DNA from: Longimicrobiales bacterium
GTDB taxonomy: Bacteria > Gemmatimonadota > Gemmatimonadetes > Longimicrobiales > Gaopeijiaceae
Length of the DNA stretch: 64,000 bases
NCBI GenBank assembly: GCA_951813395.1
Contig: OX638356.1
Span: 909,340 to 973,339 of the forward strand
Direction: 5' to 3'
Every line of letters starts with the position of its first letter. The stretch's first letter is position 1. Of this stretch, positions 1-64,000 are shown one piece after another. Position numbers and translations under genes: made by a program. The notes beneath the pieces are model-generated. The model was not told the origin of the DNA and ran no database searches. It was given only the letters and a program-made list of their open reading frames with translations.

Positions 1-1
1 A

Positions 2-1537
2 TTCGCGCTGAACGCCCGCGCCGCCGGGCCACACTACATCACGGTGGAACGGATCGGCTACGCCACGCTGAACACCGATCGCTTCACGGCAGGCGCCGAC
101 GACCTCCAACTCACCATCGACGTCCCGATCGACCCGGTCGCGCTCACCGGTCTCGATGTCGAAAGCGGACGCCGTTGCGAGGTCCGCCCCGAGGAGGGAC
201 GCGTGACGGCCCGGGTCTGGGACGAGGTGCGCAAGGCGCTGACGGCCGAGGCGTGGACGCGCGAAGCCTCCCTGTACCGCTACACGCTCGCGCGTTTCTC
301 ACGGACCCTGGACCGAAGCGGGGACGACGTGCTCTCGGACACGACGCGCATTTCCACGAACCGGGAGGCGGCGTTCACATCGGCGCCGATCGAACGACTC
401 GCGGCCGAGGGGTTCGTGCAGGCGGAAGGCGATTCCGCCACCACCTACCACGCGCCCGACGCCGAGGCACTCATTTCGGACGTGTTCCTGGACACCCACT
501 GCATGGGTGTTCGCGACGGCGACGACGGCCGCATCGGCCTGACCTTCGAGCCGATCCCCGAACGCAGGGTCGCGGACATCGCGGGCGTCCTCTGGGTGGA
601 CGCGGCAACCGGCGAACTGGACCAGCTGGAATACCGCTACAGGAACCTGATCCGATCGAGGGAGATCGGCGAAGCGGGCGGCGAGGTCTCGTTCGCCCGC
701 CTTCCGAACGGGGCGTGGATCGTGCGCGAGTGGCGGATCCGCATGCCGAGTCTGGAGGCGTTCATTGCCGGGATCGTCCGCCGCTACGGCTACCGCGACG
801 AGGGGGGCGTCACCCGGGTGGTGACCGACAATCGCGGACGTGCGGTTCTCGATACCGAAGCCGGCACCATCTTCGGCGTGGTGACGGATTCGCTCGGCAC
901 GGGACCACCGGGCGAGGCGGTGGTCGTCGACGTCCCGGGCACGGCGACCGGCATGGTCCCCGACGACGACGGCTCCTTCCTGTTCAGCGGCGTGGATCCG
1001 GGGCGGCACTTTGTGCGGCTGCAGCGTCCGCTCCTCGCGTCGTGGGGCCTGGCGGCGGCCGAGGTCGCGGTCGAGGCCGAACTCGGCGAGGTGACCTATG
1101 TGCGGATGCGAACGCCGTCGGTGGCCGACGTGCTGGCGTCTTCGTGCGGCGGCGCCCCGCGTCCGCCCGGGACCGCGGCGGTGCTGGGCCGCCTCACCAC
1201 GCCGGAAGACGTGCCGGCGGGCGACGCGCGCGTGACCGTGCGCTGGCCGGCCGCGACGGGATACAGCCCCACGGGCCCCGCGACCCCCGGAAGCCTGTCC
1301 GCAGAAGCGGGACCGGCCTGGCAGACCGGCCGGGACGGCCATTTCGCCACCGCCACCACGACAACGGACGCCAGGGGACTCTTCCTGCTCTGCGACGTGC
1401 CGCCGGGCCTGCGCCTCGCGGCCAGCATCGGCCGGCCCGGCACGGAACCGAGCCTGCACACGACGATCTTCGTCGAACCGGGCGTCCCGGCGGTCGTGAA
1501 ACGCATCGTGCTGTCAACTTTGGATTACATGATGTGA
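2..1537 (+). CDS. Carboxypeptidase regulatory-like protein, 5' end cut by the window
   Basis: The reading frame is open from base 2 to a TGA at 1535-1537, so the N-terminus lies outside the window; a GTG at 44 is internal and not a credible start. The first residues (ALNARAAGPHYITVERIGY) look like the end of a carboxypeptidase-regulatory beta-sandwich. A second such domain runs roughly from 865 to 1110 (GTIFGVVTDSLG, then DDDGSFLFSGVDPG) and a third from about 1170 to 1490 (VLGRLTTPEDVPAGDARV, then DARGLFLLCDVPPG). Proteins with several of these domains are usually exported, envelope-associated and of unknown substrate. About 511 residues are visible. The domain call is firm; the function is unknown. 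Confidence 0.75.
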   Translation, partial: FALNARAAGPHYITVERIGYATLNTDRFTAGADDLQLTIDVPIDPVALTGLDVESGRRCEVRPEEGRVTARVWDEVRKALTAEAWTREASLYRYTLARFSRTLDRSGDDVLSDTTRISTNREAAFTSAPIERLAAEGFVQAEGDSATTYHAPDAEALISDVFLDTHCMGVRDGDDGRIGLTFEPIPERRVADIAGVLWVDAATGELDQLEYRYRNLIRSREIGEAGGEVSFARLPNGAWIVREWRIRMPSLEAFIAGIVRRYGYRDEGGVTRVVTDNRGRAVLDTEAGTIFGVVTDSLGTGPPGEAVVVDVPGTATGMVPDDDGSFLFSGVDPGRHFVRLQRPLLASWGLAAAEVAVEAELGEVTYVRMRTPSVADVLASSCGGAPRPPGTAAVLGRLTTPEDVPAGDARVTVRWPAATGYSPTGPATPGSLSAEAGPAWQTGRDGHFATATTTTDARGLFLLCDVPPGLRLAASIGRPGTEPSLHTTIFVEPGVPAVVKRIVLSTLDYMM

Positions 1538-1589
1538 ACGACCCCGGCCAGGCTTGCTCGCCCTCTTTCAGCGCGGTTACCATGGCTTC

Positions 1590-2381
1590 ATGAACCGGAT
1601 TCGAGGACAGACCGCCGTCATCACGGGCGCTACCGCGGGCATCGGCGAGGCGTGCGCCCGGACGCTGGGCGAAGCGGGTGTGCACCTGGTGCTGATCGGC
1701 CGGCGAACGCACCGGCTCGCGCCGTTGGCGGCCGAGATCGAGGTCGAAAGCGGGATCCGGGTGCTGCCCTACGAACTGGATGTCCGCGACCGTCCGGGCG
1801 TGAACCACTTCATCGAGTGGCTGGATGATGAAGGCCTGAATATCGACATCCTCGTCAACAACGCGGGGCTGGCGCGCGGCCTGGACGCCGTGCACGACGG
1901 CAGCCACGACGACTGGGACGAGATGATCGACACCAACATCAAGGGCCTCCTCAACATGACGCGCGCCATCCTTCCCGGGATGATCGCGCGCGACTCGGGG
2001 CACGTGGTGAACATCGGCAGCATCGCCGGCCACTGGGTCTACCCGAACGGCGGCGTCTACTGCGCGACCAAGTACGCCGTGAGGGCGCTGACGGAGGGGG
2101 CGAACGTGGACCTGGTCGGCACGAACGTGCGCATGTCGAGCGTCGATCCGGGCCTGGCCGAGACCGAGTTCTCGGTGGTGCGCTTCCGGGGTGACGAGGA
2201 CCGCGCCCGCGGCGTCTACGAGGGCACCCGGCCGCTGATGGCCGAGGATATCGCCGATGCGGTCCGCTACGTGGTCAACACGGCGCCGCACGTCAACGTG
2301 CTGCACCTGGTCATGATGCCGACGGTGCAGAGGTCGCCGTACGTGTTGGCACGCGAGCCTTCCGGCGGGGGCGAGGACTGA
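1590..2381 (+). CDS. SDR-family NAD(P)-dependent oxidoreductase (YdfG-like)
   Basis: A 263-residue classical short-chain dehydrogenase. The nucleotide-binding glycine motif TGATAGIG is near residue 11, the structural motif NNAG near residue 87, and the catalytic Ser plus YxxxK (YCATK) follow near residues 143-160. The MIARDSGHVVNIGSIAG stretch is like the NADP-dependent 3-hydroxy acid/serine dehydrogenase branch (YdfG type). I chose the ATG at 1590 because the SDR fold starts right after it; a TTG at 1554 would add 12 unrelated residues. The downstream gene begins at the base after its stop codon, so the two are probably cotranscribed. The exact substrate cannot be read from sequence. Confidence 0.9.
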   Translation: MNRIRGQTAVITGATAGIGEACARTLGEAGVHLVLIGRRTHRLAPLAAEIEVESGIRVLPYELDVRDRPGVNHFIEWLDDEGLNIDILVNNAGLARGLDAVHDGSHDDWDEMIDTNIKGLLNMTRAILPGMIARDSGHVVNIGSIAGHWVYPNGGVYCATKYAVRALTEGANVDLVGTNVRMSSVDPGLAETEFSVVRFRGDEDRARGVYEGTRPLMAEDIADAVRYVVNTAPHVNVLHLVMMPTVQRSPYVLAREPSGGGED

Positions 2382-3284
2382 GTGGTGGTGGCGTGCGTCG
2401 TTCTCGCCTGCGCCCTCGGGGTCGCCTCTCCGCCCTGGGGATTCGTGGGCCATGAAATGGCTGCACGGGTCGCGGCCGCCGCCCTCCCGGACGCAATGCC
2501 CGCATTCTTCCGCGACGCAGGGCCGCAACTGGTGCACCTCAACCCGGAACCCGACCGGTGGCGGGTGTGGGAACAGCGGGAGATGGACCAGGCCTTCGCG
2601 TACGATCACTACGTCGACCTGGAGAACCTGCCCGACGGGGCGCTCGCCGCGCCCGACCGGTACGTATACCTCGCCATGCTCTACGAGGCGGGTCTGGAAA
2701 AGCCGGAGCGCGATGCGGGGTTCCTGCCCTTCCGGATCGTCGAGCTCTACCAGCGGCTGGTCAGCGGCTGGCGGCGGTGGAGGGCGGAGGAAGACTCCGA
2801 TCGCCGCGAGTGGATCGAGGAGCGCATCGTCAACGACGCAGGCATCCTCGGGCACTACGTGACGGACGCGTCGCAGCCGCACCACACCACCATTCACTTC
2901 AACGGCTGGGACGCCGAGACGCCCAACCCCGAGGGGTACACGCTCGACCGCGAGTTCCACGCCCGCTTCGAACGCTTCTTCGTGGAGGCGCACGTGGCCC
3001 GGGACGATGTCGTGGCGCATGCGAACGCCGAGCGGCCGCGCTCGGTGGCCGGGTCGGCGCGGGATGCCGTGGTGGCCCACATCCGCGAGGCGCACGCCGA
3101 GGTGGAGACGCTGTACCGGCTGGACCGGGACGTGGGCTTCGATCCCGAGCAGCCGGCACACCCGGCCGCGACGAACTTCGCCGCCGCGCGAATCGCCGCC
3201 GGTGCCGACATGCTGGCCTCGCTGTGGTGGTCCGCCTGGCTGGAGAGCGCGTCGCCGGTCGAGCGGGGCGGGGAAGACCGGTGA
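2382..3284 (+). CDS. S1/P1 nuclease / zinc phospholipase C-like protein
   Basis: A 300-residue protein with a hydrophobic N-terminus (VVACVVLACALGVA) that looks like a signal peptide, followed at once by WGFVGHEMAARVAA. In S1/P1 nucleases and zinc-dependent phospholipases C the mature protein begins with Trp and an early His that bind zinc, and here Trp and HE are in that place. A second metal site is suggested by GHYVTDASQPHHTT near residue 166 (family pattern GDxHQPLH). The match is loose in the C-terminal half, so activity on nucleic acids or lipids is inferred. GTG start abuts the preceding stop; its own stop overlaps the next gene (GTGA, 3281-3284). Confidence 0.65.
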   Translation: MVVACVVLACALGVASPPWGFVGHEMAARVAAAALPDAMPAFFRDAGPQLVHLNPEPDRWRVWEQREMDQAFAYDHYVDLENLPDGALAAPDRYVYLAMLYEAGLEKPERDAGFLPFRIVELYQRLVSGWRRWRAEEDSDRREWIEERIVNDAGILGHYVTDASQPHHTTIHFNGWDAETPNPEGYTLDREFHARFERFFVEAHVARDDVVAHANAERPRSVAGSARDAVVAHIREAHAEVETLYRLDRDVGFDPEQPAHPAATNFAAARIAAGADMLASLWWSAWLESASPVERGGEDR

Positions 3285-3904
3285 GCGGCGGGGCGGCGCG
3301 GCGCGTCGCCGGGATCGTTCTCGCGGCGGGCTCCTCGACCCGCATGGGCAGGAACAAGCTGCTCCTGGAGCTGGACGGCGAGGCCGTGGTGCGCCGCGCG
3401 GCCCGCAGGGCACGCGCTGCCGGACTGGATCCGGTCGTGGTCGTCACGGGTCACGAGCACGAGGCCGTCACGGCGCGATTGCACGATTTGGACGTGACGG
3501 CTGTTAACAATACAGAGCACGCGAAGGGAACCCACACGTCGGTCGCGGCGGGGGTCGCATCGGTCCGGGGCGGTTGTGAGGCGGCGGTGGTGGTGCTGGC
3601 CGACATGCCCTTCGTCACCCGCGCGATGCTGCGCGAGGTCGTCGCACGCCATCGCCGCTCGCGCCCGCCCCTGGTCGTGTCGCGCTACGGCGGCGACGTG
3701 ACCGCCCCGCCGATCCTGTACGACCGCGCGCTGTTCGACGAACTCGCGGCCATGGACTCGCGCTGCGGGCGCGCGGTCGTGCGGCGCCACCTGGACGAGG
3801 CCGTCCTGGTCGACTGGCCCGCCGAAGCGTCCCGGGATCTCGATCGCCCGGCCGACTATGAGGGGGCGCGGGAGGCCCTGGAGGGGGTCGGCGCCCGTGG
3901 ATAG
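3281..3904 (+). CDS. mocA: MocA-like molybdenum cofactor cytidylyltransferase
   Basis: A 207-residue NTP-transferase. The nucleotide-binding motif IVLAAGSSTRMGRNKLLL starts near residue 11 and is the hallmark of the MobA/MocA fold; VVVLADMPFVT near residue 105 is the metal-binding Asp region. MocA attaches CMP to molybdopterin, giving the MCD cofactor used by xanthine-oxidase-family enzymes, including CO dehydrogenase. The neighbours (XdhC/CoxF, CoxD and the coxMSL genes further on) fit that job exactly. The GTG start overlaps the upstream stop by four bases and the gene overlaps the next one by eight. The same frame is open far upstream, but that part lies inside the preceding gene. Confidence 0.85.
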   Translation: MSGGAARRVAGIVLAAGSSTRMGRNKLLLELDGEAVVRRAARRARAAGLDPVVVVTGHEHEAVTARLHDLDVTAVNNTEHAKGTHTSVAAGVASVRGGCEAAVVVLADMPFVTRAMLREVVARHRRSRPPLVVSRYGGDVTAPPILYDRALFDELAAMDSRCGRAVVRRHLDEAVLVDWPAEASRDLDRPADYEGAREALEGVGARG

Positions 3905-4835
3905 GGATCTGCTCGGCGTGGCGGCGCGGCTCCTCGACCGGAGGCGGCCCTACGCGGTGGCCACGGTGGTGCGGCGCATGCGGCCCAGTTCGGCGACGCC
4001 CGGCAACACCGCGCTCATCACCGGGGACGGGACCGTGCACGGGTTCATCGGGGGCAGCTGCACGCAGCCCGAAGTCGTGCGCCACGCCCTGGGCGCGCTC
4101 AAGGACCGCAGGCCGCGACTTCTGTCGTTCGGTGGCTCGCCGGACGGCCGCGACGATATGGTGATGGTTCCGATGGCCTGTGGCAGCGAAGGGAAGGTCG
4201 AAGTGCACGTCAATCCGGTGTTTCCCCCGCCGCAACTGGTCGTGGCCGGGGAGTCGCCCATCGCGCGGGCCGTGGCTCGGCTGGGCGAGGCGATGGGCTA
4301 CGAGGTCGCGGACGGGGTGGACGGGCTGGAGCGCGCGGGCGCCGAGCGCGCGCCGGGGGCTCGGCTGTTTGCGGTCGTGGCGACCATGGGGCAGGGTGAC
4401 GAGGAGGCGGTCGAGCGGCTCATTGCGGCGCGGCCGGACTACCTGGGCGTCGTGGTGTCGCCGAAGCGCATGCTCCAGGTGCGGGAGTACCTGGCGGGGC
4501 GGGGGATTTGCGGCAGCCGCATTGCGGAGGTGCATGGTCCGGCGGGGCTCGACATCGGGGCCGAGCGTCCGGAGGAGGTCGCGGTGAGCATCATGGCGGA
4601 GATCGTGGCGCTGGGTGGGGCCGAGGCGCGCGCCGCGGAGGAAGCCGCCGAGACCGACGCGGCACCCGCAGGCGCGCCCGCATCCGCGACGGACCCGGTC
4701 TGCGGGATGACCGTTCCCGTGGACGGGTCGCGGCCCTCCTTCACCCACCAGGACAACACCTACCATTTCTGCTGTCCGGGGTGTCGCGCGCGGTTCGAGG
4801 CGGATCCGGCGGCGTACCTGGCGGCGGCGGGGTAG
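3897..4835 (+). CDS. coxF: XdhC/CoxF-family cofactor maturation protein with C-terminal YHS domain
   Basis: 312 residues. The N-terminal XdhC_CoxI domain contains RPYAVATVVRRMRPSSATPG and GFIGGSCTQP, with a Rossmann-like second half (PQLVVAGESPIARAVARLG) ending in SIMAEIVAL. XdhC-type proteins bind sulfurated molybdenum cofactor and insert it into the large subunit. After an Ala/Glu-rich linker the last 50 residues form a YHS domain: DPVCGMTVP, then DNTYHFCCPGCRARFEADP. YHS domains are small metal-binding modules, often seen in copper or heavy-metal proteins. The GTG start at 3897 (VDRDLL) overlaps the mocA stop. The fusion is unusual and could relate to the copper of the Mo-Cu site, which is an inference. 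Confidence 0.82.
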   Translation: MDRDLLGVAARLLDRRRPYAVATVVRRMRPSSATPGNTALITGDGTVHGFIGGSCTQPEVVRHALGALKDRRPRLLSFGGSPDGRDDMVMVPMACGSEGKVEVHVNPVFPPPQLVVAGESPIARAVARLGEAMGYEVADGVDGLERAGAERAPGARLFAVVATMGQGDEEAVERLIAARPDYLGVVVSPKRMLQVREYLAGRGICGSRIAEVHGPAGLDIGAERPEEVAVSIMAEIVALGGAEARAAEEAAETDAAPAGAPASATDPVCGMTVPVDGSRPSFTHQDNTYHFCCPGCRARFEADPAAYLAAAG

Positions 4836-4845
4836 CGGCGAGCCG

Positions 4846-5751
4846 ATGAGGCCCGAAATACGCCGGCTGCAGGCCGACATGCGGGAGTTCGACTATGTGG
4901 CCGAGCCCGCGATCGTGACGGCGGTGCACCTTGCCCGGGCCATGGAGAAGCCGCTGCTCGTGGAGGGGGACGCGGGGGTCGGGAAGACCGAGATCGCCAA
5001 GGTCGTGGCGGGGGTCATGGGGACCGAGCTGATCCGGCTGCAGTGCTACGAGGGACTCGACGTCAATACGGCGCTCTACGAGTGGAACTACCAGAAGCAG
5101 CTGCTGCGTTTGCGGATTGCGGGCGAGGCAATGGCTGGATCGGACGGCAGGCGGGCCGGCTCCGGCGACGAACTGGAGGACCTGATCTTCGGACGCGGCT
5201 ACCTGCTGGAGCGTCCGCTGCTTCGCGCGATCACCAGGGCGGACGGGGCGCCGGTGCTCCTCATCGACGAGATCGATCGGGCGGACGAGGGGTTCGAGGC
5301 GTTTCTGCTGGAGGTGCTGTCCGACTTCCAGGTCACGATTCCGGAGCTGGGCACGATCCGGGCCGCCCACCGGCCGCTCGTGTTCCTCACCTCGAACCGC
5401 ACGCGCGAGATCGGCGACGCGCTCCGGCGCCGCTGCCTCTACCTCTATATCGAGCATCCCGGCTTCGAGAAGGAGGTCGAGATCGTGCGGGCCAAGGTTC
5501 CGGGGATCTCGGAGCGGCTCTCGGAGGAGATCACCCGCTTCGTGCAGGCGTTGCGCGGGCGTCAGCTCATGAAACCGCCCGGGGTGGCCGAGACGCTGGA
5601 CTGGGCGCGGGCGCTGATCACCCTGCACCGCGACGGCCGGGGCCTGGACGCCGAGGTCGTCGGCGAGACGCTGGGGTGCCTGATCAAGGACCGGCACGAC
5701 ATGCGGGAGTTGGCGCAGGGGGAGGTGGAAGCGCTGCTCGGAGTCGGCTGA
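4846..5751 (+). CDS. coxD: CoxD, MoxR-type AAA+ ATPase
   Basis: 301-residue MoxR-family AAA+ protein. Walker A is GDAGVGKT (residues 41-48), Walker B is VLLIDEIDRAD near residue 140, sensor 1 is FLTSNRTREIGDALRRRC. In carboxidotrophic bacteria CoxD acts in the cytoplasm with the VWA protein CoxE to mature the Mo-S-Cu centre of CO dehydrogenase after folding. It lies ten bases after the XdhC/CoxF gene in the same direction. Its usual partner CoxE is also present, but about 5 kb downstream beyond the fumarate reductase genes. Family assignment is firm; the role rests on the neighbouring genes. Confidence 0.9.
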   Translation: MRPEIRRLQADMREFDYVAEPAIVTAVHLARAMEKPLLVEGDAGVGKTEIAKVVAGVMGTELIRLQCYEGLDVNTALYEWNYQKQLLRLRIAGEAMAGSDGRRAGSGDELEDLIFGRGYLLERPLLRAITRADGAPVLLIDEIDRADEGFEAFLLEVLSDFQVTIPELGTIRAAHRPLVFLTSNRTREIGDALRRRCLYLYIEHPGFEKEVEIVRAKVPGISERLSEEITRFVQALRGRQLMKPPGVAETLDWARALITLHRDGRGLDAEVVGETLGCLIKDRHDMRELAQGEVEALLGVG

Positions 5752-5930
5752 GACGTCCTGTGGCAGGTCCCACTTGATCCGCTATCCCGCGCCCCTGTAA
5801 CTTCCACGAGTGACAGTTCCGATTCGACCTTCACCCTGCCGGCGGTCTCTCCGGCCCGCCCTCCCCGACACGAGCCCATGAACCCACTGTTGCCCGGCCT
5901 CCGGGCTCCCCTCCGGCGGCGGCCCCAGGC

Positions 5931-7730
5931 ATGAGCCACGGCACGACGCACCAGCACGACGTGATCATCATCGGAGGCGGTGGAGCGGGGCTCCGCGCGT
6001 CGATCGCGATCGCGCAGGAGAATCCGTCCTTTTCGGTCGCGTGCGTGTCGAAGGTGTACCCGATGCGTAGCCACACGGTCACGGCCGAGGGAGGCGCCGC
6101 AGCCTCGATCAAGCCGAACGACACGCTGGAAGACCACATCTACGACACGATCAGCGGCGCCGACTGGCTCGCCGACCAGGACGCAGTCGAGTACTTCGTC
6201 AACCAGGCCCCGGCGGAAATGATCCAGCTGGAGCACTGGGGCTGTCCCTGGAGCCGGGAGCCCGACGGTTCCGTCGCCGTCCGCCCCTTCGGCGGGATGA
6301 AGATCGAGCGCACGTGGTTCGCGGCCGACAAGACCGGCTTCCACATGCTCCACTCGCTCTTCCAGACCACGCTCAAGTACGACAACATCGTCCGGTACGA
6401 CGAGCACTTCGCGACCCGGCTGCTGATCGACGACGACGGGCGCTGCCGCGGATGCGCCGCGATCGAACTGCAGACCGGGCGGGTGAAGGCGATTCTGGGG
6501 AAGTCGGTGATCATCTGCACCGGTGGCGCGGGACGGGTCTTCCCGTTCACGACCAACGGTGCGATCAAGACCGGCGACGGCATGGCCATGGCCTACCGGG
6601 CCGGCGTCGCGCTGAAGGACATGGAGTTCATCCAGTACCATCCGACGGGCCTTCCGGGCACCGGTATCCTGATTACCGAGGCCTCCCGCGGAGAGGGCGG
6701 CATCCTGATCAACAAGGACGGATACCGGTACCTGCAGGACTACGACCTCGGCCAGCCGCTGGACGTCAGCGACCCCGGGCACCCGCAGAAGCGCGCGATG
6801 GAGCTGGGGCCGCGGGACAAGCTCAGCCAGTGCTTCATAAAGGAAAGGTGGGCGGGCAGAACCATCGAGACCCGGGACGGGCACGTGGTTCACCTCGACC
6901 TGCGGCACCTCGGCGAGGCCAAGATCGACAAGAGGATCCCGTTCGTGCGCGAGCTTGCGCGCAGCTACGCCGGGATCGACCCCGTGCATCAGCCGATCCC
7001 CGTGCGCCCCGTCGTGCACTACGTGATGGGCGGCATCGACGTCGACTCGAACTCGGCGACGACCATTCCGGGACTGTACGCGGCGGGCGAGTGCGCGTGC
7101 GTCTCGATCAACGGCGCGAACCGTCTGGGGTCGAATTCGCTCACCGAGCTGCTCGTGTTCGGCGCGCAGGCCGGCAAACACGCGGCCCGCTTTGCGATGG
7201 ACCATCCGGACTACAACGTGGCCGCGCTCGAGACGCAGGCCGAGGACGAGGGCGCGCGGGTGCGGCGCGCCTTCTTCGATGCGCCCAGGAAGGGCGGGGA
7301 GCGGATCGTGACCCTGCGTACGGAGCTGCACGAGGCGATGGAGAACGGCGCCGGCATCTACCGCGACGCCGAATCCCTCGAAGCGGCGTGCGCGACCGTC
7401 GCCGACCTGCGCGAGCGCTACCGCAAGCTCAACATCGACGACCGCACGCACAGCTTCAACACGGAACTGACGGCGGCGCTGGAGCTCGGGTCCCTGATCG
7501 ACTGCGCGGAGGCGATGGCGCATTCGGGGCTGCAGCGCACCGAGTCGCGCGGCTCGCACCAGCGGCTCGACCACAAGGAGCGCAACGACGAGGAGTTCCT
7601 CGCGCATTCGCTGGCCTTCCACCAGGCCGACGGCAGCGCTCCGCAGATCGAATACAAGCCCGTCACGATCACCAGGTGGCCGCCGGGCGCCCGCACCTAC
7701 GGGGCGGGTTCGGGGCTGAAGCGGGAATAG
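5931..7730 (+). CDS. frdA: Fumarate reductase / succinate dehydrogenase flavoprotein subunit
   Basis: 599 residues, full length for the family. The FAD-binding motif [15 protein letters not shown] is at residue 10; [11 protein letters not shown] near residue 44 contains the His that carries FAD covalently. [21 protein letters not shown] near residue 240 holds substrate-binding and proton-shuttle residues. It interconverts succinate and fumarate at the membrane and passes electrons to FrdB. The next three genes follow at once with overlaps, forming one operon. The small FrdC/FrdD-like anchors suggest the heme-poor fumarate-reductase type, yet direction of catalysis cannot be settled from sequence. 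A 179-base gap before the gene separates it from coxD and probably contains its promoter. Confidence 0.95.
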
Positions 7731-7734
7731 GACG

Positions 7735-8505
7735 ATGGCCGACAAGGACACCATGACGCTGGAGGTCTTCCGGTATCACCCGGAAACCGACTCCGAGCCG
7801 CGCTTCCAGTCGTACGAAGTCCCCTACAACGAGGACTGGGTCGTCCTGGACGCGATCAACTGGGTCAAGGACCACGTTGACGGCTCGCTCACGCACCGCT
7901 GGAGCTGCCGCATGGGCGTGTGCGGGAGCTGCGGGATGATGGTGAACGGCGAACCGAAGCTGACCTGTGCCGCTTTCCTGAAGGACTACTACCCGTTCCC
8001 GATCAAGGTGGAGCCGCTGGTGAACTTCGCCGTGGAGCGGGATCTGGTGGTCGCGATGGACGGATTCATGGAAAAGCTGCAGGACGTGAAGCCGTACATC
8101 ATCCGCGACGACGTGAACGACACGTCGGACGGCGAATACCGGCAGTCACCCGCGGAGCTCGCGCAGTACAAGCAGTACTCGATGTGCATCAACTGCATGC
8201 TCTGCTACGCGGCGTGTCCGGTGGCGGGCCACGAGGACGACTTCCTGGGCCCCGCGGCGCTCGCGCTGGGCCACCGCTACAACAAGGACTCGCGCGACCA
8301 GGGCCAGGCCGAGCGCCTGGACGTGATGCTGGCGGGCGAGGCGATCTGGGGCTGCACCTTCGTGGGCGAGTGCACGGTCGTCTGTCCCAAGCACGTGGAC
8401 CCGGCCGGCGCGATCCAGCAGGCCAAGGCGATGGCCGCCCAGGAGTACTTCAAGGGCTTCGTGATGCCGAAGGGAACGGGTGTGGCGAAGGGAGCGGCCA
8501 AATGA
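7735..8505 (+). CDS. frdB: Fumarate reductase / succinate dehydrogenase iron-sulfur subunit
   Basis: 256 residues with all three cluster sites. The [2Fe-2S] cysteines are C58, C63, C66 and C78 (CRMGVCGSC...C). A [4Fe-4S] motif CINCMLCYAACP and a [3Fe-4S]-type motif CTFVGECTVVCPKHVDP follow in the C-terminal half. The protein carries electrons from the flavoprotein to the quinone site in the membrane subunits. It starts four bases after the frdA stop and its own stop overlaps the frdC start, so the subunits are translationally coupled. Confidence 0.95.
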   Translation: MADKDTMTLEVFRYHPETDSEPRFQSYEVPYNEDWVVLDAINWVKDHVDGSLTHRWSCRMGVCGSCGMMVNGEPKLTCAAFLKDYYPFPIKVEPLVNFAVERDLVVAMDGFMEKLQDVKPYIIRDDVNDTSDGEYRQSPAELAQYKQYSMCINCMLCYAACPVAGHEDDFLGPAALALGHRYNKDSRDQGQAERLDVMLAGEAIWGCTFVGECTVVCPKHVDPAGAIQQAKAMAAQEYFKGFVMPKGTGVAKGAAK

Positions 8506-8888
8506 GCGGACAGTACCACCGGTCCCACAGGTGGGCCTGGTTCTTCGAGCGCCCGGGCTACATGCGCTTCATGCTGCGCGAAGTCACCAGCTTTTTCGTC
8601 GCGGGCTACCTGGTGTTGCTGCTGGTGACCCTGGGCAGGCTGGGCGGGGGCGAAGCCGCCTTCGTCGAGTGGCTTGCGTCCGTGAGCGGCCCATGGTGGA
8701 TGACCGCGCACCTGGTGGCGCTCGCCGCGGCCATATGGCATGCGGTGACCTGGTTCGGCGCCGTCCCGCAGGCGATGCCGATCTACGTGGGCGAGAACCG
8801 GCTGCCCGCGCCGATCGCGGCGATCGTCATGGGGTACGGGCCGTGGCTGACGGTGACCGCCGTGATCGTGTGGTGGGTGCTGCGATGA
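8502..8888 (+). CDS. frdC: Fumarate reductase membrane anchor FrdC
   Basis: 128 residues with three hydrophobic segments (about 27-47, 63-83, 102-125), the size and topology of FrdC. The N-terminal WAWFFERPGYMRFMLREVTSF resembles the FrdC region that contacts the iron-sulfur subunit, and HAVTWFGAVPQAMPI matches the characteristic HxxTWF segment. It anchors the catalytic subunits and helps form the quinone site. The ATG at 8502 overlaps the frdB stop by four bases, and the frdD ATG overlaps its own stop. Confidence 0.85.
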   Translation: MSGQYHRSHRWAWFFERPGYMRFMLREVTSFFVAGYLVLLLVTLGRLGGGEAAFVEWLASVSGPWWMTAHLVALAAAIWHAVTWFGAVPQAMPIYVGENRLPAPIAAIVMGYGPWLTVTAVIVWWVLR

Positions 8889-9235
8889 AGCGCTCCAGCG
8901 AGGCCCTCTGGTGGGCGCTCTTTTCGGCCGGGGGCGTGATGGCGGCGCTCTTCGTGCCCGCGTTCGTGATCGTCACCGGGTTCCTTCTGCCGGCGGGAGA
9001 TGCGGCGGTGGCAGCCGAACGGACCGCACGGTTCGCCGCCGCCGTGGGATGGTGGCCGGTCAAGCTTGCGCTGCTCGGGATCATCGCGCTGTCGCTCATC
9101 CACGCAGGCCACCGGATCCGCCACACGCTGATGGACCTGGGGATGCGGAAGCAATCCGGCCTGCTCAAGGTGCCGTGCTACGGCGGCGCGCTGGCAGGCA
9201 CCGTCTGGGCGGCGATGGTGCTCTGGGGGATCTAG
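8885..9235 (+). CDS. frdD: Fumarate reductase membrane anchor FrdD
   Basis: 116 residues with three predicted membrane helices, starting MKRSSEALWWALFSAGG, the usual FrdD N-terminus. SLIHAGHRIRHTLMDLG near residue 78 corresponds to the conserved FrdD HxxHRIRHxxxDxG segment. It completes the four-subunit complex. ATG overlaps the frdC stop (ATGA). The operon ends here: 13 bases later the stop codon of an opposite-strand Fic gene is reached. Confidence 0.85.
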   Translation: MKRSSEALWWALFSAGGVMAALFVPAFVIVTGFLLPAGDAAVAAERTARFAAAVGWWPVKLALLGIIALSLIHAGHRIRHTLMDLGMRKQSGLLKVPCYGGALAGTVWAAMVLWGI

Positions 9236-9248
9236 GTGGGCACGACCC

Positions 9249-10556
9249 TCACGCCTCGGCCCCCTCCAGCTCCAATCCCTCCAGCGCCTCCGGCTTCACC
9301 CCGTACAGCACGGCGACACCCGGGTGGAGCGTGCGGAATGAACTCTCGACGAAATCGAACACCTTCTGCTGATCGACCAGCGGGATGTCGGCGTCCTCGA
9401 TCATCCGCCACACGCGCCTGGGCTCGAATCCCCGCCATCGCAGGATGCAGCGGCGAACGGCCCGGTTTGCGAAGCGGCTGTATACCACTTCGACCCTCTC
9501 GATCCTGATTGCCTCCGGTCGCAGGTAGCGGTACCGTCGTGCCGCCTCGACGTAGCCGTTGACGAACGCCTGGCGCAGGAGCGAGACGTCGTTCAGCTCG
9601 TATACCCCCAACAGACCCCGGATGTAGTCGTGGTCGTCGATGGCGAAGAACGACATGGGAGCCAGATCGGCCTTCAGCAGGGGGATGTTGGACGCGATCC
9701 GTGACGTCCGCTTGTTCACGTCGGCGAACGGCTGCAGATAGGGAATGTGGACGAGCAGGAAGAAGGACTGCTCGAAGGGGTCGCTTATGCGGGCCGCCCT
9801 GGAGAGCACCATGTCCAGTTCTTCTTGCAGCGCAAAACGATCCTCCAGTGGTGTGTAGGAGGATCTGCCGACCGCGATCGGCATGCGCCGCAAGCTGCCC
9901 ACCAGGCTCCGATCCCGAATCAGCCGGTTGGACAGGAGTGAGTGGATGTTGCGCAGGTCCGCCCACCCGATCTCGATCTCGGCGAGCTTCTCCACTACGT
10001 ATCGGGTCGCGTTCTTGTGATTGAGGATCATGACCGCTTCGTCGAATGACTTGCCGTCCGCTGTCCGGCCGGTCCGCACCAGGAAGTCGGTCTCGAGGTG
10101 GTCGTAGCTGTTGCCCTCCAGACGCGACGAAGCCCACGACATGTCGACTTCGAGCTGCTTGCGGACGCGCTCCGCGTAGGTGACGCCCATCGACGCGTGG
10201 TAGGGCTCCAGGACTGGGGTGCCCGCCTTCTCCAGCTCCGCCCGGTCGGCGTCGGTCAGGTAGCGCGATTCGTTGGGCCGGTAGCTCCCCACGAACTCGC
10301 TGTGGTACACGGCCGGTGGCCGATTCTGGAACGGCGTGCGGAGGTGTGCGAGGACGGATTCGCCCCCGGCCACGCGATAGCGGGTCCCCCGACCCTCACC
10401 CACCACCTCCAGCAACCCGTCGTCGACGAGCCGCCGGAGAGCCCGCCACACCGTGGAGGCGCTTGCATCGGGTGCGACATCCCGACGAACCTGGGACCGG
10501 CTGCGCTCCGGGTGATTGGCGACGTACGACAGAACTGCGCGGTCTGTGAGCAGCAT
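9249..10556 (-). CDS. Fic family protein with N-terminal winged helix, degenerate catalytic motif
   Basis: 435 residues. Residues 1-60 form a winged-helix DNA-binding domain (VLSYVANHPERSRSQVRRDV). The inhibitory motif of class II/III Fic proteins is present as SSRLEGN (143-149). The active-site loop reads LQPFADVNKRTSR (274-286): the canonical HPFxxGNGR has lost its catalytic His (Gln275) and one Gly (Val279), while Asp, Asn and both Arg remain. I recall similar QPFxDVNKR Fic proteins elsewhere, so this is probably a stable subfamily rather than a decayed gene. AMP-transfer activity is doubtful. It may regulate itself through the winged helix; a dyad lies just upstream. Confidence 0.88.
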   Translation of the reverse strand: MLLTDRAVLSYVANHPERSRSQVRRDVAPDASASTVWRALRRLVDDGLLEVVGEGRGTRYRVAGGESVLAHLRTPFQNRPPAVYHSEFVGSYRPNESRYLTDADRAELEKAGTPVLEPYHASMGVTYAERVRKQLEVDMSWASSRLEGNSYDHLETDFLVRTGRTADGKSFDEAVMILNHKNATRYVVEKLAEIEIGWADLRNIHSLLSNRLIRDRSLVGSLRRMPIAVGRSSYTPLEDRFALQEELDMVLSRAARISDPFEQSFFLLVHIPYLQPFADVNKRTSRIASNIPLLKADLAPMSFFAIDDHDYIRGLLGVYELNDVSLLRQAFVNGYVEAARRYRYLRPEAIRIERVEVVYSRFANRAVRRCILRWRGFEPRRVWRMIEDADIPLVDQQKVFDFVESSFRTLHPGVAVLYGVKPEALEGLELEGAEA

Positions 10557-10576
10557 GACATGTATTTGGGTTCAGG

Positions 10577-10593
10577 ATGACACATTTCGTCAT
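10577..10593. promoter_or_regulatory. Candidate operator upstream of the Fic gene
   Basis: A 17-base interrupted dyad, ATGAC-N7-GTCAT, begins 20 bases upstream of the Fic start codon. Further ATGAC words occur at the Fic start itself and near 10,641 and 10,648. The region is locally AT-rich in an otherwise GC-rich window. It could bind the winged helix of the adjacent Fic protein. This is inferred from position only. Confidence 0.35.
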
Positions 10594-10743
10594 CGATAAT
10601 GACCGGTTATGGCGCTATTGTCAAAATATCACGTCAACAGTATGACATGAATGACGCGGAACGCCCGTTGTTCCCTATGTTTCCCGTGAACCGATCAAGG
10701 CCCGAACGCCGCCAGCCGCGCATGCATTGAAAGACCGCACGCA

Positions 10744-11901
10744 TTGAAAGACATCGTCACCCACCTGGCCCGCTTCTGCGGCGCGCTGCGCGAGGCGGGC
10801 ATCGCGGTCACGCTCGGGGACGAGATCGATGCCGCCGAATCGCTCGCCCACGTCGACATCGGTGACCGCGGCGAGGTCCGGCTGGCGCTCATGACCAGCC
10901 TCAAGGTCGAGCCGCGCGCGTGGCCCGCATTCGACTACGTATTCGACCGTTTCTGGCGGCCGGACGGGCCGCGGCGGGAGGGCGAGACGCAGGCGCGCAG
11001 GAAGCGCCGGCAGGCCCCGCGCACCTGGCCGGGCCAGGACAATCCGCTGACCGCGCTCGCCCGCACGATTGCGGAGAGGGGGCGCGTGGGGCCGGTCGAC
11101 GACGACGAAGCCCCCGGCCCCGATGGTGGGCGCCCCGGCTACAGCCCGCGCGCGCTGCTCCGCCGCAAGTCGTTCGAGCAGTGCAGCGCGGAAGAGCTCG
11201 CGGCCATGGAGCGGCTGATCGAGCAGGTCGCGCGCCAGCTGGCCACGCGCCGCAGCCGGCGCCTGGTCCCGTCGCCGCGGGGCGCCGCGATCGACCTGCG
11301 CCGCAGCTTCCGCCGCGCCCTCGCACGCGACGGCGAGTTCCTGGATCTGGCCCGTCGCGACCGTGCCGTGGAGCGGCCGCGGATCGTGTTCATATGTGAC
11401 ACGAGCGGTTCGATGGACCCTTACTCCCGGCTCGCGCTGGCCTTCATCCTGTCTCTGGGCAAGGTTGCGCGCCGGACCGAGATCTTCGCCCTCAATACCT
11501 CACTCACACGCCTTACGCCCTGGATCACGGCCGGGAATCTGACCGCCACGCTGGCCCGCTTCGCCCGCAATGTGGAGGACTGGTCGGGCGGCACGCGCAT
11601 TGGCGAATGCCTGACGGATTTCGCGCATGATTACTTGCGCCAGGTGGTCGCAGGTGATACATCGGTCCTAGTCTTCAGCGACGGGCTCGACCGGGGCGCT
11701 ACGGAGTCCCTGGAGACCGCGCTGTTGGCGATCCGGCGGCGCGCGCGGCGTGTCATCTGGCTGAACCCGCTCATGGGCGACCCGCGGTACCGGCCCGAAG
11801 CCAGGGGCATGAAGGCGGCGCTGCCTCACATTGACCACCTCGTGCCCGCTCACAACCTGGAGTCGCTCGAGGCTCTGCTGCCGATGCTGGGGCGGGGCTG
11901 A
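10744..11901 (+). CDS. coxE: CoxE, VWA-domain protein
   Basis: 385 residues, the usual CoxE size. The N-terminus (VTHLARFCGALREAGIAVTLGDEIDAA) is typical of the CoxE family, and the C-terminal VWA domain begins with a MIDAS motif DTSGSMD at residues 219-225. Together with the MoxR ATPase CoxD it is needed to build the copper-sulfur part of the CO dehydrogenase active site. The start is a TTG at 10,744; no ATG or GTG in frame is better placed. It heads the second block of cox genes and is followed closely by coxG. Confidence 0.9.
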   Translation: MKDIVTHLARFCGALREAGIAVTLGDEIDAAESLAHVDIGDRGEVRLALMTSLKVEPRAWPAFDYVFDRFWRPDGPRREGETQARRKRRQAPRTWPGQDNPLTALARTIAERGRVGPVDDDEAPGPDGGRPGYSPRALLRRKSFEQCSAEELAAMERLIEQVARQLATRRSRRLVPSPRGAAIDLRRSFRRALARDGEFLDLARRDRAVERPRIVFICDTSGSMDPYSRLALAFILSLGKVARRTEIFALNTSLTRLTPWITAGNLTATLARFARNVEDWSGGTRIGECLTDFAHDYLRQVVAGDTSVLVFSDGLDRGATESLETALLAIRRRARRVIWLNPLMGDPRYRPEARGMKAALPHIDHLVPAHNLESLEALLPMLGRG

Positions 11902-11928
11902 GCGACCGGAACCGGAAGCCACCCCAAC

Positions 11929-12378
11929 GTGCGAATCGAAGAGAAGTTCACGGTCGACGCCCCCGCCGACGAGGTCTGGGCCTTCCTGATCGACCCCGAA
12001 CGCGTCGCGGCCGCCCTGCCCGGCGCCGAGATCACCGAAAAGCTCGACGACAACACCTACAAGGGCGGGATGGGGGTCAAGGTGGGCCCGCTGAACGCGG
12101 TCTACACGGGCACCGTCGCCTTCGATCTCGACGAGGACGCGCGCTCTGCGATAGTGCACGCGAAGGGGCAGGGCAAGGCCGGAATGGGCACTGCGGACAT
12201 GAAGATGACCAGTCGGGTCGTGTCGCTGGGCCCTTCGGAGTCCGAAGTGACGGTCGAGGCGCACATGTCGGTGACCGGCATCCTCGCCCAGATGGGGCGC
12301 GGCATGATGCAACACGTAAGCAAGAAGATGTTCAAGGAGTTCACGGAGATTCTGGGGAAGGAGCTCGCCGCGGACTGA
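11929..12378 (+). CDS. coxG: CoxG, SRPBCC-fold CO dehydrogenase accessory protein
   Basis: 149 residues with the CoxG/SRPBCC pattern from residue 1: RIEEKFTVDAPADEVWAFL, then PGAEI. The mid-region GKGQ/AGMGTADMKM and the closing GRGMMQHVSKKMFKEF are also usual for CoxG. CoxG is reported to help recruit CO dehydrogenase to the cytoplasmic membrane. Family members that do so usually have a C-terminal membrane helix, which this short version lacks, so anchoring may occur differently here. GTG start, 27 bases after coxE. Confidence 0.85.
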   Translation: MRIEEKFTVDAPADEVWAFLIDPERVAAALPGAEITEKLDDNTYKGGMGVKVGPLNAVYTGTVAFDLDEDARSAIVHAKGQGKAGMGTADMKMTSRVVSLGPSESEVTVEAHMSVTGILAQMGRGMMQHVSKKMFKEFTEILGKELAAD

Positions 12379-12439
12379 AGCGGGATCGGCTTTCGCGCGG
12401 TGCGGCTCCCCGGGGACCTCACATGAAGGAGGAAGAAGG

Positions 12440-13399
12440 ATGATTCCGCCGCAGTTCGATTACCACGCGCCTGGCAGCCTCGAGGAAGCGTTGGGGCTGC
12501 TCGGCAGCCTCGACGACGCCAAGGTCATGTCGGGCGGCCAGAGCCTGCTCCCCATGCTGAAGCTGCGCCTGGCGACGCCCGCCAACATCGTCGACATCGG
12601 GCGCATTCCCGGCCTCGATTCGATCGGCGAAGAGGGCGGTTACCTGAGGATCGGCGCGCTGGTGACCGAGACGGCGCTGGAGGAGAACGCGACCGTCGCC
12701 GCGCGCTACCCGATCCTTCTCGACACCGCCAAGGTCATCGCCGACCCGCTCGTGCGGAACCGCGCCACGATCTGCGGCAACGTGGCGCACGGCGACCCCG
12801 CCAACGACCACCCGGCCACCATGCTCGCGCTCAGGGCGCAGATGGTCGCGACCGGGCCGGACGGCGAGCGCACGATCGGCGTGGACGACTTCTTCCACGG
12901 GCTCTTCATGACGGCGCTGGCAGAGGGTGAGATCCTGACCGAAATACGCATCCCGGCGCCCGGGGGTGTTGGCGGCGGCGGGGCGGACGGCGCCCACCAC
13001 GGCGGCGCCTACCTGAAGCTCGAACGCAAGGTGGGCGACTACGCGGTCGCGGGCGTGGCGGTGCAGCTGGCCCTGGGCGACGACGGCAAGGTGACGCAGG
13101 CGGGGGTGGGGCTCACCAACCTGGGCATGGCGCCGATCCGGGCGTCCGCGGCCGAAGAGGTGCTGACGGGCGCGAGGCTCGTGGAGCGGGGCGGCCTTCG
13201 GGGCGCTTTCAGCAAGGTCCGCGATGCGATCGCCCGCGCCCCCGACGCCGACGAGGTCATCGCGGCCGCCGCGCAGGCCGCCGCCGACGCCACCGATCCC
13301 GTGGCCGACCGGCGCGGTTCGGTCGAATACAAGAGAAACATGGCCCGTGTGCTGACCGGACGGGCCATTGCCAAGGCGCTCGCGCGCGCTGGAGGGTAG
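12440..13399 (+). CDS. coxM: CO dehydrogenase medium (FAD-binding) subunit CoxM
   Basis: 319 residues. FAD-binding motifs of the xanthine-oxidase family are [18 protein letters not shown] (near residue 30) and [19 protein letters not shown] (near residue 110). The C-terminal CO_deh_flav domain includes [17 protein letters not shown]. CoxM passes electrons from the [2Fe-2S] clusters of CoxS to FAD and on to the respiratory chain. A very strong ribosome binding site (AAGGAGGAAGAAGG) stands directly before the ATG, fixing the start. It lies four bases upstream of coxS. Confidence 0.93.
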
Positions 13400-13403
13400 G
13401 GAC

Positions 13404-13897
<494 letters not shown>

Positions 13898-13898
<1 letters not shown>

Positions 13899-16282
13899 TG
13901 GCTGCCGAGACTTCCAACGGACCCCGCACTTCCGCCAAAATCTGCGGCATGGGCCACTCCATGAAGCGCAAGGAGGACCCGCGCTTCCTGCAGGGCAAGG
14001 GCAACTACATCGACGACCACACGCTGCCGGGGATGCTCTGGCTGGACATCGTCCGGAGCCCGATCGCCTACGGGAAGATCGTGAACATCGACGCGTCCAA
14101 GGCGCTCGAAGTCGACGGCGTGCTCGCCGTGCTGACGGGCAAGGACCTCGAGGCGTACAACCTGCACTGGATGCCGACGCTCATGTCGGACACCCAGATG
14201 GTGCTGCCGACCGATACGGTCATGTACCAGTCCCAGGAGGTCGCGGGGGTGATCGCGACGTCGCGCTATGCGGCGGCCGACGGCGTGGCCGCGGTCGAGG
14301 TCGAGTACGAGCCGATGACGCCCGTGATCGACCCGTTCAAGGCGCTCGAGACGGATGCGCCCGTGCTCCGCACCGACAAGGAGGGGCAGGAGGACAACCG
14401 GATCTGGCACTGGGAGGCGGGCGACAAGGAGGCGACGGACAGGATCTTCGACGAGGCCGACGTGGTGGTGCGCGAGAAGATGCACGTGCCGCGCATTCAC
14501 GTGGCGTCGATCGAGACGTGCGGGTGCCTGGCCGACTTCAACCCGGTCGAGGGACACCTCACCGTGTACATGACCACGCAGGCCCCGCACGCGATCCGCA
14601 CCGTGCTGGCGCTGGTGGCGGGTCACGTGGGGCTGTCCGAGGAGAAGATCCGCGTGGTGTCGCCCGATATCGGCGGTGGCTTCGGCGGGAAGGTGCCGGT
14701 GTACCCCGGGTACGTGATCGCGATTGCCGCGTCGGTCGTGCTGGGTAAACCCGTCAAGTGGATCGAGGACCGGATGGAAAACCTCCAGGCGGACTCCTTC
14801 GCGCGTGACTACCACATGGACGCCGAGATTGCGGCCGATTCCAGCGGCAAGATCCGCGCTCTGAGAATCAAGACACTGGCGGACCACGGGTATTCGGACG
14901 CACAGGCTGCGCCGTCCAAGTTCCCCGCGGGACTGTTTTCGATCTGCACGGGTTCGTACGACATGGAGCAGGCGTACGCCGAGGTGGACGCGGTCTACAC
15001 GAACAAGCCGCCGGGGGGCGTGGCGTACCGCTGCTCGTTCCGCGTGACCGAGGCCGTGCACTGCATGGAGCGGATCGTGGACACGCTGGCGCACAAGGTG
15101 GGGAAGGATCCCGCGACGCTGCGCGAGGAGAACTTCATTCCGAAGGAAGCGTTCCCGTACCACTCGCCGCTGGGCTGGGAATACGACAGCGGGGACTACC
15201 AGGCCGCGATGGACATGGCCAAGGAGATGATCGGCTACGACGACCTGCGCAGGGAGCAGGCCGAGAAGCGCGAGCGGGGGGAGCTGATGGGGATCGGTGT
15301 GTGCAGCTTCACCGAGGTGCTGGGGGCGGGGCCGTCCAAGGACTTCGACATCCTGGGCATCAAGATGTTCGATTCGGCCGAGGTGCGAGTGCATCCGACG
15401 GGGAAGGCGATCGCGCGGTTCGGGACGAAGTCGCAGGGGCAGGGGCATGAGACGACGTATGCGCAGATCATTGCCGAGGAGCTGGGGCTGCCGGCGGCGC
15501 ATGTGCAGGTGGAGGAAGGGGATACCGACACGGCGCCGTATGGGCTGGGGACGTATGCCAGCCGGTCGACGCCGACGGCGGGGGCGGCGGGGGTGATGGC
15601 CGCGCGGAAGCTCCGGGACAAGGCGCGCAAGATTGCGGCGCATCTGTTGGAGGTGGGGGAAGAGGACCTGGAGTGGGAGCCGGGGACGTTCTCGGTGAAG
15701 GGCGCGCCGGACAAGTCGGTGACGATCCAGGACTGCGCGTTCGCGGCGTATACGAATCTGCCGGAGGGCATGGAGCCGGGGATGGAGGCTACGAACTACT
15801 ATGACCCGCCGAATCTGACGTTCCCGTTTGGGACGTATATCTGCGTGGTGGATATTGATCGGGGGACGGGCGAGGTGACGGTGCGGCGGTTCGTGGCGGT
15901 GGATGACTGTGGGAACATCATCAATCCGATGATCGTGCAGGGGCAGATCCATGGCGGGCTGACCCAGGGGCTGGGGCCGGCGCTGTTTGAGGAGATGACG
16001 TATGACGAGGATGGGAATAATCTGGCGGGGTCGTTTATGGATTATCTGGTGCCGACGGCGGTGGAGACGCCGGCGTGGGAGACCGGGCATACGGTGACGC
16101 CGTCGCCGCATCATCCGCTGGGGGCGAAGGGGGTGGGGGAGTCGGCTACGGTGGGGGCGCCGCCTGCGATCGCGAATGCGGTGGTGGATGCGTTGGCGCA
16201 CTTGGGGGTGACGCATATGGAGATTCCGATTCGGCCGGATCGGGTTTGGGAGGTGTTGCGGGAGAAGGGGGTGGCTATATGA
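13898..16282 (+). CDS. coxL: CO dehydrogenase large (Mo-Cu) subunit CoxL, form I
   Basis: 794 residues. The active-site loop reads AYRCSFR at about residues 376-382. The motif AYXCSFR defines form I, the genuine aerobic CO dehydrogenases, and its Cys (about 379) holds the copper. Other molybdenum hydroxylase signatures include GGGFGGK near residue 260, a Gln-rich SQGQGHETTYAQI, and GVGESATVGAPPAI near the C-terminus. The enzyme oxidises CO with water to CO2 and feeds electrons to CoxS and CoxM. From about 15,280 onward codon choice shifts to strongly G-ending codons with G runs, unlike the first half. The stop overlaps a short ATG frame and then the accessory island starts. Confidence 0.96.
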
Positions 16283-16356
16283 ATGAGGTGGCAAGCGGCA
16301 TGCGCGTGGAGATGGTGACTGGGGCGGAGTGGGTGAAGGGAGCGGGGGAGGTCTGA
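16279..16356 (+). pseudogene. Possible truncated start of a further cox-operon gene
   Basis: An ATG overlaps the coxL stop (ATGA at 16,279-16,282), the coupling style used throughout this cluster. The frame runs only 25 codons (MNEVASGMRVEMVTGAEW...) before TGA. After it, 16,357-16,421 is an extremely G-rich tract. I see no match to a known cox protein. The simplest reading is that a downstream operon gene was cut off when the island arrived. A chance frame is equally possible. Confidence 0.25.
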
Positions 16357-16436
16357 GTGTGGCAATGGTGGCCGGGCCGGAGGTGGTGTGGGAGAGGGGG
16401 GTGGGGGGGTGAGGGGATGATGTGAGTCGAGCCGAC

Positions 16437-17459
16437 ATGACACCGCCGGATGTGGCGTACTATTACCCTCAGCCATACTGGGGGCAAATAGAGAGCGATT
16501 GGGTCAAGTCCTTGCTCTTGTTCTTTGATCGAGTCGCTATCCTCCTGCCTGGCTACATGTATGGTCTCCACGAAATGGCGGACCCCACGCTGGCTGGGCC
16601 ACTTGAGGAGCGCGGCTTGTTACAGGTCCTCGAACCCACTGATTGGGTGGATGAGGACATGGCCAACCAACTCGGTGAGATTATCGTAGAGCTATTGACA
16701 GTCGGGGCATTTGATGACTTGTCGACGGAAGACCGCTTTCATGAACTGTCCTACTCTCGGTTAGGGTACGGCGTCGATGTTCAGCTTGCCGGATTCCTTG
16801 TCGACGAACTCCGAGCGAAGAATCTTGCGCGCCCGAGCGAGGACGGTGTGTCCGTTCCACTTCACCCAATTGTCCGCACGACAATCCTGACCCTTCTTGC
16901 TCAACTGTCGCGGATAGCAGGAAGCAAGCGTGGCCTTGTTGTTCATCCATCAACCCAAGATCGTCGCGCCGTCGAGGATCTAATCGGTACACTGTCGCGA
17001 GAAGAGATGCCGTCCCATGGCAAGGTGATTGCGCTTGATCTTGAGCCGGTTGGTCTCAACTTGGGATCGATCCCCCTTGATGACGTACTCGATTTCCGGG
17101 CGGAACGCCGAGACGCGCACCGAGCTTACATGCGTGATTTGCGACGGTTCATGTCTGAGCTTGCCGACATCGACCAGCCGGAGGAGCGGAAAGCGCTGCT
17201 GCTTGAGAGGCGTGAGGAAATCTCTGATGTGGCTCACGACCTTCGTCGCACCACTGGGCGAGCGTTCAAGAAGAGCCTGTCTTCGTGGTCTCTCGGCCTG
17301 GCTGGAGCCGCGTGGGCGCTTACCACCGGTGACCCGTTTGGGGCCGTGCTGTCCGCCAGTGGCCTTGTAGACAAGCTATTCGGCAACTCTGAATGTGTTG
17401 CAGCGTATTCGTATCTGTTCGCCGTCCAAGAGAAGCTCGGAAAGAGTTATCAGAAGTGA
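16437..17459 (+). CDS. DUF6236-like protein of unknown function
   Basis: 340 residues beginning MTPPDVAYYYPQPYWGQIES, then DWVKSLLLFFDRVAILLPGYM. This opening (a YYP motif, a Trp-containing helix, then a 'FDRV' segment) resembles DUF6236 proteins, which are scattered in bacterial accessory regions. The rest is largely helical, with a weakly hydrophobic segment near residues 280-300 (SLGLAGAAWALTTGDP). A GTG at 16,422 would add five residues. Base composition is clearly less GC-rich than coxL, which supports recent acquisition. It is the first gene after the end of the cox cluster. Function unknown; DUF assignment is from memory of the motif. Confidence 0.55.
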   Translation: MTPPDVAYYYPQPYWGQIESDWVKSLLLFFDRVAILLPGYMYGLHEMADPTLAGPLEERGLLQVLEPTDWVDEDMANQLGEIIVELLTVGAFDDLSTEDRFHELSYSRLGYGVDVQLAGFLVDELRAKNLARPSEDGVSVPLHPIVRTTILTLLAQLSRIAGSKRGLVVHPSTQDRRAVEDLIGTLSREEMPSHGKVIALDLEPVGLNLGSIPLDDVLDFRAERRDAHRAYMRDLRRFMSELADIDQPEERKALLLERREEISDVAHDLRRTTGRAFKKSLSSWSLGLAGAAWALTTGDPFGAVLSASGLVDKLFGNSECVAAYSYLFAVQEKLGKSYQK

Positions 17460-17798
17460 TGGGGAAGGTCAGCCCGCTGGCGGTACCGGGATCTGGTGGC
17501 GGAGTCGGAGCAGGGCAACGCACTCGCGACGAGGGTGTACGTTGGGCTTACTTGTCCAACACCGCCAGTACGCGCCGGAGAACCCTGATCGCCTCCTGGA
17601 GCTGAGATCGTTGCAGGAGTATGGGCAACGTCTCATGTAGTTCACCTTGGGTGTCCTGCAGCCAGAGCTTCAAGGCGGCATGCACGTCCGACGGGAATTC
17701 TGGAGGTAGAGGGTGGGCAGACAGCCTAGCGAGATAGAATACGTTCTCTGGATCAATCTCGATGAAAACCCGGTTCGATTCGGGGTCGGGGGACCTAG

Positions 17799-19399
17799 GA
17801 GGCTGCGCCGCAGAAAACCGCGGCGGCTATCATTAGAGGTATCGAGGGCATAGCGAAAGGTTTGCGGCCAGCCGAGGGGGGTCAATGGGAACGACGTTCC
17901 GACCGTACCAGCCGGACCAGATTCTGATGCTGCCACCGGATCTTCGGGAGTGGGTGCCGGAGGGGCATCTGGCGCACCACGTGAGCGATCTGGTGGACGC
18001 GGTGGATCTGAGTGCGTTCTACGCGCCGTACGAAGGGGACGGGCGTCGCAACGCGCCGTACGATCCGCGGATGATGGTCAAGGTGCTGATCTACGCGTAT
18101 GCGACGGGGACGTTTTCGTCGCGGAAGATGGCGAAGAGGCTGGAGGAGGATGTGGCGTTTCGGATGCTGGCTGCGGGGAACTTTCCGAAGCACCGGACGC
18201 TGTGCGAGTTCCGCAAGCGGCATCTTGAAGACTTCCGGGCGGTGTTCGTCCAGGTGGTGGTGCTCGCGCGGGCCTCGGGCCTGGTGGGGCTGGGCAGGGT
18301 ATCGGTGGACGGGACGAAGGTTCGGGCGAACGCGAGCAAGCGCAAGGCGATGAGCTACGGCCGGATGGCGAAGGAGGAGTTGCGGCTGAAGGCGGAGATC
18401 GAGGCGCTGGTGGGGCGAGCCGAGGCGGTGGACGAAGCGGAGGACGAGCGGTTCGGCGAGGAGGCTCGCGGAGACGAGTTGCCGGACGAACTCAAGCGGC
18501 GCGAGGACCGGCTGGCGGCGATCCGGGAGGCGAAGGCGCGCCTGGAGGCTGAGCAGAGAGCGGCGGACGATGCGCGGGGCCGCAAGCCGGGGCAGAAGCG
18601 CAACCCGAAGGGTGGCAGTCCCTACAAGCGGGAGTACGGGGAGCCGGACGAGCGGGCGCAGAGCAACTTCACGGATCCGGAGAGCCGGATCATGAAGACT
18701 TCTTCGGAGGGGTTCCAGCAGAGCTACAACGCGCAGACGGCGGTGGAGGGGGAGAACCAGTTGGTGGTGGGCGCCGGGGTGACGAACAACGCGAGCGACC
18801 AGGGCCAGCTGATTCCGATGATCGATGGGGCGGAGGCGGTGTGCGGCGGGACGCCCGGCCAGGTGCTGGCGGACGCGGGATACGGCAACGAGCAGGACCT
18901 CCGGGAACTGGAGAAGCGGGGCGTTGACGGGTACGTGGCGCTGGGCCGGGAGGGCAAGGCGCCCGCCAGGATCGATCCGGAGAAGCATCCCGCAAGGGCG
19001 CGCATGGCCGACAAGCTGGCGACGGATGAGGGCCGAAGACGCTACGGGCGTCGCAAGTGGCAGGCGGAGGCGCCCATCGGATGGATCAAGGAGGCGATGG
19101 GCTTTCGGCGATTCAGCTTCCGGGGCCTCGAGAAGGTCCAGGCCGAGTGGACTCTCGTGTGTCTGGCGCTCAATGTGAAGCGGCTGCACACCCTTCAGGC
19201 AGCATGAGACCGTGATCGTTCACCACCGACGCCGGCCCCGGCGCTCTCGAAGACCCTCGCCACCCCAATTCACGGCCTGCGGCCTCCCTCAGCCCCTCAG
19301 CGGCGCGGATCCCCACCCCCTCGCTCCTCGAAGCAGTCTGCCCGCCGCCGATCCTCACGCCTTTCTGTCACATCCACTGCGCTTCTGCGGCGCACGCTC
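17799..19399. mobile_element. IS1182-family insertion sequence
   Basis: Imperfect terminal inverted repeats: left GAGGCTGCGCCGCAGAA (17,799-17,815), right TTCTGCGGCGCACGCTC (19,383-19,399), 15 of 17 bases paired. Both ends are flanked by CTAG (17,795-17,798 and 19,400-19,403), a four-base target duplication. The element carries one transposase gene reading outward on the plus strand. It interrupts a small minus-strand gene whose frame is restored when the element and one CTAG are removed. Confidence 0.85.
17885..19207 (+). CDS. IS1182-family transposase
   Basis: 440 residues. The N-terminal DUF772-type region includes FRMLAAGNFPKHRTLCEFRKRH; the DDE catalytic core includes VSVDGTKVRANASKRKAMSY (first Asp) and VLADAGYGNEQDL (second Asp); the C-terminus has APIGWIKEAMGFRRFSFRGL, the usual closing helix region with the last acidic residue. 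A charged coiled-coil insertion (EAVDEAEDERFGEEARGDEL) lies between the first two catalytic blocks, as in other IS1182 transposases. No frameshift or stop is visible, so the element may be active. Confidence 0.92.
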   Translation: MGTTFRPYQPDQILMLPPDLREWVPEGHLAHHVSDLVDAVDLSAFYAPYEGDGRRNAPYDPRMMVKVLIYAYATGTFSSRKMAKRLEEDVAFRMLAAGNFPKHRTLCEFRKRHLEDFRAVFVQVVVLARASGLVGLGRVSVDGTKVRANASKRKAMSYGRMAKEELRLKAEIEALVGRAEAVDEAEDERFGEEARGDELPDELKRREDRLAAIREAKARLEAEQRAADDARGRKPGQKRNPKGGSPYKREYGEPDERAQSNFTDPESRIMKTSSEGFQQSYNAQTAVEGENQLVVGAGVTNNASDQGQLIPMIDGAEAVCGGTPGQVLADAGYGNEQDLRELEKRGVDGYVALGREGKAPARIDPEKHPARARMADKLATDEGRRRYGRRKWQAEAPIGWIKEAMGFRRFSFRGLEKVQAEWTLVCLALNVKRLHTLQAA

Positions 19400-19698
19400 C
19401 TAGTAGGGCTCGACATGGTTGGTCCTCTTGCTGGGTCGGGTTCAGGAAGCGCCGGTCGAGGGCCGCAATGGCCTTCTGCCGACGTCAATGCTAGGTATCA
19501 TAATGCCCTTTCAAAGCGCTGTCCGGCTCCAGCGCCTTCCGTAGTCCGGGTGCCATCGCCAAGCCTCGCGCTTCGGATCCTCGACGGGTCGTCACGGCCG
19601 GTGTGGCCCGTCTGGCAGCGGGCGGCCGGGCCGCAAGGCCGGAAGTCGATCGCCTCGGCCCTGAGCACCGCGATGTATCGGGCAGAGGCCAACCCAAC

Positions 19699-20016
19699 AT
19701 GGATGACGTTGAGGCCAAGGTCGTGGAATTGACGGACAGCCTCCGTAAGGAGGTGTTCGACGACTCAATCCGCCGGATACGGCCGCGCCGCCGCCATATT
19801 TTCGCGCTGGTAACGTTCATCCGAACGATGTGGTGGAACCTGGACGACCTGTCGCAGATGCATCCTCTACGTTACGTACTGCCGATCTCGTTCTTGGGCA
19901 GGGGCAAGACCCTGAGGTACTGGCGCGCCGAATGGCTGGCGGAACTCATCCATAAGGGTATCGGCGAGACTGGCCACCAGGAGTTGGGTGGGCGAGAGAT
20001 TAAGTTCGAAGTATGA
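19699..20016 (+). CDS. Hypothetical protein
   Basis: A 105-codon frame starting ATGGATGACGTTGAGGCC and ending at 20,016. The product has a charged N-terminal helix (MDDVEAKVVELTDSLRKEV) and an aromatic, partly hydrophobic middle (HIFALVTFIRTMWWNLDDL). No clear ribosome binding site is visible and I do not recognise it. It lies between the IS1182 element and the convergent four-gene operon. It could be a remnant of a larger gene, or spurious. Confidence 0.3.
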   Translation: MDDVEAKVVELTDSLRKEVFDDSIRRIRPRRRHIFALVTFIRTMWWNLDDLSQMHPLRYVLPISFLGRGKTLRYWRAEWLAELIHKGIGETGHQELGGREIKFEV

Positions 20017-20134
20017 GTTCGCTGCAGGATGGCTTTTCGTCACCGACTCGCCTCTCCAGTCTGCCGCGCAACCCATCCTCCGAATGATGACGGCAACCGC
20101 CGAAACGGGTGTGTCTGAATGGGTGGCCGTCGGA

Positions 20135-20335
20135 TCAATGCTTGCGACTTGGGTTGCTGCACGGCGGGCGAGGAAGCAGCTCGATTCGTGGATCACGCGC
20201 GACGTCGTCGTGTCGCTGGCCCTTCACTGCGTATTCCTGGACGAGCTGGATATCGGGAAGGAACCGGGCCCATGGCAGCCTCAGGGCCTGGTAGCGACTA
20301 AGCCAATCATCTGGGAGAGATTGCCAGTTGATCAT
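20135..20335 (-). CDS. Small hypothetical protein downstream of the DUF6339-like gene
   Basis: A 66-residue frame on the same strand as the four-gene operon, with its ATG 38 bases past the DUF6339-like stop. It reads MINWQSLPDDWLSRYQALRL, then PWARFLPDIQLVQEYAVKGQ, a compositionally plausible small protein. A plus-strand frame of 165 codons overlaps it (19,988-20,485) and is also plausible by composition, so at most one is real. I favour the minus-strand frame because of strand and spacing. Confidence 0.3.
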   Translation of the reverse strand: MINWQSLPDDWLSRYQALRLPWARFLPDIQLVQEYAVKGQRHDDVARDPRIELLPRPPCSNPSRKH

Positions 20336-20373
20336 TACGTGTCTGCCTTGGTAGTGCAGTCTGAGCGTTCCGC

Positions 20374-21261
20374 CTACCGCGTCGTGGCCACGGCCCGCGC
20401 CACGATCTCCCGCATTTCCCTCCACGGCACCGTGTCGAAGCAGAGCGTCTTGCCGAAGGTGGCCAGCTCGCGGACGACGGCTTGAAACTCCTTGGCGGGG
20501 AGGCCGCGACCATCTCTGGCGGCGTCGAAGTACTCGGCGATCAAGGCCGCGTGGAGGCGGGAACTGTTCACGACCGTGATGCGCCGTACCGAGTCGCCAA
20601 CGAGCCGCGCCCAGGCATCGCTGCCCGCGTGGAGCACGCGGTGAGCGTCCTCCACACTGAACGGCTCGCCGACCCTCTTGGACTCGGCGGCGGCGAGCCG
20701 AGCCACGCGGTGGCGCCACCACGCGCATGAGATCGGGCAGTCCACCAGGACCGAAAGCTTGCCTCTCACGTGCGGCAGGCCGCCTATGCGTCTGAACAGG
20801 TTGCGGACGGCAGCATCGGTTGTTGCGGGCACCTTGCCCGTCACCTTCGCGCCGAGGAAGAAGGGATCCAGCCGAGGTTCGAAACACTCTGCCTCCATCC
20901 ACGCGATGTGGCAGAGGGCCCAGAATGCGGGTTGGGCTGCGATTGCAGGGGTGAGATCCGGCAGGGCACCGCAAAGGTCGCTTTCCAGTGCCAAGGGAGG
21001 GTCCCGGTATTCGGATGAGGTCAGCGGACGGGGAAGCTCGGGAGCGTCGATTTCCTGCCGGACGCCCAACCCCAGCTGGCCACGCATATAGCTTGCCAGG
21101 GCCTGCGGCCCCTTCTTGACCGCAGCGACCAACTCATCCTGTAACGGTTTGGCTCTCTCGTTGTGAGCGGTGGCGTGCTTGTCGTCCTTGCGGCCCGTCT
21201 GGACGGCAGCGGTCTGCCAGGTGCTCAGGCGTTCCCGGTGTGCGTGGGATGGCGCCTTCAT
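20374..21261 (-). CDS. DUF6339-like protein, fourth gene of candidate defence operon
   Basis: 295 residues, mostly helical, no signal peptide. The segment VDCPISCAWWRHRVARL (about residues 165-181) followed by VLHAGSDAWARLVGDSVRR resembles the DUF6339 pattern, in which a 'conserved W-W-R' helix precedes a segment listing DxWxxL. N-terminal residues 1-40 are polar and probably flexible. The ATG overlaps the stop of the previous gene (ATGA), so it is translated together with the GHKL ATPase and its partner. DUF6339 proteins have no established biochemical role; their company in accessory islands suggests a role in defence. Family call is tentative. Confidence 0.6.
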   Translation of the reverse strand: MKAPSHAHRERLSTWQTAAVQTGRKDDKHATAHNERAKPLQDELVAAVKKGPQALASYMRGQLGLGVRQEIDAPELPRPLTSSEYRDPPLALESDLCGALPDLTPAIAAQPAFWALCHIAWMEAECFEPRLDPFFLGAKVTGKVPATTDAAVRNLFRRIGGLPHVRGKLSVLVDCPISCAWWRHRVARLAAAESKRVGEPFSVEDAHRVLHAGSDAWARLVGDSVRRITVVNSSRLHAALIAEYFDAARDGRGLPAKEFQAVVRELATFGKTLCFDTVPWREMREIVARAVATTR

Positions 21262-22079
21262 TCGTCGTCCGCCTCCGCCTTCTTATCGGGCAACACGAAC
21301 CGTTCGACTGCGGTGGCGGCGCGTGCCGGATCGTATTCGGAGGGATCCGTCCAGTCGGCCACGTTGGCGTCTTCAAGTACGCTCCTAATGCGCTCCAGAA
21401 CGGGATACTGAGCCGCTTTTCCCCGGTCGTCCGCAGCCGTGTCCTGCGGCGGCCCGACCACGCCGGGGATTCGGCCGAACGCCGCGATCAGCGCGGCGAT
21501 CTGGACGTCTCGGTTTTGGGCACGTGTCTCGAACATTCTTGGCGACATCTTCACATGAAACCGGAGGTCCCCTTCGCCTGTGAACGGCGTGACCGTCATC
21601 CTGCCATCGACAAGATCCTGGTCTGGGAACAGCCTGATAAGGGAGCTTCCCAGCTGTTCCGCGTTGCGGGCGTTGCCTCGAACCAGCCAGCGACCTGGTG
21701 GCACGACGATCGGATTCTCTCCCCATACCGCATGCATACTCTCCGTATCGAGATTGACCTCCTGCGTCGTCACCATGCCCGGTATCACGTAGCTACCCGA
21801 CGTGACCCTGTTCGTGTCCCATTCGAATGCGAACTTCCGCTCCCGGCTCGAGCCCGCCATTCCAGCGTACAACGTCGCCGGGGACCGAAGCTCGACGACC
21901 CATTCGGCCTTCCCTCCGGCCACCAGCTCACCCAGTTGGGTGGCTCCTTGTAGCCTGTGTTCGACTTTACCACTAGCACTGCCAATCACGACCCGCGCCT
22001 CGTAGGCCGCGTCCGGCCAATCCAAGGAGGTATCATCCTCCAGAAGGATGGGGACCGACTTGGAAGTGTAGGCTGTCAA
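21258..22079 (-). CDS. Unknown protein, third gene of candidate defence operon
   Basis: 273 residues, no signal peptide or membrane segment. It is rich in predicted beta strands in the first 170 residues (VVIGSASGKVEHRLQGATQL, WVVELRSPATLYAGMAGSSR) and helical near the end, closing with a very acidic tail (DKKAEADDE). I do not recognise the family. ATGA overlaps at both ends (21,258-21,261 and 22,076-22,079) tie its expression to both neighbours, so it is probably a structural partner of the GHKL protein. Its strand-rich composition would suit a scaffold or recognition domain, an inference only. Confidence 0.75.
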   Translation of the reverse strand: MTAYTSKSVPILLEDDTSLDWPDAAYEARVVIGSASGKVEHRLQGATQLGELVAGGKAEWVVELRSPATLYAGMAGSSRERKFAFEWDTNRVTSGSYVIPGMVTTQEVNLDTESMHAVWGENPIVVPPGRWLVRGNARNAEQLGSSLIRLFPDQDLVDGRMTVTPFTGEGDLRFHVKMSPRMFETRAQNRDVQIAALIAAFGRIPGVVGPPQDTAADDRGKAAQYPVLERIRSVLEDANVADWTDPSEYDPARAATAVERFVLPDKKAEADDE

Positions 22080-24007
22080 TCCCGGTCCTCGCTTTCTCGT
22101 TTGCGGCGGACCAAATCGAGCTCCAGATGCCGGTCCGGATGCACGGACCGCGAGAGGCGGATCACGACGTTGCCGTCACATTCCGATGGCAACCGGACTT
22201 CGGAGTCGTCGCCGACCGAGATGCTCCTGCCATCGATCTCAACGCTTTCGATTTCGAGCCACTCGTCCGGTATCGGGGAATCGCACCCGGCGTCGGAGCC
22301 GGACTCGGCCCGCATGCGAAGACAGATGTCGTCGTTCCCCCGCTCTTCGCGAAGCTCGAACGCGGCTTGCACGCGCGTCCCCGTGCCATGCCCGTCGTCG
22401 GAATCGGACAGCAGCACCAAGCCGCTCCGCATGTCCACCGCCGGACCCGGCGCGGGTGTTCGGCGGGCACGCTTCCTCTTCCTCCGGCGGTGACCGTCGC
22501 CGTTGGACCCCTGCGTCTGGTCATCCTCACCGTTGTCGGAGGTTCCCTCGTTCTTGCCCTTTCTCCTTCGCGGCCGCCTGCGAGGAATGACCTCCGCCAT
22601 GCGTTCCGCGTCGCCGGGGAAGACAGCGAAGCCTTCGGGGGCGAATCCGTCGTCGGTGGCGAGCGGTCCCGCGTGCTCGCTGAGGATGCGCGCCAGACTC
22701 TTCAGCTTCTTGGCAAGCAGCCGTTGGCAATCGGGCTTCAACCTTCGCCTTTCCAAGTCACGGTGGGCCGGGCCCTCGGCGCCACGCACCAAGTCGTAGA
22801 GGGTTCCTTCACGCTCGCTTCCGGGATCCTCCAGCAGCACGACGGCGTCAAATGGCTTGGCCGTGCCGAACGCATGGTACTCCAGGTGCGGGGCGCTGAA
22901 GGTGATCCACATGCCGTCCCGAAACACCTGAACCCGCGTTCGCTCGCTCGACGACAGCGACCGGAAGAGGACGCGCACGGAAGGATCCGACGCAACATCG
23001 CCGAGCGGTGCAACCGCAAGGTCCTTCCCCTGCTGGAGCGTCTCGTAGGCCCGGTAGGCCTGTTCGCCGGGCAACCATCCGCCTCCCGCGCCGCGCCGAG
23101 AGTGCTTCTGCTTCCTGATCTCGGCCAAGCAGCGCTCCAAGGACCCATGATCGATCAATTGGTCCGCGTCCAATGTCTCATCTGTGACCCGAACGACCAT
23201 CTTACGCTCCTGGATTGCGCCAAGAAAGTTCACGGCAGCCACACGGACGATATCGCGGAAGGCCCTTCGGGCGTCGGCCTCGCGGAAATGGTTGAAGCCG
23301 AGAATGGCCACGACCGTGCCGGAATCCTCGATCAGCGTGATCTGTTCCTCCAGGATTCGGGGGACAATTTGGCCGAACTGTGCCGTCTTGAGGTTAAAGG
23401 GCTCCTCAGGTACTGCCCAATACCCGTCGGCGCTCCGACGCAAGGTGCTTCTGTCGCGGGTCGGATGAGTGGCGACGATGGCGTGACCGCTGATCACATG
23501 GTCCTTTGCGCGCCTCCCGGCGTAGAGGACATAGCGCAGATCGGACGCGGCGAAGGCGGCCAGATGCCCCAGTCCGAAGGATCCGGCACCCTTGCGGGGC
23601 TTGTCACTGTTGCCCTGCGACAGGACCGCTCGCATGCGATCATCGTCCAGTCCGATACCGTTGTCACGGCAAAACAGAACCCTTGCCTCGCTGGCCTCCA
23701 AGACCGCCAGGATCCGATCAATCGCGTTTTGCTCATCCAGGGTGAGCTCCCCTTGGCTTTGCTGCCGCTCTTCGTACGCGGCGTGGAATGACGACTCGTA
23801 CTCGGAGATGCCCGGAAAGTCGTCAACCGGCATGCTGGCCACAGTCAAGTGAACCTCAGCGCGCCGCCCGGCGCTGATCGCGGCGTCAAGTGCGTTCTGC
23901 AGGAGCTCCCGCACGACGCCTTCCGCGTAGACGGAACCGCTGGTGACAGCATTCGTGAAGCCATCGATCTTGGCGGTCGGAGGGAAATGGAGCTGGGCGT
24001 TGGGCAC
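22076..24007 (-). CDS. GHKL (Hsp90/MutL-type) ATPase, second gene of candidate defence operon
   Basis: 643 residues. All three ATP-binding boxes of the GHKL fold are present: ELLQNALDAA (E34, N38, D41), DNGIGLDDD (115-123) and GAGSFGLGHLAAF (140-152). A charged, Arg/Lys/Asp-rich linker lies near residues 460-510 (RRRPRRRKGKNEG, HRRRKRKRARR), followed by a C-terminal strand-rich domain of about 130 residues. GHKL ATPases of this size act as ATP-driven clamps (MutL, MORC, Hsp90), and several phage-defence systems use one. Its gene overlaps the next by four bases and starts five bases after the PP-loop gene. Fold is certain; target is unknown. Confidence 0.88.
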   Translation of the reverse strand: MPNAQLHFPPTAKIDGFTNAVTSGSVYAEGVVRELLQNALDAAISAGRRAEVHLTVASMPVDDFPGISEYESSFHAAYEERQQSQGELTLDEQNAIDRILAVLEASEARVLFCRDNGIGLDDDRMRAVLSQGNSDKPRKGAGSFGLGHLAAFAASDLRYVLYAGRRAKDHVISGHAIVATHPTRDRSTLRRSADGYWAVPEEPFNLKTAQFGQIVPRILEEQITLIEDSGTVVAILGFNHFREADARRAFRDIVRVAAVNFLGAIQERKMVVRVTDETLDADQLIDHGSLERCLAEIRKQKHSRRGAGGGWLPGEQAYRAYETLQQGKDLAVAPLGDVASDPSVRVLFRSLSSSERTRVQVFRDGMWITFSAPHLEYHAFGTAKPFDAVVLLEDPGSEREGTLYDLVRGAEGPAHRDLERRRLKPDCQRLLAKKLKSLARILSEHAGPLATDDGFAPEGFAVFPGDAERMAEVIPRRRPRRRKGKNEGTSDNGEDDQTQGSNGDGHRRRKRKRARRTPAPGPAVDMRSGLVLLSDSDDGHGTGTRVQAAFELREERGNDDICLRMRAESGSDAGCDSPIPDEWLEIESVEIDGRSISVGDDSEVRLPSECDGNVVIRLSRSVHPDRHLELDLVRRKRESEDRD

Positions 24008-24012
24008 AGGCG

Positions 24013-25362
24013 TCAGTCAGTGCAGTCGCAGGCGGGTGAACCGGTGGTATAGCGTCCGTTCAGCGCGCAGTCAGTGTTGGCAATGTCGGCATACGATGGG
24101 CCGTTGACGCCGAAGAATCCGAACACTGTGTGGCCCGATCCGTTCCGGGCGGGAGCTGTGCGGCGATAGCGTCGTTCAATGCTATCCCACCAACCGATGT
24201 CGGAAGGCGTGTCGGCCACTCGGTCGGGGTCCAGGCTCTGCGCGACCGCACGCAGATCGTGCGTGCCCTTCATGAAGCAGAAGACACAGTTGCCAGCACC
24301 GGTCGGCAGCTCGAGACCCCGGTCGCGGGCGTTCCAGTAGGTGTCGACATCACTCGTGGTCCAACCCGCGTCGGCCAGTGGAAAATACGGATGCTCGCCG
24401 GGGGGTTGCGTACGGATCGCACACTTCGCGCTTCCAGCGCCCTCGGCGAACAGGGTGCGGTCGAGGATCCGCGTAACGCGCTGTGGTTCGTCCGCACGAA
24501 GCCCAAGCAGCGTAACGAATTCGGCCGGGCGATGACCCCAAAGGCTGACGGGTCCCGGCTCGCCGATCCGCCCGAAGGTAGCGTCCGCGCCCGTGAAGTC
24601 GTTCCAACGCTGTCGGCCGCGGGAGGGTGGCTTGCGCAGGACACACGCGATGCGCGTGCGGAACGAGTCCGATTCGTCAGTCCCCCGGTTCGCACGGTAT
24701 CGCCGCTCGCTGGCATCTCGATCGACAAACGAGCGGTCCGAGTAGTGGCCGTCGTGTCGCGGACCTGCTGTGCCGCCGAGCCACTCCGCCAATAGCAAGT
24801 GGGCGGGGTAAAGCTTGAGCTTGGCCGTGCAACTCCGGGAATGGGGGTTCGGGAGCATGCCCTGGAACGACAGGAGCTCTTCGAACGCCTCCCCTCGAGA
24901 CCGGTATCCGTTCGGGTCGTCCTCGATGGGCCGGCGGGTTACCAGTCGGTAAGAGAGTCGGCGCCGGTACACGCCCCGGTATGCGTCCTCGACTGTGCAG
25001 AACTCGTACCAGAAACACGGCAAGCCGTAGTCGCGCTCGATTTCTTCGCAGCACCTGGCCGCGAACTCGTAGCTCCGCGGGTGCTCGGCGGAGGTGTTGG
25101 CAAAGAGGACCACATCCCCGCGCTCGCCGGAAAGGGTCCCGGCCGAAGCCATCTCCAGGACCAGCGCCGCCGATGAGCGGCCGCCCGAGAACTTGACCAC
25201 GTGCGGCAGAGATTCGTGGTTCGGGTTGCGATAGAGCAGTGGGCCGATGGGCGGGGGTTGTCTCTTAGATTTCACCGCGGTCGCGGATCCGGATTGCCCG
25301 GAAGACGCGCGTGTAAGCGTCGTCAGTTTTGACGGCGATCGGGGAGGAGCTAGGAGAGCCAC
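24013..25362 (-). CDS. PAPS-reductase-like PP-loop enzyme, first gene of candidate defence operon
   Basis: About 449 residues with the GTG start at 25,362, which has AAGG five bases upstream; a GTG at 25,275 would give 420. The PP-loop nucleotide motif is VVKFSGGRSSAAL. Cysteines occur in the places used by DndC-type enzymes for a cluster or sulfur transfer: SRSCTAKLKLYP and GNCVFCFMKGTHDL. The family activates a substrate with ATP and moves sulfur or reduces a sulfated nucleotide; in Dnd and Ssp systems the relative DndC puts sulfur in the DNA backbone. No DndA, DndB, DndD or DndE is visible nearby. First gene of a four-gene operon; DNA modification is an inference. Confidence 0.82.
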   Translation of the reverse strand: MALLAPPRSPSKLTTLTRASSGQSGSATAVKSKRQPPPIGPLLYRNPNHESLPHVVKFSGGRSSAALVLEMASAGTLSGERGDVVLFANTSAEHPRSYEFAARCCEEIERDYGLPCFWYEFCTVEDAYRGVYRRRLSYRLVTRRPIEDDPNGYRSRGEAFEELLSFQGMLPNPHSRSCTAKLKLYPAHLLLAEWLGGTAGPRHDGHYSDRSFVDRDASERRYRANRGTDESDSFRTRIACVLRKPPSRGRQRWNDFTGADATFGRIGEPGPVSLWGHRPAEFVTLLGLRADEPQRVTRILDRTLFAEGAGSAKCAIRTQPPGEHPYFPLADAGWTTSDVDTYWNARDRGLELPTGAGNCVFCFMKGTHDLRAVAQSLDPDRVADTPSDIGWWDSIERRYRRTAPARNGSGHTVFGFFGVNGPSYADIANTDCALNGRYTTGSPACDCTD

Positions 25363-25721
25363 TGTAGCCTTATCAGTTCGGCCAGGAAGAGGGGCTGACC
25401 ACGACGAGGGTGCCCATCGCGAAATGCTCCTGGCTTGCGTCGCGCGAGTCAACTAGGCTCGAATACGAACACCGGGAGTGCGTTGCGGTCAGCTTATGGG
25501 GGCCATTTGGCAACGGTCTGTCGCTAATCGGTGCGCTTCCTCTTTTTTGGGGGTCGTCGTGGACACAGCCCGGGGCGACAATCCCGCCAATGGCAGCGGA
25601 TGCCCATTGACCATCTTATTTCTCCGTATTCTCGTGGTCAACCTAGCCGGTCGGTGCCGCCGCCATGCCGGGCATCTACCGGAGAGTGCCCGGAGTTATA
25701 CTTTGAGGAGGAGGCGCCCCC
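25363..25721. other. Intergenic region before the candidate defence operon
   Basis: About 360 bases with no credible gene. It separates the first gene of the minus-strand operon from a small plus-strand ORF with a strong ribosome binding site, so promoters for both directions should be here. Local AT-rich patches occur near 25,610-25,640. I could not identify a definite -35/-10 pair or a dyad. Confidence 0.4.
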
Positions 25722-25799
25722 ATGGCGGAACATCCGTCCAAAGGACCCGATCCGCCGGCGCCTTGCCGGTTGCCTGTAAATGATCCGCTGTACGGGCTA

Positions 25800-26969
25800 G
25801 TGTAGTGTCCCGTAAGTATCTTGCCATAATAGAGAAGATCGGGTATCATTCCTCTCATCCACCCGAACGAGGAAGATATCATGCCCAGGGGACGTCCGTT
25901 GAAAGCGCTCGAAGTCAGCCGGGGCGCCCGTGAGGAACTCGAGTCGCTGGTGCGTTCGCGCAGCCTGCCCGCCGGGCTCGTCCGCCGTGCCGAGATCGTG
26001 CTTCTGTGCGCCGATGGGTTGGACAACCAGGCGGTCGCCGAGAGGGTCCGCACCGGCCGCCAGACGGTCGGCAAGTGGCGCGAGCGCTTCCGAACCCAGG
26101 GCCTCATGGGCCTGTACGACGAACGCAGGCCGGGAAAGCCTCGTTCCATCGAAGACGACGAGGTCATGGTGCTGCTGAGGAAGACGCTCGACACCCGGCC
26201 TCCCGATGGCAGCACGCACTGGAGCTGCCGCTCCATGGCCGAGGCGGCGGGGCTGTCGAAGTCCACGGTCCACCGCGTGTGGACGGCGTTCAACCTCCAG
26301 CCCCACCGGCAGAAGCACTTCAAGCTCTCCACCGACCCGTTCTTCGCCGAAAAGGTCCGCGACATCGTCGGCCTCTACCTCAACCCGCCGGAGGGCGCGA
26401 TGGTGCTCTGCGTGGACGAGAAGAGCCAGACCCAGGCGCTGGAGCGAACCCAGCCTCTGCTGCCCCTCGGGCTCGGATACGTCGAGGGCGTCACACACGG
26501 CTACATCCGTCACGGCACGACCACCCTCTTCGCCGCCCTGGACGTCGCCACCGGCCAGGTTCTCGCCCAGTGCAAGGCGCGGCATCGCCACCAGGAGTTC
26601 CTGAGCTTCCTCCGGCACATCGACGCCAACGTGCCCCCAGACCTGGATGTCCACCTCGTCGTCGACAACTACGGCACCCACAAGCACGCCAAGGTCAAGC
26701 GCTGGCTCGCCACCCGGCCACGCTACCACATCCACTTCACCCCCACCTACTCCTCCTGGATCAACCAGGTCGAGATCTGGTTCAACATCATCACCCAGAA
26801 GGCCATCCGCCGCGGCTCCTTCTCCTCGGTCACCCAGCTCAAGGAGAAGATCCTCCGCTTCACCGACCAGTACAACCCCGGTGCCCAGCCGTTCATGTGG
26901 ACCGCCACCGCAGACTCCATCCTCCAGAAGATCCAGAGACTATGTACAGCTATCTCTGGGACACAACAC
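25800..26969. mobile_element. IS630-family insertion sequence
   Basis: Terminal inverted repeats GTGTAGTGTCCC (left, 25,800-25,811) and its near complement GGGACACAACAC (right, 26,958-26,969), with one mismatch. The ends are flanked by TA (25,798-25,799 and 26,970-26,971), the standard IS630 target duplication. One intact transposase gene fills the element. Its right TA was later used as the target of the next element. Confidence 0.9.
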
Positions 26970-26972
26970 TAG
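25881..26972 (+). CDS. IS630-family transposase
   Basis: 363 residues, intact. The N-terminal helix-turn-helix domain covers RRAEIVLLCADGLDNQAVAE and a second HTH lies near residue 130 (STHWSCRSMAEAAGLSKSTV). The DDE core has MVLCVDEKSQTQALERTQP (first Asp), LDVHLVVDNYGTHKHAKVK (second Asp) and SSWINQVEIWFNIITQKAI (Glu). The gene runs through the right inverted repeat, and its TAG stop is completed by the TA target copy, so the C-terminus depends on the insertion site. Confidence 0.94.
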   Translation: MPRGRPLKALEVSRGAREELESLVRSRSLPAGLVRRAEIVLLCADGLDNQAVAERVRTGRQTVGKWRERFRTQGLMGLYDERRPGKPRSIEDDEVMVLLRKTLDTRPPDGSTHWSCRSMAEAAGLSKSTVHRVWTAFNLQPHRQKHFKLSTDPFFAEKVRDIVGLYLNPPEGAMVLCVDEKSQTQALERTQPLLPLGLGYVEGVTHGYIRHGTTTLFAALDVATGQVLAQCKARHRHQEFLSFLRHIDANVPPDLDVHLVVDNYGTHKHAKVKRWLATRPRYHIHFTPTYSSWINQVEIWFNIITQKAIRRGSFSSVTQLKEKILRFTDQYNPGAQPFMWTATADSILQKIQRLCTAISGTQH

Positions 26973-28477
26973 CAGGCCGTGGAAGAAGTGGCTCGCTGGG
27001 GAGCTGGTGGCGGAAGCGGCAAGAACGACGTGATTGCGGTTTTGTTGTGCATCAGGCGGCTGAGCGGCGGACGGGGCCGACCTGTGTGCCCTGGAGGCCG
27101 AGAACGCGCCCGATGTGGCGAAAGAAGGCGGCAAGACTGTGTGCGGACGCGTCGGCGAGAGCCGCGGCCGCCGCTGCGAGGCCCTGCAGGCCACGCGGGG
27201 TGCCGAAGCCGAAACATTTGCGCATCACCAGCGAGAGGTTGAAGGCCGCGGCGTGAACGAGCATCCGTTTTCGGATCTCCTCGTGTCCGCGAACGTGGAC
27301 GCGGCGCAACCCTCCGCTGCCGAGCAGGTGCGCGAACGTCCGCTCCAGCTTCTCCCCTCGCTCGCGCAGCAGCCGCTTTCCCCGCTCGCCCTTGATGCGG
27401 CGGCGGTTGCCGTACACGGCCTCCTGCGCGTCCCGCTTGCCCTTCCACTTCCGGCGGCCCCGGTTCGGCTCGCTCACATAGGTTCGCAGTCCCCGCTTCT
27501 TCACGCCCGTCATGGTCGCGTTCGAGTGGTAGCCCTTGTCGCCCACCACTTCCTTCGGCTCCGCTCCCACATCCGCCAGCCGCTGCTCCGTCTCGTCCAG
27601 CGTCACCGGCAGCGACGCGGTGTCGCCACCGTCCATCGTCTGCACCGTGACGGCGGCCACCGCACCGGTCTCCATGTCCACCCCCACCTCGAGCTTGTGA
27701 GCCAGGCGGGTCCTGCCGTCCTTCATCTTCGTGATCCGCGCCTCCGGGTCGTGCGGATGCTTCCAGTCCTTGTTCGACCCCTTCTTCGGGCGCTTGCGGT
27801 CCATCTTCGCAAGGTCCTGCCGCGTCGGCGTCTCGATCCCCGACGCTTTCGCCAACTGCTCCAGCCACGCGTCGTACTCCGTCCCCTCATCACGCCTCAC
27901 GATCGCGCGCATCGCCGCGTTCGCCTCCAGCGTCGTCGAATCCACCCCCACCGTCTTGCCTCGCAGCAGCCCCGACTCCTGCAGCCGTTCCAGCACCCAG
28001 CCGAACACCGCCCCGTGGGCTTCCAGGCTCAGCCGCTTGCGCGTCTTCGACAGCGTGGAATGCTCCGGCGGCGTCTTCGCCAGACCGTAGCCCAGAAACT
28101 CCCGCAACGAGATCGAGTCCCTGCACCGCCACGCGATACCCCGCTCCGATCCGATCCCCTCCAGATATCCCACCATCAGCATCCGGAAGTACACGCCCGG
28201 CGCGAGGCCCGGCCTACCCATCCGCTCCGCGTAAAACTCCCGGCACGTCTCCTCCGCGAACTCGTCGAAACCGCTCTTGCGCAGCAGCTTGTCCAGCGCC
28301 GCGTAGAACGGGTTGTCCAGCGCCCCGACCGCACTGGCCGCGATGAACAGCTCCTCCTGCCGCTCACCGGGCATCTTGCCTATCGCCATCGCCGTCACCT
28401 CTCGCTGAGGTCCTCGTGTCCTCCTAATTTAACTCATTCACAAGAGCCTCGTGGGGCGGATTTTATCCACGGCCTGT
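26972..28477. mobile_element. IS5/IS1182-type insertion sequence inserted beside IS630
   Basis: Terminal repeats: left GCAGGCCGTGGA, right end complementary to ACAGGCCGTGGA (28,466-28,477). TA flanks both sides (26,970-26,971 and 28,478-28,479). The left TA is the same dinucleotide that bounds IS630, so this element entered after IS630. The single transposase gene is on the minus strand. Confidence 0.8.
27052..28389 (-). CDS. IS5/IS1182-type DDE transposase
   Basis: 445 residues from the ATG at 28,389, which has GAGAGG eight bases upstream; a GTG at 28,398 is an alternative. The N-terminal DUF772-type block is YFRMLMVGYLEGIGSERGI and TPPEHSTLSKTRKRLS. Catalytic blocks: TVGVDSTTLEANAAMR (first Asp), EVVGDKGYHSNATM (second Asp), GNRRRIKGERGKRLLRERGE and following for the last acidic residue. 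No interruption is visible. A shadow frame exists on the opposite strand along the whole gene. Confidence 0.9.
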   Translation of the reverse strand: MAIGKMPGERQEELFIAASAVGALDNPFYAALDKLLRKSGFDEFAEETCREFYAERMGRPGLAPGVYFRMLMVGYLEGIGSERGIAWRCRDSISLREFLGYGLAKTPPEHSTLSKTRKRLSLEAHGAVFGWVLERLQESGLLRGKTVGVDSTTLEANAAMRAIVRRDEGTEYDAWLEQLAKASGIETPTRQDLAKMDRKRPKKGSNKDWKHPHDPEARITKMKDGRTRLAHKLEVGVDMETGAVAAVTVQTMDGGDTASLPVTLDETEQRLADVGAEPKEVVGDKGYHSNATMTGVKKRGLRTYVSEPNRGRRKWKGKRDAQEAVYGNRRRIKGERGKRLLRERGEKLERTFAHLLGSGGLRRVHVRGHEEIRKRMLVHAAAFNLSLVMRKCFGFGTPRGLQGLAAAAAALADASAHSLAAFFRHIGRVLGLQGTQVGPVRRSAA

Positions 28478-28578
28478 TAGCCCCTGGTGGGGTGACTACA
28501 CTACTATACCATTTGGCCTAGCCAATGCGTCGTGCCAATTCGCGGCAACAGGCTCCTCAAGTTCCAAGTAGGCGAGAA

Positions 28579-29211
28579 TCAACCTACTTCTCCTACCGGT
28601 TGCTCCAGTGGAAACATGCTTTGGGCTTTCTCTAGGTTGCCATTGCGCATCAGCCCAATCAGCATGAACGCACGGCCACTCCAAGCGTCACTATGCACAT
28701 CTGTTGGGAATCGTACTCCAAGACCGCTCAGACGGTCGAGTAACGCATACCAACGAACCTCGTATTCCGCGGCCAGATGGGGCGCATGCTGATCTGGCGA
28801 ATCGAAGTACTTCGCAATCGTCAAGGCGTCGTCGGCCCAACTCAAGAACAACTCCCTCTCTGAGGGACCAGCTTGTTCTAGCGCTGGGCGTGATGGTTTA
28901 TCGACTTTTCGTGCAGGGTCATTGAGAGCAAGGCCCCGCCGGTAGATCTTGCGAAGTGCGATGGCTACGAGCACCGCGCCGTACACCACCGGTACATAGC
29001 CAATCCTTGCGACGAGGAACTGATGGGTCGCCGGGTGCGAAAACCACTCCCGTACGGGCTCCAAGAGAAGGGGAACGGACGCAGCCCAGGCAGCCAACCA
29101 AGTCCATACCCGCTTGATGTCGTCCCGAAACCCCGCGATCGAGAAGCCATGGTAAAGGATCCGGACAGCTGTCACCACCCCTTGCAATCGATTCTTCCGT
29201 TCTGATGCCAT
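28579..29211 (-). CDS. Hypothetical membrane protein with cytoplasmic tail
   Basis: 210 residues. Two hydrophobic segments (about residues 36-56, WTWLAAWAASVPLLL, and 70-87, IGYVPVVYGAVLVAIAL) form a hairpin. A soluble C-terminal domain of about 115 residues follows (SERELFLSWADDALTIAKYF, then SGRAFMLIGLMRNGN). I do not recognise the family. Base composition is lower in GC than the core genes. It stands alone, opposite in direction to the Mrr relic and next to the stacked IS elements. Membrane-plus-soluble layout is common among accessory-island effectors, but nothing here proves a role. Confidence 0.65.
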   Translation of the reverse strand: MASERKNRLQGVVTAVRILYHGFSIAGFRDDIKRVWTWLAAWAASVPLLLEPVREWFSHPATHQFLVARIGYVPVVYGAVLVAIALRKIYRRGLALNDPARKVDKPSRPALEQAGPSERELFLSWADDALTIAKYFDSPDQHAPHLAAEYEVRWYALLDRLSGLGVRFPTDVHSDAWSGRAFMLIGLMRNGNLEKAQSMFPLEQPVGEVG

Positions 29212-29559
29212 GCCGCATCGTAAATGCGTTTTCGTCCTGGGTCAATCACGCTGGCGAGTAACTGCTTCATCCGCGAGAAAGGACCGGTCCCGGACCCGTG
29301 TTCGGATCGGTCAGACGGCGAGTGTACCGGATTCCTGTCTTTCAGGGCAAGTGGACGGCTTGATCGGCCTGCCCACAGCGGGGGGGCAGCACAGAGCGGG
29401 CGCGCTCCGCGCGGAAGTATGAGGGGTCATTGCCTCCGAACCCGCGCAACTATCCGGGCCAGAGAAGCGGACGACGACCGACCGTGTGGGGGTCAATCGA
29501 AGCGCGCTGCAACGCGACCAGGAGGGTGGATTGCGGGCAGCCGGTGAAATGCGAAGCCC
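29212..29559. other. Intergenic stretch, no gene seen
   Basis: About 350 bases between the membrane protein and the DUF2283 gene. Short frames exist on both strands but none has a ribosome binding site, a recognisable motif or believable composition. The promoter of the membrane protein gene should lie at its left edge. Confidence 0.4.
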
Positions 29560-29790
29560 GTGTTTAGGTCACCACTTGCGCGCGAGAGGCAGTCAGAGTT
29601 CAGAAGTCTCTACATCGAGCTCAGCGAAGAGCCCAGCGTGGAGACCAGGGAAGTGTCCGATGGCGTGAACGTGGATATCGGTGCGCGCGGGAACCCGGTT
29701 GGCTTCGACATCGATCGCGCCGCGAACCACCTTGATCCTTCCTCACTGGAAACAACCGCACTGCCGCTCCGCTCCTACAGGATCGGGTAA
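29560..29790 (+). CDS. DUF2283-family protein, possibly N-terminally eroded
   Basis: 76 residues. The DUF2283 core is clear: SLYIELSEEPSVETREVSDG, then VNVDIGARGNPVGFDIDRAA, closing SLETTALPL. Family members are small antitoxin-like or orphan proteins that start with a short strand such as 'xYYPETDSLYIEL'; here that strand is replaced by SPLARERQSEFR, so the beginning may be frameshifted. The GTG start at 29,560 is the only in-frame choice. DUF2283 genes often accompany a DUF4258 toxin-like gene, but none is visible upstream. Confidence 0.65.
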   Translation: MFRSPLARERQSEFRSLYIELSEEPSVETREVSDGVNVDIGARGNPVGFDIDRAANHLDPSSLETTALPLRSYRIG

Positions 29791-30073
29791 CGGGCACGCC
29801 GCCGAGACTCTGGCTCGATTCATCCCTTTCCGGATCCGCAACCGGCACATCGCCCCACATCCCGGTCCCGGAAAATCCGAGACACTGTCGCGGAATTCTC
29901 CGTATCCGGCCACCTCGCCCGGTCTAGCCGCCAATCGGCGCAAGCGTCCGATACGGTACGCGGGCGGGTCGGCCACTCCACCCACGGGTGCCGAGTGCTT
30001 GCTCCGGCAGAACGAGTCCGTCAGAATTGGGGCAGGCTTCGGGAAATCCGCCTCCTCTTCGAACGAGGACAAT

Positions 30074-30867
30074 GTGACCAGCAAGGCAATCCCCGGGTAC
30101 CAGGACCTTCTCTGGCCGACCCTTCGAGTGCTGAAGAACAGAGGTGGCTCCGCGTCCATCCTACACGGCGACGGCCCGCAGACGGAAGTCGATTATCGAG
30201 CCGCATGGGCTCGCACTAACTTGAAGTGGATCGGAGCCATCGACAATACCAGAAGGGGCATATGGGCGATCACCGACATCGGAAGAAAGATCTCTTCGGA
30301 AAAGCAAGTGCAAGAGTTGGTCCGGCAGGAACGCGGGAAGCAACAGAAGCAGAGGCAAGAACCACCCGCGAAGGGCACCGATAACGACGGCAGCGACGGT
30401 CAGCACGAATGGCGAGATGAAGTGCTGGCGATAGTACGTGGCATAGCCCCCGACGCGTTCGAGCGCCTATGTCAACGGGTTCTCAGAGAGTCGGGATTCA
30501 CGAAGGTTGAAGTCTCAGGACGTTCAGGCGACGGCGGTATCGACGGAGCTGGTGTGCTAAGGGTTGAACTCATCTCATCTCTTTCCATGTCCGTTTTCAG
30601 TGCAAGAGATATACCGGTGCGGTCGGAGCCAGGGAGATTCGAGACTTCCGAGGGGCAATGGTTGGTCGCGCGGACAAGGGTCTATTCATCACGACGGGTC
30701 ACTTTACAAGAGATGCGATTCGCGAAGCTGTACGAGACGGAGCGCCGGCAATTGACCTCATTGACGGGTTAGCGCTTTGTGAGCTCCTGAAGAGCCTGGA
30801 GTTAGGAGTGCGGACGCAGACCGTGGAAGTCACGAAGCCGAAACCGGAGTTCTTCAAGGGACTGTGA
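30074..30867 (+). pseudogene. mrr: Mrr-family restriction endonuclease, frameshifted
   Basis: From a GTG at 30,074 the product reads TSKAIPGYQDLLWPTLRVLK, the usual Mrr N-terminal winged helix, then DYRAAWARTNLKWIGAIDN. About 20 residues expected between KNRGGSASI and LHGDGPQTEV are missing in frame. The C-terminal Mrr catalytic domain begins AFERLCQRVLRESGF with SGDGGIDGAGVLRVELI. At 30,573-30,585 a five-base direct repeat (TCATC TCATC) shifts the frame; dropping one copy restores SFHVRFQCKRYTGAVGA and on to GLFITTGHFTRDAIR, ending at 30,867. The PD-(D/E)xK residues (D of GGID, QCK) lie on both sides of the shift. Mrr cuts modified DNA; this copy should be dead. Confidence 0.8.
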
Positions 30868-31169
30868 CCGGGCAGCTGAGACGTTTCCACAGCCTTCGAG
30901 TAGCAAGACTGCCCGCCCTTTGAGACCGGGAATTCGGAAAACGATGTCTGCCGAATCTCCTCGGTGGAAACGGAAAACACCATCCGCCGCTTGTGGAGCT
31001 CCGGCGGAATCTCCCTGAAATCCAGGTAGCAGCACCGAAACTACCCAGGTAACGACCGGAGAGCCCGCGCCTTCGGACTCGCGGGCCTGGGACATGCTCG
31101 AGTTCGTCCTTGCATCATTACACAACGATACTGTTGACAACGAAATTGTTGTGTGTACCTTTGTGACCC
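30868..31169. promoter_or_regulatory. Promoter/operator region of the large ATPase gene
   Basis: The region has no gene. Near its end lie a perfect -35 hexamer TTGACA (31,134-31,139) and an inverted repeat ACACAAC (31,120-31,126) / GTTGTGT (31,148-31,154) that encloses it. No good -10 hexamer is seen 17 bases on. The dyad around the -35 box would suit repression. The AT-rich character contrasts with the flanks. Confidence 0.4.
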
Positions 31170-33680
31170 ATGACCACCCAACCTGCCTCCACCATCCGCA
31201 AGTTCAACCCCGGCCTGCTCCAGTCGGACGAGGAGATCAGGGAGCAGTTCGTGGTCCGTGGTCACGAACTCGGCCTCCTGCTCGATGACCTGCGGGGCAA
31301 CATCAGTTCCCCCTCGTGTCAGCACATTCTCGTGGTCGGGCCTCGCGGGCGGGGCAAGACCATGCTGCTCGCACGGGTCGCGGCAGAGTTGCGTAGCAAC
31401 GAGGACTTCGCCGCGTCCCTATTGCCGGTGCGGTTCATGGAAGAGAGCCAGGAAATCTTCAGTCTCACAGACTTCTGGCTGGAGACCATGTTCCATCTGG
31501 CCAACGAAATCGACGATCACGATGCGAGGGTGGCGCGGGAACTCCGTGACACACGGGCTGCACTTTCGCCGCGCTGGCGGGAGCAGATCACCGAGGCGCA
31601 GGCCCGCGCCGCCGTACTCGACGCTGCGGATCGACTGGGCAAGCAGTTGGTTCTCATTGTCGAGAACCTGCAGTCTCTCTTCCAGGACGTCCACGACGAT
31701 TTCGGCTGGCAACTCCGCGAAGTCCTTCAAACGGAACCGCAGGTCATTCTGCTGGCCTCCGCCACCAGCCGCTTCCGCGAATTGGACGACGTGAGCGAGC
31801 CGTTCTTCGAGATGTTCCGCATCGTCGGGCTCGAACCGCTCGACACGGAGGAGTGCGGTCGCCTGTGGGCAGTCGTGAGCGGGAAGCGCGCGAGCCGGTC
31901 CGAAGTCAGGCCGCTCCAGATTCTCACGGGCGGCAATCCTCGCCTGCTGGTGATGGCGGCCGAGTTCGCCCGGCATCGCTCCCTCCGCCGGCCGATGTCC
32001 GAACTGGTCACCGTGATCGACGAGCACACCGAGTACTTCCGTGGTCACCTGGAGGCCCTGGCGAAGACGGAACGGCGCGTGTACGTGGCGGTGCTCGACC
32101 TGTGGCAGCCCTCTTCGGCGAGCGAGATTGCGGCACGGGCGCGCGTCGACATTCGGGTGGCGTCGACCATGTTGGGGCGGCTGGTCCTACGCGGTGCCGT
32201 CAACCGGCAGGGCCGCGGTCGGAAGCGGCTGTATTCGGCCGCCGAGCCGTTGCACAGCATGTACTACAAGCTGCGGCGCGAGCGGGACGAGGCGGCGGTC
32301 GTCGAGAACCTGATCCGATTCATGGTGGCGTGCTATGGATTCGAGGATCTGGTAAACTTCGTCGCGCCGCTGTCGACCGAGGTGGCCGAGTCGGATGCCC
32401 TACGCCGGGGCGTCCGGCGGGCGCTTGGAGCCAGGCCGACCTTGGGCGACCGCGACTTGGATGTGAAGTGGGGCGCCATCCAGCAGGTCTCGTACGTGGC
32501 CGAAGCCCTTGCCGAGTCCGCCGCCACCCAACGCCTTCGCTCCGACATCGAAGCTGCGCTTGCGGAGGAACGGTACGAGAAGGTCGTCAGTCTGGTCGAC
32601 AGGTATGTCGCGGATGGGTGGCTTGAGAGCCCGGAACCATTGGCGGCGATGCGCACTGCCTGGACGACCTATCACCTGTCGTTCGCGCATGCGCAATTGG
32701 GAAACCCGCGCGCTGTGCTTTCAGTCTCCGACAGAGCAATGGTACTTGCCGACCACCCCAATTCCACGATTCTGGCTTGGACGGCGCCAACCCTGGTGGC
32801 GCGAGCGGCGGCACAATTGCAGCTCGGGGACTTCAGTTCCGCGGTCGAGACCTGCGACGATATCGTACGCCGATTCGGATCCTGGCCGCATCGCCCCTTC
32901 AGCGCGGTGATCGCAGAAACACTTGTCACACGGGGATGCGCAAAGGCTCATATCGACGATGATCGGGACGCCATCCGGGACTACGACGAAGTAGTAGATC
33001 GATTCGGCGATAGCCAGCTCCCAGAAATCCAGGTAAGCCTCGTTGTCGCGCTGATGAGCAAGGCCCTTGCATGCCGACGCCTCGGCGACACGGAAGAAGA
33101 GATCCGCAGTTACGATGCCGTCATTGAGCGCTTCGATTGCTCTGATGCCCTGGATATCCGGCAGGATGCGGCCGTGGCGCTGAGCTGGAAATGCATGGCG
33201 CAGGCCGGTATTGGTCTCGCCGACGAAGCTCTTGTGAGTTGCAAGAGGCTGGAAAAGACGGTTCACTCTTGGCCGACGGATGAGGAAGATCCATCGGCAA
33301 AATCTTGGGTGGAATGGTTGAAATGGCGCGCGGAAGGGGCGAGGTCGTTGGCCCTGGCCGTCCAGAAGAATCATCGTGCCTCGCTGGACTCTTTTCGGGC
33401 TGGCTATGCCGTGTTTCTGCCCGACTACAGGATGACGACGCAGGAGATGCTGGACTTGGCGGCCAAGTTGGTCGCGAGAGGCGTTCCACCCCTAGACCTG
33501 CTGGCGGTTCTTTCCAGCGACACCGCCAAGTCCGGAACGCTGCATCCCCTGCTCGTAGCCCTGCACCAGCGCGCGGGTGACGGAGTACGAGCTCCCAGGG
33601 AAATCGAAGAGGTGGCCGCCGACGTTCGTGGGCGGTTTCGCGAGGCCGAGGAACGGATGCGCACCGCGACATCCACCTGA
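31170..33680 (+). CDS. Large P-loop ATPase with C-terminal TPR-like repeats (STAND-like)
   Basis: 836 residues. Walker A is GPRGRGKT at 57-64; a Walker B-like stretch QLVLIVENLQSLF lies near residue 160; sensor-like LLASATSRF near 190; then a winged-helix region (SSASEIAARARVDIRVASTM). The second half (about 430-800) is all helical with repeated TPR-like units (VRRFGSWPHRPFSAVIAETL, VDRFGDSQLPEIQVSLVVAL, IERFDCSDALDIRQDAAVAL), each around 45 residues. This NTPase-WH-repeat layout is that of STAND sensors, many of which detect phage proteins. No obvious effector domain is fused and the neighbours do not supply one. Role inferred from architecture and island context. Confidence 0.75.
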   Translation: MTTQPASTIRKFNPGLLQSDEEIREQFVVRGHELGLLLDDLRGNISSPSCQHILVVGPRGRGKTMLLARVAAELRSNEDFAASLLPVRFMEESQEIFSLTDFWLETMFHLANEIDDHDARVARELRDTRAALSPRWREQITEAQARAAVLDAADRLGKQLVLIVENLQSLFQDVHDDFGWQLREVLQTEPQVILLASATSRFRELDDVSEPFFEMFRIVGLEPLDTEECGRLWAVVSGKRASRSEVRPLQILTGGNPRLLVMAAEFARHRSLRRPMSELVTVIDEHTEYFRGHLEALAKTERRVYVAVLDLWQPSSASEIAARARVDIRVASTMLGRLVLRGAVNRQGRGRKRLYSAAEPLHSMYYKLRRERDEAAVVENLIRFMVACYGFEDLVNFVAPLSTEVAESDALRRGVRRALGARPTLGDRDLDVKWGAIQQVSYVAEALAESAATQRLRSDIEAALAEERYEKVVSLVDRYVADGWLESPEPLAAMRTAWTTYHLSFAHAQLGNPRAVLSVSDRAMVLADHPNSTILAWTAPTLVARAAAQLQLGDFSSAVETCDDIVRRFGSWPHRPFSAVIAETLVTRGCAKAHIDDDRDAIRDYDEVVDRFGDSQLPEIQVSLVVALMSKALACRRLGDTEEEIRSYDAVIERFDCSDALDIRQDAAVALSWKCMAQAGIGLADEALVSCKRLEKTVHSWPTDEEDPSAKSWVEWLKWRAEGARSLALAVQKNHRASLDSFRAGYAVFLPDYRMTTQEMLDLAAKLVARGVPPLDLLAVLSSDTAKSGTLHPLLVALHQRAGDGVRAPREIEEVAADVRGRFREAEERMRTATST

Positions 33681-33693
33681 GGAGGATCCGTCT

Positions 33694-33805
33694 ATGAGGA
33701 CCCACGTCACAAGAGGCCGGACACGATGCGTGGTTCAGTTCTGCCAGACCCCAAGGCCCTTCGCCCGTAGCCGCTCGGCCAGCGCGCGCTCCTTGGCAAA
33801 CGCAC
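33694..33805 (-). repeat. Uma2-like C-terminal tail relic, copy 1
   Basis: On the minus strand it encodes KERALAERLRAKGLGVWQN followed by TGA. A second copy about 1 kb away (34,700-34,807) is about 90 per cent identical by eye in the same orientation and encodes RERPLAERLRARGLGVWQN and TGA. The tail looks like the C-terminal coiled segment of Uma2-type endonucleases. No catalytic domain is attached, so both are remnants. Confidence 0.5.
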
Positions 33806-33898
33806 GGTAGGGGCGCCAGCAAGGTCAGGCCCTGGTCCTTCGTAGGCGGATCGAACGGAGACGATACTGACCTCCAGGGCGTCCCGTGAGGGGTCAAG

Positions 33899-34600
33899 TC
33901 AGTCGTCCTTCGCGACATTGTTCTCGTACACGATCTCGCCATCTCGCCTGAACAGCAGCCCTTGAAACGGATCCGGAAGGCTTGACAGGCCGTGTCCGGC
34001 AGACGCCTTGCCCAGAAAGATCCGGTCGCCCCGATCGCCCACGGAAACGCCCACCTCACCCGTCAGGTCGTCCAGGAACAACACGAGACCCTCGGTGCTG
34101 CGATTCGAATCGAGACCAAGCGTCACACGATAAGTACCGTCTATGTCGAGCAGGCCATAGCCCATCCGCTCGAATCCCTCGGCGTCATTGATTACCATGC
34201 CCGTGCTCGGCCCGATTCGCTTGCCGATGTTCGGATCGGGCTTCGGGTCGCCGAGGGCAATCCGGTCGAAACCGTCCTCGCTCAGGATGAGGATACCATT
34301 GGTTGAGTGGTTGTAGTCCTGATACCAACCCATATACTCCTCTGAAAAGCGGGGTCCCCAGACCTCCCGCACCCTGGCTTCGTCGGTACGGACGCGGTTG
34401 GCTGCCTCGGGAATCGGTGCGCCGATAAGGATCCTTTCGCGTCCCGCGTCGTCCTCGATGACCAGCCCGCGCGCACGCAACACGCCGTCCGTCTCGGTCC
34501 CGCTCCTGAAGAACAGGGCGACCAGTGCAATGGTTATGAGTGCGGCGTACGCCTGGAGCCAACGGATCGCGCGTGTCAGTCGTTCGGAATCGTCACTCAC
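33899..34600 (-). CDS. Hypothetical protein with one N-terminal membrane helix
   Basis: 233 residues. One membrane helix (about residues 16-32, AYAALITIALVALFF) follows a short charged start, with no cleavage motif, so the protein is probably anchored with its bulk outside. The remainder is a series of strand-rich repeats around a motif like ER(I/M)xxG / DxxGxxRV (GRERILIGAPI, DRIALGDPKP, GTYRVTLGLDSN, GDRIFLGKASAG), spaced about 40 residues, suggesting a small beta structure. I do not know the family, though similar repeats occur in other proteins annotated as hypothetical. It is bracketed by the two Uma2-like tail repeats. Confidence 0.65.
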   Translation of the reverse strand: MSDDSERLTRAIRWLQAYAALITIALVALFFRSGTETDGVLRARGLVIEDDAGRERILIGAPIPEAANRVRTDEARVREVWGPRFSEEYMGWYQDYNHSTNGILILSEDGFDRIALGDPKPDPNIGKRIGPSTGMVINDAEGFERMGYGLLDIDGTYRVTLGLDSNRSTEGLVLFLDDLTGEVGVSVGDRGDRIFLGKASAGHGLSSLPDPFQGLLFRRDGEIVYENNVAKDD

Positions 34601-34699
34601 AGACCCTCCTTGGGAACGGGGCGTTCTTCCTGGTCGAGTGGGACTTCGACTGTCTCGCGGCCTGTGGACACGGGCGGCAGCCGAATGGTTGCACGCCGG

Positions 34700-34807
34700 G
34701 CATGTGGACCCACGTCACAAGGCAGGACACGATGCGTGTCAGTTCTGCCAGACCCCAAGGCCCCTCGCCCGTAGCCGCTCGGCCAACGGGCGCTCCCTGG
34801 CTTCTGC
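34700..34807 (-). repeat. Uma2-like C-terminal tail relic, copy 2
   Basis: Partner of the copy at 33,694-33,805, in the same orientation. The shared block includes the words CCCACGTCACAA, GACACGATGCGT and a long run over CAGTTCTGCCAGACCCCAAG. The two copies bracket the single-helix protein gene. The surrounding stretch 34,601-34,965 contains no other gene. Confidence 0.5.
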
Positions 34808-34965
34808 TCCGCGCTGACGCTGGAGGGGGTGGCCGCCGGACCGGATCCGGCCTGGGGAGCCGCTACCGGAGTTCGTCTATCTCGTCCTGTACCATGGCGA
34901 CGCCCCCTGAACTGCCCCGGCCAGCGCGGCGGAATTGTTCCAGCGCTCCGATCCGGGTCTTGCCC

Positions 34966-35718
34966 CTACCCCCCCACCCGGGCGAACAGCTCCGCGTCGT
35001 TGTCACAGTCGATGATGGCGTCCGCGACCTCGGCCAGCCTTTCCGGATCCGCGATATCCTCCAGCACCCGGGACAGTTGCTTCGCCGTCTCGACACCAAA
35101 CTTCCTCGTTGCCAGACGCCCTACGAGCGCCCGCCCTTCGGCGCGTCCGCGCTCCAGACCCTGCTCCAGTCCACGCTCCAGTCCACGCTCCAGACCCTTC
35201 TGGACACCGTCTTGGTGAACCTGCTCTCGCATCTCCTTGACTCTCTCGTACATCGTCTCTTCCTCCATCGACGTCCTCATCCTCACCAGTTCCTCTTCGG
35301 GAATCTGCCACGCTTCCGCAGCACCCGCCACCCACGAAACCAGCGCCTTGCGGAGTTCCGCGAACCCAGGCCCCGGAAACCGGCCGGACAAGCCGCGCAT
35401 GACCCGCCGGAGGTTCTCGGGCGAGGGCTCCCGCTCCATCTTCCCGAGCGAGGTGACGAGATCCGTCGAGGGCGGGCCCTGCTCGCCGATCCTCTGCAAG
35501 TCGAGCAGGAGATACCGCGCCCGCGGCAGATAGCGCGGCAGCGGTGTCGGCACCCGGGCGATGAGCTCGGAGATGTCCGTTGCGGCCCGCCAGCGGGCCT
35601 GGCCGTTGTAGACCGTGACCGGTAGGACCGGCGGCAGCTTGTCGCCCGCCTTCAGCTCTCTCCGGCGGAGCAATTCCTCGTAGGTCAGACAGATGTATGT
35701 CAGAATGCGGAGGGTCAT
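34966..35718 (-). pseudogene. Rpn-family nuclease (transposase_31-like), N-terminally truncated
   Basis: From ATG 35,718 the frame gives 250 residues: MTLRILTYICLTYEELLRRR, then KLPPVLPVTVYNGQARW, a classic Rpn/YhgA segment. The same frame continues upstream without a start codon and encodes LLWKIRFRGSWLYLLILLEF and QSESDHF, which belongs to the Rpn PD-(D/E)xK core (the E of LLEFQS is catalytic). Before that, homology stops and an in-frame TAA is met near 35,918, so roughly the first 60 family residues are lost. The C-terminal part has a repeated GLERGLERGLEQGLERG tract matched by a tandem DNA repeat. Probably inactive. Confidence 0.7.
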
Positions 35719-35928
35719 GAAGTGGTCGCTCTCCGACTGGAACTCGAGAAGAATCAGCAGGTAGAGCCAACTGCCCCGGAAACGAATCTTCCAGAGCAGA
35801 TGACCGGTCGCCGGAGAGTCGCGGATTCCGGGGCGTCCCCGGAGTCCCTTGCCGGACGCCCCGCACCCGGTTTCCCGGAGGTCACTCCTGGTCAGACGCG
35901 CTTACCGCCCCCCCTCGGAATCCCGGAC

Positions 35929-36747
35929 TCAATCGGCCAAGGGACGGAGTTCTTCGAGCGGCACGTAATAGCGAGCGTAGCGGCGTCCATCGGACCAGCG
36001 CTCGCCGAACGGGTCGTCAACCAGCACCGTGGCGCGCTTCGTGACTCGGTTCACGCGCCCTTGCAGCCGCTTCCCCTGGTAGCGGAACGTCACACGGGTG
36101 CCGACGCTGATTCCTCGGGCGGCGGCGCGCTCAGAGCGCGTTATCAGCTGGTGAGTGTGGGCCCTGTGGAGAAACAGTCGGGATGCGATGTCCTGAAACC
36201 GCGTACGGCCGCAGTGGCTTTCGTCCCAGCACAGCCACTCCGCCAGGTGGACAAGTTCGTGCTCGAACAATCGCTGCAACGCGTCCAGCCGGTGGCGGCA
36301 GGGCAGACCGCAGACCGTCACTTCCGGATCATCGGCCGCGAAGCCGTCAAAGAGGATGGAAGTGGCCACGGCGATCTCGAAACGGACGACGCCATCCGGG
36401 CTCTGCAAGCGCGTCGTCTTCCCGCCCGCGCGTGTCATCCGAGTGGACAGGCGGAATGTCACGCCTTCAGGTCCGAGCAGTTTCCCGCAAAGCCCATCCA
36501 GGAAACATGTGTCGTAGGCGTCGAACAGAAACGAGAGGTCGTCGGGATGAAGGCTCGTGAAGTTGGGTTCGCAGACGCAGGGCGACGCGTGGAGGAGACG
36601 CAGCCCGATATCGTGGGTCCGACTCTGGCTCCGGGCCGCCCCTGGATCGCTGTCGAGCAGAATGCGGGTGAGTGACTTCAGCGCATCAGCGGGACCCGCC
36701 GCCGATCGCGGTAGCGGGGGTCGTCCCGACGGGCAAGATGCGTTCAT
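35929..36747 (-). CDS. SprT-like zinc metalloprotease domain protein
   Basis: 272 residues. The zinc motif HELVH is at 163-167 within RLFEHELVHLAEWLCW, followed by HCGRTRFQDIASRLFLHRAH, whose spacing suits the third ligand of SprT-like proteins. A small C-terminal basic domain (RVTFRYQGKRLQGRVNRVTK) resembles an SH3-like or nucleic-acid-binding fold, similar to proteins annotated 'SprT-like family'. SprT/Spartan proteases cut DNA-bound proteins; bacterial island copies are little studied. The first 50 residues are low-complexity, and a later start is possible. It overlaps nothing, and its neighbours are the truncated Rpn gene and the HicAB pair. Confidence 0.7.
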   Translation of the reverse strand: MNASCPSGRPPLPRSAAGPADALKSLTRILLDSDPGAARSQSRTHDIGLRLLHASPCVCEPNFTSLHPDDLSFLFDAYDTCFLDGLCGKLLGPEGVTFRLSTRMTRAGGKTTRLQSPDGVVRFEIAVATSILFDGFAADDPEVTVCGLPCRHRLDALQRLFEHELVHLAEWLCWDESHCGRTRFQDIASRLFLHRAHTHQLITRSERAAARGISVGTRVTFRYQGKRLQGRVNRVTKRATVLVDDPFGERWSDGRRYARYYVPLEELRPLAD

Positions 36748-37040
36748 CTGAAGCTGTTTCGGTGGTCGGAGGGGATGGTAGTCACTATAAGAGAATATCC
36801 CACCGATCGTCCTATCGGGTCATCGCAGGCGCTTCTCGATTTCCTCAGCGGAAGCCGTCTCGAAGGAAAGGCCTCCGCGTCTGGGATCGCCGTCCCATCC
36901 AGTCATTTTCCTGCCCCCGCACCCCCGCGAACTTGTCGTGCCCACGCCCGGAGACCCAATGCACGACCCCTCCCTCAAAGTGTGTCTTATCGACCGGTGG
37001 AACGTCCCTGCGCCCTGTCCCTCGCTTGGTCATTGGTATC
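36748..37040. other. Intergenic region between SprT-like and hicA genes
   Basis: About 290 bases with no believable gene. It must contain the promoters of two diverging genes. The part from 36,780 to 36,800 is AT-rich. No terminator or repeat is visible apart from the palindrome just before hicA. Confidence 0.4.
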
Positions 37041-37052
37041 AATAGTGCTATT
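37041..37052. promoter_or_regulatory. Candidate HicB operator
   Basis: AATAGTGCTATT, a perfect palindrome with a two-base centre, ends directly before the hicA ATG at 37,053. HicB antitoxins carry a ribbon-helix-helix or HTH domain that represses its own promoter, and this HicB has a C-terminal ribbon-helix-helix-like segment. Position makes it a reasonable operator; it also covers the place where a ribosome binding site would be. Confidence 0.45.
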
Positions 37053-37307
37053 ATGAAGCCACGGAACGTGCTGATATCCCTCGATCGGTTCCGCAGGAAC
37101 CCGAAGGGAGTGCGGTTCAGAGATCTGGCGAGGGTGTGCGACGCATGTTTCGGAGAACCACGCCAGCGGAGTGGTAGCCATCGCGTCTACCGAACGCCGT
37201 GGCCGGGAGACCCGCGTGTCAACATTCAGGGCGTCAAGGGGATGGCCAAGGCTTACCAGGTCCGCCAGGTTATCCGGGCGATCGAAAAACTGGAGGGCAT
37301 ACAGTGA
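37053..37307 (+). CDS. hicA: HicA-like mRNA interferase toxin
   Basis: 84 residues. The family's catalytic His is in GSHRVYRTP (His43), and the closing residues KAYQVRQVIRAIEKLE are typical of HicA helix 2. The N-terminal part (LISLDRFRRNPKGVRFRDLA) matches the longer HicA variant in which the toxin starts with a helix. HicA cleaves mRNA in a ribosome-independent way and is neutralised by HicB. ATG at 37,053; the frame is open further upstream but without the family signature. Its stop overlaps the hicB GTG. Confidence 0.82.
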   Translation: MKPRNVLISLDRFRRNPKGVRFRDLARVCDACFGEPRQRSGSHRVYRTPWPGDPRVNIQGVKGMAKAYQVRQVIRAIEKLEGIQ

Positions 37308-37630
37308 GCGACCGCTATACCTACCGGATTACGTGGTCGGCTGAAGACGGGGAGCATGTTGGCCTCTGTGCGGAGTTCCCGTCGCTGAGTTGGCTGGCAT
37401 CTGCTCCGGAAGACGCACTCGCGGGCATCCGGAGCCTCGTGTCCGACAGCGTGTCCGACATGCGGACCAATGGCGAGCCGGTTCCGGAGCCGTTTGGAGA
37501 CCGATCCTACAGCGGGAAGTTCATCGTCAGGGTGCCGCCGGAAACGCACCGCTCACTGGCCATCCGGGCGGCCGAACAGGGCGTCAGCATGAATCGCCTG
37601 GTGAGCGCCCGACTCGCGCGCGAGGGCTAG
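37304..37630 (+). CDS. hicB: HicB-family antitoxin
   Basis: 108 residues. The N-terminal HicB fold covers YTYRITWSAEDGEHVGLCAE and FPSLSWLASAPEDALAGI, and the C-terminal DNA-binding ribbon-helix-helix region is VRVPPETHRSLAIRAAEQG, then VSMNRLVSARLARE. The antitoxin blocks HicA and represses the operon. GTG start overlaps the hicA stop by four bases (GTGA), ensuring coupled synthesis. The last 18 residues have a close relic copy near 52,189-52,245. Confidence 0.88.
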   Translation: MSDRYTYRITWSAEDGEHVGLCAEFPSLSWLASAPEDALAGIRSLVSDSVSDMRTNGEPVPEPFGDRSYSGKFIVRVPPETHRSLAIRAAEQGVSMNRLVSARLAREG

Positions 37631-37954
37631 CAACGCGGTAACCAGCGCATCCGAGGACTGCGCGGAGCACGGCTACATGTAACACGGCCGTACAATGGGC
37701 CCAGACCCCGACCCCTCTCCTCCCGAGCGCGCCCCTCATGCCTGCCGACCCCCTTGCCCGGGGCCTGGCCGCGCCGACAAACGCCGCCCTCCCCTCCCCA
37801 AACAGCCGCTTGCCGGACGACGCAGGCTGACCCTCCGGCTGACTAGACCCCATCCGGCCGTTCCGCTAGACTTGACCCGGCAACCAACCGTCCGCGAGAG
37901 CTGACTGGTCCGTCGGTGGCGGATCTGGACAGCGCGAAGAGGCAAGTGGTGAGA
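37631..37954. other. Intergenic region before the envelope module
   Basis: About 320 bases. A proline-coding, C-rich stretch at 37,695-37,850 gives long but unconvincing frames on both strands. The promoter of the envelope module should lie between about 37,850 and 37,940; a TTGACC word at 37,872 is the best -35 candidate. No dyad or terminator seen. Confidence 0.35.
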
Positions 37955-39025
37955 ATGAAGCTGAAGCACGGCTTGGTCGGTGCTTGCATCATGGTTCTCG
38001 GAGTCTCCTTCGCAGCTCCCGCTCTCGGACACGGGCTCGCTTCGGCCCAGCAGATCAGGGCGCTCGGCAGTGGCGCAGCCGTCCGGCTCGACCCGTCCGA
38101 TTCCAGCCCGGTCATTGCCAATCTGGCGGCCGGTGCGACGCTGGACTGGATCGGGGAGTCGGGTCCGTACCATATCGTGTCGATACCCGGCCAGCCCGGG
38201 GAGGACGACCTGATCGGATATGTCCTTGCTTCCGAAGTCGAGATCGTGGGCAACGTGTCCGCCGGAGCGCAGCCCTCGGCGACAGGGTCCGTGATTCCGG
38301 ACATCCATGCGCAATACGAGAGATCGCAGGCGCGTCGGTCGGCGGGCCTGAAGCGGTCGTTCTGGGGGGGGACGCTGGCGATCGCCGCCCTTGCCACAAC
38401 CCAGGTGGTGTTCGCGGCGGGGGACGAGGACGCCTATGCCGACTCGGCCTCGCATCAGGCCGCTGTTGACAGGCATTCCACGGCGGCGACCGCCAGGAAT
38501 GTCCTCATGCTGTCGGGTGCCGGCCTCCTCGCCTGGGGGGCCGCCGACTACCTCCTGGGAAGTCGGGACATCGAGACGATGGAAGGGGAGCTGTCCACGT
38601 TGGCCGATCCGGCTCTGGACGTGCAGTACAGGGACGCCAGCGCGAGGCGCGGGTCGGGGAAGAGGAGGTTCACCTGGGGCGCCATCATGGCGGGCGGCTC
38701 CTACGCAACGGTGAAGTGGCTGCCCTGGCTGGGCGTTCCGGACCGGGCGGACTACGACACGGAGTGGGAGTACCTGTCCGCGGTGCACAGGCGGGATCGG
38801 ACCGAAACCGCGAACCGGTGGTTCATTGGCGTGGGGAGCGTGCTCGGAGTCTGGGGAGCGCTCGACTGGGTGCTCGGGTCGAGGAAGATGTCCGAAATCG
38901 AGGCGATCTCGCGCGTGTCCGCGGCGCCGGGGCAGCGGAGGATTCCCGTGGCCGGGGTCGGGCCGGATCTGTTCGTCAGGCGCGCCCTGGGCCGTACCGA
39001 GATCGGTCTCGCCTGGAGCCGGTGA
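37955..39025 (+). CDS. Envelope protein with SH3-like domain and internally duplicated membrane unit
   Basis: 356 residues from ATG 37,955 (a GTG at 37,916 is possible). A signal peptide, MKLKHGLVGACIMVLGVSFA..., ends near ALG-HGLASAQ. A bacterial SH3-like domain follows (GAAVRLDPSDSSPVIANLAA). The rest consists of two related units of about 95 residues: unit 1 has KRSFWGGTLAIAAL ... WGAADYLLGSRDIETME, unit 2 has KRRFTWGAIMAGGS ... WGALDWVLGSRKMSEIE. Each unit has two hydrophobic segments and ends in the same WGAxDxxLGSR sequence, so it arose by tandem duplication. It overlaps the next gene by one base (TGATG). Function unknown. Confidence 0.7.
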   Translation: MKLKHGLVGACIMVLGVSFAAPALGHGLASAQQIRALGSGAAVRLDPSDSSPVIANLAAGATLDWIGESGPYHIVSIPGQPGEDDLIGYVLASEVEIVGNVSAGAQPSATGSVIPDIHAQYERSQARRSAGLKRSFWGGTLAIAALATTQVVFAAGDEDAYADSASHQAAVDRHSTAATARNVLMLSGAGLLAWGAADYLLGSRDIETMEGELSTLADPALDVQYRDASARRGSGKRRFTWGAIMAGGSYATVKWLPWLGVPDRADYDTEWEYLSAVHRRDRTETANRWFIGVGSVLGVWGALDWVLGSRKMSEIEAISRVSAAPGQRRIPVAGVGPDLFVRRALGRTEIGLAWSR

Positions 39026-40488
39026 TGCGCCGCCCCTGGGCAGGCCGTCGTCGTCTTTTCTATGGGGTAGGCGTCACCACGATCGTGGCGGTCGCGGCCG
39101 TCATGGTCGTCATGGCGAGGAGCTGGACCCTCACGCCCGAGCAGCGCGCCGCCGCCCAGGAGGCGCAGCTCGGCCTTGGCACGGATGTCGTGGCGCTGGT
39201 GGAACTGGGGCTGGCCGCCGAAGGTCGCTACTCCGGGGACCCCGACGGCGTGCTGGAACCCGAAGCTCGTCAGGCACTCCGCGAATGGCAGACCGACCGG
39301 GGAATCGAGGCCACCGGGTACCTGGACCGTGCCAGCCTGTCGGAACTGCTGGCGGCGGGCCGGGAGGCGGAGGAGCAGGCGGAGGAGGCTCGCCGCAGGG
39401 ACGAGGCGGCGGCCGAGGCGCGGCGGCTTGCGGAGGAACGTCGGAACGCCCGGGAGGAACGGTTGGCGGAACAGGCCCGCCTCGACGCCAAGCGACGTGA
39501 GGAGGAGCAGCGGCTCGCCGAGCAGGCCCGTCGGGCCGAGGACGAGCGGCTGGCTGAAGAGGCCCGCCGGGAGATGGAGCGGTTGGCGGAGCAGGCTCGT
39601 CTGGCCGAGGAGGCCCGCCAGGCGGAGCAGGAACGGTTGGCGGAGGAAGCTCGCCTGGCGGAGCAGGCTCGTCTGGCGGAGGAGGCCCGCCAGGCAGAGC
39701 AGGAGCGCCTGGATGACGCCCGCCGGACCGCGGCCGAGCGGTTGGCGCAGCGGGGGGGTCGACAGGCCGAAAGCATGGAGGCAGCGCGGCGACGGGCCGA
39801 AGACCGGCTCACCGACGACCAGCTGCTGCTCGCCGCGAGAAACGATCTGGCCGGGACCACCGGCGACCTGAACTGGCGTATCGCCCTGAACCGGCGGTCC
39901 TGGACGGGTGTGCGGTCACGCGCCGACGACGTCGTGGGGCTCGATCTCAACGGGCGCAGTCTGGGGGGCGTGATTCCGACGCGGCTCACACGCCTCACGG
40001 AACTGGAGTTCCTCAACCTGGGTGGCAACCGGCTGTCCGGCGCGATTCCGGCCGAGCTGGGCTCGCTGCGCCAACTCAAGGCGCTGTTCCTCGAGGACAA
40101 CCAGCTGTCGGGCCCGATTCCGACCGAACTGGGTGCGATGTCGAGCCTCGAGGACCTGCACCTGTACAACAACCCGCTGACCGGGATCATTCCGCCCGAA
40201 CTGGGGAACCTGGCGAGTCTCAAGCGGCTGCGCCTGTCCCGAACGCAGATCGCCGGCCGGATCCCGCCCGAGCTGGGCAGACTGCGGGGGCTCGAACTCC
40301 TCGCCCTCAGCGAAAACCAGCTCTCCGGGCAGATACCTGCGGAACTGGCCAACCTGACCAACCTGAGGCGGTTGACACTCCGCAACAATCGCCTGTCGGG
40401 GTGCATTCCAAAGCCGCTGATGCGCTTCGAGTCCGGCATCAATCCGCAGCTGGGCGGGGTTCGCCTTCCCGAGTGCGGGCGGCCATGA
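39025..40488 (+). CDS. Membrane-anchored coiled-coil protein with peptidoglycan-binding and plant-type LRR domains
   Basis: 487 residues. One N-terminal membrane helix (about 12-32), a peptidoglycan-binding-1-like domain (about 50-110: LEPEARQALREWQTDRGIEA), then a long charged coiled coil (about 110-265) built of repeats such as RLAEEARLAEQARL and RQAEQERL, with matching near-identical DNA repeats at 39,575-39,720. The C-terminal 200 residues hold six leucine-rich repeats of the plant type: LxxLxxLxLxxNxLSGxIPxEL (LSGAIPAELG, LSGPIPTELG, LTGIIPPELG, IAGRIPPELG, LSGQIPAELA, LSGCIPKPL). Probably spans the periplasm from inner membrane to the wall and displays an LRR binding surface. Coupled to both neighbours by overlapping stop/start codons. 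Confidence 0.8.
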   Translation: MRRPWAGRRRLFYGVGVTTIVAVAAVMVVMARSWTLTPEQRAAAQEAQLGLGTDVVALVELGLAAEGRYSGDPDGVLEPEARQALREWQTDRGIEATGYLDRASLSELLAAGREAEEQAEEARRRDEAAAEARRLAEERRNAREERLAEQARLDAKRREEEQRLAEQARRAEDERLAEEARREMERLAEQARLAEEARQAEQERLAEEARLAEQARLAEEARQAEQERLDDARRTAAERLAQRGGRQAESMEAARRRAEDRLTDDQLLLAARNDLAGTTGDLNWRIALNRRSWTGVRSRADDVVGLDLNGRSLGGVIPTRLTRLTELEFLNLGGNRLSGAIPAELGSLRQLKALFLEDNQLSGPIPTELGAMSSLEDLHLYNNPLTGIIPPELGNLASLKRLRLSRTQIAGRIPPELGRLRGLELLALSENQLSGQIPAELANLTNLRRLTLRNNRLSGCIPKPLMRFESGINPQLGGVRLPECGRP

Positions 40489-41360
40489 GCGACAACGCGG
40501 GGGCGTCGTCGGAGCGGGCGCACACCTCGGGGCGGCCCGCGGAGAGGGACGAGCAGGTACCGTTCCGGGCCGTGACCCTGTTCGCCTCGCTGCTGGTCGG
40601 CATCGTCCTCGTGGGGGCTCTGTCCTACGTGTTCCCGGCCGGCGACGACAGCATGGCCGCCGAACTGCTGGTCGACAGGAACACCCGGATCTTCCCCTAC
40701 CCGTTCACAATACAGAACGTGATGTGGCTCGCCTTCTGCGCGGCTGCCGGTGAGCTGGTGGTGCGCCATTTGTCCGGTCGCCGGGAAGGCGAGCAGATTC
40801 ACCTCGGGCTGCTTCCCGAAGACGACGAAACCGTTCTGCGAAAACGGGACCTGCCCCCGATCTACCAGCGGGTGGTCGAGTCCGACCCGGAGAGGCGGTA
40901 CTTGCTGCAACGCCTTCTGCGCGGCGCGCTTTTGCAGTTTCGCAACAGCGGCTCGGTGGACCAGGTCAACTCGATGACCAACGTGTCGCTCGAACTCTAC
41001 CAGCATGAAATCGAGCTGCGGTACAACATGCTGCGCTACGTCATCTGGCTGATACCGACGCTCGGCTTCATCGGAACCGTACTGGGCATCGCGTTCGCGA
41101 TGCGCACCGCCGGGGTCATGTTCGCGGGCGCCAGCATCATGGAGGGATCGATCGGACCCGAGATGATGGAGCAGTTGACGGGAGACCTCGGGGTCGCGTT
41201 CTACACGACCCTGCTCGCCCTGATGCAATCGGCGGTGCTGATGTTCGCGATGCACGTCATGCAGGGTAAGGAGGAGGGCGCCCTGAACAGGATCGGCCAG
41301 TACTGCCTCGGCAATCTGTCGAACAGGCTGCACGAGGAACGGAGTCCCGGCCGGGAGTAG
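40485..41360 (+). CDS. MotA/TolQ/ExbB-like proton channel protein
   Basis: 291 residues with three membrane segments: about 28-48 (AVTLFASLLVGIVLVGALSY), 182-202 (LRYVIWLIPTLGFIGTVLG) and 226-250. The core IPTLGFIGTVLGIAFAMRTA is the channel signature shared by MotA, TolQ and ExbB; ALMQSAVLMF closes the second channel helix. Such proteins form a pentameric proton-driven stator together with a single-helix partner (MotB/TolR/ExbD type). The natural partner here is the convergent VWA protein, whose N-terminal helix is of that kind. ATG overlaps the stop of the LRR gene. It is longer than ExbB because of a roughly 90-residue cytoplasmic insertion between the first two helices. Confidence 0.85.
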   Translation: MSDNAGASSERAHTSGRPAERDEQVPFRAVTLFASLLVGIVLVGALSYVFPAGDDSMAAELLVDRNTRIFPYPFTIQNVMWLAFCAAAGELVVRHLSGRREGEQIHLGLLPEDDETVLRKRDLPPIYQRVVESDPERRYLLQRLLRGALLQFRNSGSVDQVNSMTNVSLELYQHEIELRYNMLRYVIWLIPTLGFIGTVLGIAFAMRTAGVMFAGASIMEGSIGPEMMEQLTGDLGVAFYTTLLALMQSAVLMFAMHVMQGKEEGALNRIGQYCLGNLSNRLHEERSPGRE

Positions 41361-41383
41361 CGGGGCCGCGCCGGTCCGAACGG

Positions 41384-42388
41384 TCAGAACAGGGACAGGA
41401 GCAGGTTGACCGTCAGTGAGCCTCCCACGTCCCGCACGTACTGGCCACCGCCAGCTTCAGCGACGCTTCGAAGAAACTCTTCCGTGGCGGCGTCGGCCGT
41501 GCCCCCTGTCCTGACATAGACCGTGGAGACGCGATGTCCTTCGGGGCGTCCGATGCCGGTCGCGACCGCTAGGGACCGATCGATCTCTTCGCTGTACGCC
41601 GGGTTGTCGGTCACCAGCACGACGACCCTTCGCTCGGACCTCGGCCGCCAGGACATTCGGGAAGCTGCCGCAAGCGCATCGTAGAAGGCCTCGGGCCGGT
41701 CGGGGTTGTTGCCGTTTCCAGTTCCCATCCCCACCGAGAGGCCGTTCACGAACGTGCGAAACGCGTCACGGTTCCCGGTCGGGCCGGAGATTTCCCGCAA
41801 CGGGAACACGAACAGCGGGCTCTCCCATCGGCGATCTCCGAACGCCACCATCCCGACGCCGAAGCTGGGCGAGATCCGGTTCATGAGGACGGCGAGCTGC
41901 TCGACCTCCGCCTTGAGCGAGGCGACCTGCCCGCCCATGCTGTTGGTGACGTCCAGCGCGATGATGATGTCGAGATGGGGGAACCGGAAGTGCGGCGCGT
42001 CCACCTGGATGGGCGCGGGCGCGGGCTCCGGGCATATGACCGGGGCGGGCACCGTCGGACAGACCGGGCACGCCACCGGGTCGGGCACGGCGGGACAGAT
42101 CGTCTCCGTCACGGGTTCCGGGACCGGGCAGGTGGGGCACACCGGACAGGCGATCGGCTCCACAACGGCGGCGACGACCGGGCACGTGGCGCAAACCGGG
42201 CACACGACCGAGTCGGGCGGCGGAGCCTCCATGATGATCGGGGCGGGCGGGGCCGGGATGTCCGGCACGGCCTCGCCGATCATCGGGAAGATGACGACCG
42301 CGATCAGGATGAAGGCGCCGAGAGCCGACGCGAACAGGTCCAGCGCCGCGATTCCGAACGGGCTCGGTGCCCGGCTCCTCTTCTTCAT
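41384..42388 (-). CDS. Membrane-anchored VWA protein with CPVC repeats
   Basis: 334 residues from ATG 42,388 (MKKRSRAPSPFGIAALDLFA). One N-terminal membrane helix (DLFASALGAFILIAVVIFPM) has the Asp/Ser-containing look of MotB/ExbD helices. Residues about 55-125 form a Cys/Pro-rich linker with repeated CPVC and CPxCPxCP units (CPVCATCPVV, CPVCPTCPVP, CPAVPDPVACPVCPT). A VWA domain fills the remainder: IIALDVTNSMGGQVASL is the MIDAS (DxTxS variant), RVVVLVTDNPAYSEE the later metal segment. It lies tail to tail with the MotA/TolQ-like gene, 23 bases apart. Likely partner of that channel; metal or disulfide binding by the linker is an inference. Confidence 0.78.
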   Translation of the reverse strand: MKKRSRAPSPFGIAALDLFASALGAFILIAVVIFPMIGEAVPDIPAPPAPIIMEAPPPDSVVCPVCATCPVVAAVVEPIACPVCPTCPVPEPVTETICPAVPDPVACPVCPTVPAPVICPEPAPAPIQVDAPHFRFPHLDIIIALDVTNSMGGQVASLKAEVEQLAVLMNRISPSFGVGMVAFGDRRWESPLFVFPLREISGPTGNRDAFRTFVNGLSVGMGTGNGNNPDRPEAFYDALAAASRMSWRPRSERRVVVLVTDNPAYSEEIDRSLAVATGIGRPEGHRVSTVYVRTGGTADAATEEFLRSVAEAGGGQYVRDVGGSLTVNLLLSLF

Positions 42389-42683
42389 GGCTCGCGGTCC
42401 GCTCCGTGCCTGGGGTCGCGGGTCCGGCGTCCGGCTCCCGCTCCCCGGTCCGGTGCCGGGCGGGCCGGCCAACCAGCCCAGCCGGAGCCTGGAAAAAGAT
42501 TGCAACGGCGGGCCGGGCTGGCAACAGACCACACGACGGCCGTATGACCGGGAGGTCCGGCTGCTCTGGTGATCTCATAATGCTACTGTAATGCTAGCAG
42601 TAGATCAGCGTGTACGGGCACCTTCAAGGTGCTCCGTGCAGGCTACTCCCCCGGGGCGCGCTACTCGGTTCGCGCAGCCCCTC

Positions 42684-43811
42684 TCACTGGCGGGCCGCTG
42701 CGGTAGCCGTGCGACTCGCCACGAACTCTGTCTCGGCAATCATCACGCCCGTCATCCCTTCCGTGAAGACCAAACGCTCCCCGTCAAAGAAAGTGGTCGC
42801 ACCGCTTGACTGCGTCCATTGGTTGCCACTCGGCACCGTAATCGGGATCGCTTCTCGGGAATCCAGGTCCAGGACGAAGCCGATAGCGTTTCCGGACGTG
42901 ACCTGCACGAAGAGCCGACCATCGGCCAGAGATTGAAGAGTGGTGGCCGCTTGCACTCCCAAGACTGTGCGGGGTCCGCCGAACGACTCGGTCAGGCTCT
43001 CAATCCGTTCGATAATGCTAGCCCGCGCTTCTTCTGGCAGATACACCAGTCGCGTCTGGCTACCGGTGCTGTGATAGCTGACAAGTGCCAATTGCCTGCC
43101 GTCCAAAACATGCACGCTACCGTCGGGCGTAACTGCCACAAGGTCGGCGCGCGGCTGGAACAACTCGGAGTGAGTGAGGAAGCCCTCGGGTATCCGGGCA
43201 AAGCCCGTCTGCCCGTCTTCGGTTATGCGTACCAGGTAGTGATCGGGAAAAGCGTCGCCCGCGACGAGAAGTCCCAGTTCGGGGTGCGCGGCCAGATCTC
43301 TCAGATTGCCAGTCACTTGGCGGCTTCGCGTGAAGTCACCGTCCGCTGTGAGAAAAGACACGCGCCCGAGACCTACGTCGAGGACGGCCACGTGATCGCC
43401 GTCCCTGGCCAACCGACTCGGAAACTGGTACTCGCCGGGGCCGTCGCCCTGCCGTCCCATCGTCCGCAACGGATTCAACTGTTCGTCGAGAAGCACCAGT
43501 TGATGGTTCAACCCGTCAGCGACGACGTAGCCGGTGTCGACTCCGAGGATGGCACCGATCGCGGCAAACATCCCTCTTTCGTCGTACTCGTCCAGGCGGG
43601 CGATCACGGGCCCGATCACGTATTCAGATTCACTTTCGGAGAAGTAGGTGATCTCCGCCGGAGGGGCACTTGAGGGCGATTCGCACGCGCTTAAGGTCAG
43701 GAGCAAATTCCCGGCAACGGAGAGCAGGGCCGCGCTTCGGACGCCCTCCCGGGCCCGGAACACGTTCCGGACCTGGGACAGGCTCAAGGCACTGCTGGAA
43801 AGGGGGCTCAT
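42684..43811 (-). CDS. 6-bladed beta-propeller lipoprotein
   Basis: 375 residues. A lipoprotein signal ends at LLLTLSAC (lipobox Leu-Ser-Ala-Cys), preceded by a hydrophobic run; the true start may be internal (the first 25 residues are polar), but no better start is obvious. The mature part has the NHL/6-bladed-propeller pattern: MGRQGDGPGEYQFPSRLARD, then HVAVLDVGLGRVSFLTADGD. These proteins are abundant and expanded in Gemmatimonadota and Bacteroidota and are of unknown ligand. Single gene, same strand as the VWA gene but separated by 295 bases. Confidence 0.8.
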   Translation of the reverse strand: MSPLSSSALSLSQVRNVFRAREGVRSAALLSVAGNLLLTLSACESPSSAPPAEITYFSESESEYVIGPVIARLDEYDERGMFAAIGAILGVDTGYVVADGLNHQLVLLDEQLNPLRTMGRQGDGPGEYQFPSRLARDGDHVAVLDVGLGRVSFLTADGDFTRSRQVTGNLRDLAAHPELGLLVAGDAFPDHYLVRITEDGQTGFARIPEGFLTHSELFQPRADLVAVTPDGSVHVLDGRQLALVSYHSTGSQTRLVYLPEEARASIIERIESLTESFGGPRTVLGVQAATTLQSLADGRLFVQVTSGNAIGFVLDLDSREAIPITVPSGNQWTQSSGATTFFDGERLVFTEGMTGVMIAETEFVASRTATAAARQ

Positions 43812-43998
43812 GCGCGGCTCCTTATTCTCCTGGGAGACGGCCCAGAAAGCTATTACATGTCGTCTGCGGGGTCGACTCTCAGTCTTGTTCTGTGAAACTC
43901 GGGACGCGGGGTCGACGGGGATGGGTTCCCAGATCCACGTTCAAGTTGCGGGCATCTCCTTGTGGCGACTGTCGTAATGGTTGGGGCGATTCTCGGGA

Positions 43999-45234
43999 TC
44001 AGGCAGGCTTCTCTCGCACGTGCACATCGACGCCAAGCTTCTTGAGGCGGGCGAGAAGATGCCGTGTCTGGCGGGCCTTGTCGCGCTTCAAGTGGTCTGG
44101 TCCGAGGTCCTGGTGGAAGGAGTCTGTTGAGAGCATGTGCCAGATCGCGGTGAGGATCGCATGCTGGACGACAACGATCGACTTCTTCGGACCGCCGCGG
44201 CTGCGGTGACGATAGTAGAGCGTCCGGTAGTAGCTGCTCTTCGTCCGGGCTGCTCCCCACGCCACCTGCGACAGCGCGTCCCGCAGCCATGTGTTGCCCT
44301 TGCCGGTCGATGTTGGCTTTCGCTTTCCGGCGCTCTCGTGGTTGCCCGGGCAGACGCGGGCCCAAGAGGCGAACTGCCGGGCCGTGGGGAACCTCGTCAT
44401 GTCATCGCCAATCTCCGCCAGGATCGCTTCCGCAGACCGCCGCCGCACTCCCGGCACGCTCTGAAGGAGATCAAGGACCGCCGAAAAAGGGCGCGTCGCC
44501 TCCTCGATCCGGACCTCGAGGGTGTCGATGCGCCGCGACAGATGGTCGATCGTGCCCAGAAGGTCGCGCAGTAGGAACCGATGATGATCCCGGATCAGGC
44601 CGGGCACCACCTCGGCGAGCTGCTTGCGCTTGCGGCGAAGCGACCCGCGGGCCAAGTCGGCCAAGGCGTGCGGGTCCTCCTCGCCCTCGATCATCGCCTC
44701 CAGGATCGCCCGTCCCGTCCTCCCCATGATGTCGGATACCACCGAGCCCAGCTTGACGTTGGCCAGTTCCAGGGTCTTCGCCACCCGGTTGATCTGCCTG
44801 CTCCGCTCCCGGACCAGCACCTTGCGCAGCCGGGTCAGATCCCGAAGATCGCGGAACTCGGGTGGCGGCACGAAGCTCCCTCTGAGCAGCCCGCACTCCA
44901 GCAGCTGGGCGAGCCACTCGCAGTCCTTGACATCCGTCTTGCGCCCCGGAACCTGCTTCACGTGGCGGGCGTTGACCAACAGCAGCTCGAAGTGCGGTTC
45001 CAGCACCGCGTACACCGGCCGCCAGTACACGCCCGTGGACTCCAGGGCTGCATGCGTGACTGCCTCCGATCCGAGCCAGTCCCGCAAGGCCACCAGCCCG
45101 GCCATCGTCGTCGCGAAGGTGCGCGTCACCTTCCTCCGGCGGCTCCCACCGCTCCGCGCCGGGGTGCGAACGCACGCCACCACGCTCTTCTTGTGCACGT
45201 CGAGGCCCGCGCACCGCTCGTTCATCAAGTCCAT
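43999..45234 (-). CDS. IS110-family transposase (recombinase)
   Basis: 411 residues from ATG 45,234, which has AAAGGAG six bases upstream. The N-terminal RuvC-like DEDD domain starts CAGLDVHKKSVVACV, with ALESTGVYWRPVYAVLE and GRKTDVKDCEWLAQLL; the C-terminal Tnp domain contains LLQSVPGVRRRSAEAILAEI and FPTARQFASWARVCPGNHES, where the catalytic Ser lies in the family. IS110 enzymes recombine DNA guided by a bridge RNA from the element's non-coding end. No inverted repeats are expected, so element borders cannot be set by eye. Intact. Confidence 0.93.
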   Translation of the reverse strand: MDLMNERCAGLDVHKKSVVACVRTPARSGGSRRRKVTRTFATTMAGLVALRDWLGSEAVTHAALESTGVYWRPVYAVLEPHFELLLVNARHVKQVPGRKTDVKDCEWLAQLLECGLLRGSFVPPPEFRDLRDLTRLRKVLVRERSRQINRVAKTLELANVKLGSVVSDIMGRTGRAILEAMIEGEEDPHALADLARGSLRRKRKQLAEVVPGLIRDHHRFLLRDLLGTIDHLSRRIDTLEVRIEEATRPFSAVLDLLQSVPGVRRRSAEAILAEIGDDMTRFPTARQFASWARVCPGNHESAGKRKPTSTGKGNTWLRDALSQVAWGAARTKSSYYRTLYYRHRSRGGPKKSIVVVQHAILTAIWHMLSTDSFHQDLGPDHLKRDKARQTRHLLARLKKLGVDVHVREKPA

Positions 45235-45460
45235 TCCGGCTCCTTTGTGTGATGGTCCATGCACGGGGGCGGGCGCTTGTGAAAACGTGATTGTTCTGTC
45301 CGTGATCACGGCCTTGCCGGGCCGTGTCAACACTGCGGGATCCCTCGAAGCGCCGTGGGTCATGGTCCAACCCGGGCTCCCCAGCACCAATAAGACTGAC
45401 GACCTCTGCCCCTGGGCCGCAGCATAGTTTCAGTGCCTCGGGGTGGCCAGCCCCAAGGGG
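45235..45460 (-). ncRNA. Candidate IS110 bridge-RNA region
   Basis: This non-coding stretch directly upstream of the IS110 recombinase gene is where IS110-group elements encode their bridge RNA. It is about 220 bases, contains several short hairpins (for example CACGGCCTTGCCGGGCCGTG at 45,306-45,325, and GGGGTGGCCAGCCCC near 45,440), and no gene. Assignment rests on the known element architecture, not on a conserved sequence I can align. Confidence 0.3.
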
Positions 45461-45516
45461 CGGCCATGAGCGGTCCAACGACAAATGAGCCCGAACAGGG
45501 GGGCGGTTTCCAGCGA

Positions 45517-46990
45517 GAGATGAGGCTGAAGTTCGGGGCGAAGAGATCATTGGAGGATGATCGTGACACTTCGCACCGAACGGATCCGGACCCTCGACCA
45601 GATGCGGGCCTTCGTGGAGGGCAACGAACCGGCGGACTTCGAGTTCACCGACCGCACCTCTGCCTACGCCGTGATTCGCCGGACGCTCGTCCGATTCGAG
45701 TACCACACGCTCCGGAAGGCTGACAAGGGCCTGGTGCGGCGGTTCCTCGAGAAGGCAACCGGCTTCTCCGAGGCCCAGATAGACCGTCTCATCGCCCAGC
45801 ACCGCAGGACCGGAGGCATTCGTGACCACCGTTGCAAGCCCCCGGCCAAGCCCTTTCCGCGCCGCTACACTGCCTACGACGCGGCGCTTCTAGCCGAGGT
45901 CGACGAGGCCTTTGGCCAGCTCTCCGGACCCGCGACCAAGGTGATCCTCTGGCGCATGCGCCACGTCTACGGCGACGAACGCTTCGAGCGGCTCGCCCGG
46001 ATTTCCAACGGCCACATCTACAACCTCCGCAAGAGCCGCACCTACCGGACCGGGCGCCTCACCTTCCGTGAGACCCGCTCCACGCCCGCGAGCTTCGGAG
46101 TGCGCCGCAAGCCGCGGCCGGACGGGCAGCCCGGCTTCCTGCGCGTCGATACCGTGCATCTCGGCGACCTGGACGGAAAGAAGGGCGCCTACGTCATCAA
46201 CGTCGTCGACGAAGTCACGCAGTTCCAACACCTTGGAGCCGTCCGCCGGATCACTCAGCAGTTCATGGTCCCCATCCTCGAAGACCTCATCTCCGCCTTC
46301 CCCTTCACCGTCCAGGCCTTCCACGTCGACAACGGAAGCGAGTACGTCAACCGCAAGGTCGCGGACCTGCTCAACCGCCTCCACATCCCCACCTTCACCA
46401 AATCCCGGCCCCGCCGTTCCAACGACAACGCGCTCGTCGAGTCCAAGAACGGCAGCATCGTCCGTCGGTGGCTCGGCCACGTCCATGTCCCCCACGAACT
46501 CGTCCCCCGCCTCGACACCTTCCTCCGCGACAGCCTCTGCCCCCTCCTCAACTTCCACCGGCCCTGCCTCTTCCCCACCGCGGTGACGAGCGACAGCGGC
46601 CGCGTCACGAAGACCTACCGGCAGGACGATGTCGCCACCCCCTACCAGCACTTCAGATCCCTGCCCGGCGCCGAAGACTTCCTCCGGCCCGGCGTCACCT
46701 TCGAAGCCCTCGACCAACGCGCTTCCACCTCCTCCGACCTCGACGCCGCCAAGGCCGTCCAACGCGCCCGCGATACCCTCTTCCGCGCCATCGGCCACGC
46801 TAGAGACTCCGCCGCATGAACCACCTCATCCCAACCTCCTACCGGCCGCTGACCCGCCCGCCAGCCGGTCTCTCCCAACTCACCCGTTGCCCCTCTCCCC
46901 TGTTCATGGAGACATTGACACTCCAACAACTGCCACCTGCCTCGTTCTTCGACTCACTCTTCAGTCCGCACCGCGTTCAGCCTCATCTCC
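45517..46990. mobile_element. IS481-like insertion sequence
   Basis: The 14-base word GAGATGAGGCTGAA at 45,517-45,530 returns in reverse complement at 46,977-46,990, with weaker pairing further in. CGA lies outside both ends and may be a three-base target copy. One integrase-type transposase gene fills the element. At the right end the element cuts a minus-strand IS630-type transposase fragment, so it inserted into an older IS. Confidence 0.65.
45557..46819 (+). CDS. Integrase-core (rve) transposase, IS481-like
   Basis: 420 residues. An N-terminal helix-turn-helix part (RFLEKATGFSEAQIDRLIAQ, LARISNGHIYNLRKSRTY) precedes an rve catalytic core: PGFLRVDTVHLGDLDGKKGA (first Asp), VQAFHVDNGSEYVNRKVA (second Asp) and DNALVESKNGSIVRRWLGH (Glu). 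The C-terminus (LLNFHRPCLFP) is that of IS481/IS3-like enzymes. No frameshift signal or second ORF is present, which fits IS481 rather than IS3. Start ATG at 45,557 has GGAGGATG overlapping; intact. Confidence 0.88.
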   Translation: MIVTLRTERIRTLDQMRAFVEGNEPADFEFTDRTSAYAVIRRTLVRFEYHTLRKADKGLVRRFLEKATGFSEAQIDRLIAQHRRTGGIRDHRCKPPAKPFPRRYTAYDAALLAEVDEAFGQLSGPATKVILWRMRHVYGDERFERLARISNGHIYNLRKSRTYRTGRLTFRETRSTPASFGVRRKPRPDGQPGFLRVDTVHLGDLDGKKGAYVINVVDEVTQFQHLGAVRRITQQFMVPILEDLISAFPFTVQAFHVDNGSEYVNRKVADLLNRLHIPTFTKSRPRRSNDNALVESKNGSIVRRWLGHVHVPHELVPRLDTFLRDSLCPLLNFHRPCLFPTAVTSDSGRVTKTYRQDDVATPYQHFRSLPGAEDFLRPGVTFEALDQRASTSSDLDAAKAVQRARDTLFRAIGHARDSAA

Positions 46991-47103
46991 GAATTGGAAA
47001 TGACTCTCTCCTGTCCGGTCTTGGACCGCCGGAGCCAGCGTTCCAGCTCTTCCCGTTGTCCGTCGTCGATCTCCGGGACCGCTCGCGTGTAGTGATTCGC
47101 CAT
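46991..47103 (-). pseudogene. IS630-type transposase N-terminal relic
   Basis: On the minus strand from ATG 47,103: MANHYTRAVPEIDDGQREEL, then ERWLRRSKTGQERV, the opening of IS630-type transposases (compare LTxxERxxLExxxRSRTxxxR). The frame is lost at the border of the IS481-like element. No remainder is visible on the far side, where IS110 now lies. Confidence 0.5.
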
Positions 47104-47223
47104 GATGCTTGCTCGGGAACCGGGCCATTTGTCCCGGATTGCGGATCCGGGCCGGTCGCAACGGATGCCTGGACGGCCACACGGCCCGCTCCGCTGGTAT
47201 GTCTGGACGATGCGCACGAGTAA

Positions 47224-47238
47224 GTTGACACCGTCAAC
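47224..47238. promoter_or_regulatory. Candidate operator before the DUF5671 gene
   Basis: GTTGAC-ACC-GTCAAC is a perfect 15-base dyad, 39 bases before the ATG at 47,277; TTGACA (47,225-47,230) inside it could be a -35 box, though no clear -10 box follows. A standard ribosome binding site, AGGAGGAAGAG, precedes the ATG. Confidence 0.4.
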
Positions 47239-47276
47239 AACTTCGGATCGAGCACTCCAACAGGAGGAAGAGCCAG

Positions 47277-47921
47277 ATGGCCGTCAGCGACGAGATTTCC
47301 GGATTCCTGAAAGCGGGCCTGGAGCGCAGCATACCCCGCGAGAAACTCAAGGAGGTGCTTCTCGAGGCCGGTTGGCCGCAAGACCGGGTTCGACGCGCCC
47401 TGGGCGGATTCGCCGATGTCGCGTTTCCGATCCCCGTCCCCCGCCCGGCACCCTACCTGTCCGCTCGCGAGGCCTTCCTCTACCTCGTTCTCTTCGGCAC
47501 GCTGTATGGCAGCGCGATCAGCTTCGGGGGCCTTCTCTTCGCGTTCATCCATCAGGCGTTTCCCGATCCTTCCCTGGACCCCGCCGCCGCCCTGAAGATG
47601 GCGCGCGAGGAGATCCGGTGGTCGATCTCCTTCCTGGTCGCGACGTTTCCCGTCTTCGCCTTCACCTTCTGGACCAACGATCGGGCCGTCCGGAAAGACC
47701 CGGGTCGACGCCTCTCACGAGTTCGGCAATCGCTGACGTACCTGACACTGTTCGTGGGTGCAGCCACCCTCATCGGCGTGGTCACGAGTATCGTCTACAA
47801 CCTCCTCGGCGGCGAATTGACGGTCCGGTTCGTCCTGAAGGCTCTGACTGTCGCCACGATCACCGGCTCGTTGTTCGGGTACTTTCTCCGAGACGTGCGC
47901 CGCGAGGAGGTGGCAGAATGA
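47277..47921 (+). CDS. DUF5671-domain membrane protein
   Basis: 214 residues. A soluble N-terminal helix pair (SGFLKAGLERSIPREKLKEV, LLEAGWPQDRVRRALGGFAD) resembles a small UBA/SHOCT-like unit, followed by four membrane segments in the DUF5671 pattern (YLSAREAFLYLVLFGTLYGS, RWSISFLVATFPVFAFTFW, TYLTLFVGAATLIGVVTS, ALTVATITGSLFGYFLRDV). The motif FPVFAFTFW with DRAVRKDPGRR after it is characteristic. Function unknown. It is coupled to the next gene by an ATGA overlap; the pair is common together. Confidence 0.82.
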   Translation: MAVSDEISGFLKAGLERSIPREKLKEVLLEAGWPQDRVRRALGGFADVAFPIPVPRPAPYLSAREAFLYLVLFGTLYGSAISFGGLLFAFIHQAFPDPSLDPAAALKMAREEIRWSISFLVATFPVFAFTFWTNDRAVRKDPGRRLSRVRQSLTYLTLFVGAATLIGVVTSIVYNLLGGELTVRFVLKALTVATITGSLFGYFLRDVRREEVAE

Positions 47922-48418
47922 ACCTCTCGCAGCGATCCATCGTGTTGGGAGCAGCAGGAACGGCCGTTGTCGCGGCGGTGGCGGTTGGGCTGGTACTCCT
48001 GGGACCCCCCTCACAGGAGCGCGAGCGCCGTATCGACGACCGGCGAGTGGCTGACCTGAACGGGATCGCGGCGGCCACCAATCTCTACTGGACTCGACAT
48101 GGGCGGCTGCCGGCATCTCTGGACGAACTGGCGGTCGAGCCCGGCCCGACGATCAGCACCCGCGATCCCACCAGTTCGGAGATGTACGGATACCGCGCGC
48201 TCGACGATGGACGCTACGAGGTGTGCGCAGCCTTCGCTGCGGATTCCGGGGCACCCACCAGAAGTTCTTCGGTCATTCAGAGGAGCTGTCAGGGATGCCA
48301 CGGCCCGGACTCGCCCGCTGCGACCCGGGTCGACGATCCAGTCGCTGCGCACCTCGGGCTGCGGGACCTGTGGGCGCACGGTGCGGGACGACAGTGCTTC
48401 CAGATGCGGGCGCGATGA
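47918..48418 (+). CDS. Hypothetical secreted/anchored protein paired with DUF5671
   Basis: 166 residues. One N-terminal membrane helix (IVLGAAGTAVVAAVAVGLVL), then RRVADLNGIAAATNLYWTRH and GRLPASLDELAVEPG, a pattern like the pilin-like 'LxxIxxAxxxYWxxxGRLPxSLxEL' region in proteins found next to DUF5671. The C-terminus has WAHGAGRQCFQM. A CQGCH sequence appears near residue 128; it looks like a heme-attachment motif but relatives I recall lack it, so it may be accidental. ATG overlaps the DUF5671 stop. Confidence 0.65.
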   Translation: MNLSQRSIVLGAAGTAVVAAVAVGLVLLGPPSQERERRIDDRRVADLNGIAAATNLYWTRHGRLPASLDELAVEPGPTISTRDPTSSEMYGYRALDDGRYEVCAAFAADSGAPTRSSSVIQRSCQGCHGPDSPAATRVDDPVAAHLGLRDLWAHGAGRQCFQMRAR

Positions 48419-48479
48419 CGCGGTGGTGGGGCTCCCGGCCCGGCTCCCATTTGATCGACAAGGTTCCTCCGGAGTAGTG

Positions 48480-48501
48480 AAGTGTTGAGTTTTCAGCACT
48501 T
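48480..48501. promoter_or_regulatory. Candidate BlaI/MecI-type operator
   Basis: A 22-base dyad with arms AAGTGTTGA and TTCAGCACTT (eight of ten pairs match) lies 63 bases before the blaI start. It overlaps a possible -35 box (TTGAGT, 48,485) and precedes TTAAGG at 48,507. BlaI-family repressors bind such dyads, typically centred on TACA/TGTA-like words; here the core is GTGTTGA, so the specificity would differ. Location fits autoregulation of the operon. Confidence 0.5.
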
Positions 48502-48564
48502 TTGTGTTAAGGTGCCTCCATTGTAGAGATCTCGGCCGGTCCCGAGCGAAAGGAGGCAGTCGAA

Positions 48565-48948
48565 GTGAACGCGCTCCCGAAGCTGAGCAGACGAGAACGC
48601 GAAGTCATGGATATCGTCCACGAACTGGGGGACGTGACGGCCGCCCGGATCCAGGAGAACATGGCCGACCCGCCGACGTATTCCGCCGTACGTTCGACGT
48701 TGCGGATCCTGGTGGAGAAGGGACACCTGGTGCGCGAGCGGGACGGACCCCGCTACGTCTATTCGCCCACGATGCCGGCGCGGCGCGCGCGGCGTTCGGC
48801 GATGCGCCACGTCCTCAGGACATTCTTCCGCGGCTCCGTGGAGGGAGCCGTGGCTACCCTGCTCGAACTGCGCGGAGACGACCTCACTCCCGAGGAGCAC
48901 ACCCGGATCGCGGAGATGATCGAGCGGGCCGCGAAGGAGGGCCGGTGA
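48565..48948 (+). CDS. blaI: BlaI/MecI/CopY-family transcriptional repressor
   Basis: 127 residues. The winged-helix domain starts LPKLSRREREVMDIVHELGD and contains PTYSAVRSTLRILVEKGHLV, the recognition helix and wing; YVYSPTMPARRARRSAMRHV follows, the site region that in BlaI is cleaved on induction, then a dimerisation helix. It represses itself and the linked sensor protease gene. GTG start at 48,565 has AAAGGAGG upstream. Its stop overlaps the M56 gene start. Confidence 0.92.
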   Translation: MNALPKLSRREREVMDIVHELGDVTAARIQENMADPPTYSAVRSTLRILVEKGHLVRERDGPRYVYSPTMPARRARRSAMRHVLRTFFRGSVEGAVATLLELRGDDLTPEEHTRIAEMIERAAKEGR

Positions 48949-50954
48949 ATACCGCGGGTGCCACGCTATTCAGTGAGGCGCCGGGAGCGGCCACGCTGAC
49001 GGCGCAGGTTACGTGCCTGCTGCTGCTGGCACTCGTGCTCGCGTGGCTCGGGCGGCGCGGGTCGCCCAGGACTCTCCATCTGCTGTGGACCACAACGTTT
49101 GTTCTCGTCCTCGCACTCCCCCTCCTGGGCCCCATCGGTCCATCGTGGAACGTGCCGCTCCTTCCGGCCGTCGCCGGCGAGCCCTCGGCAGCCCTGGGCT
49201 CCGACCTCCGCGAGCTGCTGGTTGACGATGTGGGCCCGGTCCCACCGCCGGAGACCGCCGACATGCGCAAGGCCGTGGTAGTGGCGGAACTGGCCCGGTT
49301 GCGCGGACGCACCGGTGGGGCCGATGGTGCTCCAGCGACCGCCGCCACGGGGCACGCCGTCGCTCGGATCGCCTGGATTGTCTGGATCATCGGGTGCGGG
49401 CTTTCGCTGATCTCGCTGGCCGTCTCGGGCCTGCGCTTGCAGGGTCTGGTGCGAACGGCGCGTCCTGTGCGCGATCCCGAGTGGGTGGGTCAGGCCGAGG
49501 CGGTACGGCGCCGGCTGGGTCTCCGCGCCGGGGTACAACTCCTGTTCAACGGGGCGGTCGAGACGCCGATGACTGGCGGGCTCTGGCGACCGGTGATTCT
49601 GCTTCCCGAGTCGGCGGCGTCCTGGGGCCGGGAGCGGCGCGCCGTCGTGCTCTCGCACGAACTCATCCATGTACGCCGCCGGGACGCGCTCCGGCAGCTC
49701 ATGCGCCGGGGCGTGCTTGCTCTCTACTGGTTCCACCCTCTGGTGTGGATCGCTTCGCGCCTGGCCGCGCTGGCGAGCGAGAAGGCCTGCGACGAAGAGG
49801 TGCTGAGCCTCGGCACGCGGCCCTCGGAGTATGCTCGCCACCTTCTCTTCCTGGCCACCGGCGTCGCCCGCGGTGGTCCGAGAGCGCTCGCGTTGCCCAT
49901 CGTGCAGCCCTCGCAACTGGAGCGGAGGATCAAGTCCATCCTCGCACGCCGCCGTCCGCACACCAGTTTCGTGCGCACGGCCCTGACACTGATGGTCATC
50001 GGCGCAGCAGGGGTGTCGGTCGCATTCGTGCGCCCGGTACCCGCTACGGTCCCCGCCGTGATACCGGGCGAAGCCTCCTCGCGCACCGCAGCACGGGCCG
50101 CCATTGTGGCTGAGGCCGCGGCCGAATTCAGCCGGGACGAGACCGCGACCTCGGCCGCGTTGCCGGAAATCAAGTGCTTTTCGTCCTCCAATGATTCGAT
50201 TTCGTCGTTCTCCATCCGTGGCGACGGCCGCATGGTTCCGAATTGGAAATGGACGGACGGCGGATTCACGATCGTGAGACGCGTCGGGGAAGGGCTGCTC
50301 TGCATGCGTGCGGAAGGGGATATCACCCTGAACGCCGACGGAACCGCGGTCCAGGCGCTGGGCGACGACAGCTGGCTCGTCTTCGAGTCGCGGCGCGAGA
50401 AGACCCACCGCCTCGCGGTCTTCACGCGGACGCTGGACGTGATCGAACGCGAATGGAGCGTCGACGGAATCCGCCAGCCCCCGGACGCGGAGGCGCTGCG
50501 GTGGCGCGAATTGATGTTCACGATCATGCACGAATACCAGGAGGTGTGGCTCTCATACGCAGGCGCGATGATTCTCTACGGCAAGATCTCCGGTTACCGC
50601 GACGATCTCTCGAAGCTGAGGTCCGCGATACGGGACGGGGAACTGGCACGGGCGCAGCGCTTGGCAGGGGATCTCGACGGATGGCGGGCGGGGCTCCGAC
50701 GAATCACGGAGACGATCCAGCAGTCCGGCCTCGATGACGAACTTGCGGCGATCGCACGGCGGCTCGCCGAGTACGACCTTGTTGCAGCCCGACTTGAAAC
50801 GGAAATCGAAGCGTCTGAACTCGACGACCGCCTCGGTGAGCTGGCGGACCAAGTCCAGGGCGAAATCAGAACGCTGGGTCTCGACCTGCGATTGACGGAG
50901 GCCGAGCGCTCGCTGGGAAAGGTCATCGCCGAACTGCAGGAGGTGACCCGATGA
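48945..50954 (+). CDS. blaR1: M56-family (BlaR1-like) sensor metalloprotease
   Basis: 669 residues. Membrane segments near residues 20-35, 45-65 and 145-165 surround the M56 zinc protease domain; the motif HELIHVRRRD begins at residue 238, and ASEKACDEEVL near 280 supplies the Glu ligand. A fourth membrane segment (about 345-365) leads to a C-terminal 300-residue extracytoplasmic part without the penicillin-binding domain of BlaR1: strand-rich to about 510, then helical (LRRITETIQQSGLDDELAAI). The signal detected is therefore probably not a beta-lactam. It should cleave BlaI on activation. GTG start overlaps the blaI stop; its own end overlaps the next gene. Confidence 0.88.
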   Translation: MNTAGATLFSEAPGAATLTAQVTCLLLLALVLAWLGRRGSPRTLHLLWTTTFVLVLALPLLGPIGPSWNVPLLPAVAGEPSAALGSDLRELLVDDVGPVPPPETADMRKAVVVAELARLRGRTGGADGAPATAATGHAVARIAWIVWIIGCGLSLISLAVSGLRLQGLVRTARPVRDPEWVGQAEAVRRRLGLRAGVQLLFNGAVETPMTGGLWRPVILLPESAASWGRERRAVVLSHELIHVRRRDALRQLMRRGVLALYWFHPLVWIASRLAALASEKACDEEVLSLGTRPSEYARHLLFLATGVARGGPRALALPIVQPSQLERRIKSILARRRPHTSFVRTALTLMVIGAAGVSVAFVRPVPATVPAVIPGEASSRTAARAAIVAEAAAEFSRDETATSAALPEIKCFSSSNDSISSFSIRGDGRMVPNWKWTDGGFTIVRRVGEGLLCMRAEGDITLNADGTAVQALGDDSWLVFESRREKTHRLAVFTRTLDVIEREWSVDGIRQPPDAEALRWRELMFTIMHEYQEVWLSYAGAMILYGKISGYRDDLSKLRSAIRDGELARAQRLAGDLDGWRAGLRRITETIQQSGLDDELAAIARRLAEYDLVAARLETEIEASELDDRLGELADQVQGEIRTLGLDLRLTEAERSLGKVIAELQEVTR

Positions 50955-52180
50955 CAGCCCGCGCGGTGGTCGTGGCTGCCGTTCTCGGCGCACTCGGCTT
51001 CCATGCCCGGGCGTCGGCGGCGCAGGAGGTCGCCAATCTCCCGGCCGAGGACCGTCTCCTGTCACCGGATGTCGAACTCGTGTACCGCATTGGGTCGGCG
51101 GACGCCGCGGCCGAGTGGCAGCAGTTCTCGTCGATCCCGAGCCTGGGATTCGACGACGCGGGGAACCTGCACCTCATGGACCGGACAGGAGGACTCACGG
51201 GTCAGGCCCGCATCGTCGTCGTCGACCCGGCGGGCGGGCTGGCAGGCGAATTCGGTCGCTCGGGCGAGGGTCCCGGCGAATTCCGGGCGCCCCGGCAGAT
51301 GATCGTATGGCCCGACGGGACCACGCTCATCGAAGACATCTTGCACATGGGCTACCACGTCTTCGGGCCCGGCGGCGTGTTCGAGCGGATGGTCAGCGAC
51401 GAGGCGGGCAGCGACATGCGCCCGGAGCGCACGGCCGGCCGCACGGTCATCGGCGGTTCCTGGGACGCCTCGGCGGGACAAGGGCGCGCGATCGTCCGCT
51501 TCGACCTCTCGTCCGCCGAGGTGGAGGAGCAGACGCTGGTCGAGGTGTGGCAACCGCGCGAACAGGAGGTGCGAACCCACGAAGTCGAGGACATCGACGA
51601 CATGGTGCGCGCCGTCTGGGGGTTCGAACCCGAGTTGCTGTTCGACGCTCTGCCGTCGGGTGGGGTTGCGTTCTCGGACTCGTCGGCCTACGCGATCAAG
51701 CTGAGTGAACCGTCCGGCGCCGTATCCCGCATCCTGCGCCGACCCATCCAGCCGCTGGCGGTGACGGAGGACATGAGGCGGGCGGAGCGCGAACGCCGAA
51801 TCGCGCGGCTGCAAGGCCGACCGGTCAACGTGAGGGGTTCGCCTTCGCCCGAGGCGCTTGCGATGCTGAACGCGCTGACCGGGTCCCAGCTGACCGCCAT
51901 CGAGAACATGCGGTTCTTCTCCGAGGTACCGGTAGTCGCGGCTGTCCGCTCCACCTGGGACGGAGCCCTCTGGATCCAGCGCGGTGCGGAGCCGGGCGTA
52001 GAGAAGCCGGGCCCCATCGACGTGCTTGCCGGGGACGGTCGCTACGTCGGCACCATCGCTCCGGAAGTCCTCCCCATGCCGAACGCCTTCGGCCCGGCCG
52101 GTCTCGTCGCCTTCGTCGAAGCCGATGAGTTCGATGTCCCCGTCGTCACCGTGAGGCGTCTGCCGCCCGCGATCCGCTAA
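50951..52180 (+). CDS. 6-bladed beta-propeller protein, exported
   Basis: 409 residues. Signal peptide MTARAVVVAAVLGALGFHAR, cleaved after a typical A-S-A. The mature part has propeller blades such as LGFDDAGNLHLMDRTGG and FGRSGEGPGEFRAPRQMIVW, the GxGPGEF motif of the 6-bladed family. The ATG overlaps the M56 stop (ATGA), so it is the third gene of the blaI operon and is probably induced with it. In this window there are two such proteins, the other being the lipoprotein at 42,684. Ligand unknown. Confidence 0.82.
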   Translation: MTARAVVVAAVLGALGFHARASAAQEVANLPAEDRLLSPDVELVYRIGSADAAAEWQQFSSIPSLGFDDAGNLHLMDRTGGLTGQARIVVVDPAGGLAGEFGRSGEGPGEFRAPRQMIVWPDGTTLIEDILHMGYHVFGPGGVFERMVSDEAGSDMRPERTAGRTVIGGSWDASAGQGRAIVRFDLSSAEVEEQTLVEVWQPREQEVRTHEVEDIDDMVRAVWGFEPELLFDALPSGGVAFSDSSAYAIKLSEPSGAVSRILRRPIQPLAVTEDMRRAERERRIARLQGRPVNVRGSPSPEALAMLNALTGSQLTAIENMRFFSEVPVVAAVRSTWDGALWIQRGAEPGVEKPGPIDVLAGDGRYVGTIAPEVLPMPNAFGPAGLVAFVEADEFDVPVVTVRRLPPAIR

Positions 52181-52188
52181 CACCGGCT

Positions 52189-52245
52189 GAGCAGGGAGTC
52201 AGCATGAATCGTCTGGCAAGCGCACGGCTGGCGCGGGAGGGCTGA
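52189..52245 (+). pseudogene. HicB C-terminal relic
   Basis: The 57 bases encode EQGVSMNRLASARLAREG and TGA. The intact HicB at 37,304-37,630 ends EQGVSMNRLVSARLAREG: 17 of 18 residues agree while the DNA differs at many third positions. Nothing of the HicB N-terminus or of a toxin is seen next to it. Confidence 0.6.
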
Positions 52246-52319
52246 CGCCGGTCATCGAGACCATCTCTCACGGGTCGCAGCCGCTTCTCTGATCGACAGG
52301 TTGCCGTTACCCAACCCGC

Positions 52320-52775
52320 TCACCCGCCGAACCGACGAGGCAGCCAGCGCCCGACCTGCGACGCGTACGTCGCGTATTCCTCACCGAACTCCCGGGCGAG
52401 GCGCGGCTCTTCGTAGAGCCGGATGAAGAGGGAGAAAAAGACGAACAGCGCGATTGCGTACCCTACCAGGACGGCGGCCCCGAAGAGGGTGGCCCACCCC
52501 ATGACCACGGTCAGCGACGCCACGTACATCGGCTTGCGCGTGTAGCGGTAGAACCCCTGTGTCACAAGTCGTTTCGGCGCGTCTATTGGCGCCGGGGTTC
52601 CGCTCCCGAACACCGCGAAGTCCCACGCCGAGCGCAGATAGATGACGAGGCCGAACGCGAAGAGGCCGCAGGCCAATACCAGTGTCGCCCCGCCGGCGAC
52701 GGCTTTGTCACCCACGATGAGAACCGGCAAGAGACCCGCAAATGTGCCGGGCATCACGACGGTGAACAGCACCAC
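52320..52775 (-). CDS. Isoprenylcysteine carboxyl methyltransferase-like membrane protein
   Basis: About 151 residues from GTG 52,775; the frame is open a little further, to the stop of the upstream gene, and a CTG or ATA start there is conceivable. Four hydrophobic segments and the motif QGFYRYTRKPMYVASLTVVM are those of the ICMT/PEMT/NnrU methyltransferase superfamily, where R-x-P-M-Y binds S-adenosylmethionine. The C-terminus LYEEPRLAREFGEEYATYAS completes the pattern (E-x-x-L-x-x-x-F-G-x-x-Y). In bacteria the substrates are usually unknown small molecules or lipids. It follows the gamma-glutamyltransferase gene directly and is probably cotranscribed. Confidence 0.82.
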   Translation of the reverse strand: MVLFTVVMPGTFAGLLPVLIVGDKAVAGGATLVLACGLFAFGLVIYLRSAWDFAVFGSGTPAPIDAPKRLVTQGFYRYTRKPMYVASLTVVMGWATLFGAAVLVGYAIALFVFFSLFIRLYEEPRLAREFGEEYATYASQVGRWLPRRFGG

Positions 52776-52801
52776 CTTCAGGAAGAGTTTTATGGGTCCC
52801 T

Positions 52802-54706
52802 TCAGAATCCGGCCGACGCGGTCTCCCGCCGCACATCCCCCGCCGCGATCATCACCCCCGTCTCCGGGTCGCGCCAGGTCACGGTGGGCGCGCACGCGCG
52901 CCAGTTCCACAGGCCCCAGGATTGCACGTCGTGCCCCATCGCCCGCAGCTCTTCCGCCGTCCGGGCAGGGATGCGGTCCTCGAGTCGGAGCACCGCGGGA
53001 CTGAGGTTCACCTCGCTGCCCGAGGCCGGGAAGTTGTAGCTGCCGAAGCGGGGCTGGTCCAGGGCCTGCTCGGGCGACATTCCCCACACCACAACGTTCA
53101 GGAAGACCTGCAGAAGCGACTGCAGCTGCTGGTCGCCGCCGGGGGTGGAGAGTCCCATGAACGGCCGCCCCTCCTTCATCACCAGAAGGGGCGCGTTGGT
53201 GTTGCGCGGGCGCTTGCCGGGCGCCATCGCGTTGGCCAGCTCCGGATCCAGGTTGAACTGGCCCATGCGGTTGCCCAGCCCGAACCCCCATCCCGGGATC
53301 ATGGGCGTGAAGGTGTGGCCGTCGCTCTCGGTGAGGGAGAACACGTTGCCCTCCCCATCCATGACGCTGAGGGACGAGGTGTCGATGGAACGGGCCGACC
53401 CCTCCCGCTCCCGGTCCACTGCCCCGCTCGCCGTCACGAAGCTCGTCGGCGCGCCGTCCGCGACCGCCGCCATCGCCGCCGGATCTCCCCACGGCGGCAT
53501 GTCCTGAAACGCGCTCTTCTCGTCGATGAGCCCGATCCGCTCGCGCGCGTACTCCTTCCCGTAGAGCCCCTCGGGCGCAGGCGCGAAGTCCGGATCGCCG
53601 ACGTACCTGTGGGCATCCGACATCGCCAGGTTGATGACCTGGGAGATGAGGTGAATGTACTGTGGCGTGTTGTAGCCGAGCGCGTGCAGGTCGAAGTTCT
53701 CGAGCATGTTGAGCATCAGGACAATACGCGGCCCCTGGCTCCAGCCATCGCCCGTGTACACGTCGTAGCCCCGGAAGCTCGTGCCCAGGGGTTCCTCCCA
53801 GCGACTCTCGTACCCCGCCAGGTCCTCGTAACGAACGATCCCGCCTTGCTCGCGGAAAAAGCGGCTCACGTCGCGCGCGGGTTCTCCCTTGTAGAAGGCG
53901 TCCCGCGCCGCGCGGATCCCTTCCGAGCGGCTTCCGCCCGCGGCAAGCGCCTGCTCCTCGGCTTCCATCATGTAGCGGATGAGCCGTCCCAGGTCGGTGT
54001 TCACCATCAGATCGCCCAGACGTTGCTCGCCGACCCCGTTCTGGAACCAGAAGTCGGTGTTGTAGGGGAAGGCGAGGATCTCCTCCATCTGATCCTCGAT
54101 CATCCACTTCTGCATCTTGTAGAGGTGATAGCCCTCCTCGGCGATGCGCAGGGTCGGCGCGGCGGCCTCGCTGAAGCTGAGGGTGCCGAAGCGGTCGAGC
54201 GTGGCGAGCCAGACGTCGATGTCCGCGGGAATCAGCGCGTTGTTGATGGGCGACTTGCCGTGTTCGCGGAAGTATTCGAGGGTGGCGAGCGCGGGCGAGG
54301 TCCCGGCCCCGACCCGGGTGATCACCCGGTCCTCCGCCGCACTGTAGAGGATGAGGGGCGCGACCCCGGTCCAGCCCGCGTAGTCCATCTTGAGCGCCTT
54401 GAGCGCCATCCCCGCGGTGACCCCCGCGTCGAAGGCGTTGCCTCCGGCCTTGAGCACGTCGTAGCCGGCCTGCGTGGCCAGGTAGTGCCCGGACGAGATG
54501 ACCCCGTGGGTGCCCATGACCCGCGGCCGCATGGCCTCGACGTTGTCGGCGTCGTGAACGTGGCCGTAGCTGTTGAACGGTGCGATGGTGGCGAAGACGC
54601 CTTCCTCCGTGCCGGAGGCGGCCTTATCCGCCGCGCCCATGCCGAACCCGCGCCACGCAATGATTGCCAGGGCCGCGACGGCAAGCACCGATATCAGTTG
54701 CTTCAT
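52802..54706 (-). CDS. ggt: Gamma-glutamyltransferase, exported
   Basis: 634 residues from ATG 54,706, preceded by AGGAGG nine bases upstream; longer frames exist but lack this site. A signal peptide (MKQLISVLAVAALAIIAW) leads the Ntn-hydrolase proenzyme. The N-terminal half has GTHGVISSGHYLATQAGYDV and LKAGGNAFDAGVTAGMAL, standard for GGT. The nucleophile Thr is about residue 443 in SIDTSSLSVMDGEGNVFSLT, where autocleavage occurs; the glycine loop is STPGGDQQLQ. It hydrolyses or transfers the gamma-glutamyl group of glutathione-like peptides in the periplasm, though some relatives act as cephalosporin acylases. DNA is on the same strand as the methyltransferase-like gene after it. Confidence 0.92.
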   Translation of the reverse strand: MKQLISVLAVAALAIIAWRGFGMGAADKAASGTEEGVFATIAPFNSYGHVHDADNVEAMRPRVMGTHGVISSGHYLATQAGYDVLKAGGNAFDAGVTAGMALKALKMDYAGWTGVAPLILYSAAEDRVITRVGAGTSPALATLEYFREHGKSPINNALIPADIDVWLATLDRFGTLSFSEAAAPTLRIAEEGYHLYKMQKWMIEDQMEEILAFPYNTDFWFQNGVGEQRLGDLMVNTDLGRLIRYMMEAEEQALAAGGSRSEGIRAARDAFYKGEPARDVSRFFREQGGIVRYEDLAGYESRWEEPLGTSFRGYDVYTGDGWSQGPRIVLMLNMLENFDLHALGYNTPQYIHLISQVINLAMSDAHRYVGDPDFAPAPEGLYGKEYARERIGLIDEKSAFQDMPPWGDPAAMAAVADGAPTSFVTASGAVDREREGSARSIDTSSLSVMDGEGNVFSLTESDGHTFTPMIPGWGFGLGNRMGQFNLDPELANAMAPGKRPRNTNAPLLVMKEGRPFMGLSTPGGDQQLQSLLQVFLNVVVWGMSPEQALDQPRFGSYNFPASGSEVNLSPAVLRLEDRIPARTAEELRAMGHDVQSWGLWNWRACAPTVTWRDPETGVMIAAGDVRRETASAGF

Positions 54707-54764
54707 CGCGTAATCCTCCTGCTCTTGCCGGGGCATGGAGACCCGGCCTCCTTCCGTTCTCGGC

Positions 54765-55337
54765 CTACGTATCCTTCTCCCACTGGTCCAGGTGACGCGA
54801 AAAGACCTCGTCAAGGTCGATCAGGCCCAGGCGCTCGGGACCAAGCCGGACAGGGAACTCGCCGGAGAAGCGCTCGTGCCCCGGCTCGTCCCCGAAGCGC
54901 CAGACGTCGACCACATCCTCGACCGGATCCACGATCCAGTATTGCGCCACTCCGTGACGCGCGTACAGGTCCAGCTTGATCCCTCGGTCGCGGTGCGCGG
55001 TGGACGGCGAAAGGATCTCGACGACGAGGTCGGGTGCGCCCAGAACCTGCTTCTCGCCGATGATCGCCCGCCTTTCGTTGGACACGAACAGCAGGTCGGG
55101 CTGGACCCGGTCGCCGGTGCCCGGGAACTCCACCATCAGCGGGGCGGAGAACACTTCTCCATGTCCGGAGTCCATGAGGATCCGTAACAGAGCTGACCAA
55201 AGGCGCATCAGGACCCGCTGGTGCCGGGTCGCGGGCGCGGGCGTCATGTACAGGCGCCCCCCAATGAACTCGTAGCGGTTGCCGTCGTCCGGCATCCGCA
55301 GGACCTCCTCCCACGTCGTCGGTGCCTGAGTCTGCAT
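54765..55337 (-). CDS. Uma2-family PD-(D/E)xK nuclease-like protein
   Basis: 190 residues from ATG 55,337 (MQTQAPTTWEEVLRMPDDG). The Uma2 signature runs RYEFIGGRLYMTPAPATRHQ, then VQPDLLFVSNE and LVVEILSPSTAHRDRGIKLD, with YARHGVAQYWIVDP after it; PD, E and K residues are in place. Uma2 proteins form very large families in Cyanobacteria, Gemmatimonadota and others; nuclease activity is rarely proven. The C-terminal coiled tail typical of many relatives is absent here, but two such orphan tails exist at 33,694 and 34,700. Confidence 0.88.
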   Translation of the reverse strand: MQTQAPTTWEEVLRMPDDGNRYEFIGGRLYMTPAPATRHQRVLMRLWSALLRILMDSGHGEVFSAPLMVEFPGTGDRVQPDLLFVSNERRAIIGEKQVLGAPDLVVEILSPSTAHRDRGIKLDLYARHGVAQYWIVDPVEDVVDVWRFGDEPGHERFSGEFPVRLGPERLGLIDLDEVFSRHLDQWEKDT

Positions 55338-55608
55338 GGTGGACACATCATACCTCCCCGCTGTCGGGTGTGCGAACCGTTCCGGAGGCGGAGGGTACAC
55401 CGGTGCGATCAGGGTTCCGTCATTGAGAGTGGACACGGCGTCGACATCGGGGAGACGCCGTTCGGAGGGTCACCGCCGCCTCAGAATGAGCGCCAGAGTG
55501 TCGGCCTGGCCGACGGGATTGTCGAGTACCAGGTGGCCGCCGATGCCACCGCTTCCACAACGGCCCTCGTAGCGGCGAGAATCTTCAACCGTACGCGGGC
55601 CCTGCTCC

Positions 55609-56778
55609 TCACTCCGGCATCCGCAGCGGCTCCCCCTCGGCCTCCGCCTCATCCGGGTCGAGGAACGCGTTGCAGCCGACCAGCTCCCGCTCCGCCGCCT
55701 CGAGCGAACTCCAGTCGACCGCGTGGGTCCAGCGCTGTGCGTAGTCCAGGACGCGAACCAGCGGTTCCGGCCGCCCGGTCCGGGACAGCATGCGCAACGC
55801 TGCGAGGCAGGTCTTGTGGAAGACGGTCGGAATCACGATCCGCTCCTCCCCTCCGGCAACAAGCTCGGCGTTCATCATTACGCGCGCGATCCGTCCGTTG
55901 CCGTCGGCGAAGGGGTGCACCTCGCTGACGAGGAACATCATGTAGACGGCTCGCTCGAAGGGTGATTCCAGACTCCGGTAGAGGTCGAGACCTTCCGCAA
56001 GGGTGCCTGGGACGAGGTCGGGCGCGACGAAGACGGTCGGTCCCGCCCGGTTCCCTTCCACCCTGAATTCGCCGGGCAGCACCTCCGGGCGTCTGGACAT
56101 GATCTGCCGGTGGCGCTCTTGCAGGAGGCCGGTGAATTCCGCGAAGGATGCGGGCGTCCGCTCCATCTCCCTCGCGTTGGATACAACACGCCGATCAGCG
56201 AGTCGAGTTGGGCCGCCTCGGTCTCCAGGCCGAGTTCGACCGCGATCTCCCGGGAACCGTCCCGCAGCTGGCTGGCGCCCGTTTCACCGGCCGTCCGAAC
56301 CAGGCGGTCCAGCCGTTCTTCGACCTCGGTGCGCCCGAGCGTACGTGGCGCACGACCGTTTCGGGCACGTGAAGCCCGCATGTTCTCCAGGTAGGCCCGG
56401 GCCCGCGAACTGAGAAACAGCCCGCTGGCGAACGGCATGTCCGATGCGACCGGCCCGGGTCCCCGGCGGGGGCGCAACAGGACGCCGGGCAACTCGATGC
56501 TTCGCCCGCGCCTGCTGACGAAGCAGACAGAGCCATCGGCGGCGGGGCCTGCCTCGAACGCAGTGCGGTCCGCGATCAGCGCCCCGGGAAAGTACCCCCG
56601 CGACAATCTGCCACAGGTTCCTTCGCACGATGTCTTCGGGCGCGTCATCCAGATTGCTGGTGTAAAGGCGCGAGGCGAGTTTCCGGAGTCGTCCGGCCTT
56701 GACGGCCCGTGACACGGCATGGCTGATCGCCGTGTGAGACACGAGGGCCTCGGGTAGCTCCTTCGATACGCGGCTCAT
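55609..56778 (-). pseudogene. Fic family protein with N-terminal DNA-binding domain, broken
   Basis: Three frames must be joined. From ATG 56,778 frame A gives an AbiEi-like winged helix (HTAISHAVSRAVKAGRLRKL, LYTSNLDDAPEDIVRRNLWQ). At a G-run (CCCCC at 56,595-56,599 on the plus strand) one extra base shifts into frame B, which continues YFPGALIADRTAFEAGPAAD to QLDSLIGVLYPT. Near 56,180 the sequence jumps, out of frame, into the Fic core of frame C: NAREMERTPASFAEFTGLL and HPFADGNGRIARVMMNAEL, with all catalytic residues. The middle part, which in relatives holds the inhibitory FxEG helix, is missing. So one single-base insertion and one internal deletion. The first could be a sequencing error; the deletion could not. 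Confidence 0.75.
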
Positions 56779-56966
56779 GGTGCGACTTGCGTGCTCACAG
56801 CCGTGAGCAATCGCCGTTTTCCATCGCCATGATGACCGTATCTGTCGCGTTTGTAAAACGCACTGCCCCCTTTCTGACACGATTATGTCGTCCCGTTGTT
56901 CACAACCGGCACAGAATAGGGACTAACCGTTGCTCTTTCGAGCCGAATCGGACATCTTTCGCGGCC

Positions 56967-57083
56967 ATGCGTCACGTATCCGACACCCGAGCTCGCTTCG
57001 CCGATGGCTCCCTCTTCGCCCGCGGCGCGACCTGCGCTTGTATGTGTCCCTCCCGACGCACCGACCGGGTCCGGATGTGTTGA
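56967..57083 (+). CDS. Possible Cys-rich leader peptide upstream of the ATP-grasp gene
   Basis: A 38-codon frame (MRHVSDTRARFADGSLFARG, then ATCACMCPSRRTDRVRMC) ends at a TGA 34 bases before an intrinsic terminator. Three Cys codons fall within five codons (57,033-57,047) and a fourth ends the peptide. That density in a short frame before a terminator is like amino-acid attenuator leaders. No good ribosome binding site is visible, so translation is uncertain. Confidence 0.35.
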   Translation: MRHVSDTRARFADGSLFARGATCACMCPSRRTDRVRMC

Positions 57084-57117
57084 TGCGCTGAGCTTCCCGC
57101 AAGCAAGCCGCTTCCGA

Positions 57118-57152
57118 GCCGCCCCCGGTCGTTCGATCCGGGCGGCTTTTTT
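57118..57152 (+). terminator. Intrinsic terminator in the leader of the ATP-grasp gene
   Basis: Stem GCCGCCC (57,118-57,124) / GGGCGGC (57,140-57,146), seven GC pairs, followed by six T (57,147-57,152). It lies 53 bases before the ATP-grasp ATG and in its direction. The only plus-strand frame upstream is the possible leader peptide, since the Fic pseudogene runs the other way, so it most likely acts on transcripts entering the ATP-grasp gene. Confidence 0.75.
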
Positions 57153-57205
57153 CGTGCCCTCGTCGCTCTTCCTCCAACCCCGAGTCAATCCGAGAGACAC
57201 CAACC

Positions 57206-58165
57206 ATGATCAGTGCGGTTCTTCCAACGGTAAACGTCCTCTACGAAAACCCCGCCTGGATTCCGCCCCTTCGGGAAGCGCTGGAGCGCCAGGGCCTGCG
57301 GGTGCGCCTCGTACATGTGGACGAGGGCAGCATCGACGCGTCGGCGCTGCCGCCCGACGGCATCTGGATGAATCGGATCAGCCCGTCGTCACACACACGG
57401 GGGCATGTCCATGCGGTGGAGCTTACCCGGCAACTCCTCTACTGGCTGGAGTTCCACGGCCGCCGGGTGATCAACGGACTGTCGGCCCTCGAGTTGGAGA
57501 TGAGCAAGCTGCGGCAGGACCTCGTTCTGCGGCGGCACGGGATTCGGGTGCCCCGGACCGTGCTTGCAGTGGGGAGGGAGCATCTGCTCGCGGCGGCTGC
57601 CACCTTCGATGGTCCGTTCATCACGAAGCACGACCAGGGCGGCAAGGGGCTGGGCATCCGGCTGTTCAGGGGCGCGGCGGAGCTCGGGCGGCACCTCGAC
57701 GGCCGGAACTTCGATGCCGGGCCGGGCGCCAGGGTGATCCTCCAGGAGTACATCGTCGCGCCCGAGGCGTTCATCACGCGTGTGGAGATCGTGGGCGGCC
57801 GTTTCGTACTCGCCATGAGGAGCTCGACGGCCGACGGGTTCGAGCTCTGCCCGTCGGATGTGTGCAACCCGATGCCTGTGAACGCGAGCGGCCTCTTTGG
57901 CCCGTCACCGCTGGCCCCGGACGACCCCCTGGTCTGCAAGTACATCCGGCTCTGCCTGGAGGAAGGGATCGAGATCGCCGGGATCGAGTTCGTGGAGGAC
58001 GGGCGGGGCAGGCGCTACACGTACGACATAAACGGCACCACCAACTACAACAAGGTGCTGGGCAGGCAGATCGGCGTCGACGGGATGGGTGAGGTCGCGC
58101 GGTATGTGCACTGGGTGGCCGGTGCGTTTGTCGAGCTGGAGGCCGGGTCGTTGCGTCAGGTCTAG
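57206..58165 (+). CDS. RimK-like ATP-grasp ligase
   Basis: 319 residues. The N-terminal pre-ATP-grasp domain (AVLPTVNVLYENPAWIPPLR, DGIWMNRISPSSHTRGH) is that of glutathione-synthetase/RimK-type ligases; the ATP-grasp core has GPFITKHDQGGKGLGIRLF (ATP-binding lysines and Gly loop), VILQEYIVAPEAFITRVEIV and the Mg site EFVEDGRGRRYTYDINGTTNYN (E, D, N). Such enzymes join a carboxylate to an amine with acyl-phosphate formation; the substrate could be a glutamate tail, a small peptide or a natural-product precursor. No peptide substrate gene is obvious nearby. The long 5' leader with terminator suggests control by attenuation. Confidence 0.85.
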   Translation: MISAVLPTVNVLYENPAWIPPLREALERQGLRVRLVHVDEGSIDASALPPDGIWMNRISPSSHTRGHVHAVELTRQLLYWLEFHGRRVINGLSALELEMSKLRQDLVLRRHGIRVPRTVLAVGREHLLAAAATFDGPFITKHDQGGKGLGIRLFRGAAELGRHLDGRNFDAGPGARVILQEYIVAPEAFITRVEIVGGRFVLAMRSSTADGFELCPSDVCNPMPVNASGLFGPSPLAPDDPLVCKYIRLCLEEGIEIAGIEFVEDGRGRRYTYDINGTTNYNKVLGRQIGVDGMGEVARYVHWVAGAFVELEAGSLRQV

Positions 58166-58207
58166 CGGACGGGTTGCGTGAGGATCGGCTGAATAAAGAA
58201 AAGCATG

Positions 58208-58245
58208 TCGGCCAAATGAAAGAGCAATACTCGGCCAAATGAAAG
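58208..58245. repeat. Two repeats downstream of the DUF4143 gene
   Basis: TCGGCCAAATGAAAG at 58,208 and again at 58,231, exactly 23 bases apart, next to the stop codon of the DUF4143 gene. The same word occurs three times at the other end of that gene with the same 23-base step. In the gene's own direction it reads CTTTCATTTGGCCGA. Confidence 0.8.
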
Positions 58246-58251
58246 GTATGG

Positions 58252-59502
58252 CTACGCAGAGCCTGTGAGCAGCCGCCGCAGGGGCACCGCATGAAGCCGG
58301 TCACCGAACGGCACGGCGGCCTCTCCATCGTACAACACGACGCCGCCGGCAAAGCGTTTGCCGAGCGCCCGTCGCAGCTTGCGGAGCCCGCGAAAGTCGC
58401 CGGGACGCACCGTGCCGGACGCCTTGACTTCGACGCCCGCGACGGTAGCGGCACCGCGTTCGATCACGATGTCGACTTCGGCCCCGTCCTTGTCGCGGCA
58501 GTGGTGGAAGGACATCCGCGCATCGTGCCAGCTGGCCTGCCGCCGGAGTTCCTGAAACACAAACGTTTCCAGGAGTTGGCCGAGCAGGGGGCGGTCGTAG
58601 GCCAACGCCGGACCATCCAGGCCGAGAAGCGCCGATGCGATTCCGGTATCGCCAAGGTGGAGCTTCGGTCTCTTGACCAGCCGGCTGACGCGGTTGTTGT
58701 GCCAGGCCGGAAGGCGTTCCAGCAGGAAGACCCGCTCCAGCAGCGTCGTGTAGTCTCGAATCGTGGGTCGGCTGACTTCGAAGGGCGCGGCCAGGTCGCT
58801 CACGTTGAAGATTCTGGCGGTCTGGCTCGCGGCCGCGGCGAGGAGTCGCGGCAGGATTTCCAGTTGGCGAACGCGGGCGAGATCAAGGACATCGCGCTGA
58901 ACAAGCGCATCGACGAGGTCGTGGTACCAGTTGGCGCGTCGGCGTCCCGGCGGGCGGGTGAGCGCGGCCGGATACCCCCCGGCGGCGATGCGACCGGGCA
59001 GTTCGGCACCCAGCCGCTCCGAGCGCTCGAACGTGAAGTCGCCCGCGAAAAGGGCGTCAAGGAAATCGGACCCGCAGCGCTCCAATTCGCACTGTGCCAG
59101 GGGGTGGAGCCGGATCGTTTGCAACCGGCCCGCCAGCGACTCCGAGAGCCGCGGCATCAGAAGGACCTGGGTCGAGCCTGTCAGCAGGAACCGCCCAGGG
59201 GTCCGCTCCCTGTCGATCTCTACCTTGAGGGCGCCGAACAGCGCGGGCGCCTTCTGGACCTCGTCCAGGATGACTCGCTCCGGAAGGCCGGCCGCGAAAC
59301 CGTGCGGATCCTCCTCGGCGGCACGGCGGACCACATCGTCATCGAAGGTGACATAGCTGTATCCCCGCGTCGCGCCCACGATTCGGGCGAGCGTGGTCTT
59401 GCCGCACTGGCGCGGTCCGTGAATCAGGACGGCCGGAGAGTCGGCGAGCGCTTCAACCAGATGCGGCTCGATGAGGCGGGGGTGGATGGTGGTGTCGATC
59501 AT
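58252..59502 (-). CDS. AAA+ ATPase with DUF4143 (ATP-binding protein)
   Basis: 416 residues from ATG 59,502 (MIDTTIHPRLIEPHLVEALA). Walker A is HGPRQCGKTT (28-37), Walker B is ERVILDEVQKAPALF, sensor 1 FLLTGSTQVLL. The winged helix lies near residues 220-260 (FNVSDLAAPFEVSRPTIRDY) and the C-terminal DUF4143 domain with a PD-(D/E)xK-like core runs KDGAEVDIVIERG ... VAGVEVKASG. These ATPases are widespread and functionally obscure. An upstream in-frame extension MADNQCYIWS is encoded by the third copy of the flanking repeat, so I prefer the later start, which lies within the first repeat copy itself. Confidence 0.9.
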   Translation of the reverse strand: MIDTTIHPRLIEPHLVEALADSPAVLIHGPRQCGKTTLARIVGATRGYSYVTFDDDVVRRAAEEDPHGFAAGLPERVILDEVQKAPALFGALKVEIDRERTPGRFLLTGSTQVLLMPRLSESLAGRLQTIRLHPLAQCELERCGSDFLDALFAGDFTFERSERLGAELPGRIAAGGYPAALTRPPGRRRANWYHDLVDALVQRDVLDLARVRQLEILPRLLAAAASQTARIFNVSDLAAPFEVSRPTIRDYTTLLERVFLLERLPAWHNNRVSRLVKRPKLHLGDTGIASALLGLDGPALAYDRPLLGQLLETFVFQELRRQASWHDARMSFHHCRDKDGAEVDIVIERGAATVAGVEVKASGTVRPGDFRGLRKLRRALGKRFAGGVVLYDGEAAVPFGDRLHAVPLRRLLTGSA

Positions 59503-59562
59503 CGACCAAATGTAACATTGATTATCGGCCAAATGAAGGAAAGCATATCGGCCAAATGAAAG
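59502..59562. repeat. Three repeats at the start of the DUF4143 gene
   Basis: Copies begin at 59,502 (TCGACCAAATGTAAC, diverged), 59,525 (TCGGCCAAATGAAGG) and 59,548 (TCGGCCAAATGAAAG), each exactly 23 bases from the next. The innermost copy overlaps the start codon of the DUF4143 gene: in its direction it reads ATTTGGTCGATG. Such placement suggests autorepression by a protein binding several copies. Confidence 0.85.
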
Positions 59563-59662
59563 ATACAGTCAGTCAATGGCGTACCAACATCTTTCCGGGC
59601 GCTCGGCATGCGGCGTAGCTTGGCAAGCGAAGGACGAGCAATCCGCAAGGGTGGACATCCGC

Positions 59663-60646
59663 ATGCACAGACGTGACTTCGTGAAGACGGCCGTGGCGGG
59701 TGCCGCGGCGGGTGCCGTTCCCCGGCTGCACGTCCCCGCCACCGGCACCGCGCTCCTCTCCGACCTCCGCTACCGCGACCACGTCCTGGTCCGCCCCAAC
59801 GGCAGCCGCCCGCCCGAAATCCCCGAACGCCTGATCCGGATCCGCGCCGAACTCGAGGCCCGCGGCCTGATCGAAGCCACCGTGCCGCTGTCCCCGACCG
59901 CCGACCCGCTCGACCGCATCCGCGCCCATCACACGGGGGAGCACGTGGACTCCGTCCGCCGGCTCGGCGTCACCGCCCGCGTCGCGGAGTTGGCGGTATC
60001 CGGAGCGCTGACCGCCATCGACGCCGTCGCCGACGGCACCGTGCGCAACGCGTTCTGCGCGATCCGCCCGCCCGGTCACCATGCGAACAACACCGGGGCC
60101 GAGGAAGGGTTCTGCTACTACTCCAACGCCGCGATCGCAGCCAGGTACGCGCAGCAGGTTCACGGCTGCGAGAGGGTCGTCATCATCGACTGGGACTATC
60201 ACCACGGGAACGCCACCCAGAACGCCTTCTACGACGATCCCTCCGTGCTGTTCTTTTCGGCGCACGACTGGAACGCCTACCCCGGCACCGGCGATCCGTC
60301 GCTGACCGGCGAGGGCGACGCCACGGGCCTCAACATCAACGCGCACCTGGATTGCGGCGCGACCGACGCGGACATGCTCGGCCACTGGGATAACGCGCTT
60401 TCGCCTGCCGTGGCCGCGTTCGATCCGGATTTCGTGCTGGTGTCCGCGGGCTTCGACAGCCGCCGCGACGATCTGCTGGGCTGCTTCGATCTCACCGACG
60501 ACGCGTTTCGCCAGATGACCCGCCTCGCGATGGACTACGCCGACAGCTGTTGCGAGGGGCGTCTGGTGTCTTTGTTGGAGGGCGGATATAACCTCGACGG
60601 GACCGCTCTTGCCGCAGCAGCCCACGTAGAGACCCTGCTGGGGTAG
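59663..60646 (+). CDS. Histone-deacetylase-family amidohydrolase with Tat signal
   Basis: 327 residues from ATG 59,663. The start MHRRDFVKTAVAGAAAG is a twin-arginine signal, so the enzyme is exported folded. The arginase/deacetylase fold is clear: IRPPGHHANNTGAEEGFCYY (tandem His), VVIIDWDYHHGNATQNAFYD (zinc ligands Asp and His), SAGFDSRRDDLLG (third zinc Asp) and SLLEGGYNLDGTA. Relatives remove acetyl groups from polyamines or other acylated amines; an exported form may act on extracellular acyl-amides. A longer start at 59,576 would hide the Tat motif and is unlikely. The same Tat sequence begins the Ntn hydrolase at 62,554. Confidence 0.9.
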   Translation: MHRRDFVKTAVAGAAAGAVPRLHVPATGTALLSDLRYRDHVLVRPNGSRPPEIPERLIRIRAELEARGLIEATVPLSPTADPLDRIRAHHTGEHVDSVRRLGVTARVAELAVSGALTAIDAVADGTVRNAFCAIRPPGHHANNTGAEEGFCYYSNAAIAARYAQQVHGCERVVIIDWDYHHGNATQNAFYDDPSVLFFSAHDWNAYPGTGDPSLTGEGDATGLNINAHLDCGATDADMLGHWDNALSPAVAAFDPDFVLVSAGFDSRRDDLLGCFDLTDDAFRQMTRLAMDYADSCCEGRLVSLLEGGYNLDGTALAAAAHVETLLG

Positions 60647-60720
60647 AATTGCCGACCTGGCGCTCCCGGCGTAGCGTCCACGCCTGGTACGTTCCCCGCA
60701 CGACCACGACGGAGGCACCC

Positions 60721-61668
60721 ATGATCTGCAATACGGCAATCCCGCTCCCCATGCGCGCCCGGCTCCCAACCCGCCCGCTGCTCCCCGCGCTCGGGCTCAC
60801 GCTGGCCGCGACCCTGGCCTGCGCCCCGCCGGCGGACGACGCAGGCGCCGACGCGGGCCCGGCCGACGAGCCCGACCAGGGCGGCGAGTCCTCCTACACC
60901 CAGGTCGCCGATGGCGTCTACCAGTACAACGCCGGCTCGCACAACGCGTTCTTCGTCGACACGGACGGTGGCGTGGTCGCCTTCGACCCCATCTCGACGG
61001 ACGCGGCGGCAGGCCTGGCGGGCGCGATTCGCTCGGCGGCGCCCGACAAACCGCTTGCGGCCATCGTCTACAGCCACAGCGACGCCGACCACGCCACGGG
61101 CGCGCCCGTGCTTCGCGACGCGTTCGGCGACAACGTGCCGATTATCGCTCAGGAGAAAGCGTTTCCCATCATCGTGGCGGGCGGCGACTCCGACCTGCCG
61201 CCCCCGGACCTCACCTTCGCCGACAACCTCACGCTGCGGTTCGGCGGGCGCGCGATCGAGCTCCACTACCTGGGACCGAGCCACACCGACAACCTGCTGG
61301 TGGCCCTCGTTCCCGATGCGGGCGTTCTCTTCGCGGTCGATTTCGTCAGCAACGACCGGGTCGGGTACCGGGACCTCCCGGGGTGGCACTTCGACGACCT
61401 CTACGTCGCGCTCGACCGGCTGATGGAGATCCCGTTCGAGACCGTGGTTTTCGGCCACGGCGCGGTCGGCGACCGCGGGACGATCGAGCGCCAGCTCGCC
61501 TACTACGCGGATCTGCGCGACGCCGTCCAGGAAGCGGTGGACCGGGGCCTGTCCGAGGAGGAGGCCATGGAGCAGGTGCGCCTGGACGACTACGCTCACT
61601 GGGGACAGTACGAAGCCTGGTTCCCGATGAACGTGGGCGCGGTGTACCGCTGGCTGGCCGCGAGCTGA
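60721..61668 (+). CDS. Metallo-beta-lactamase-fold hydrolase, lipoprotein
   Basis: 315 residues. The ATG has GGAGG directly upstream. A hydrophobic signal with lipobox LAATLAC gives a lipoprotein, followed by an acidic linker (ADDAGADAGPADEPD). The MBL metal motif is HSDADH (119-124, HxHxDH variant with Ser), and later ligands are in YLGPSHTDNLLVAL and VVFGHGAVGD. Active site is thus intact for a di-zinc enzyme. Class-B3-like lactonase or small-molecule hydrolase is the general expectation; a lactamase role is not supported. It follows the deacetylase gene by 74 bases. Confidence 0.88.
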   Translation: MICNTAIPLPMRARLPTRPLLPALGLTLAATLACAPPADDAGADAGPADEPDQGGESSYTQVADGVYQYNAGSHNAFFVDTDGGVVAFDPISTDAAAGLAGAIRSAAPDKPLAAIVYSHSDADHATGAPVLRDAFGDNVPIIAQEKAFPIIVAGGDSDLPPPDLTFADNLTLRFGGRAIELHYLGPSHTDNLLVALVPDAGVLFAVDFVSNDRVGYRDLPGWHFDDLYVALDRLMEIPFETVVFGHGAVGDRGTIERQLAYYADLRDAVQEAVDRGLSEEEAMEQVRLDDYAHWGQYEAWFPMNVGAVYRWLAAS

Positions 61669-61716
61669 CACCGCCTGCACCCGCAGCGGCTGGCGGGCCG
61701 GCGGGTGCCCTGCATC

Positions 61717-62436
61717 TCAGGCCCGCACCAGGTCCGCGTAGACGCACTCCCGCCCGTCGGCGTCGCCGTCCGCATCCGCCGCCACGGGCCGTCTCACGAT
61801 CCGGCCGGGCCGCGCTGGCACGGGTGACGAGAACATCGGCCCGTCGAGCACGCAGGTGTGGAACTCGCCGTTCTCGCCGAGCGGGTCGACTTCCGGAGGC
61901 AAATCCGCCAGCAGCTTGCGGTCGAACCACCGGCCCGCGATGCCCGCCGGCGCCAGTTCGGGACTGACGGCGTTGACGACCGCGCGCAGCCCCGAGGCGA
62001 CCATGGTGCGGGCGACCTGTGGCGTGTCGGCGCCCCAGATGGGGAAGACGGGCGTGAATCCGGTGCCGGCCAGCCGGTCTTCGCGGTAGGCGCGCACGTC
62101 TTCCAGAAAGAGGTCACCGAAGGCGAAGTGGGACGCGGTCCGGGCCTCGGGAAGCCGGCGCACCCGTTCCAGGAAGCCGCGCATCGCGGCCTCGTACATC
62201 TCGTTCGTGCAGGGGTACGGGATTTCGATCTCGTAGAGGGGGAGTTCCAGGCAGCGGGCCTGCCGGGCCAGCACCCACCGCGGCGTGCCATGCACCGACA
62301 CGCGATCGAATGCGGGGGTCACCGTGGTGAAGATCCCGCGCACGTCCCAGGCCTCCGGCTGCGCGCGGAGCACGTGCAGCGCCCACGCGGAGTCCTTTCC
62401 GGACGACCAGGAGACGAGGATCGGGGTGGGTGGCAT
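61717..62436 (-). CDS. Diphthine-ammonia-ligase-like ATP pyrophosphatase
   Basis: 239 residues from ATG 62,436. The PP-loop motif is SWSSGKDSAWALHVLRAQ near residue 9; HFAFGDLFLEDVRAYREDRL and FPIWGADTPQVARTMVASGL, then CGENGEFHTCV-like GENGEFHTCVLDGP, are the hallmark of the ATP_bind_4 (diphthine-ammonia ligase) family. In bacteria these adenylating amide-forming enzymes have no diphthamide substrate and the real one is unknown. It is opposite in strand to its neighbours and independent of them. Confidence 0.88.
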   Translation of the reverse strand: MPPTPILVSWSSGKDSAWALHVLRAQPEAWDVRGIFTTVTPAFDRVSVHGTPRWVLARQARCLELPLYEIEIPYPCTNEMYEAAMRGFLERVRRLPEARTASHFAFGDLFLEDVRAYREDRLAGTGFTPVFPIWGADTPQVARTMVASGLRAVVNAVSPELAPAGIAGRWFDRKLLADLPPEVDPLGENGEFHTCVLDGPMFSSPVPARPGRIVRRPVAADADGDADGRECVYADLVRA

Positions 62437-62553
62437 TGGGGACCGGGTGTCGGGTGGCTCACCGGGGCCACCCATTCTACAATGTCCGTCGCCGCGGGGC
62501 CCGGCCCCCGCCCGGCCGAACCGCGCTCGATCCCTTCGACTCTGGAGCCCCCC

Positions 62554-63786
62554 ATGAAACGACGCGACTTCGTGAAGACCGCAGCCGCGGGCGCCGCCGC
62601 GGGCACCGTGCCCGCGCTGGCGACACCGTCCAGGGCCGACGCCACGGACCCGGCGATGCGCCCCGCCCAGCCGGCCCAACCCGCCGCCCCGGCCGTCCAC
62701 GCCCGTGCCACCCGGCCCGTCCTCGTTGCCGATCTGTCCTCGATCCGGTTCCGCAACGGCGGGCCGGAGAGCGCGATCGAGCGCGCATTCCGGGGCATCA
62801 CCGAGGGCGAGGACATCCTGGACGCGTGCGTCGCCGGCGTGAACATCCCCGAACTGGACCCCGAGGAGCACGGCATCGGATACGGCGGCCTTCCCAACGC
62901 CGACGGCGTGGTCCAGCTCGACTCGTGCCTGATGCACGGCCCGCGCAAGTGGGCGGGCGGGGTGGCGGGTCTGGAGGGCGTGAAGACGCCGTCGCTGGTT
63001 GCGAAAGCGGTCGCAGAGCTGACCGACCACCACCTGATCGTGGGCAAGGGGGCGCAGGAGTTCGCGCGGGCGCTCGGCGTCGAGATCCACGACGACCTCA
63101 ACACGGAAGCCACGCGGGCCTACTGGCTGGAATGGCGCCGCCGGGTGGACCCCGGACATTGGCTCGATCCGGAGGAGCGGCTGCGCCGCAGGGGGCCCGC
63201 CGGCGAGGACGCGGACCTCAGCCCGGCCGCCCGCATGCGGCGCTTCCACGACGCTGCGCTCGCGGCCGGTCTCTCCATGGTCGACGACGGCCTCATCGAC
63301 GCCGACTCCTTCTGGGGCACGACGAGCCTCGAGGTCGTGTCGCCCGACGGCGATATCTGCGGCGTGACCACGACCAGTGGCCTCCCGTGGAAGATCCCCG
63401 GCAGGGCGGGGGACTCGCCGATCCTGGGCGCGGGCCAGTACGTCGACAACGATGTGGGTGCGGCGGGCTCGACCGGTCGCGGCGAGGCCAACCTCTACAA
63501 CCTGAGCTGCTTCATGATCGTCGAGTTCATGCGGCAGGGGATGTCGCCCATGGACGCCGGCATGGCCGTGCTGGAGCGCGTCCGCGACAACACGGTGGAG
63601 GCCCGGCTGCAGAACTCGCGCGGACTGCCGGGCTTCGACCTGCGCTTCTTCATCCTGAACAAGTCGGGCGAGTACGCGGGCGTGGCCATGTATGGCTCTG
63701 CGGAGTCGGCGTTCGCGGTGTGCGACGAGAACGGGGCACGGGAGGAGCCGCTCGTGGGGCTGCTGGAGGGGTCGCCGCGGGATTGA
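62554..63786 (+). CDS. N4-(beta-N-acetylglucosaminyl)-L-asparaginase-like Ntn hydrolase with Tat signal
   Basis: 410 residues. Tat signal MKRRDFVKTAAAGAAAGTVP, then the asparaginase/glycosylasparaginase fold: GGLPNADGVVQLDSCLMHG and AGGVAGLEGVKTPSLVAKAV in the alpha part. The nucleophile Thr is about residue 272 in ICGVTTTSGLPWKIPGRAGD, where self-cleavage creates the two chains, followed by SPILGAGQYVDNDVGAAGST, the substrate loop. Relatives split N-glycan asparagine links or isoaspartyl peptides; bacterial Tat versions probably scavenge extracellular peptides. It shares its signal sequence with the deacetylase 2.9 kb upstream. Confidence 0.9.
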   Translation: MKRRDFVKTAAAGAAAGTVPALATPSRADATDPAMRPAQPAQPAAPAVHARATRPVLVADLSSIRFRNGGPESAIERAFRGITEGEDILDACVAGVNIPELDPEEHGIGYGGLPNADGVVQLDSCLMHGPRKWAGGVAGLEGVKTPSLVAKAVAELTDHHLIVGKGAQEFARALGVEIHDDLNTEATRAYWLEWRRRVDPGHWLDPEERLRRRGPAGEDADLSPAARMRRFHDAALAAGLSMVDDGLIDADSFWGTTSLEVVSPDGDICGVTTTSGLPWKIPGRAGDSPILGAGQYVDNDVGAAGSTGRGEANLYNLSCFMIVEFMRQGMSPMDAGMAVLERVRDNTVEARLQNSRGLPGFDLRFFILNKSGEYAGVAMYGSAESAFAVCDENGAREEPLVGLLEGSPRD

Positions 63787-63800
63787 GCTCTCCCGCGTGT

Positions 63801-63829
63801 TAGTATAGTTTATCTCACAACCTATACTA
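63801..63829. promoter_or_regulatory. Candidate operator before the last Fic gene
   Basis: TAGTATAG (63,801-63,808) and CTATACTA (63,822-63,829) form a perfect eight-base inverted repeat with a 13-base spacer, 20 bases before an ATG. The AT-rich composition stands out. It may serve as both promoter element and operator. Confidence 0.5.
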
Positions 63830-63848
63830 CTAGCCGAAAACGTTCAGG

Positions 63849-64000
63849 ATGCCCGGTCGCCACATCCGTCAATTCTGGCGCTATGATCCCACGCTCTATG
63901 CGCCGGCGAAGTACCGAAGGGCGTGCGCTTACGACGCCTTCATTCCGGACCGGCTCGCGGATCTGAGCCTCACGCTGGACGGGGCTGCGGCCGGAATTGT
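63849..64000 (+). CDS. Fic family protein, 3' end cut by the window
   Basis: The 50 visible codons begin MPGRHIRQFWRYDPTLYAPA and continue RRACAYDAFIPDRLADLSL. This opening (RYDPxLYAPxxYRRACxYxxFIPxxLADL) is a well-known N-terminus of Fic/DOC proteins of the large bacterial type, which is why I name it although the Fic motif is outside. The frame is open to the edge. Neither start nor ribosome binding site is strong; ATG at 63,849 is the best. Confidence 0.65.
   Translation, partial: MPGRHIRQFWRYDPTLYAPAKYRRACAYDAFIPDRLADLSLTLDGAAAGI

Follow-up and report, generated by a model that had tools for sequence, protein, structure and literature searches.

The four-gene operon described here is probably a DNA-sulfur modification defense system in which a GHKL ATPase core stands in place of DndD/DndE, SspB/SspC, or BrxC, judging from homology and gene context. 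It lies in a 64,000-nucleotide stretch of a Longimicrobiales bacterium genome (contig OX638356.1, here called the window) and consists of four minus-strand ORFs running from 25362 down to 20374 in the order P1-P2-P3-P4. The initial annotation proposed DNA or nucleotide modification joined to an ATP-driven sensor; DNA modification with an ATP-driven component is retained as the best model, and P1 is SspD/DndC-like. The genes and their motifs are as follows.

24013..25362, minus strand: P1, GTG start, 449 amino acids; PP-loop (PAPS-reductase-like) sulfurtransferase-like protein of the SspD/BrxP lineage
25171..25188, minus strand: P1 PP-loop SGGRSS, residues 59-64
24829-24831, minus strand: P1 C178, candidate Fe-S or persulfide cysteine
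24277..24288, minus strand: P1 CVFC motif (C359, C362), candidate Fe-S or persulfide cysteines
24022-24030, minus strand: P1 C-terminal CDC (C445, C447), candidate Fe-S or persulfide cysteines
22076..24007, minus strand: P2, GTG start, 643 amino acids; GHKL (MutL/Hsp90/MORC-like) ATPase, PDC-M33A relative
23879..23911, minus strand: P2 N box RELLQNALDAA, intact GHKL motif
23639-23665, minus strand: P2 G1 DNGIGL, intact GHKL motif
23564-23590, minus strand: P2 G2 GAGSFGLGH, intact GHKL motif
21258..22079, minus strand: P3, TTG start, 273 amino acids; Ig/FNIII-like beta-sandwich and helical C-terminus, PDC-M33B relative
20374..21261, minus strand: P4, ATG start, 295 amino acids; all-helical, DUF6339 family, PDC-M33C position

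The ORF coordinates bear out the reported spacing of 5, -4, and -4 bases (P1/P2, P2/P3, and P3/P4), and a codon-usage caller prefers the P1-P4 frames over overlapping frames. Against the closest relative (L031), dN/dS is 0.10 for P1, 0.22 for P2, 0.33 for P3, and 0.21 for P4, the last two over partial lengths only, so all four genes are under purifying selection. The conserved core of P1 starts at approximately 25230, and the GTG start at 25362 is a predicted one.

Scanning the P1 alignment against a species-genome collection identified 41 P1 loci, mostly on MAG contigs and many from apparent sponge symbiont genomes, so that the samples are non-independent. The hosts belong to Gemmatimonadota, Acidimicrobiia, Chloroflexota, Acidobacteriota, Gammaproteobacteria, Rhodobacteraceae, and Campylobacter. 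P2, P3, and P4 all accompany P1 in 28 of the 28 loci with enough uninterrupted contig, which supports the early proposal that the four genes act as a unit. Ten of the other 13 loci stop at contig edges, and three (L035, L038, and L045) are interrupted or truncated, a transposase being the cause in L045. There are at least three gene orders: P1-P2-P3-P4, P2-P3-P4-P1 (L055, L068, and L071), and P1-DndA-P2-P3-P4 (L027 and L110). When the search was started from P2 and limited to the phylum, P1 was present beside each of the nine strong matches from genomes other than that of the window, and absent at L028. The tree distances of P1-P4 correlate (r 0.88-0.95; 0 of 2000 permutations) and the window set clusters with a Chloroflexota locus, not with its own genus, a pattern suggesting that the cassette moved as a whole. 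The cassette is rare (1 of 395 Rhodobacteraceae and 2 of 153 Campylobacteraceae), and in some relatives it is adjoined by Zorya and AbiV genes. No P1 or P2 relatives were found in viral contigs, only distant phage PAPS-reductase-like genes.

SspD, BrxP, and DndC are phosphorothioation families. Among defense-model profiles, window P1 matches SspD at 3.3e-7 with partial coverage; its orthologues match SspD at 8e-11, also with partial coverage, and BrxP at 1.8e-6 (the L068 orthologue), while the DndC match is weak (0.045, one orthologue). P1 also matches phrog_424, a phage PAPS-reductase-like family, at 5.9e-24. Identity is 55-88% to most relatives and 35-38% to those in L055, L068, and L071. 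Window P1 has no Pfam match, neither Pfam nor NCBIfam gave it a name, and no solved-structure relative was found by sequence. In an alignment of 25 sequences, S15-R18 and S20 of the PP-loop are invariant and S19 is present in at least 90%. C178, C359, and C362 are found in 25 of 25 relatives, and C445 and C447 in 24 of 25, in agreement with the first description of P1 as a sulfur-chemistry enzyme with DndC-like cysteines.

Genes for sulfur supply and for modification sensing are found beside the cassette in other genomes. Five relatives (L027, L055, L070, L071, and L110) have a cysteine desulfurase gene within the set, and these desulfurases score between DndA and IscS, under both equivalog cut-offs. 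L071 also has a DndB-like gene (PF14072, 1.4e-5, sub-threshold). A GmrSD/SspE-type gene or fragment occurs in approximately 13 loci, lying upstream or, in other loci, downstream; the QR, DGxQR, FxxxN, and HHxFP motifs, which are those of modification-dependent nucleases, are present in the ten fullest (compare PMC12137116). The set had been described as lacking Dnd and Ssp parts; this is true of the window, but DndA-like, DndB-like, and SspE/GmrSD-like genes accompany it elsewhere. A genome-wide search found no GmrSD_N protein in the window genome. It encodes 13 Aminotran_5 proteins, with potential sulfur suppliers among them, and DndA is known to be replaceable by housekeeping desulfurases (PMC10853773).

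The intact N, G1, and G2 motifs of P2 confirm its assignment as a GHKL ATPase of the Hsp90/MutL type, and its only solved-structure relatives by sequence are Hsp90/MutL. P2 matches P_loop_sacsin at 1.6e-7 and the PADLOC model PDC-M33A at 1.1e-25 over 29-445 (hhalign 99.8%, E 1e-29). The AlphaFold model of P3 (pLDDT 88.7) has an Ig/FNIII-like beta-sandwich followed by helices, with structural matches of Ig/FNIII type only (Z < 7), while that of P4 (pLDDT 87.8) is all-helical, and the P4 family has an invariant R-G-S-C-WWR core in its alignment columns. Pfam and NCBIfam gave no name for either window protein, and neither has a solved-structure relative by sequence. Structure searches with P3 and P4 were negative both in Foldseek (below 0.001) and in VIA-align (Z >= 8), so no nuclease or other catalytic fold can be assigned to either; this blank is not evidence of a new fold. 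P3 aligns with PDC-M33B proteins by hhalign (94.7%, 6e-8), although the PADLOC model itself is not matched. Window P4 has no DUF6339 match and no PADLOC PDC-M33C match, and its direct hhalign comparison with PDC-M33C is very weak (3.8%). Its L071 orthologue passes the Pfam DUF6339 cut-off (24.0 vs 23.2 bits), so the original label of a DUF6339-like fourth protein is valid for the family, though not for window P4 itself.

These comparisons suggest that P2-P3-P4 are distantly related to the PADLOC candidate PDC-M33A/B/C, in which a GHKL ATPase, a second protein, and a DUF6339 protein occur in the same order, although window P3 and P4 miss the PDC-M33 models. The initial annotation held that the operon matches no described system. 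This needs amending for P2-P3-P4 and stands for the four-gene composition, for which no described system was found in the literature searched; nor was a published account of the PDC-M33 mechanism, or any mention of PDC-M33 by name, found there.

If the sulfur-modification model is correct, P1 would be the modifying enzyme, receiving sulfur from a cysteine desulfurase that would be a dedicated DndA/IscS-type enzyme in some relatives and a housekeeping one in the window genome. The PP-loop would activate the target with ATP, and P1 would then add sulfur to DNA, the likeliest product being a phosphorothioate. P2 would serve as an ATP-driven GHKL clamp that loads on DNA with P3 and P4, and the complex would either present the site to P1 or read the mark and trigger restriction, in a predicted anti-phage defense. 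The trio would thus occupy the slot of DndD/DndE, SspB/SspC, or BrxC in known sulfur systems. An SspE/GmrSD-type modification-sensing nuclease, which the window genome lacks, would be an additional, optional effector.

The PDC-M33-type loci examined have DNA methyltransferases and no PP-loop gene, unlike the window operon. In all eight P1-less P2-P3-P4 loci examined (L016 and L104 counted once, L028, and L098-L103), a DNA methyltransferase is close by; most are C5 enzymes accompanied by Vsr or by a type II endonuclease, and the others are of the type I, MmeI, or Dam kind. L028, from the same class as the window genome, has its C5 methyltransferase immediately upstream of the GHKL gene, in the place of P1. 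Only 1 of 28 P1 loci has a methyltransferase by the same models (one more was seen by eye near L071), and as the models were built mostly from P1-less loci and are biased toward that side, the contrast is suggestive, not clean. It suggests that P1 has been exchanged for methyltransferases between branches of P2-P3-P4, and the simplest reading of a P1 in the slot of methyltransferases is that it is the modifying enzyme of its branch. The same arrangement could fit P2-P3-P4 acting alone as a defense effector, as PDC-M33, with P1 a linked self-marking enzyme and no joint machine, since methyltransferases modify DNA unaided. In PADLOC the trio by itself counts as a complete candidate defense system, and in Acidimicrobiia only P1 carries the tract described below. 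This alternative is nevertheless less likely: in this clade P1 and the trio go together, with correlated trees, and known sulfur systems need an ATPase partner for modification (PMC10853773).

Homopolymer tracts are concentrated in the operons of relatives. Runs of at least nine G or C (9-21 bases) number 14 in 161 kb of operon sequence, while there is 1 in 371 kb of flank. In Acidimicrobiia, P1 contains 10-18 consecutive G near codon 170, two Longimicrobiales loci have 21 G within P2, and L033, L037, and L044 have 9-15 C just after the likely P1 start codon. The window operon has no tract, its longest G/C run being 6. In the relatives the tracts look like phase variation, as far as MAG homopolymer lengths, which are uncertain, allow them to be read. 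The split P1 of Acidimicrobiia was considered as gene fission and then as pseudogenes, and the poly-G at the split accounts for most cases; poly-C runs at contig ends (L031 and L061) were set aside as artefacts. Assembly artefacts or selection-free slippage, with no functional meaning, would be a rather improbable explanation of the tracts as a whole. MAG homopolymers are error-prone, many tracts were inherited together from one event, and the window operon lacks a long run, but there are approximately four separate origins, all in P1 or P2, three loci have the tract directly after the P1 start codon, both in-frame and frame-shifted states occur, and the flank has almost no such runs. Slippery tracts in sponge symbionts would indicate strong, fluctuating selection, for example by phages.

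Thiolation of tRNA is common among PP-loop enzymes, and it is conceivable, with a low probability, that P1 acts on tRNA, a nucleotide, or a partner protein instead of DNA, with the GHKL trio sensing or acting on the product. The CxxC and C-terminal CxC motifs of P1 would suit such a role, as would the lack of any DndD, DndE, SspB, or SspC homologue among the proteins scanned. However, P1-less relatives have DNA methyltransferases in the slot of P1, and the adjoining GmrSD/SspE-type and DndB-like genes are DNA-modification partners. A sulfate-assimilation or other metabolic operon with an incidental GHKL protein, suggested by the PAPS-reductase-like annotation of P1, is very improbable and was rejected because a separate gene of the PAPS_reduct family is present elsewhere in the window genome, at 3388156, and also in view of the missing sulfate-assimilation neighbors and of a cassette that is sporadic, horizontally moved, and found beside Zorya and AbiV genes.

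A broader proposal follows from the sulfur-modification model, and its chance of being correct is a little under even: a GHKL clamp, a beta-sandwich protein, and a DUF6339 protein would take the place of the P-loop ATPase machinery found in Dnd, Ssp, and BREX-4, with methyltransferases and sulfurtransferases as interchangeable modifiers and with the sulfur branch phase-variable in several lineages. If the chemistry is GHKL-driven, it would be portable between unrelated DNA-scanning engines, and the methyltransferase exchange would assign to the GHKL/MORC-type ATPases found in restriction-modification operons a concrete function as readers of, or loaders for, DNA marks. For DUF6339 and PDC-M33, the operon is a first way into their function.

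The ATPase of known DNA phosphorothioation systems is DndD, SspC, or BrxC, and DndD, DndE, SspB, and SspC are required components. The Dnd system (DndABCDE) is approached by the fullest relatives, which have a cysteine desulfurase, a PP-loop enzyme, and a DndB-like gene; the operon differs in having neither the ABC ATPase DndD nor DndE. The Ssp system (SspABCD-SspE) is similar in the SspD match of P1 and in the desulfurase and SspE/GmrSD-type genes of relatives, but the ATPase here is of GHKL type and only P1 is in common in the window. No DndC, DndD, or DndE match and no PADLOC match to SspB or SspC was found among P1-P4 or the window neighbors scanned, and the scanned window proteins included no PglZ, BrxC, or BrxL. 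The lack of DndD, DndE, SspB, and SspC homologues and the partial P1-SspD matches were counted against the sulfur-modification model, as were the desulfurase scores under both cut-offs, the missing GmrSD_N protein, and the very weak link of P4 to PDC-M33C. BREX type 4 has a PAPS-reductase-type modifier and a sporadic desulfurase (PMC12839542), as the cassette does, and a BrxP match is found in P1 orthologues only. Since the ATPase and partner subunits of Dnd, Ssp, and BREX-4 are absent from the proteins scanned, the operon is not filed under any of them, although its mode of action may be similar.

The GHKL ATPases of the MORC/paraMORC type, which have a GHKL plus S5 module and are known in restriction-modification operons with Dcm and Vsr, likewise couple a GHKL ATPase to DNA modification, and P2 has the GHKL motifs; the available part of that source describes no sulfur-transfer partner, and a restriction-modification context like the one it describes is found in P1-less relatives only (PMC2292703). 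VcSduA, a Shedu protein with a GHKL domain, also employs a GHKL ATPase in phage defense, but as a single gene with a fused nuclease and no modification enzyme (PMC12137116).

Runs of G or C occur in genes for the PP-loop sulfurtransferase-like protein (P1) or the GHKL ATPase (P2) in relatives of the operon:

G/C runs inside P1, loci L047, L050, L056-L059, L062, L064 and L065
G/C runs inside P2, loci L039 and L040
G/C runs at the start of P1, loci L033, L037 and L044

The runs are 9-21 G or C long across the tract-bearing P1 and P2 relatives, among which both in-frame and frame-shifted copies are present. Judging from sequence, phase variation is likely in relatives with runs in P1 or P2.

Gene arrangement also varies, and one Rhodobacteraceae genome carries two divergent copies of the set (L110 and L055) that differ in gene order, each with a desulfurase. 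In the window, ORFs resembling transposases by inspection flank the operon on both sides, and other defense-like genes are present:

17885-19207, putative transposase
25881-26972, putative transposase
27052-28398, putative transposase
29681-30772, Mrr-type restriction endonuclease (match to Mrr_cat)
31170-33680, STAND-like AAA_16 ATPase, 836 aa

The Mrr_cat match covers only the first part of the domain, and the gene may perhaps be truncated; the STAND-like protein combines AAA_16 with winged-helix and TPR-like stretches. Defense genes also adjoin relatives' sets. Zorya ZorC and ZorD (about 6201-11088) directly adjoin the four-gene set of L021/L041, from a genome of the same genus as the window genome, and one gene immediately follows a P1 with a disrupted C-terminus:

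L035:4675-5862, HEPN AbiV + DUF4268

In the P1-less plasmid loci L098-L101 and L103, a small conserved protein (about 62-77 aa) is encoded upstream of the GHKL (PDC-M33A) gene. The PDC-M33A gene of Ligilactobacillus is likewise preceded by a small protein, but one unlike that of the plasmid loci.
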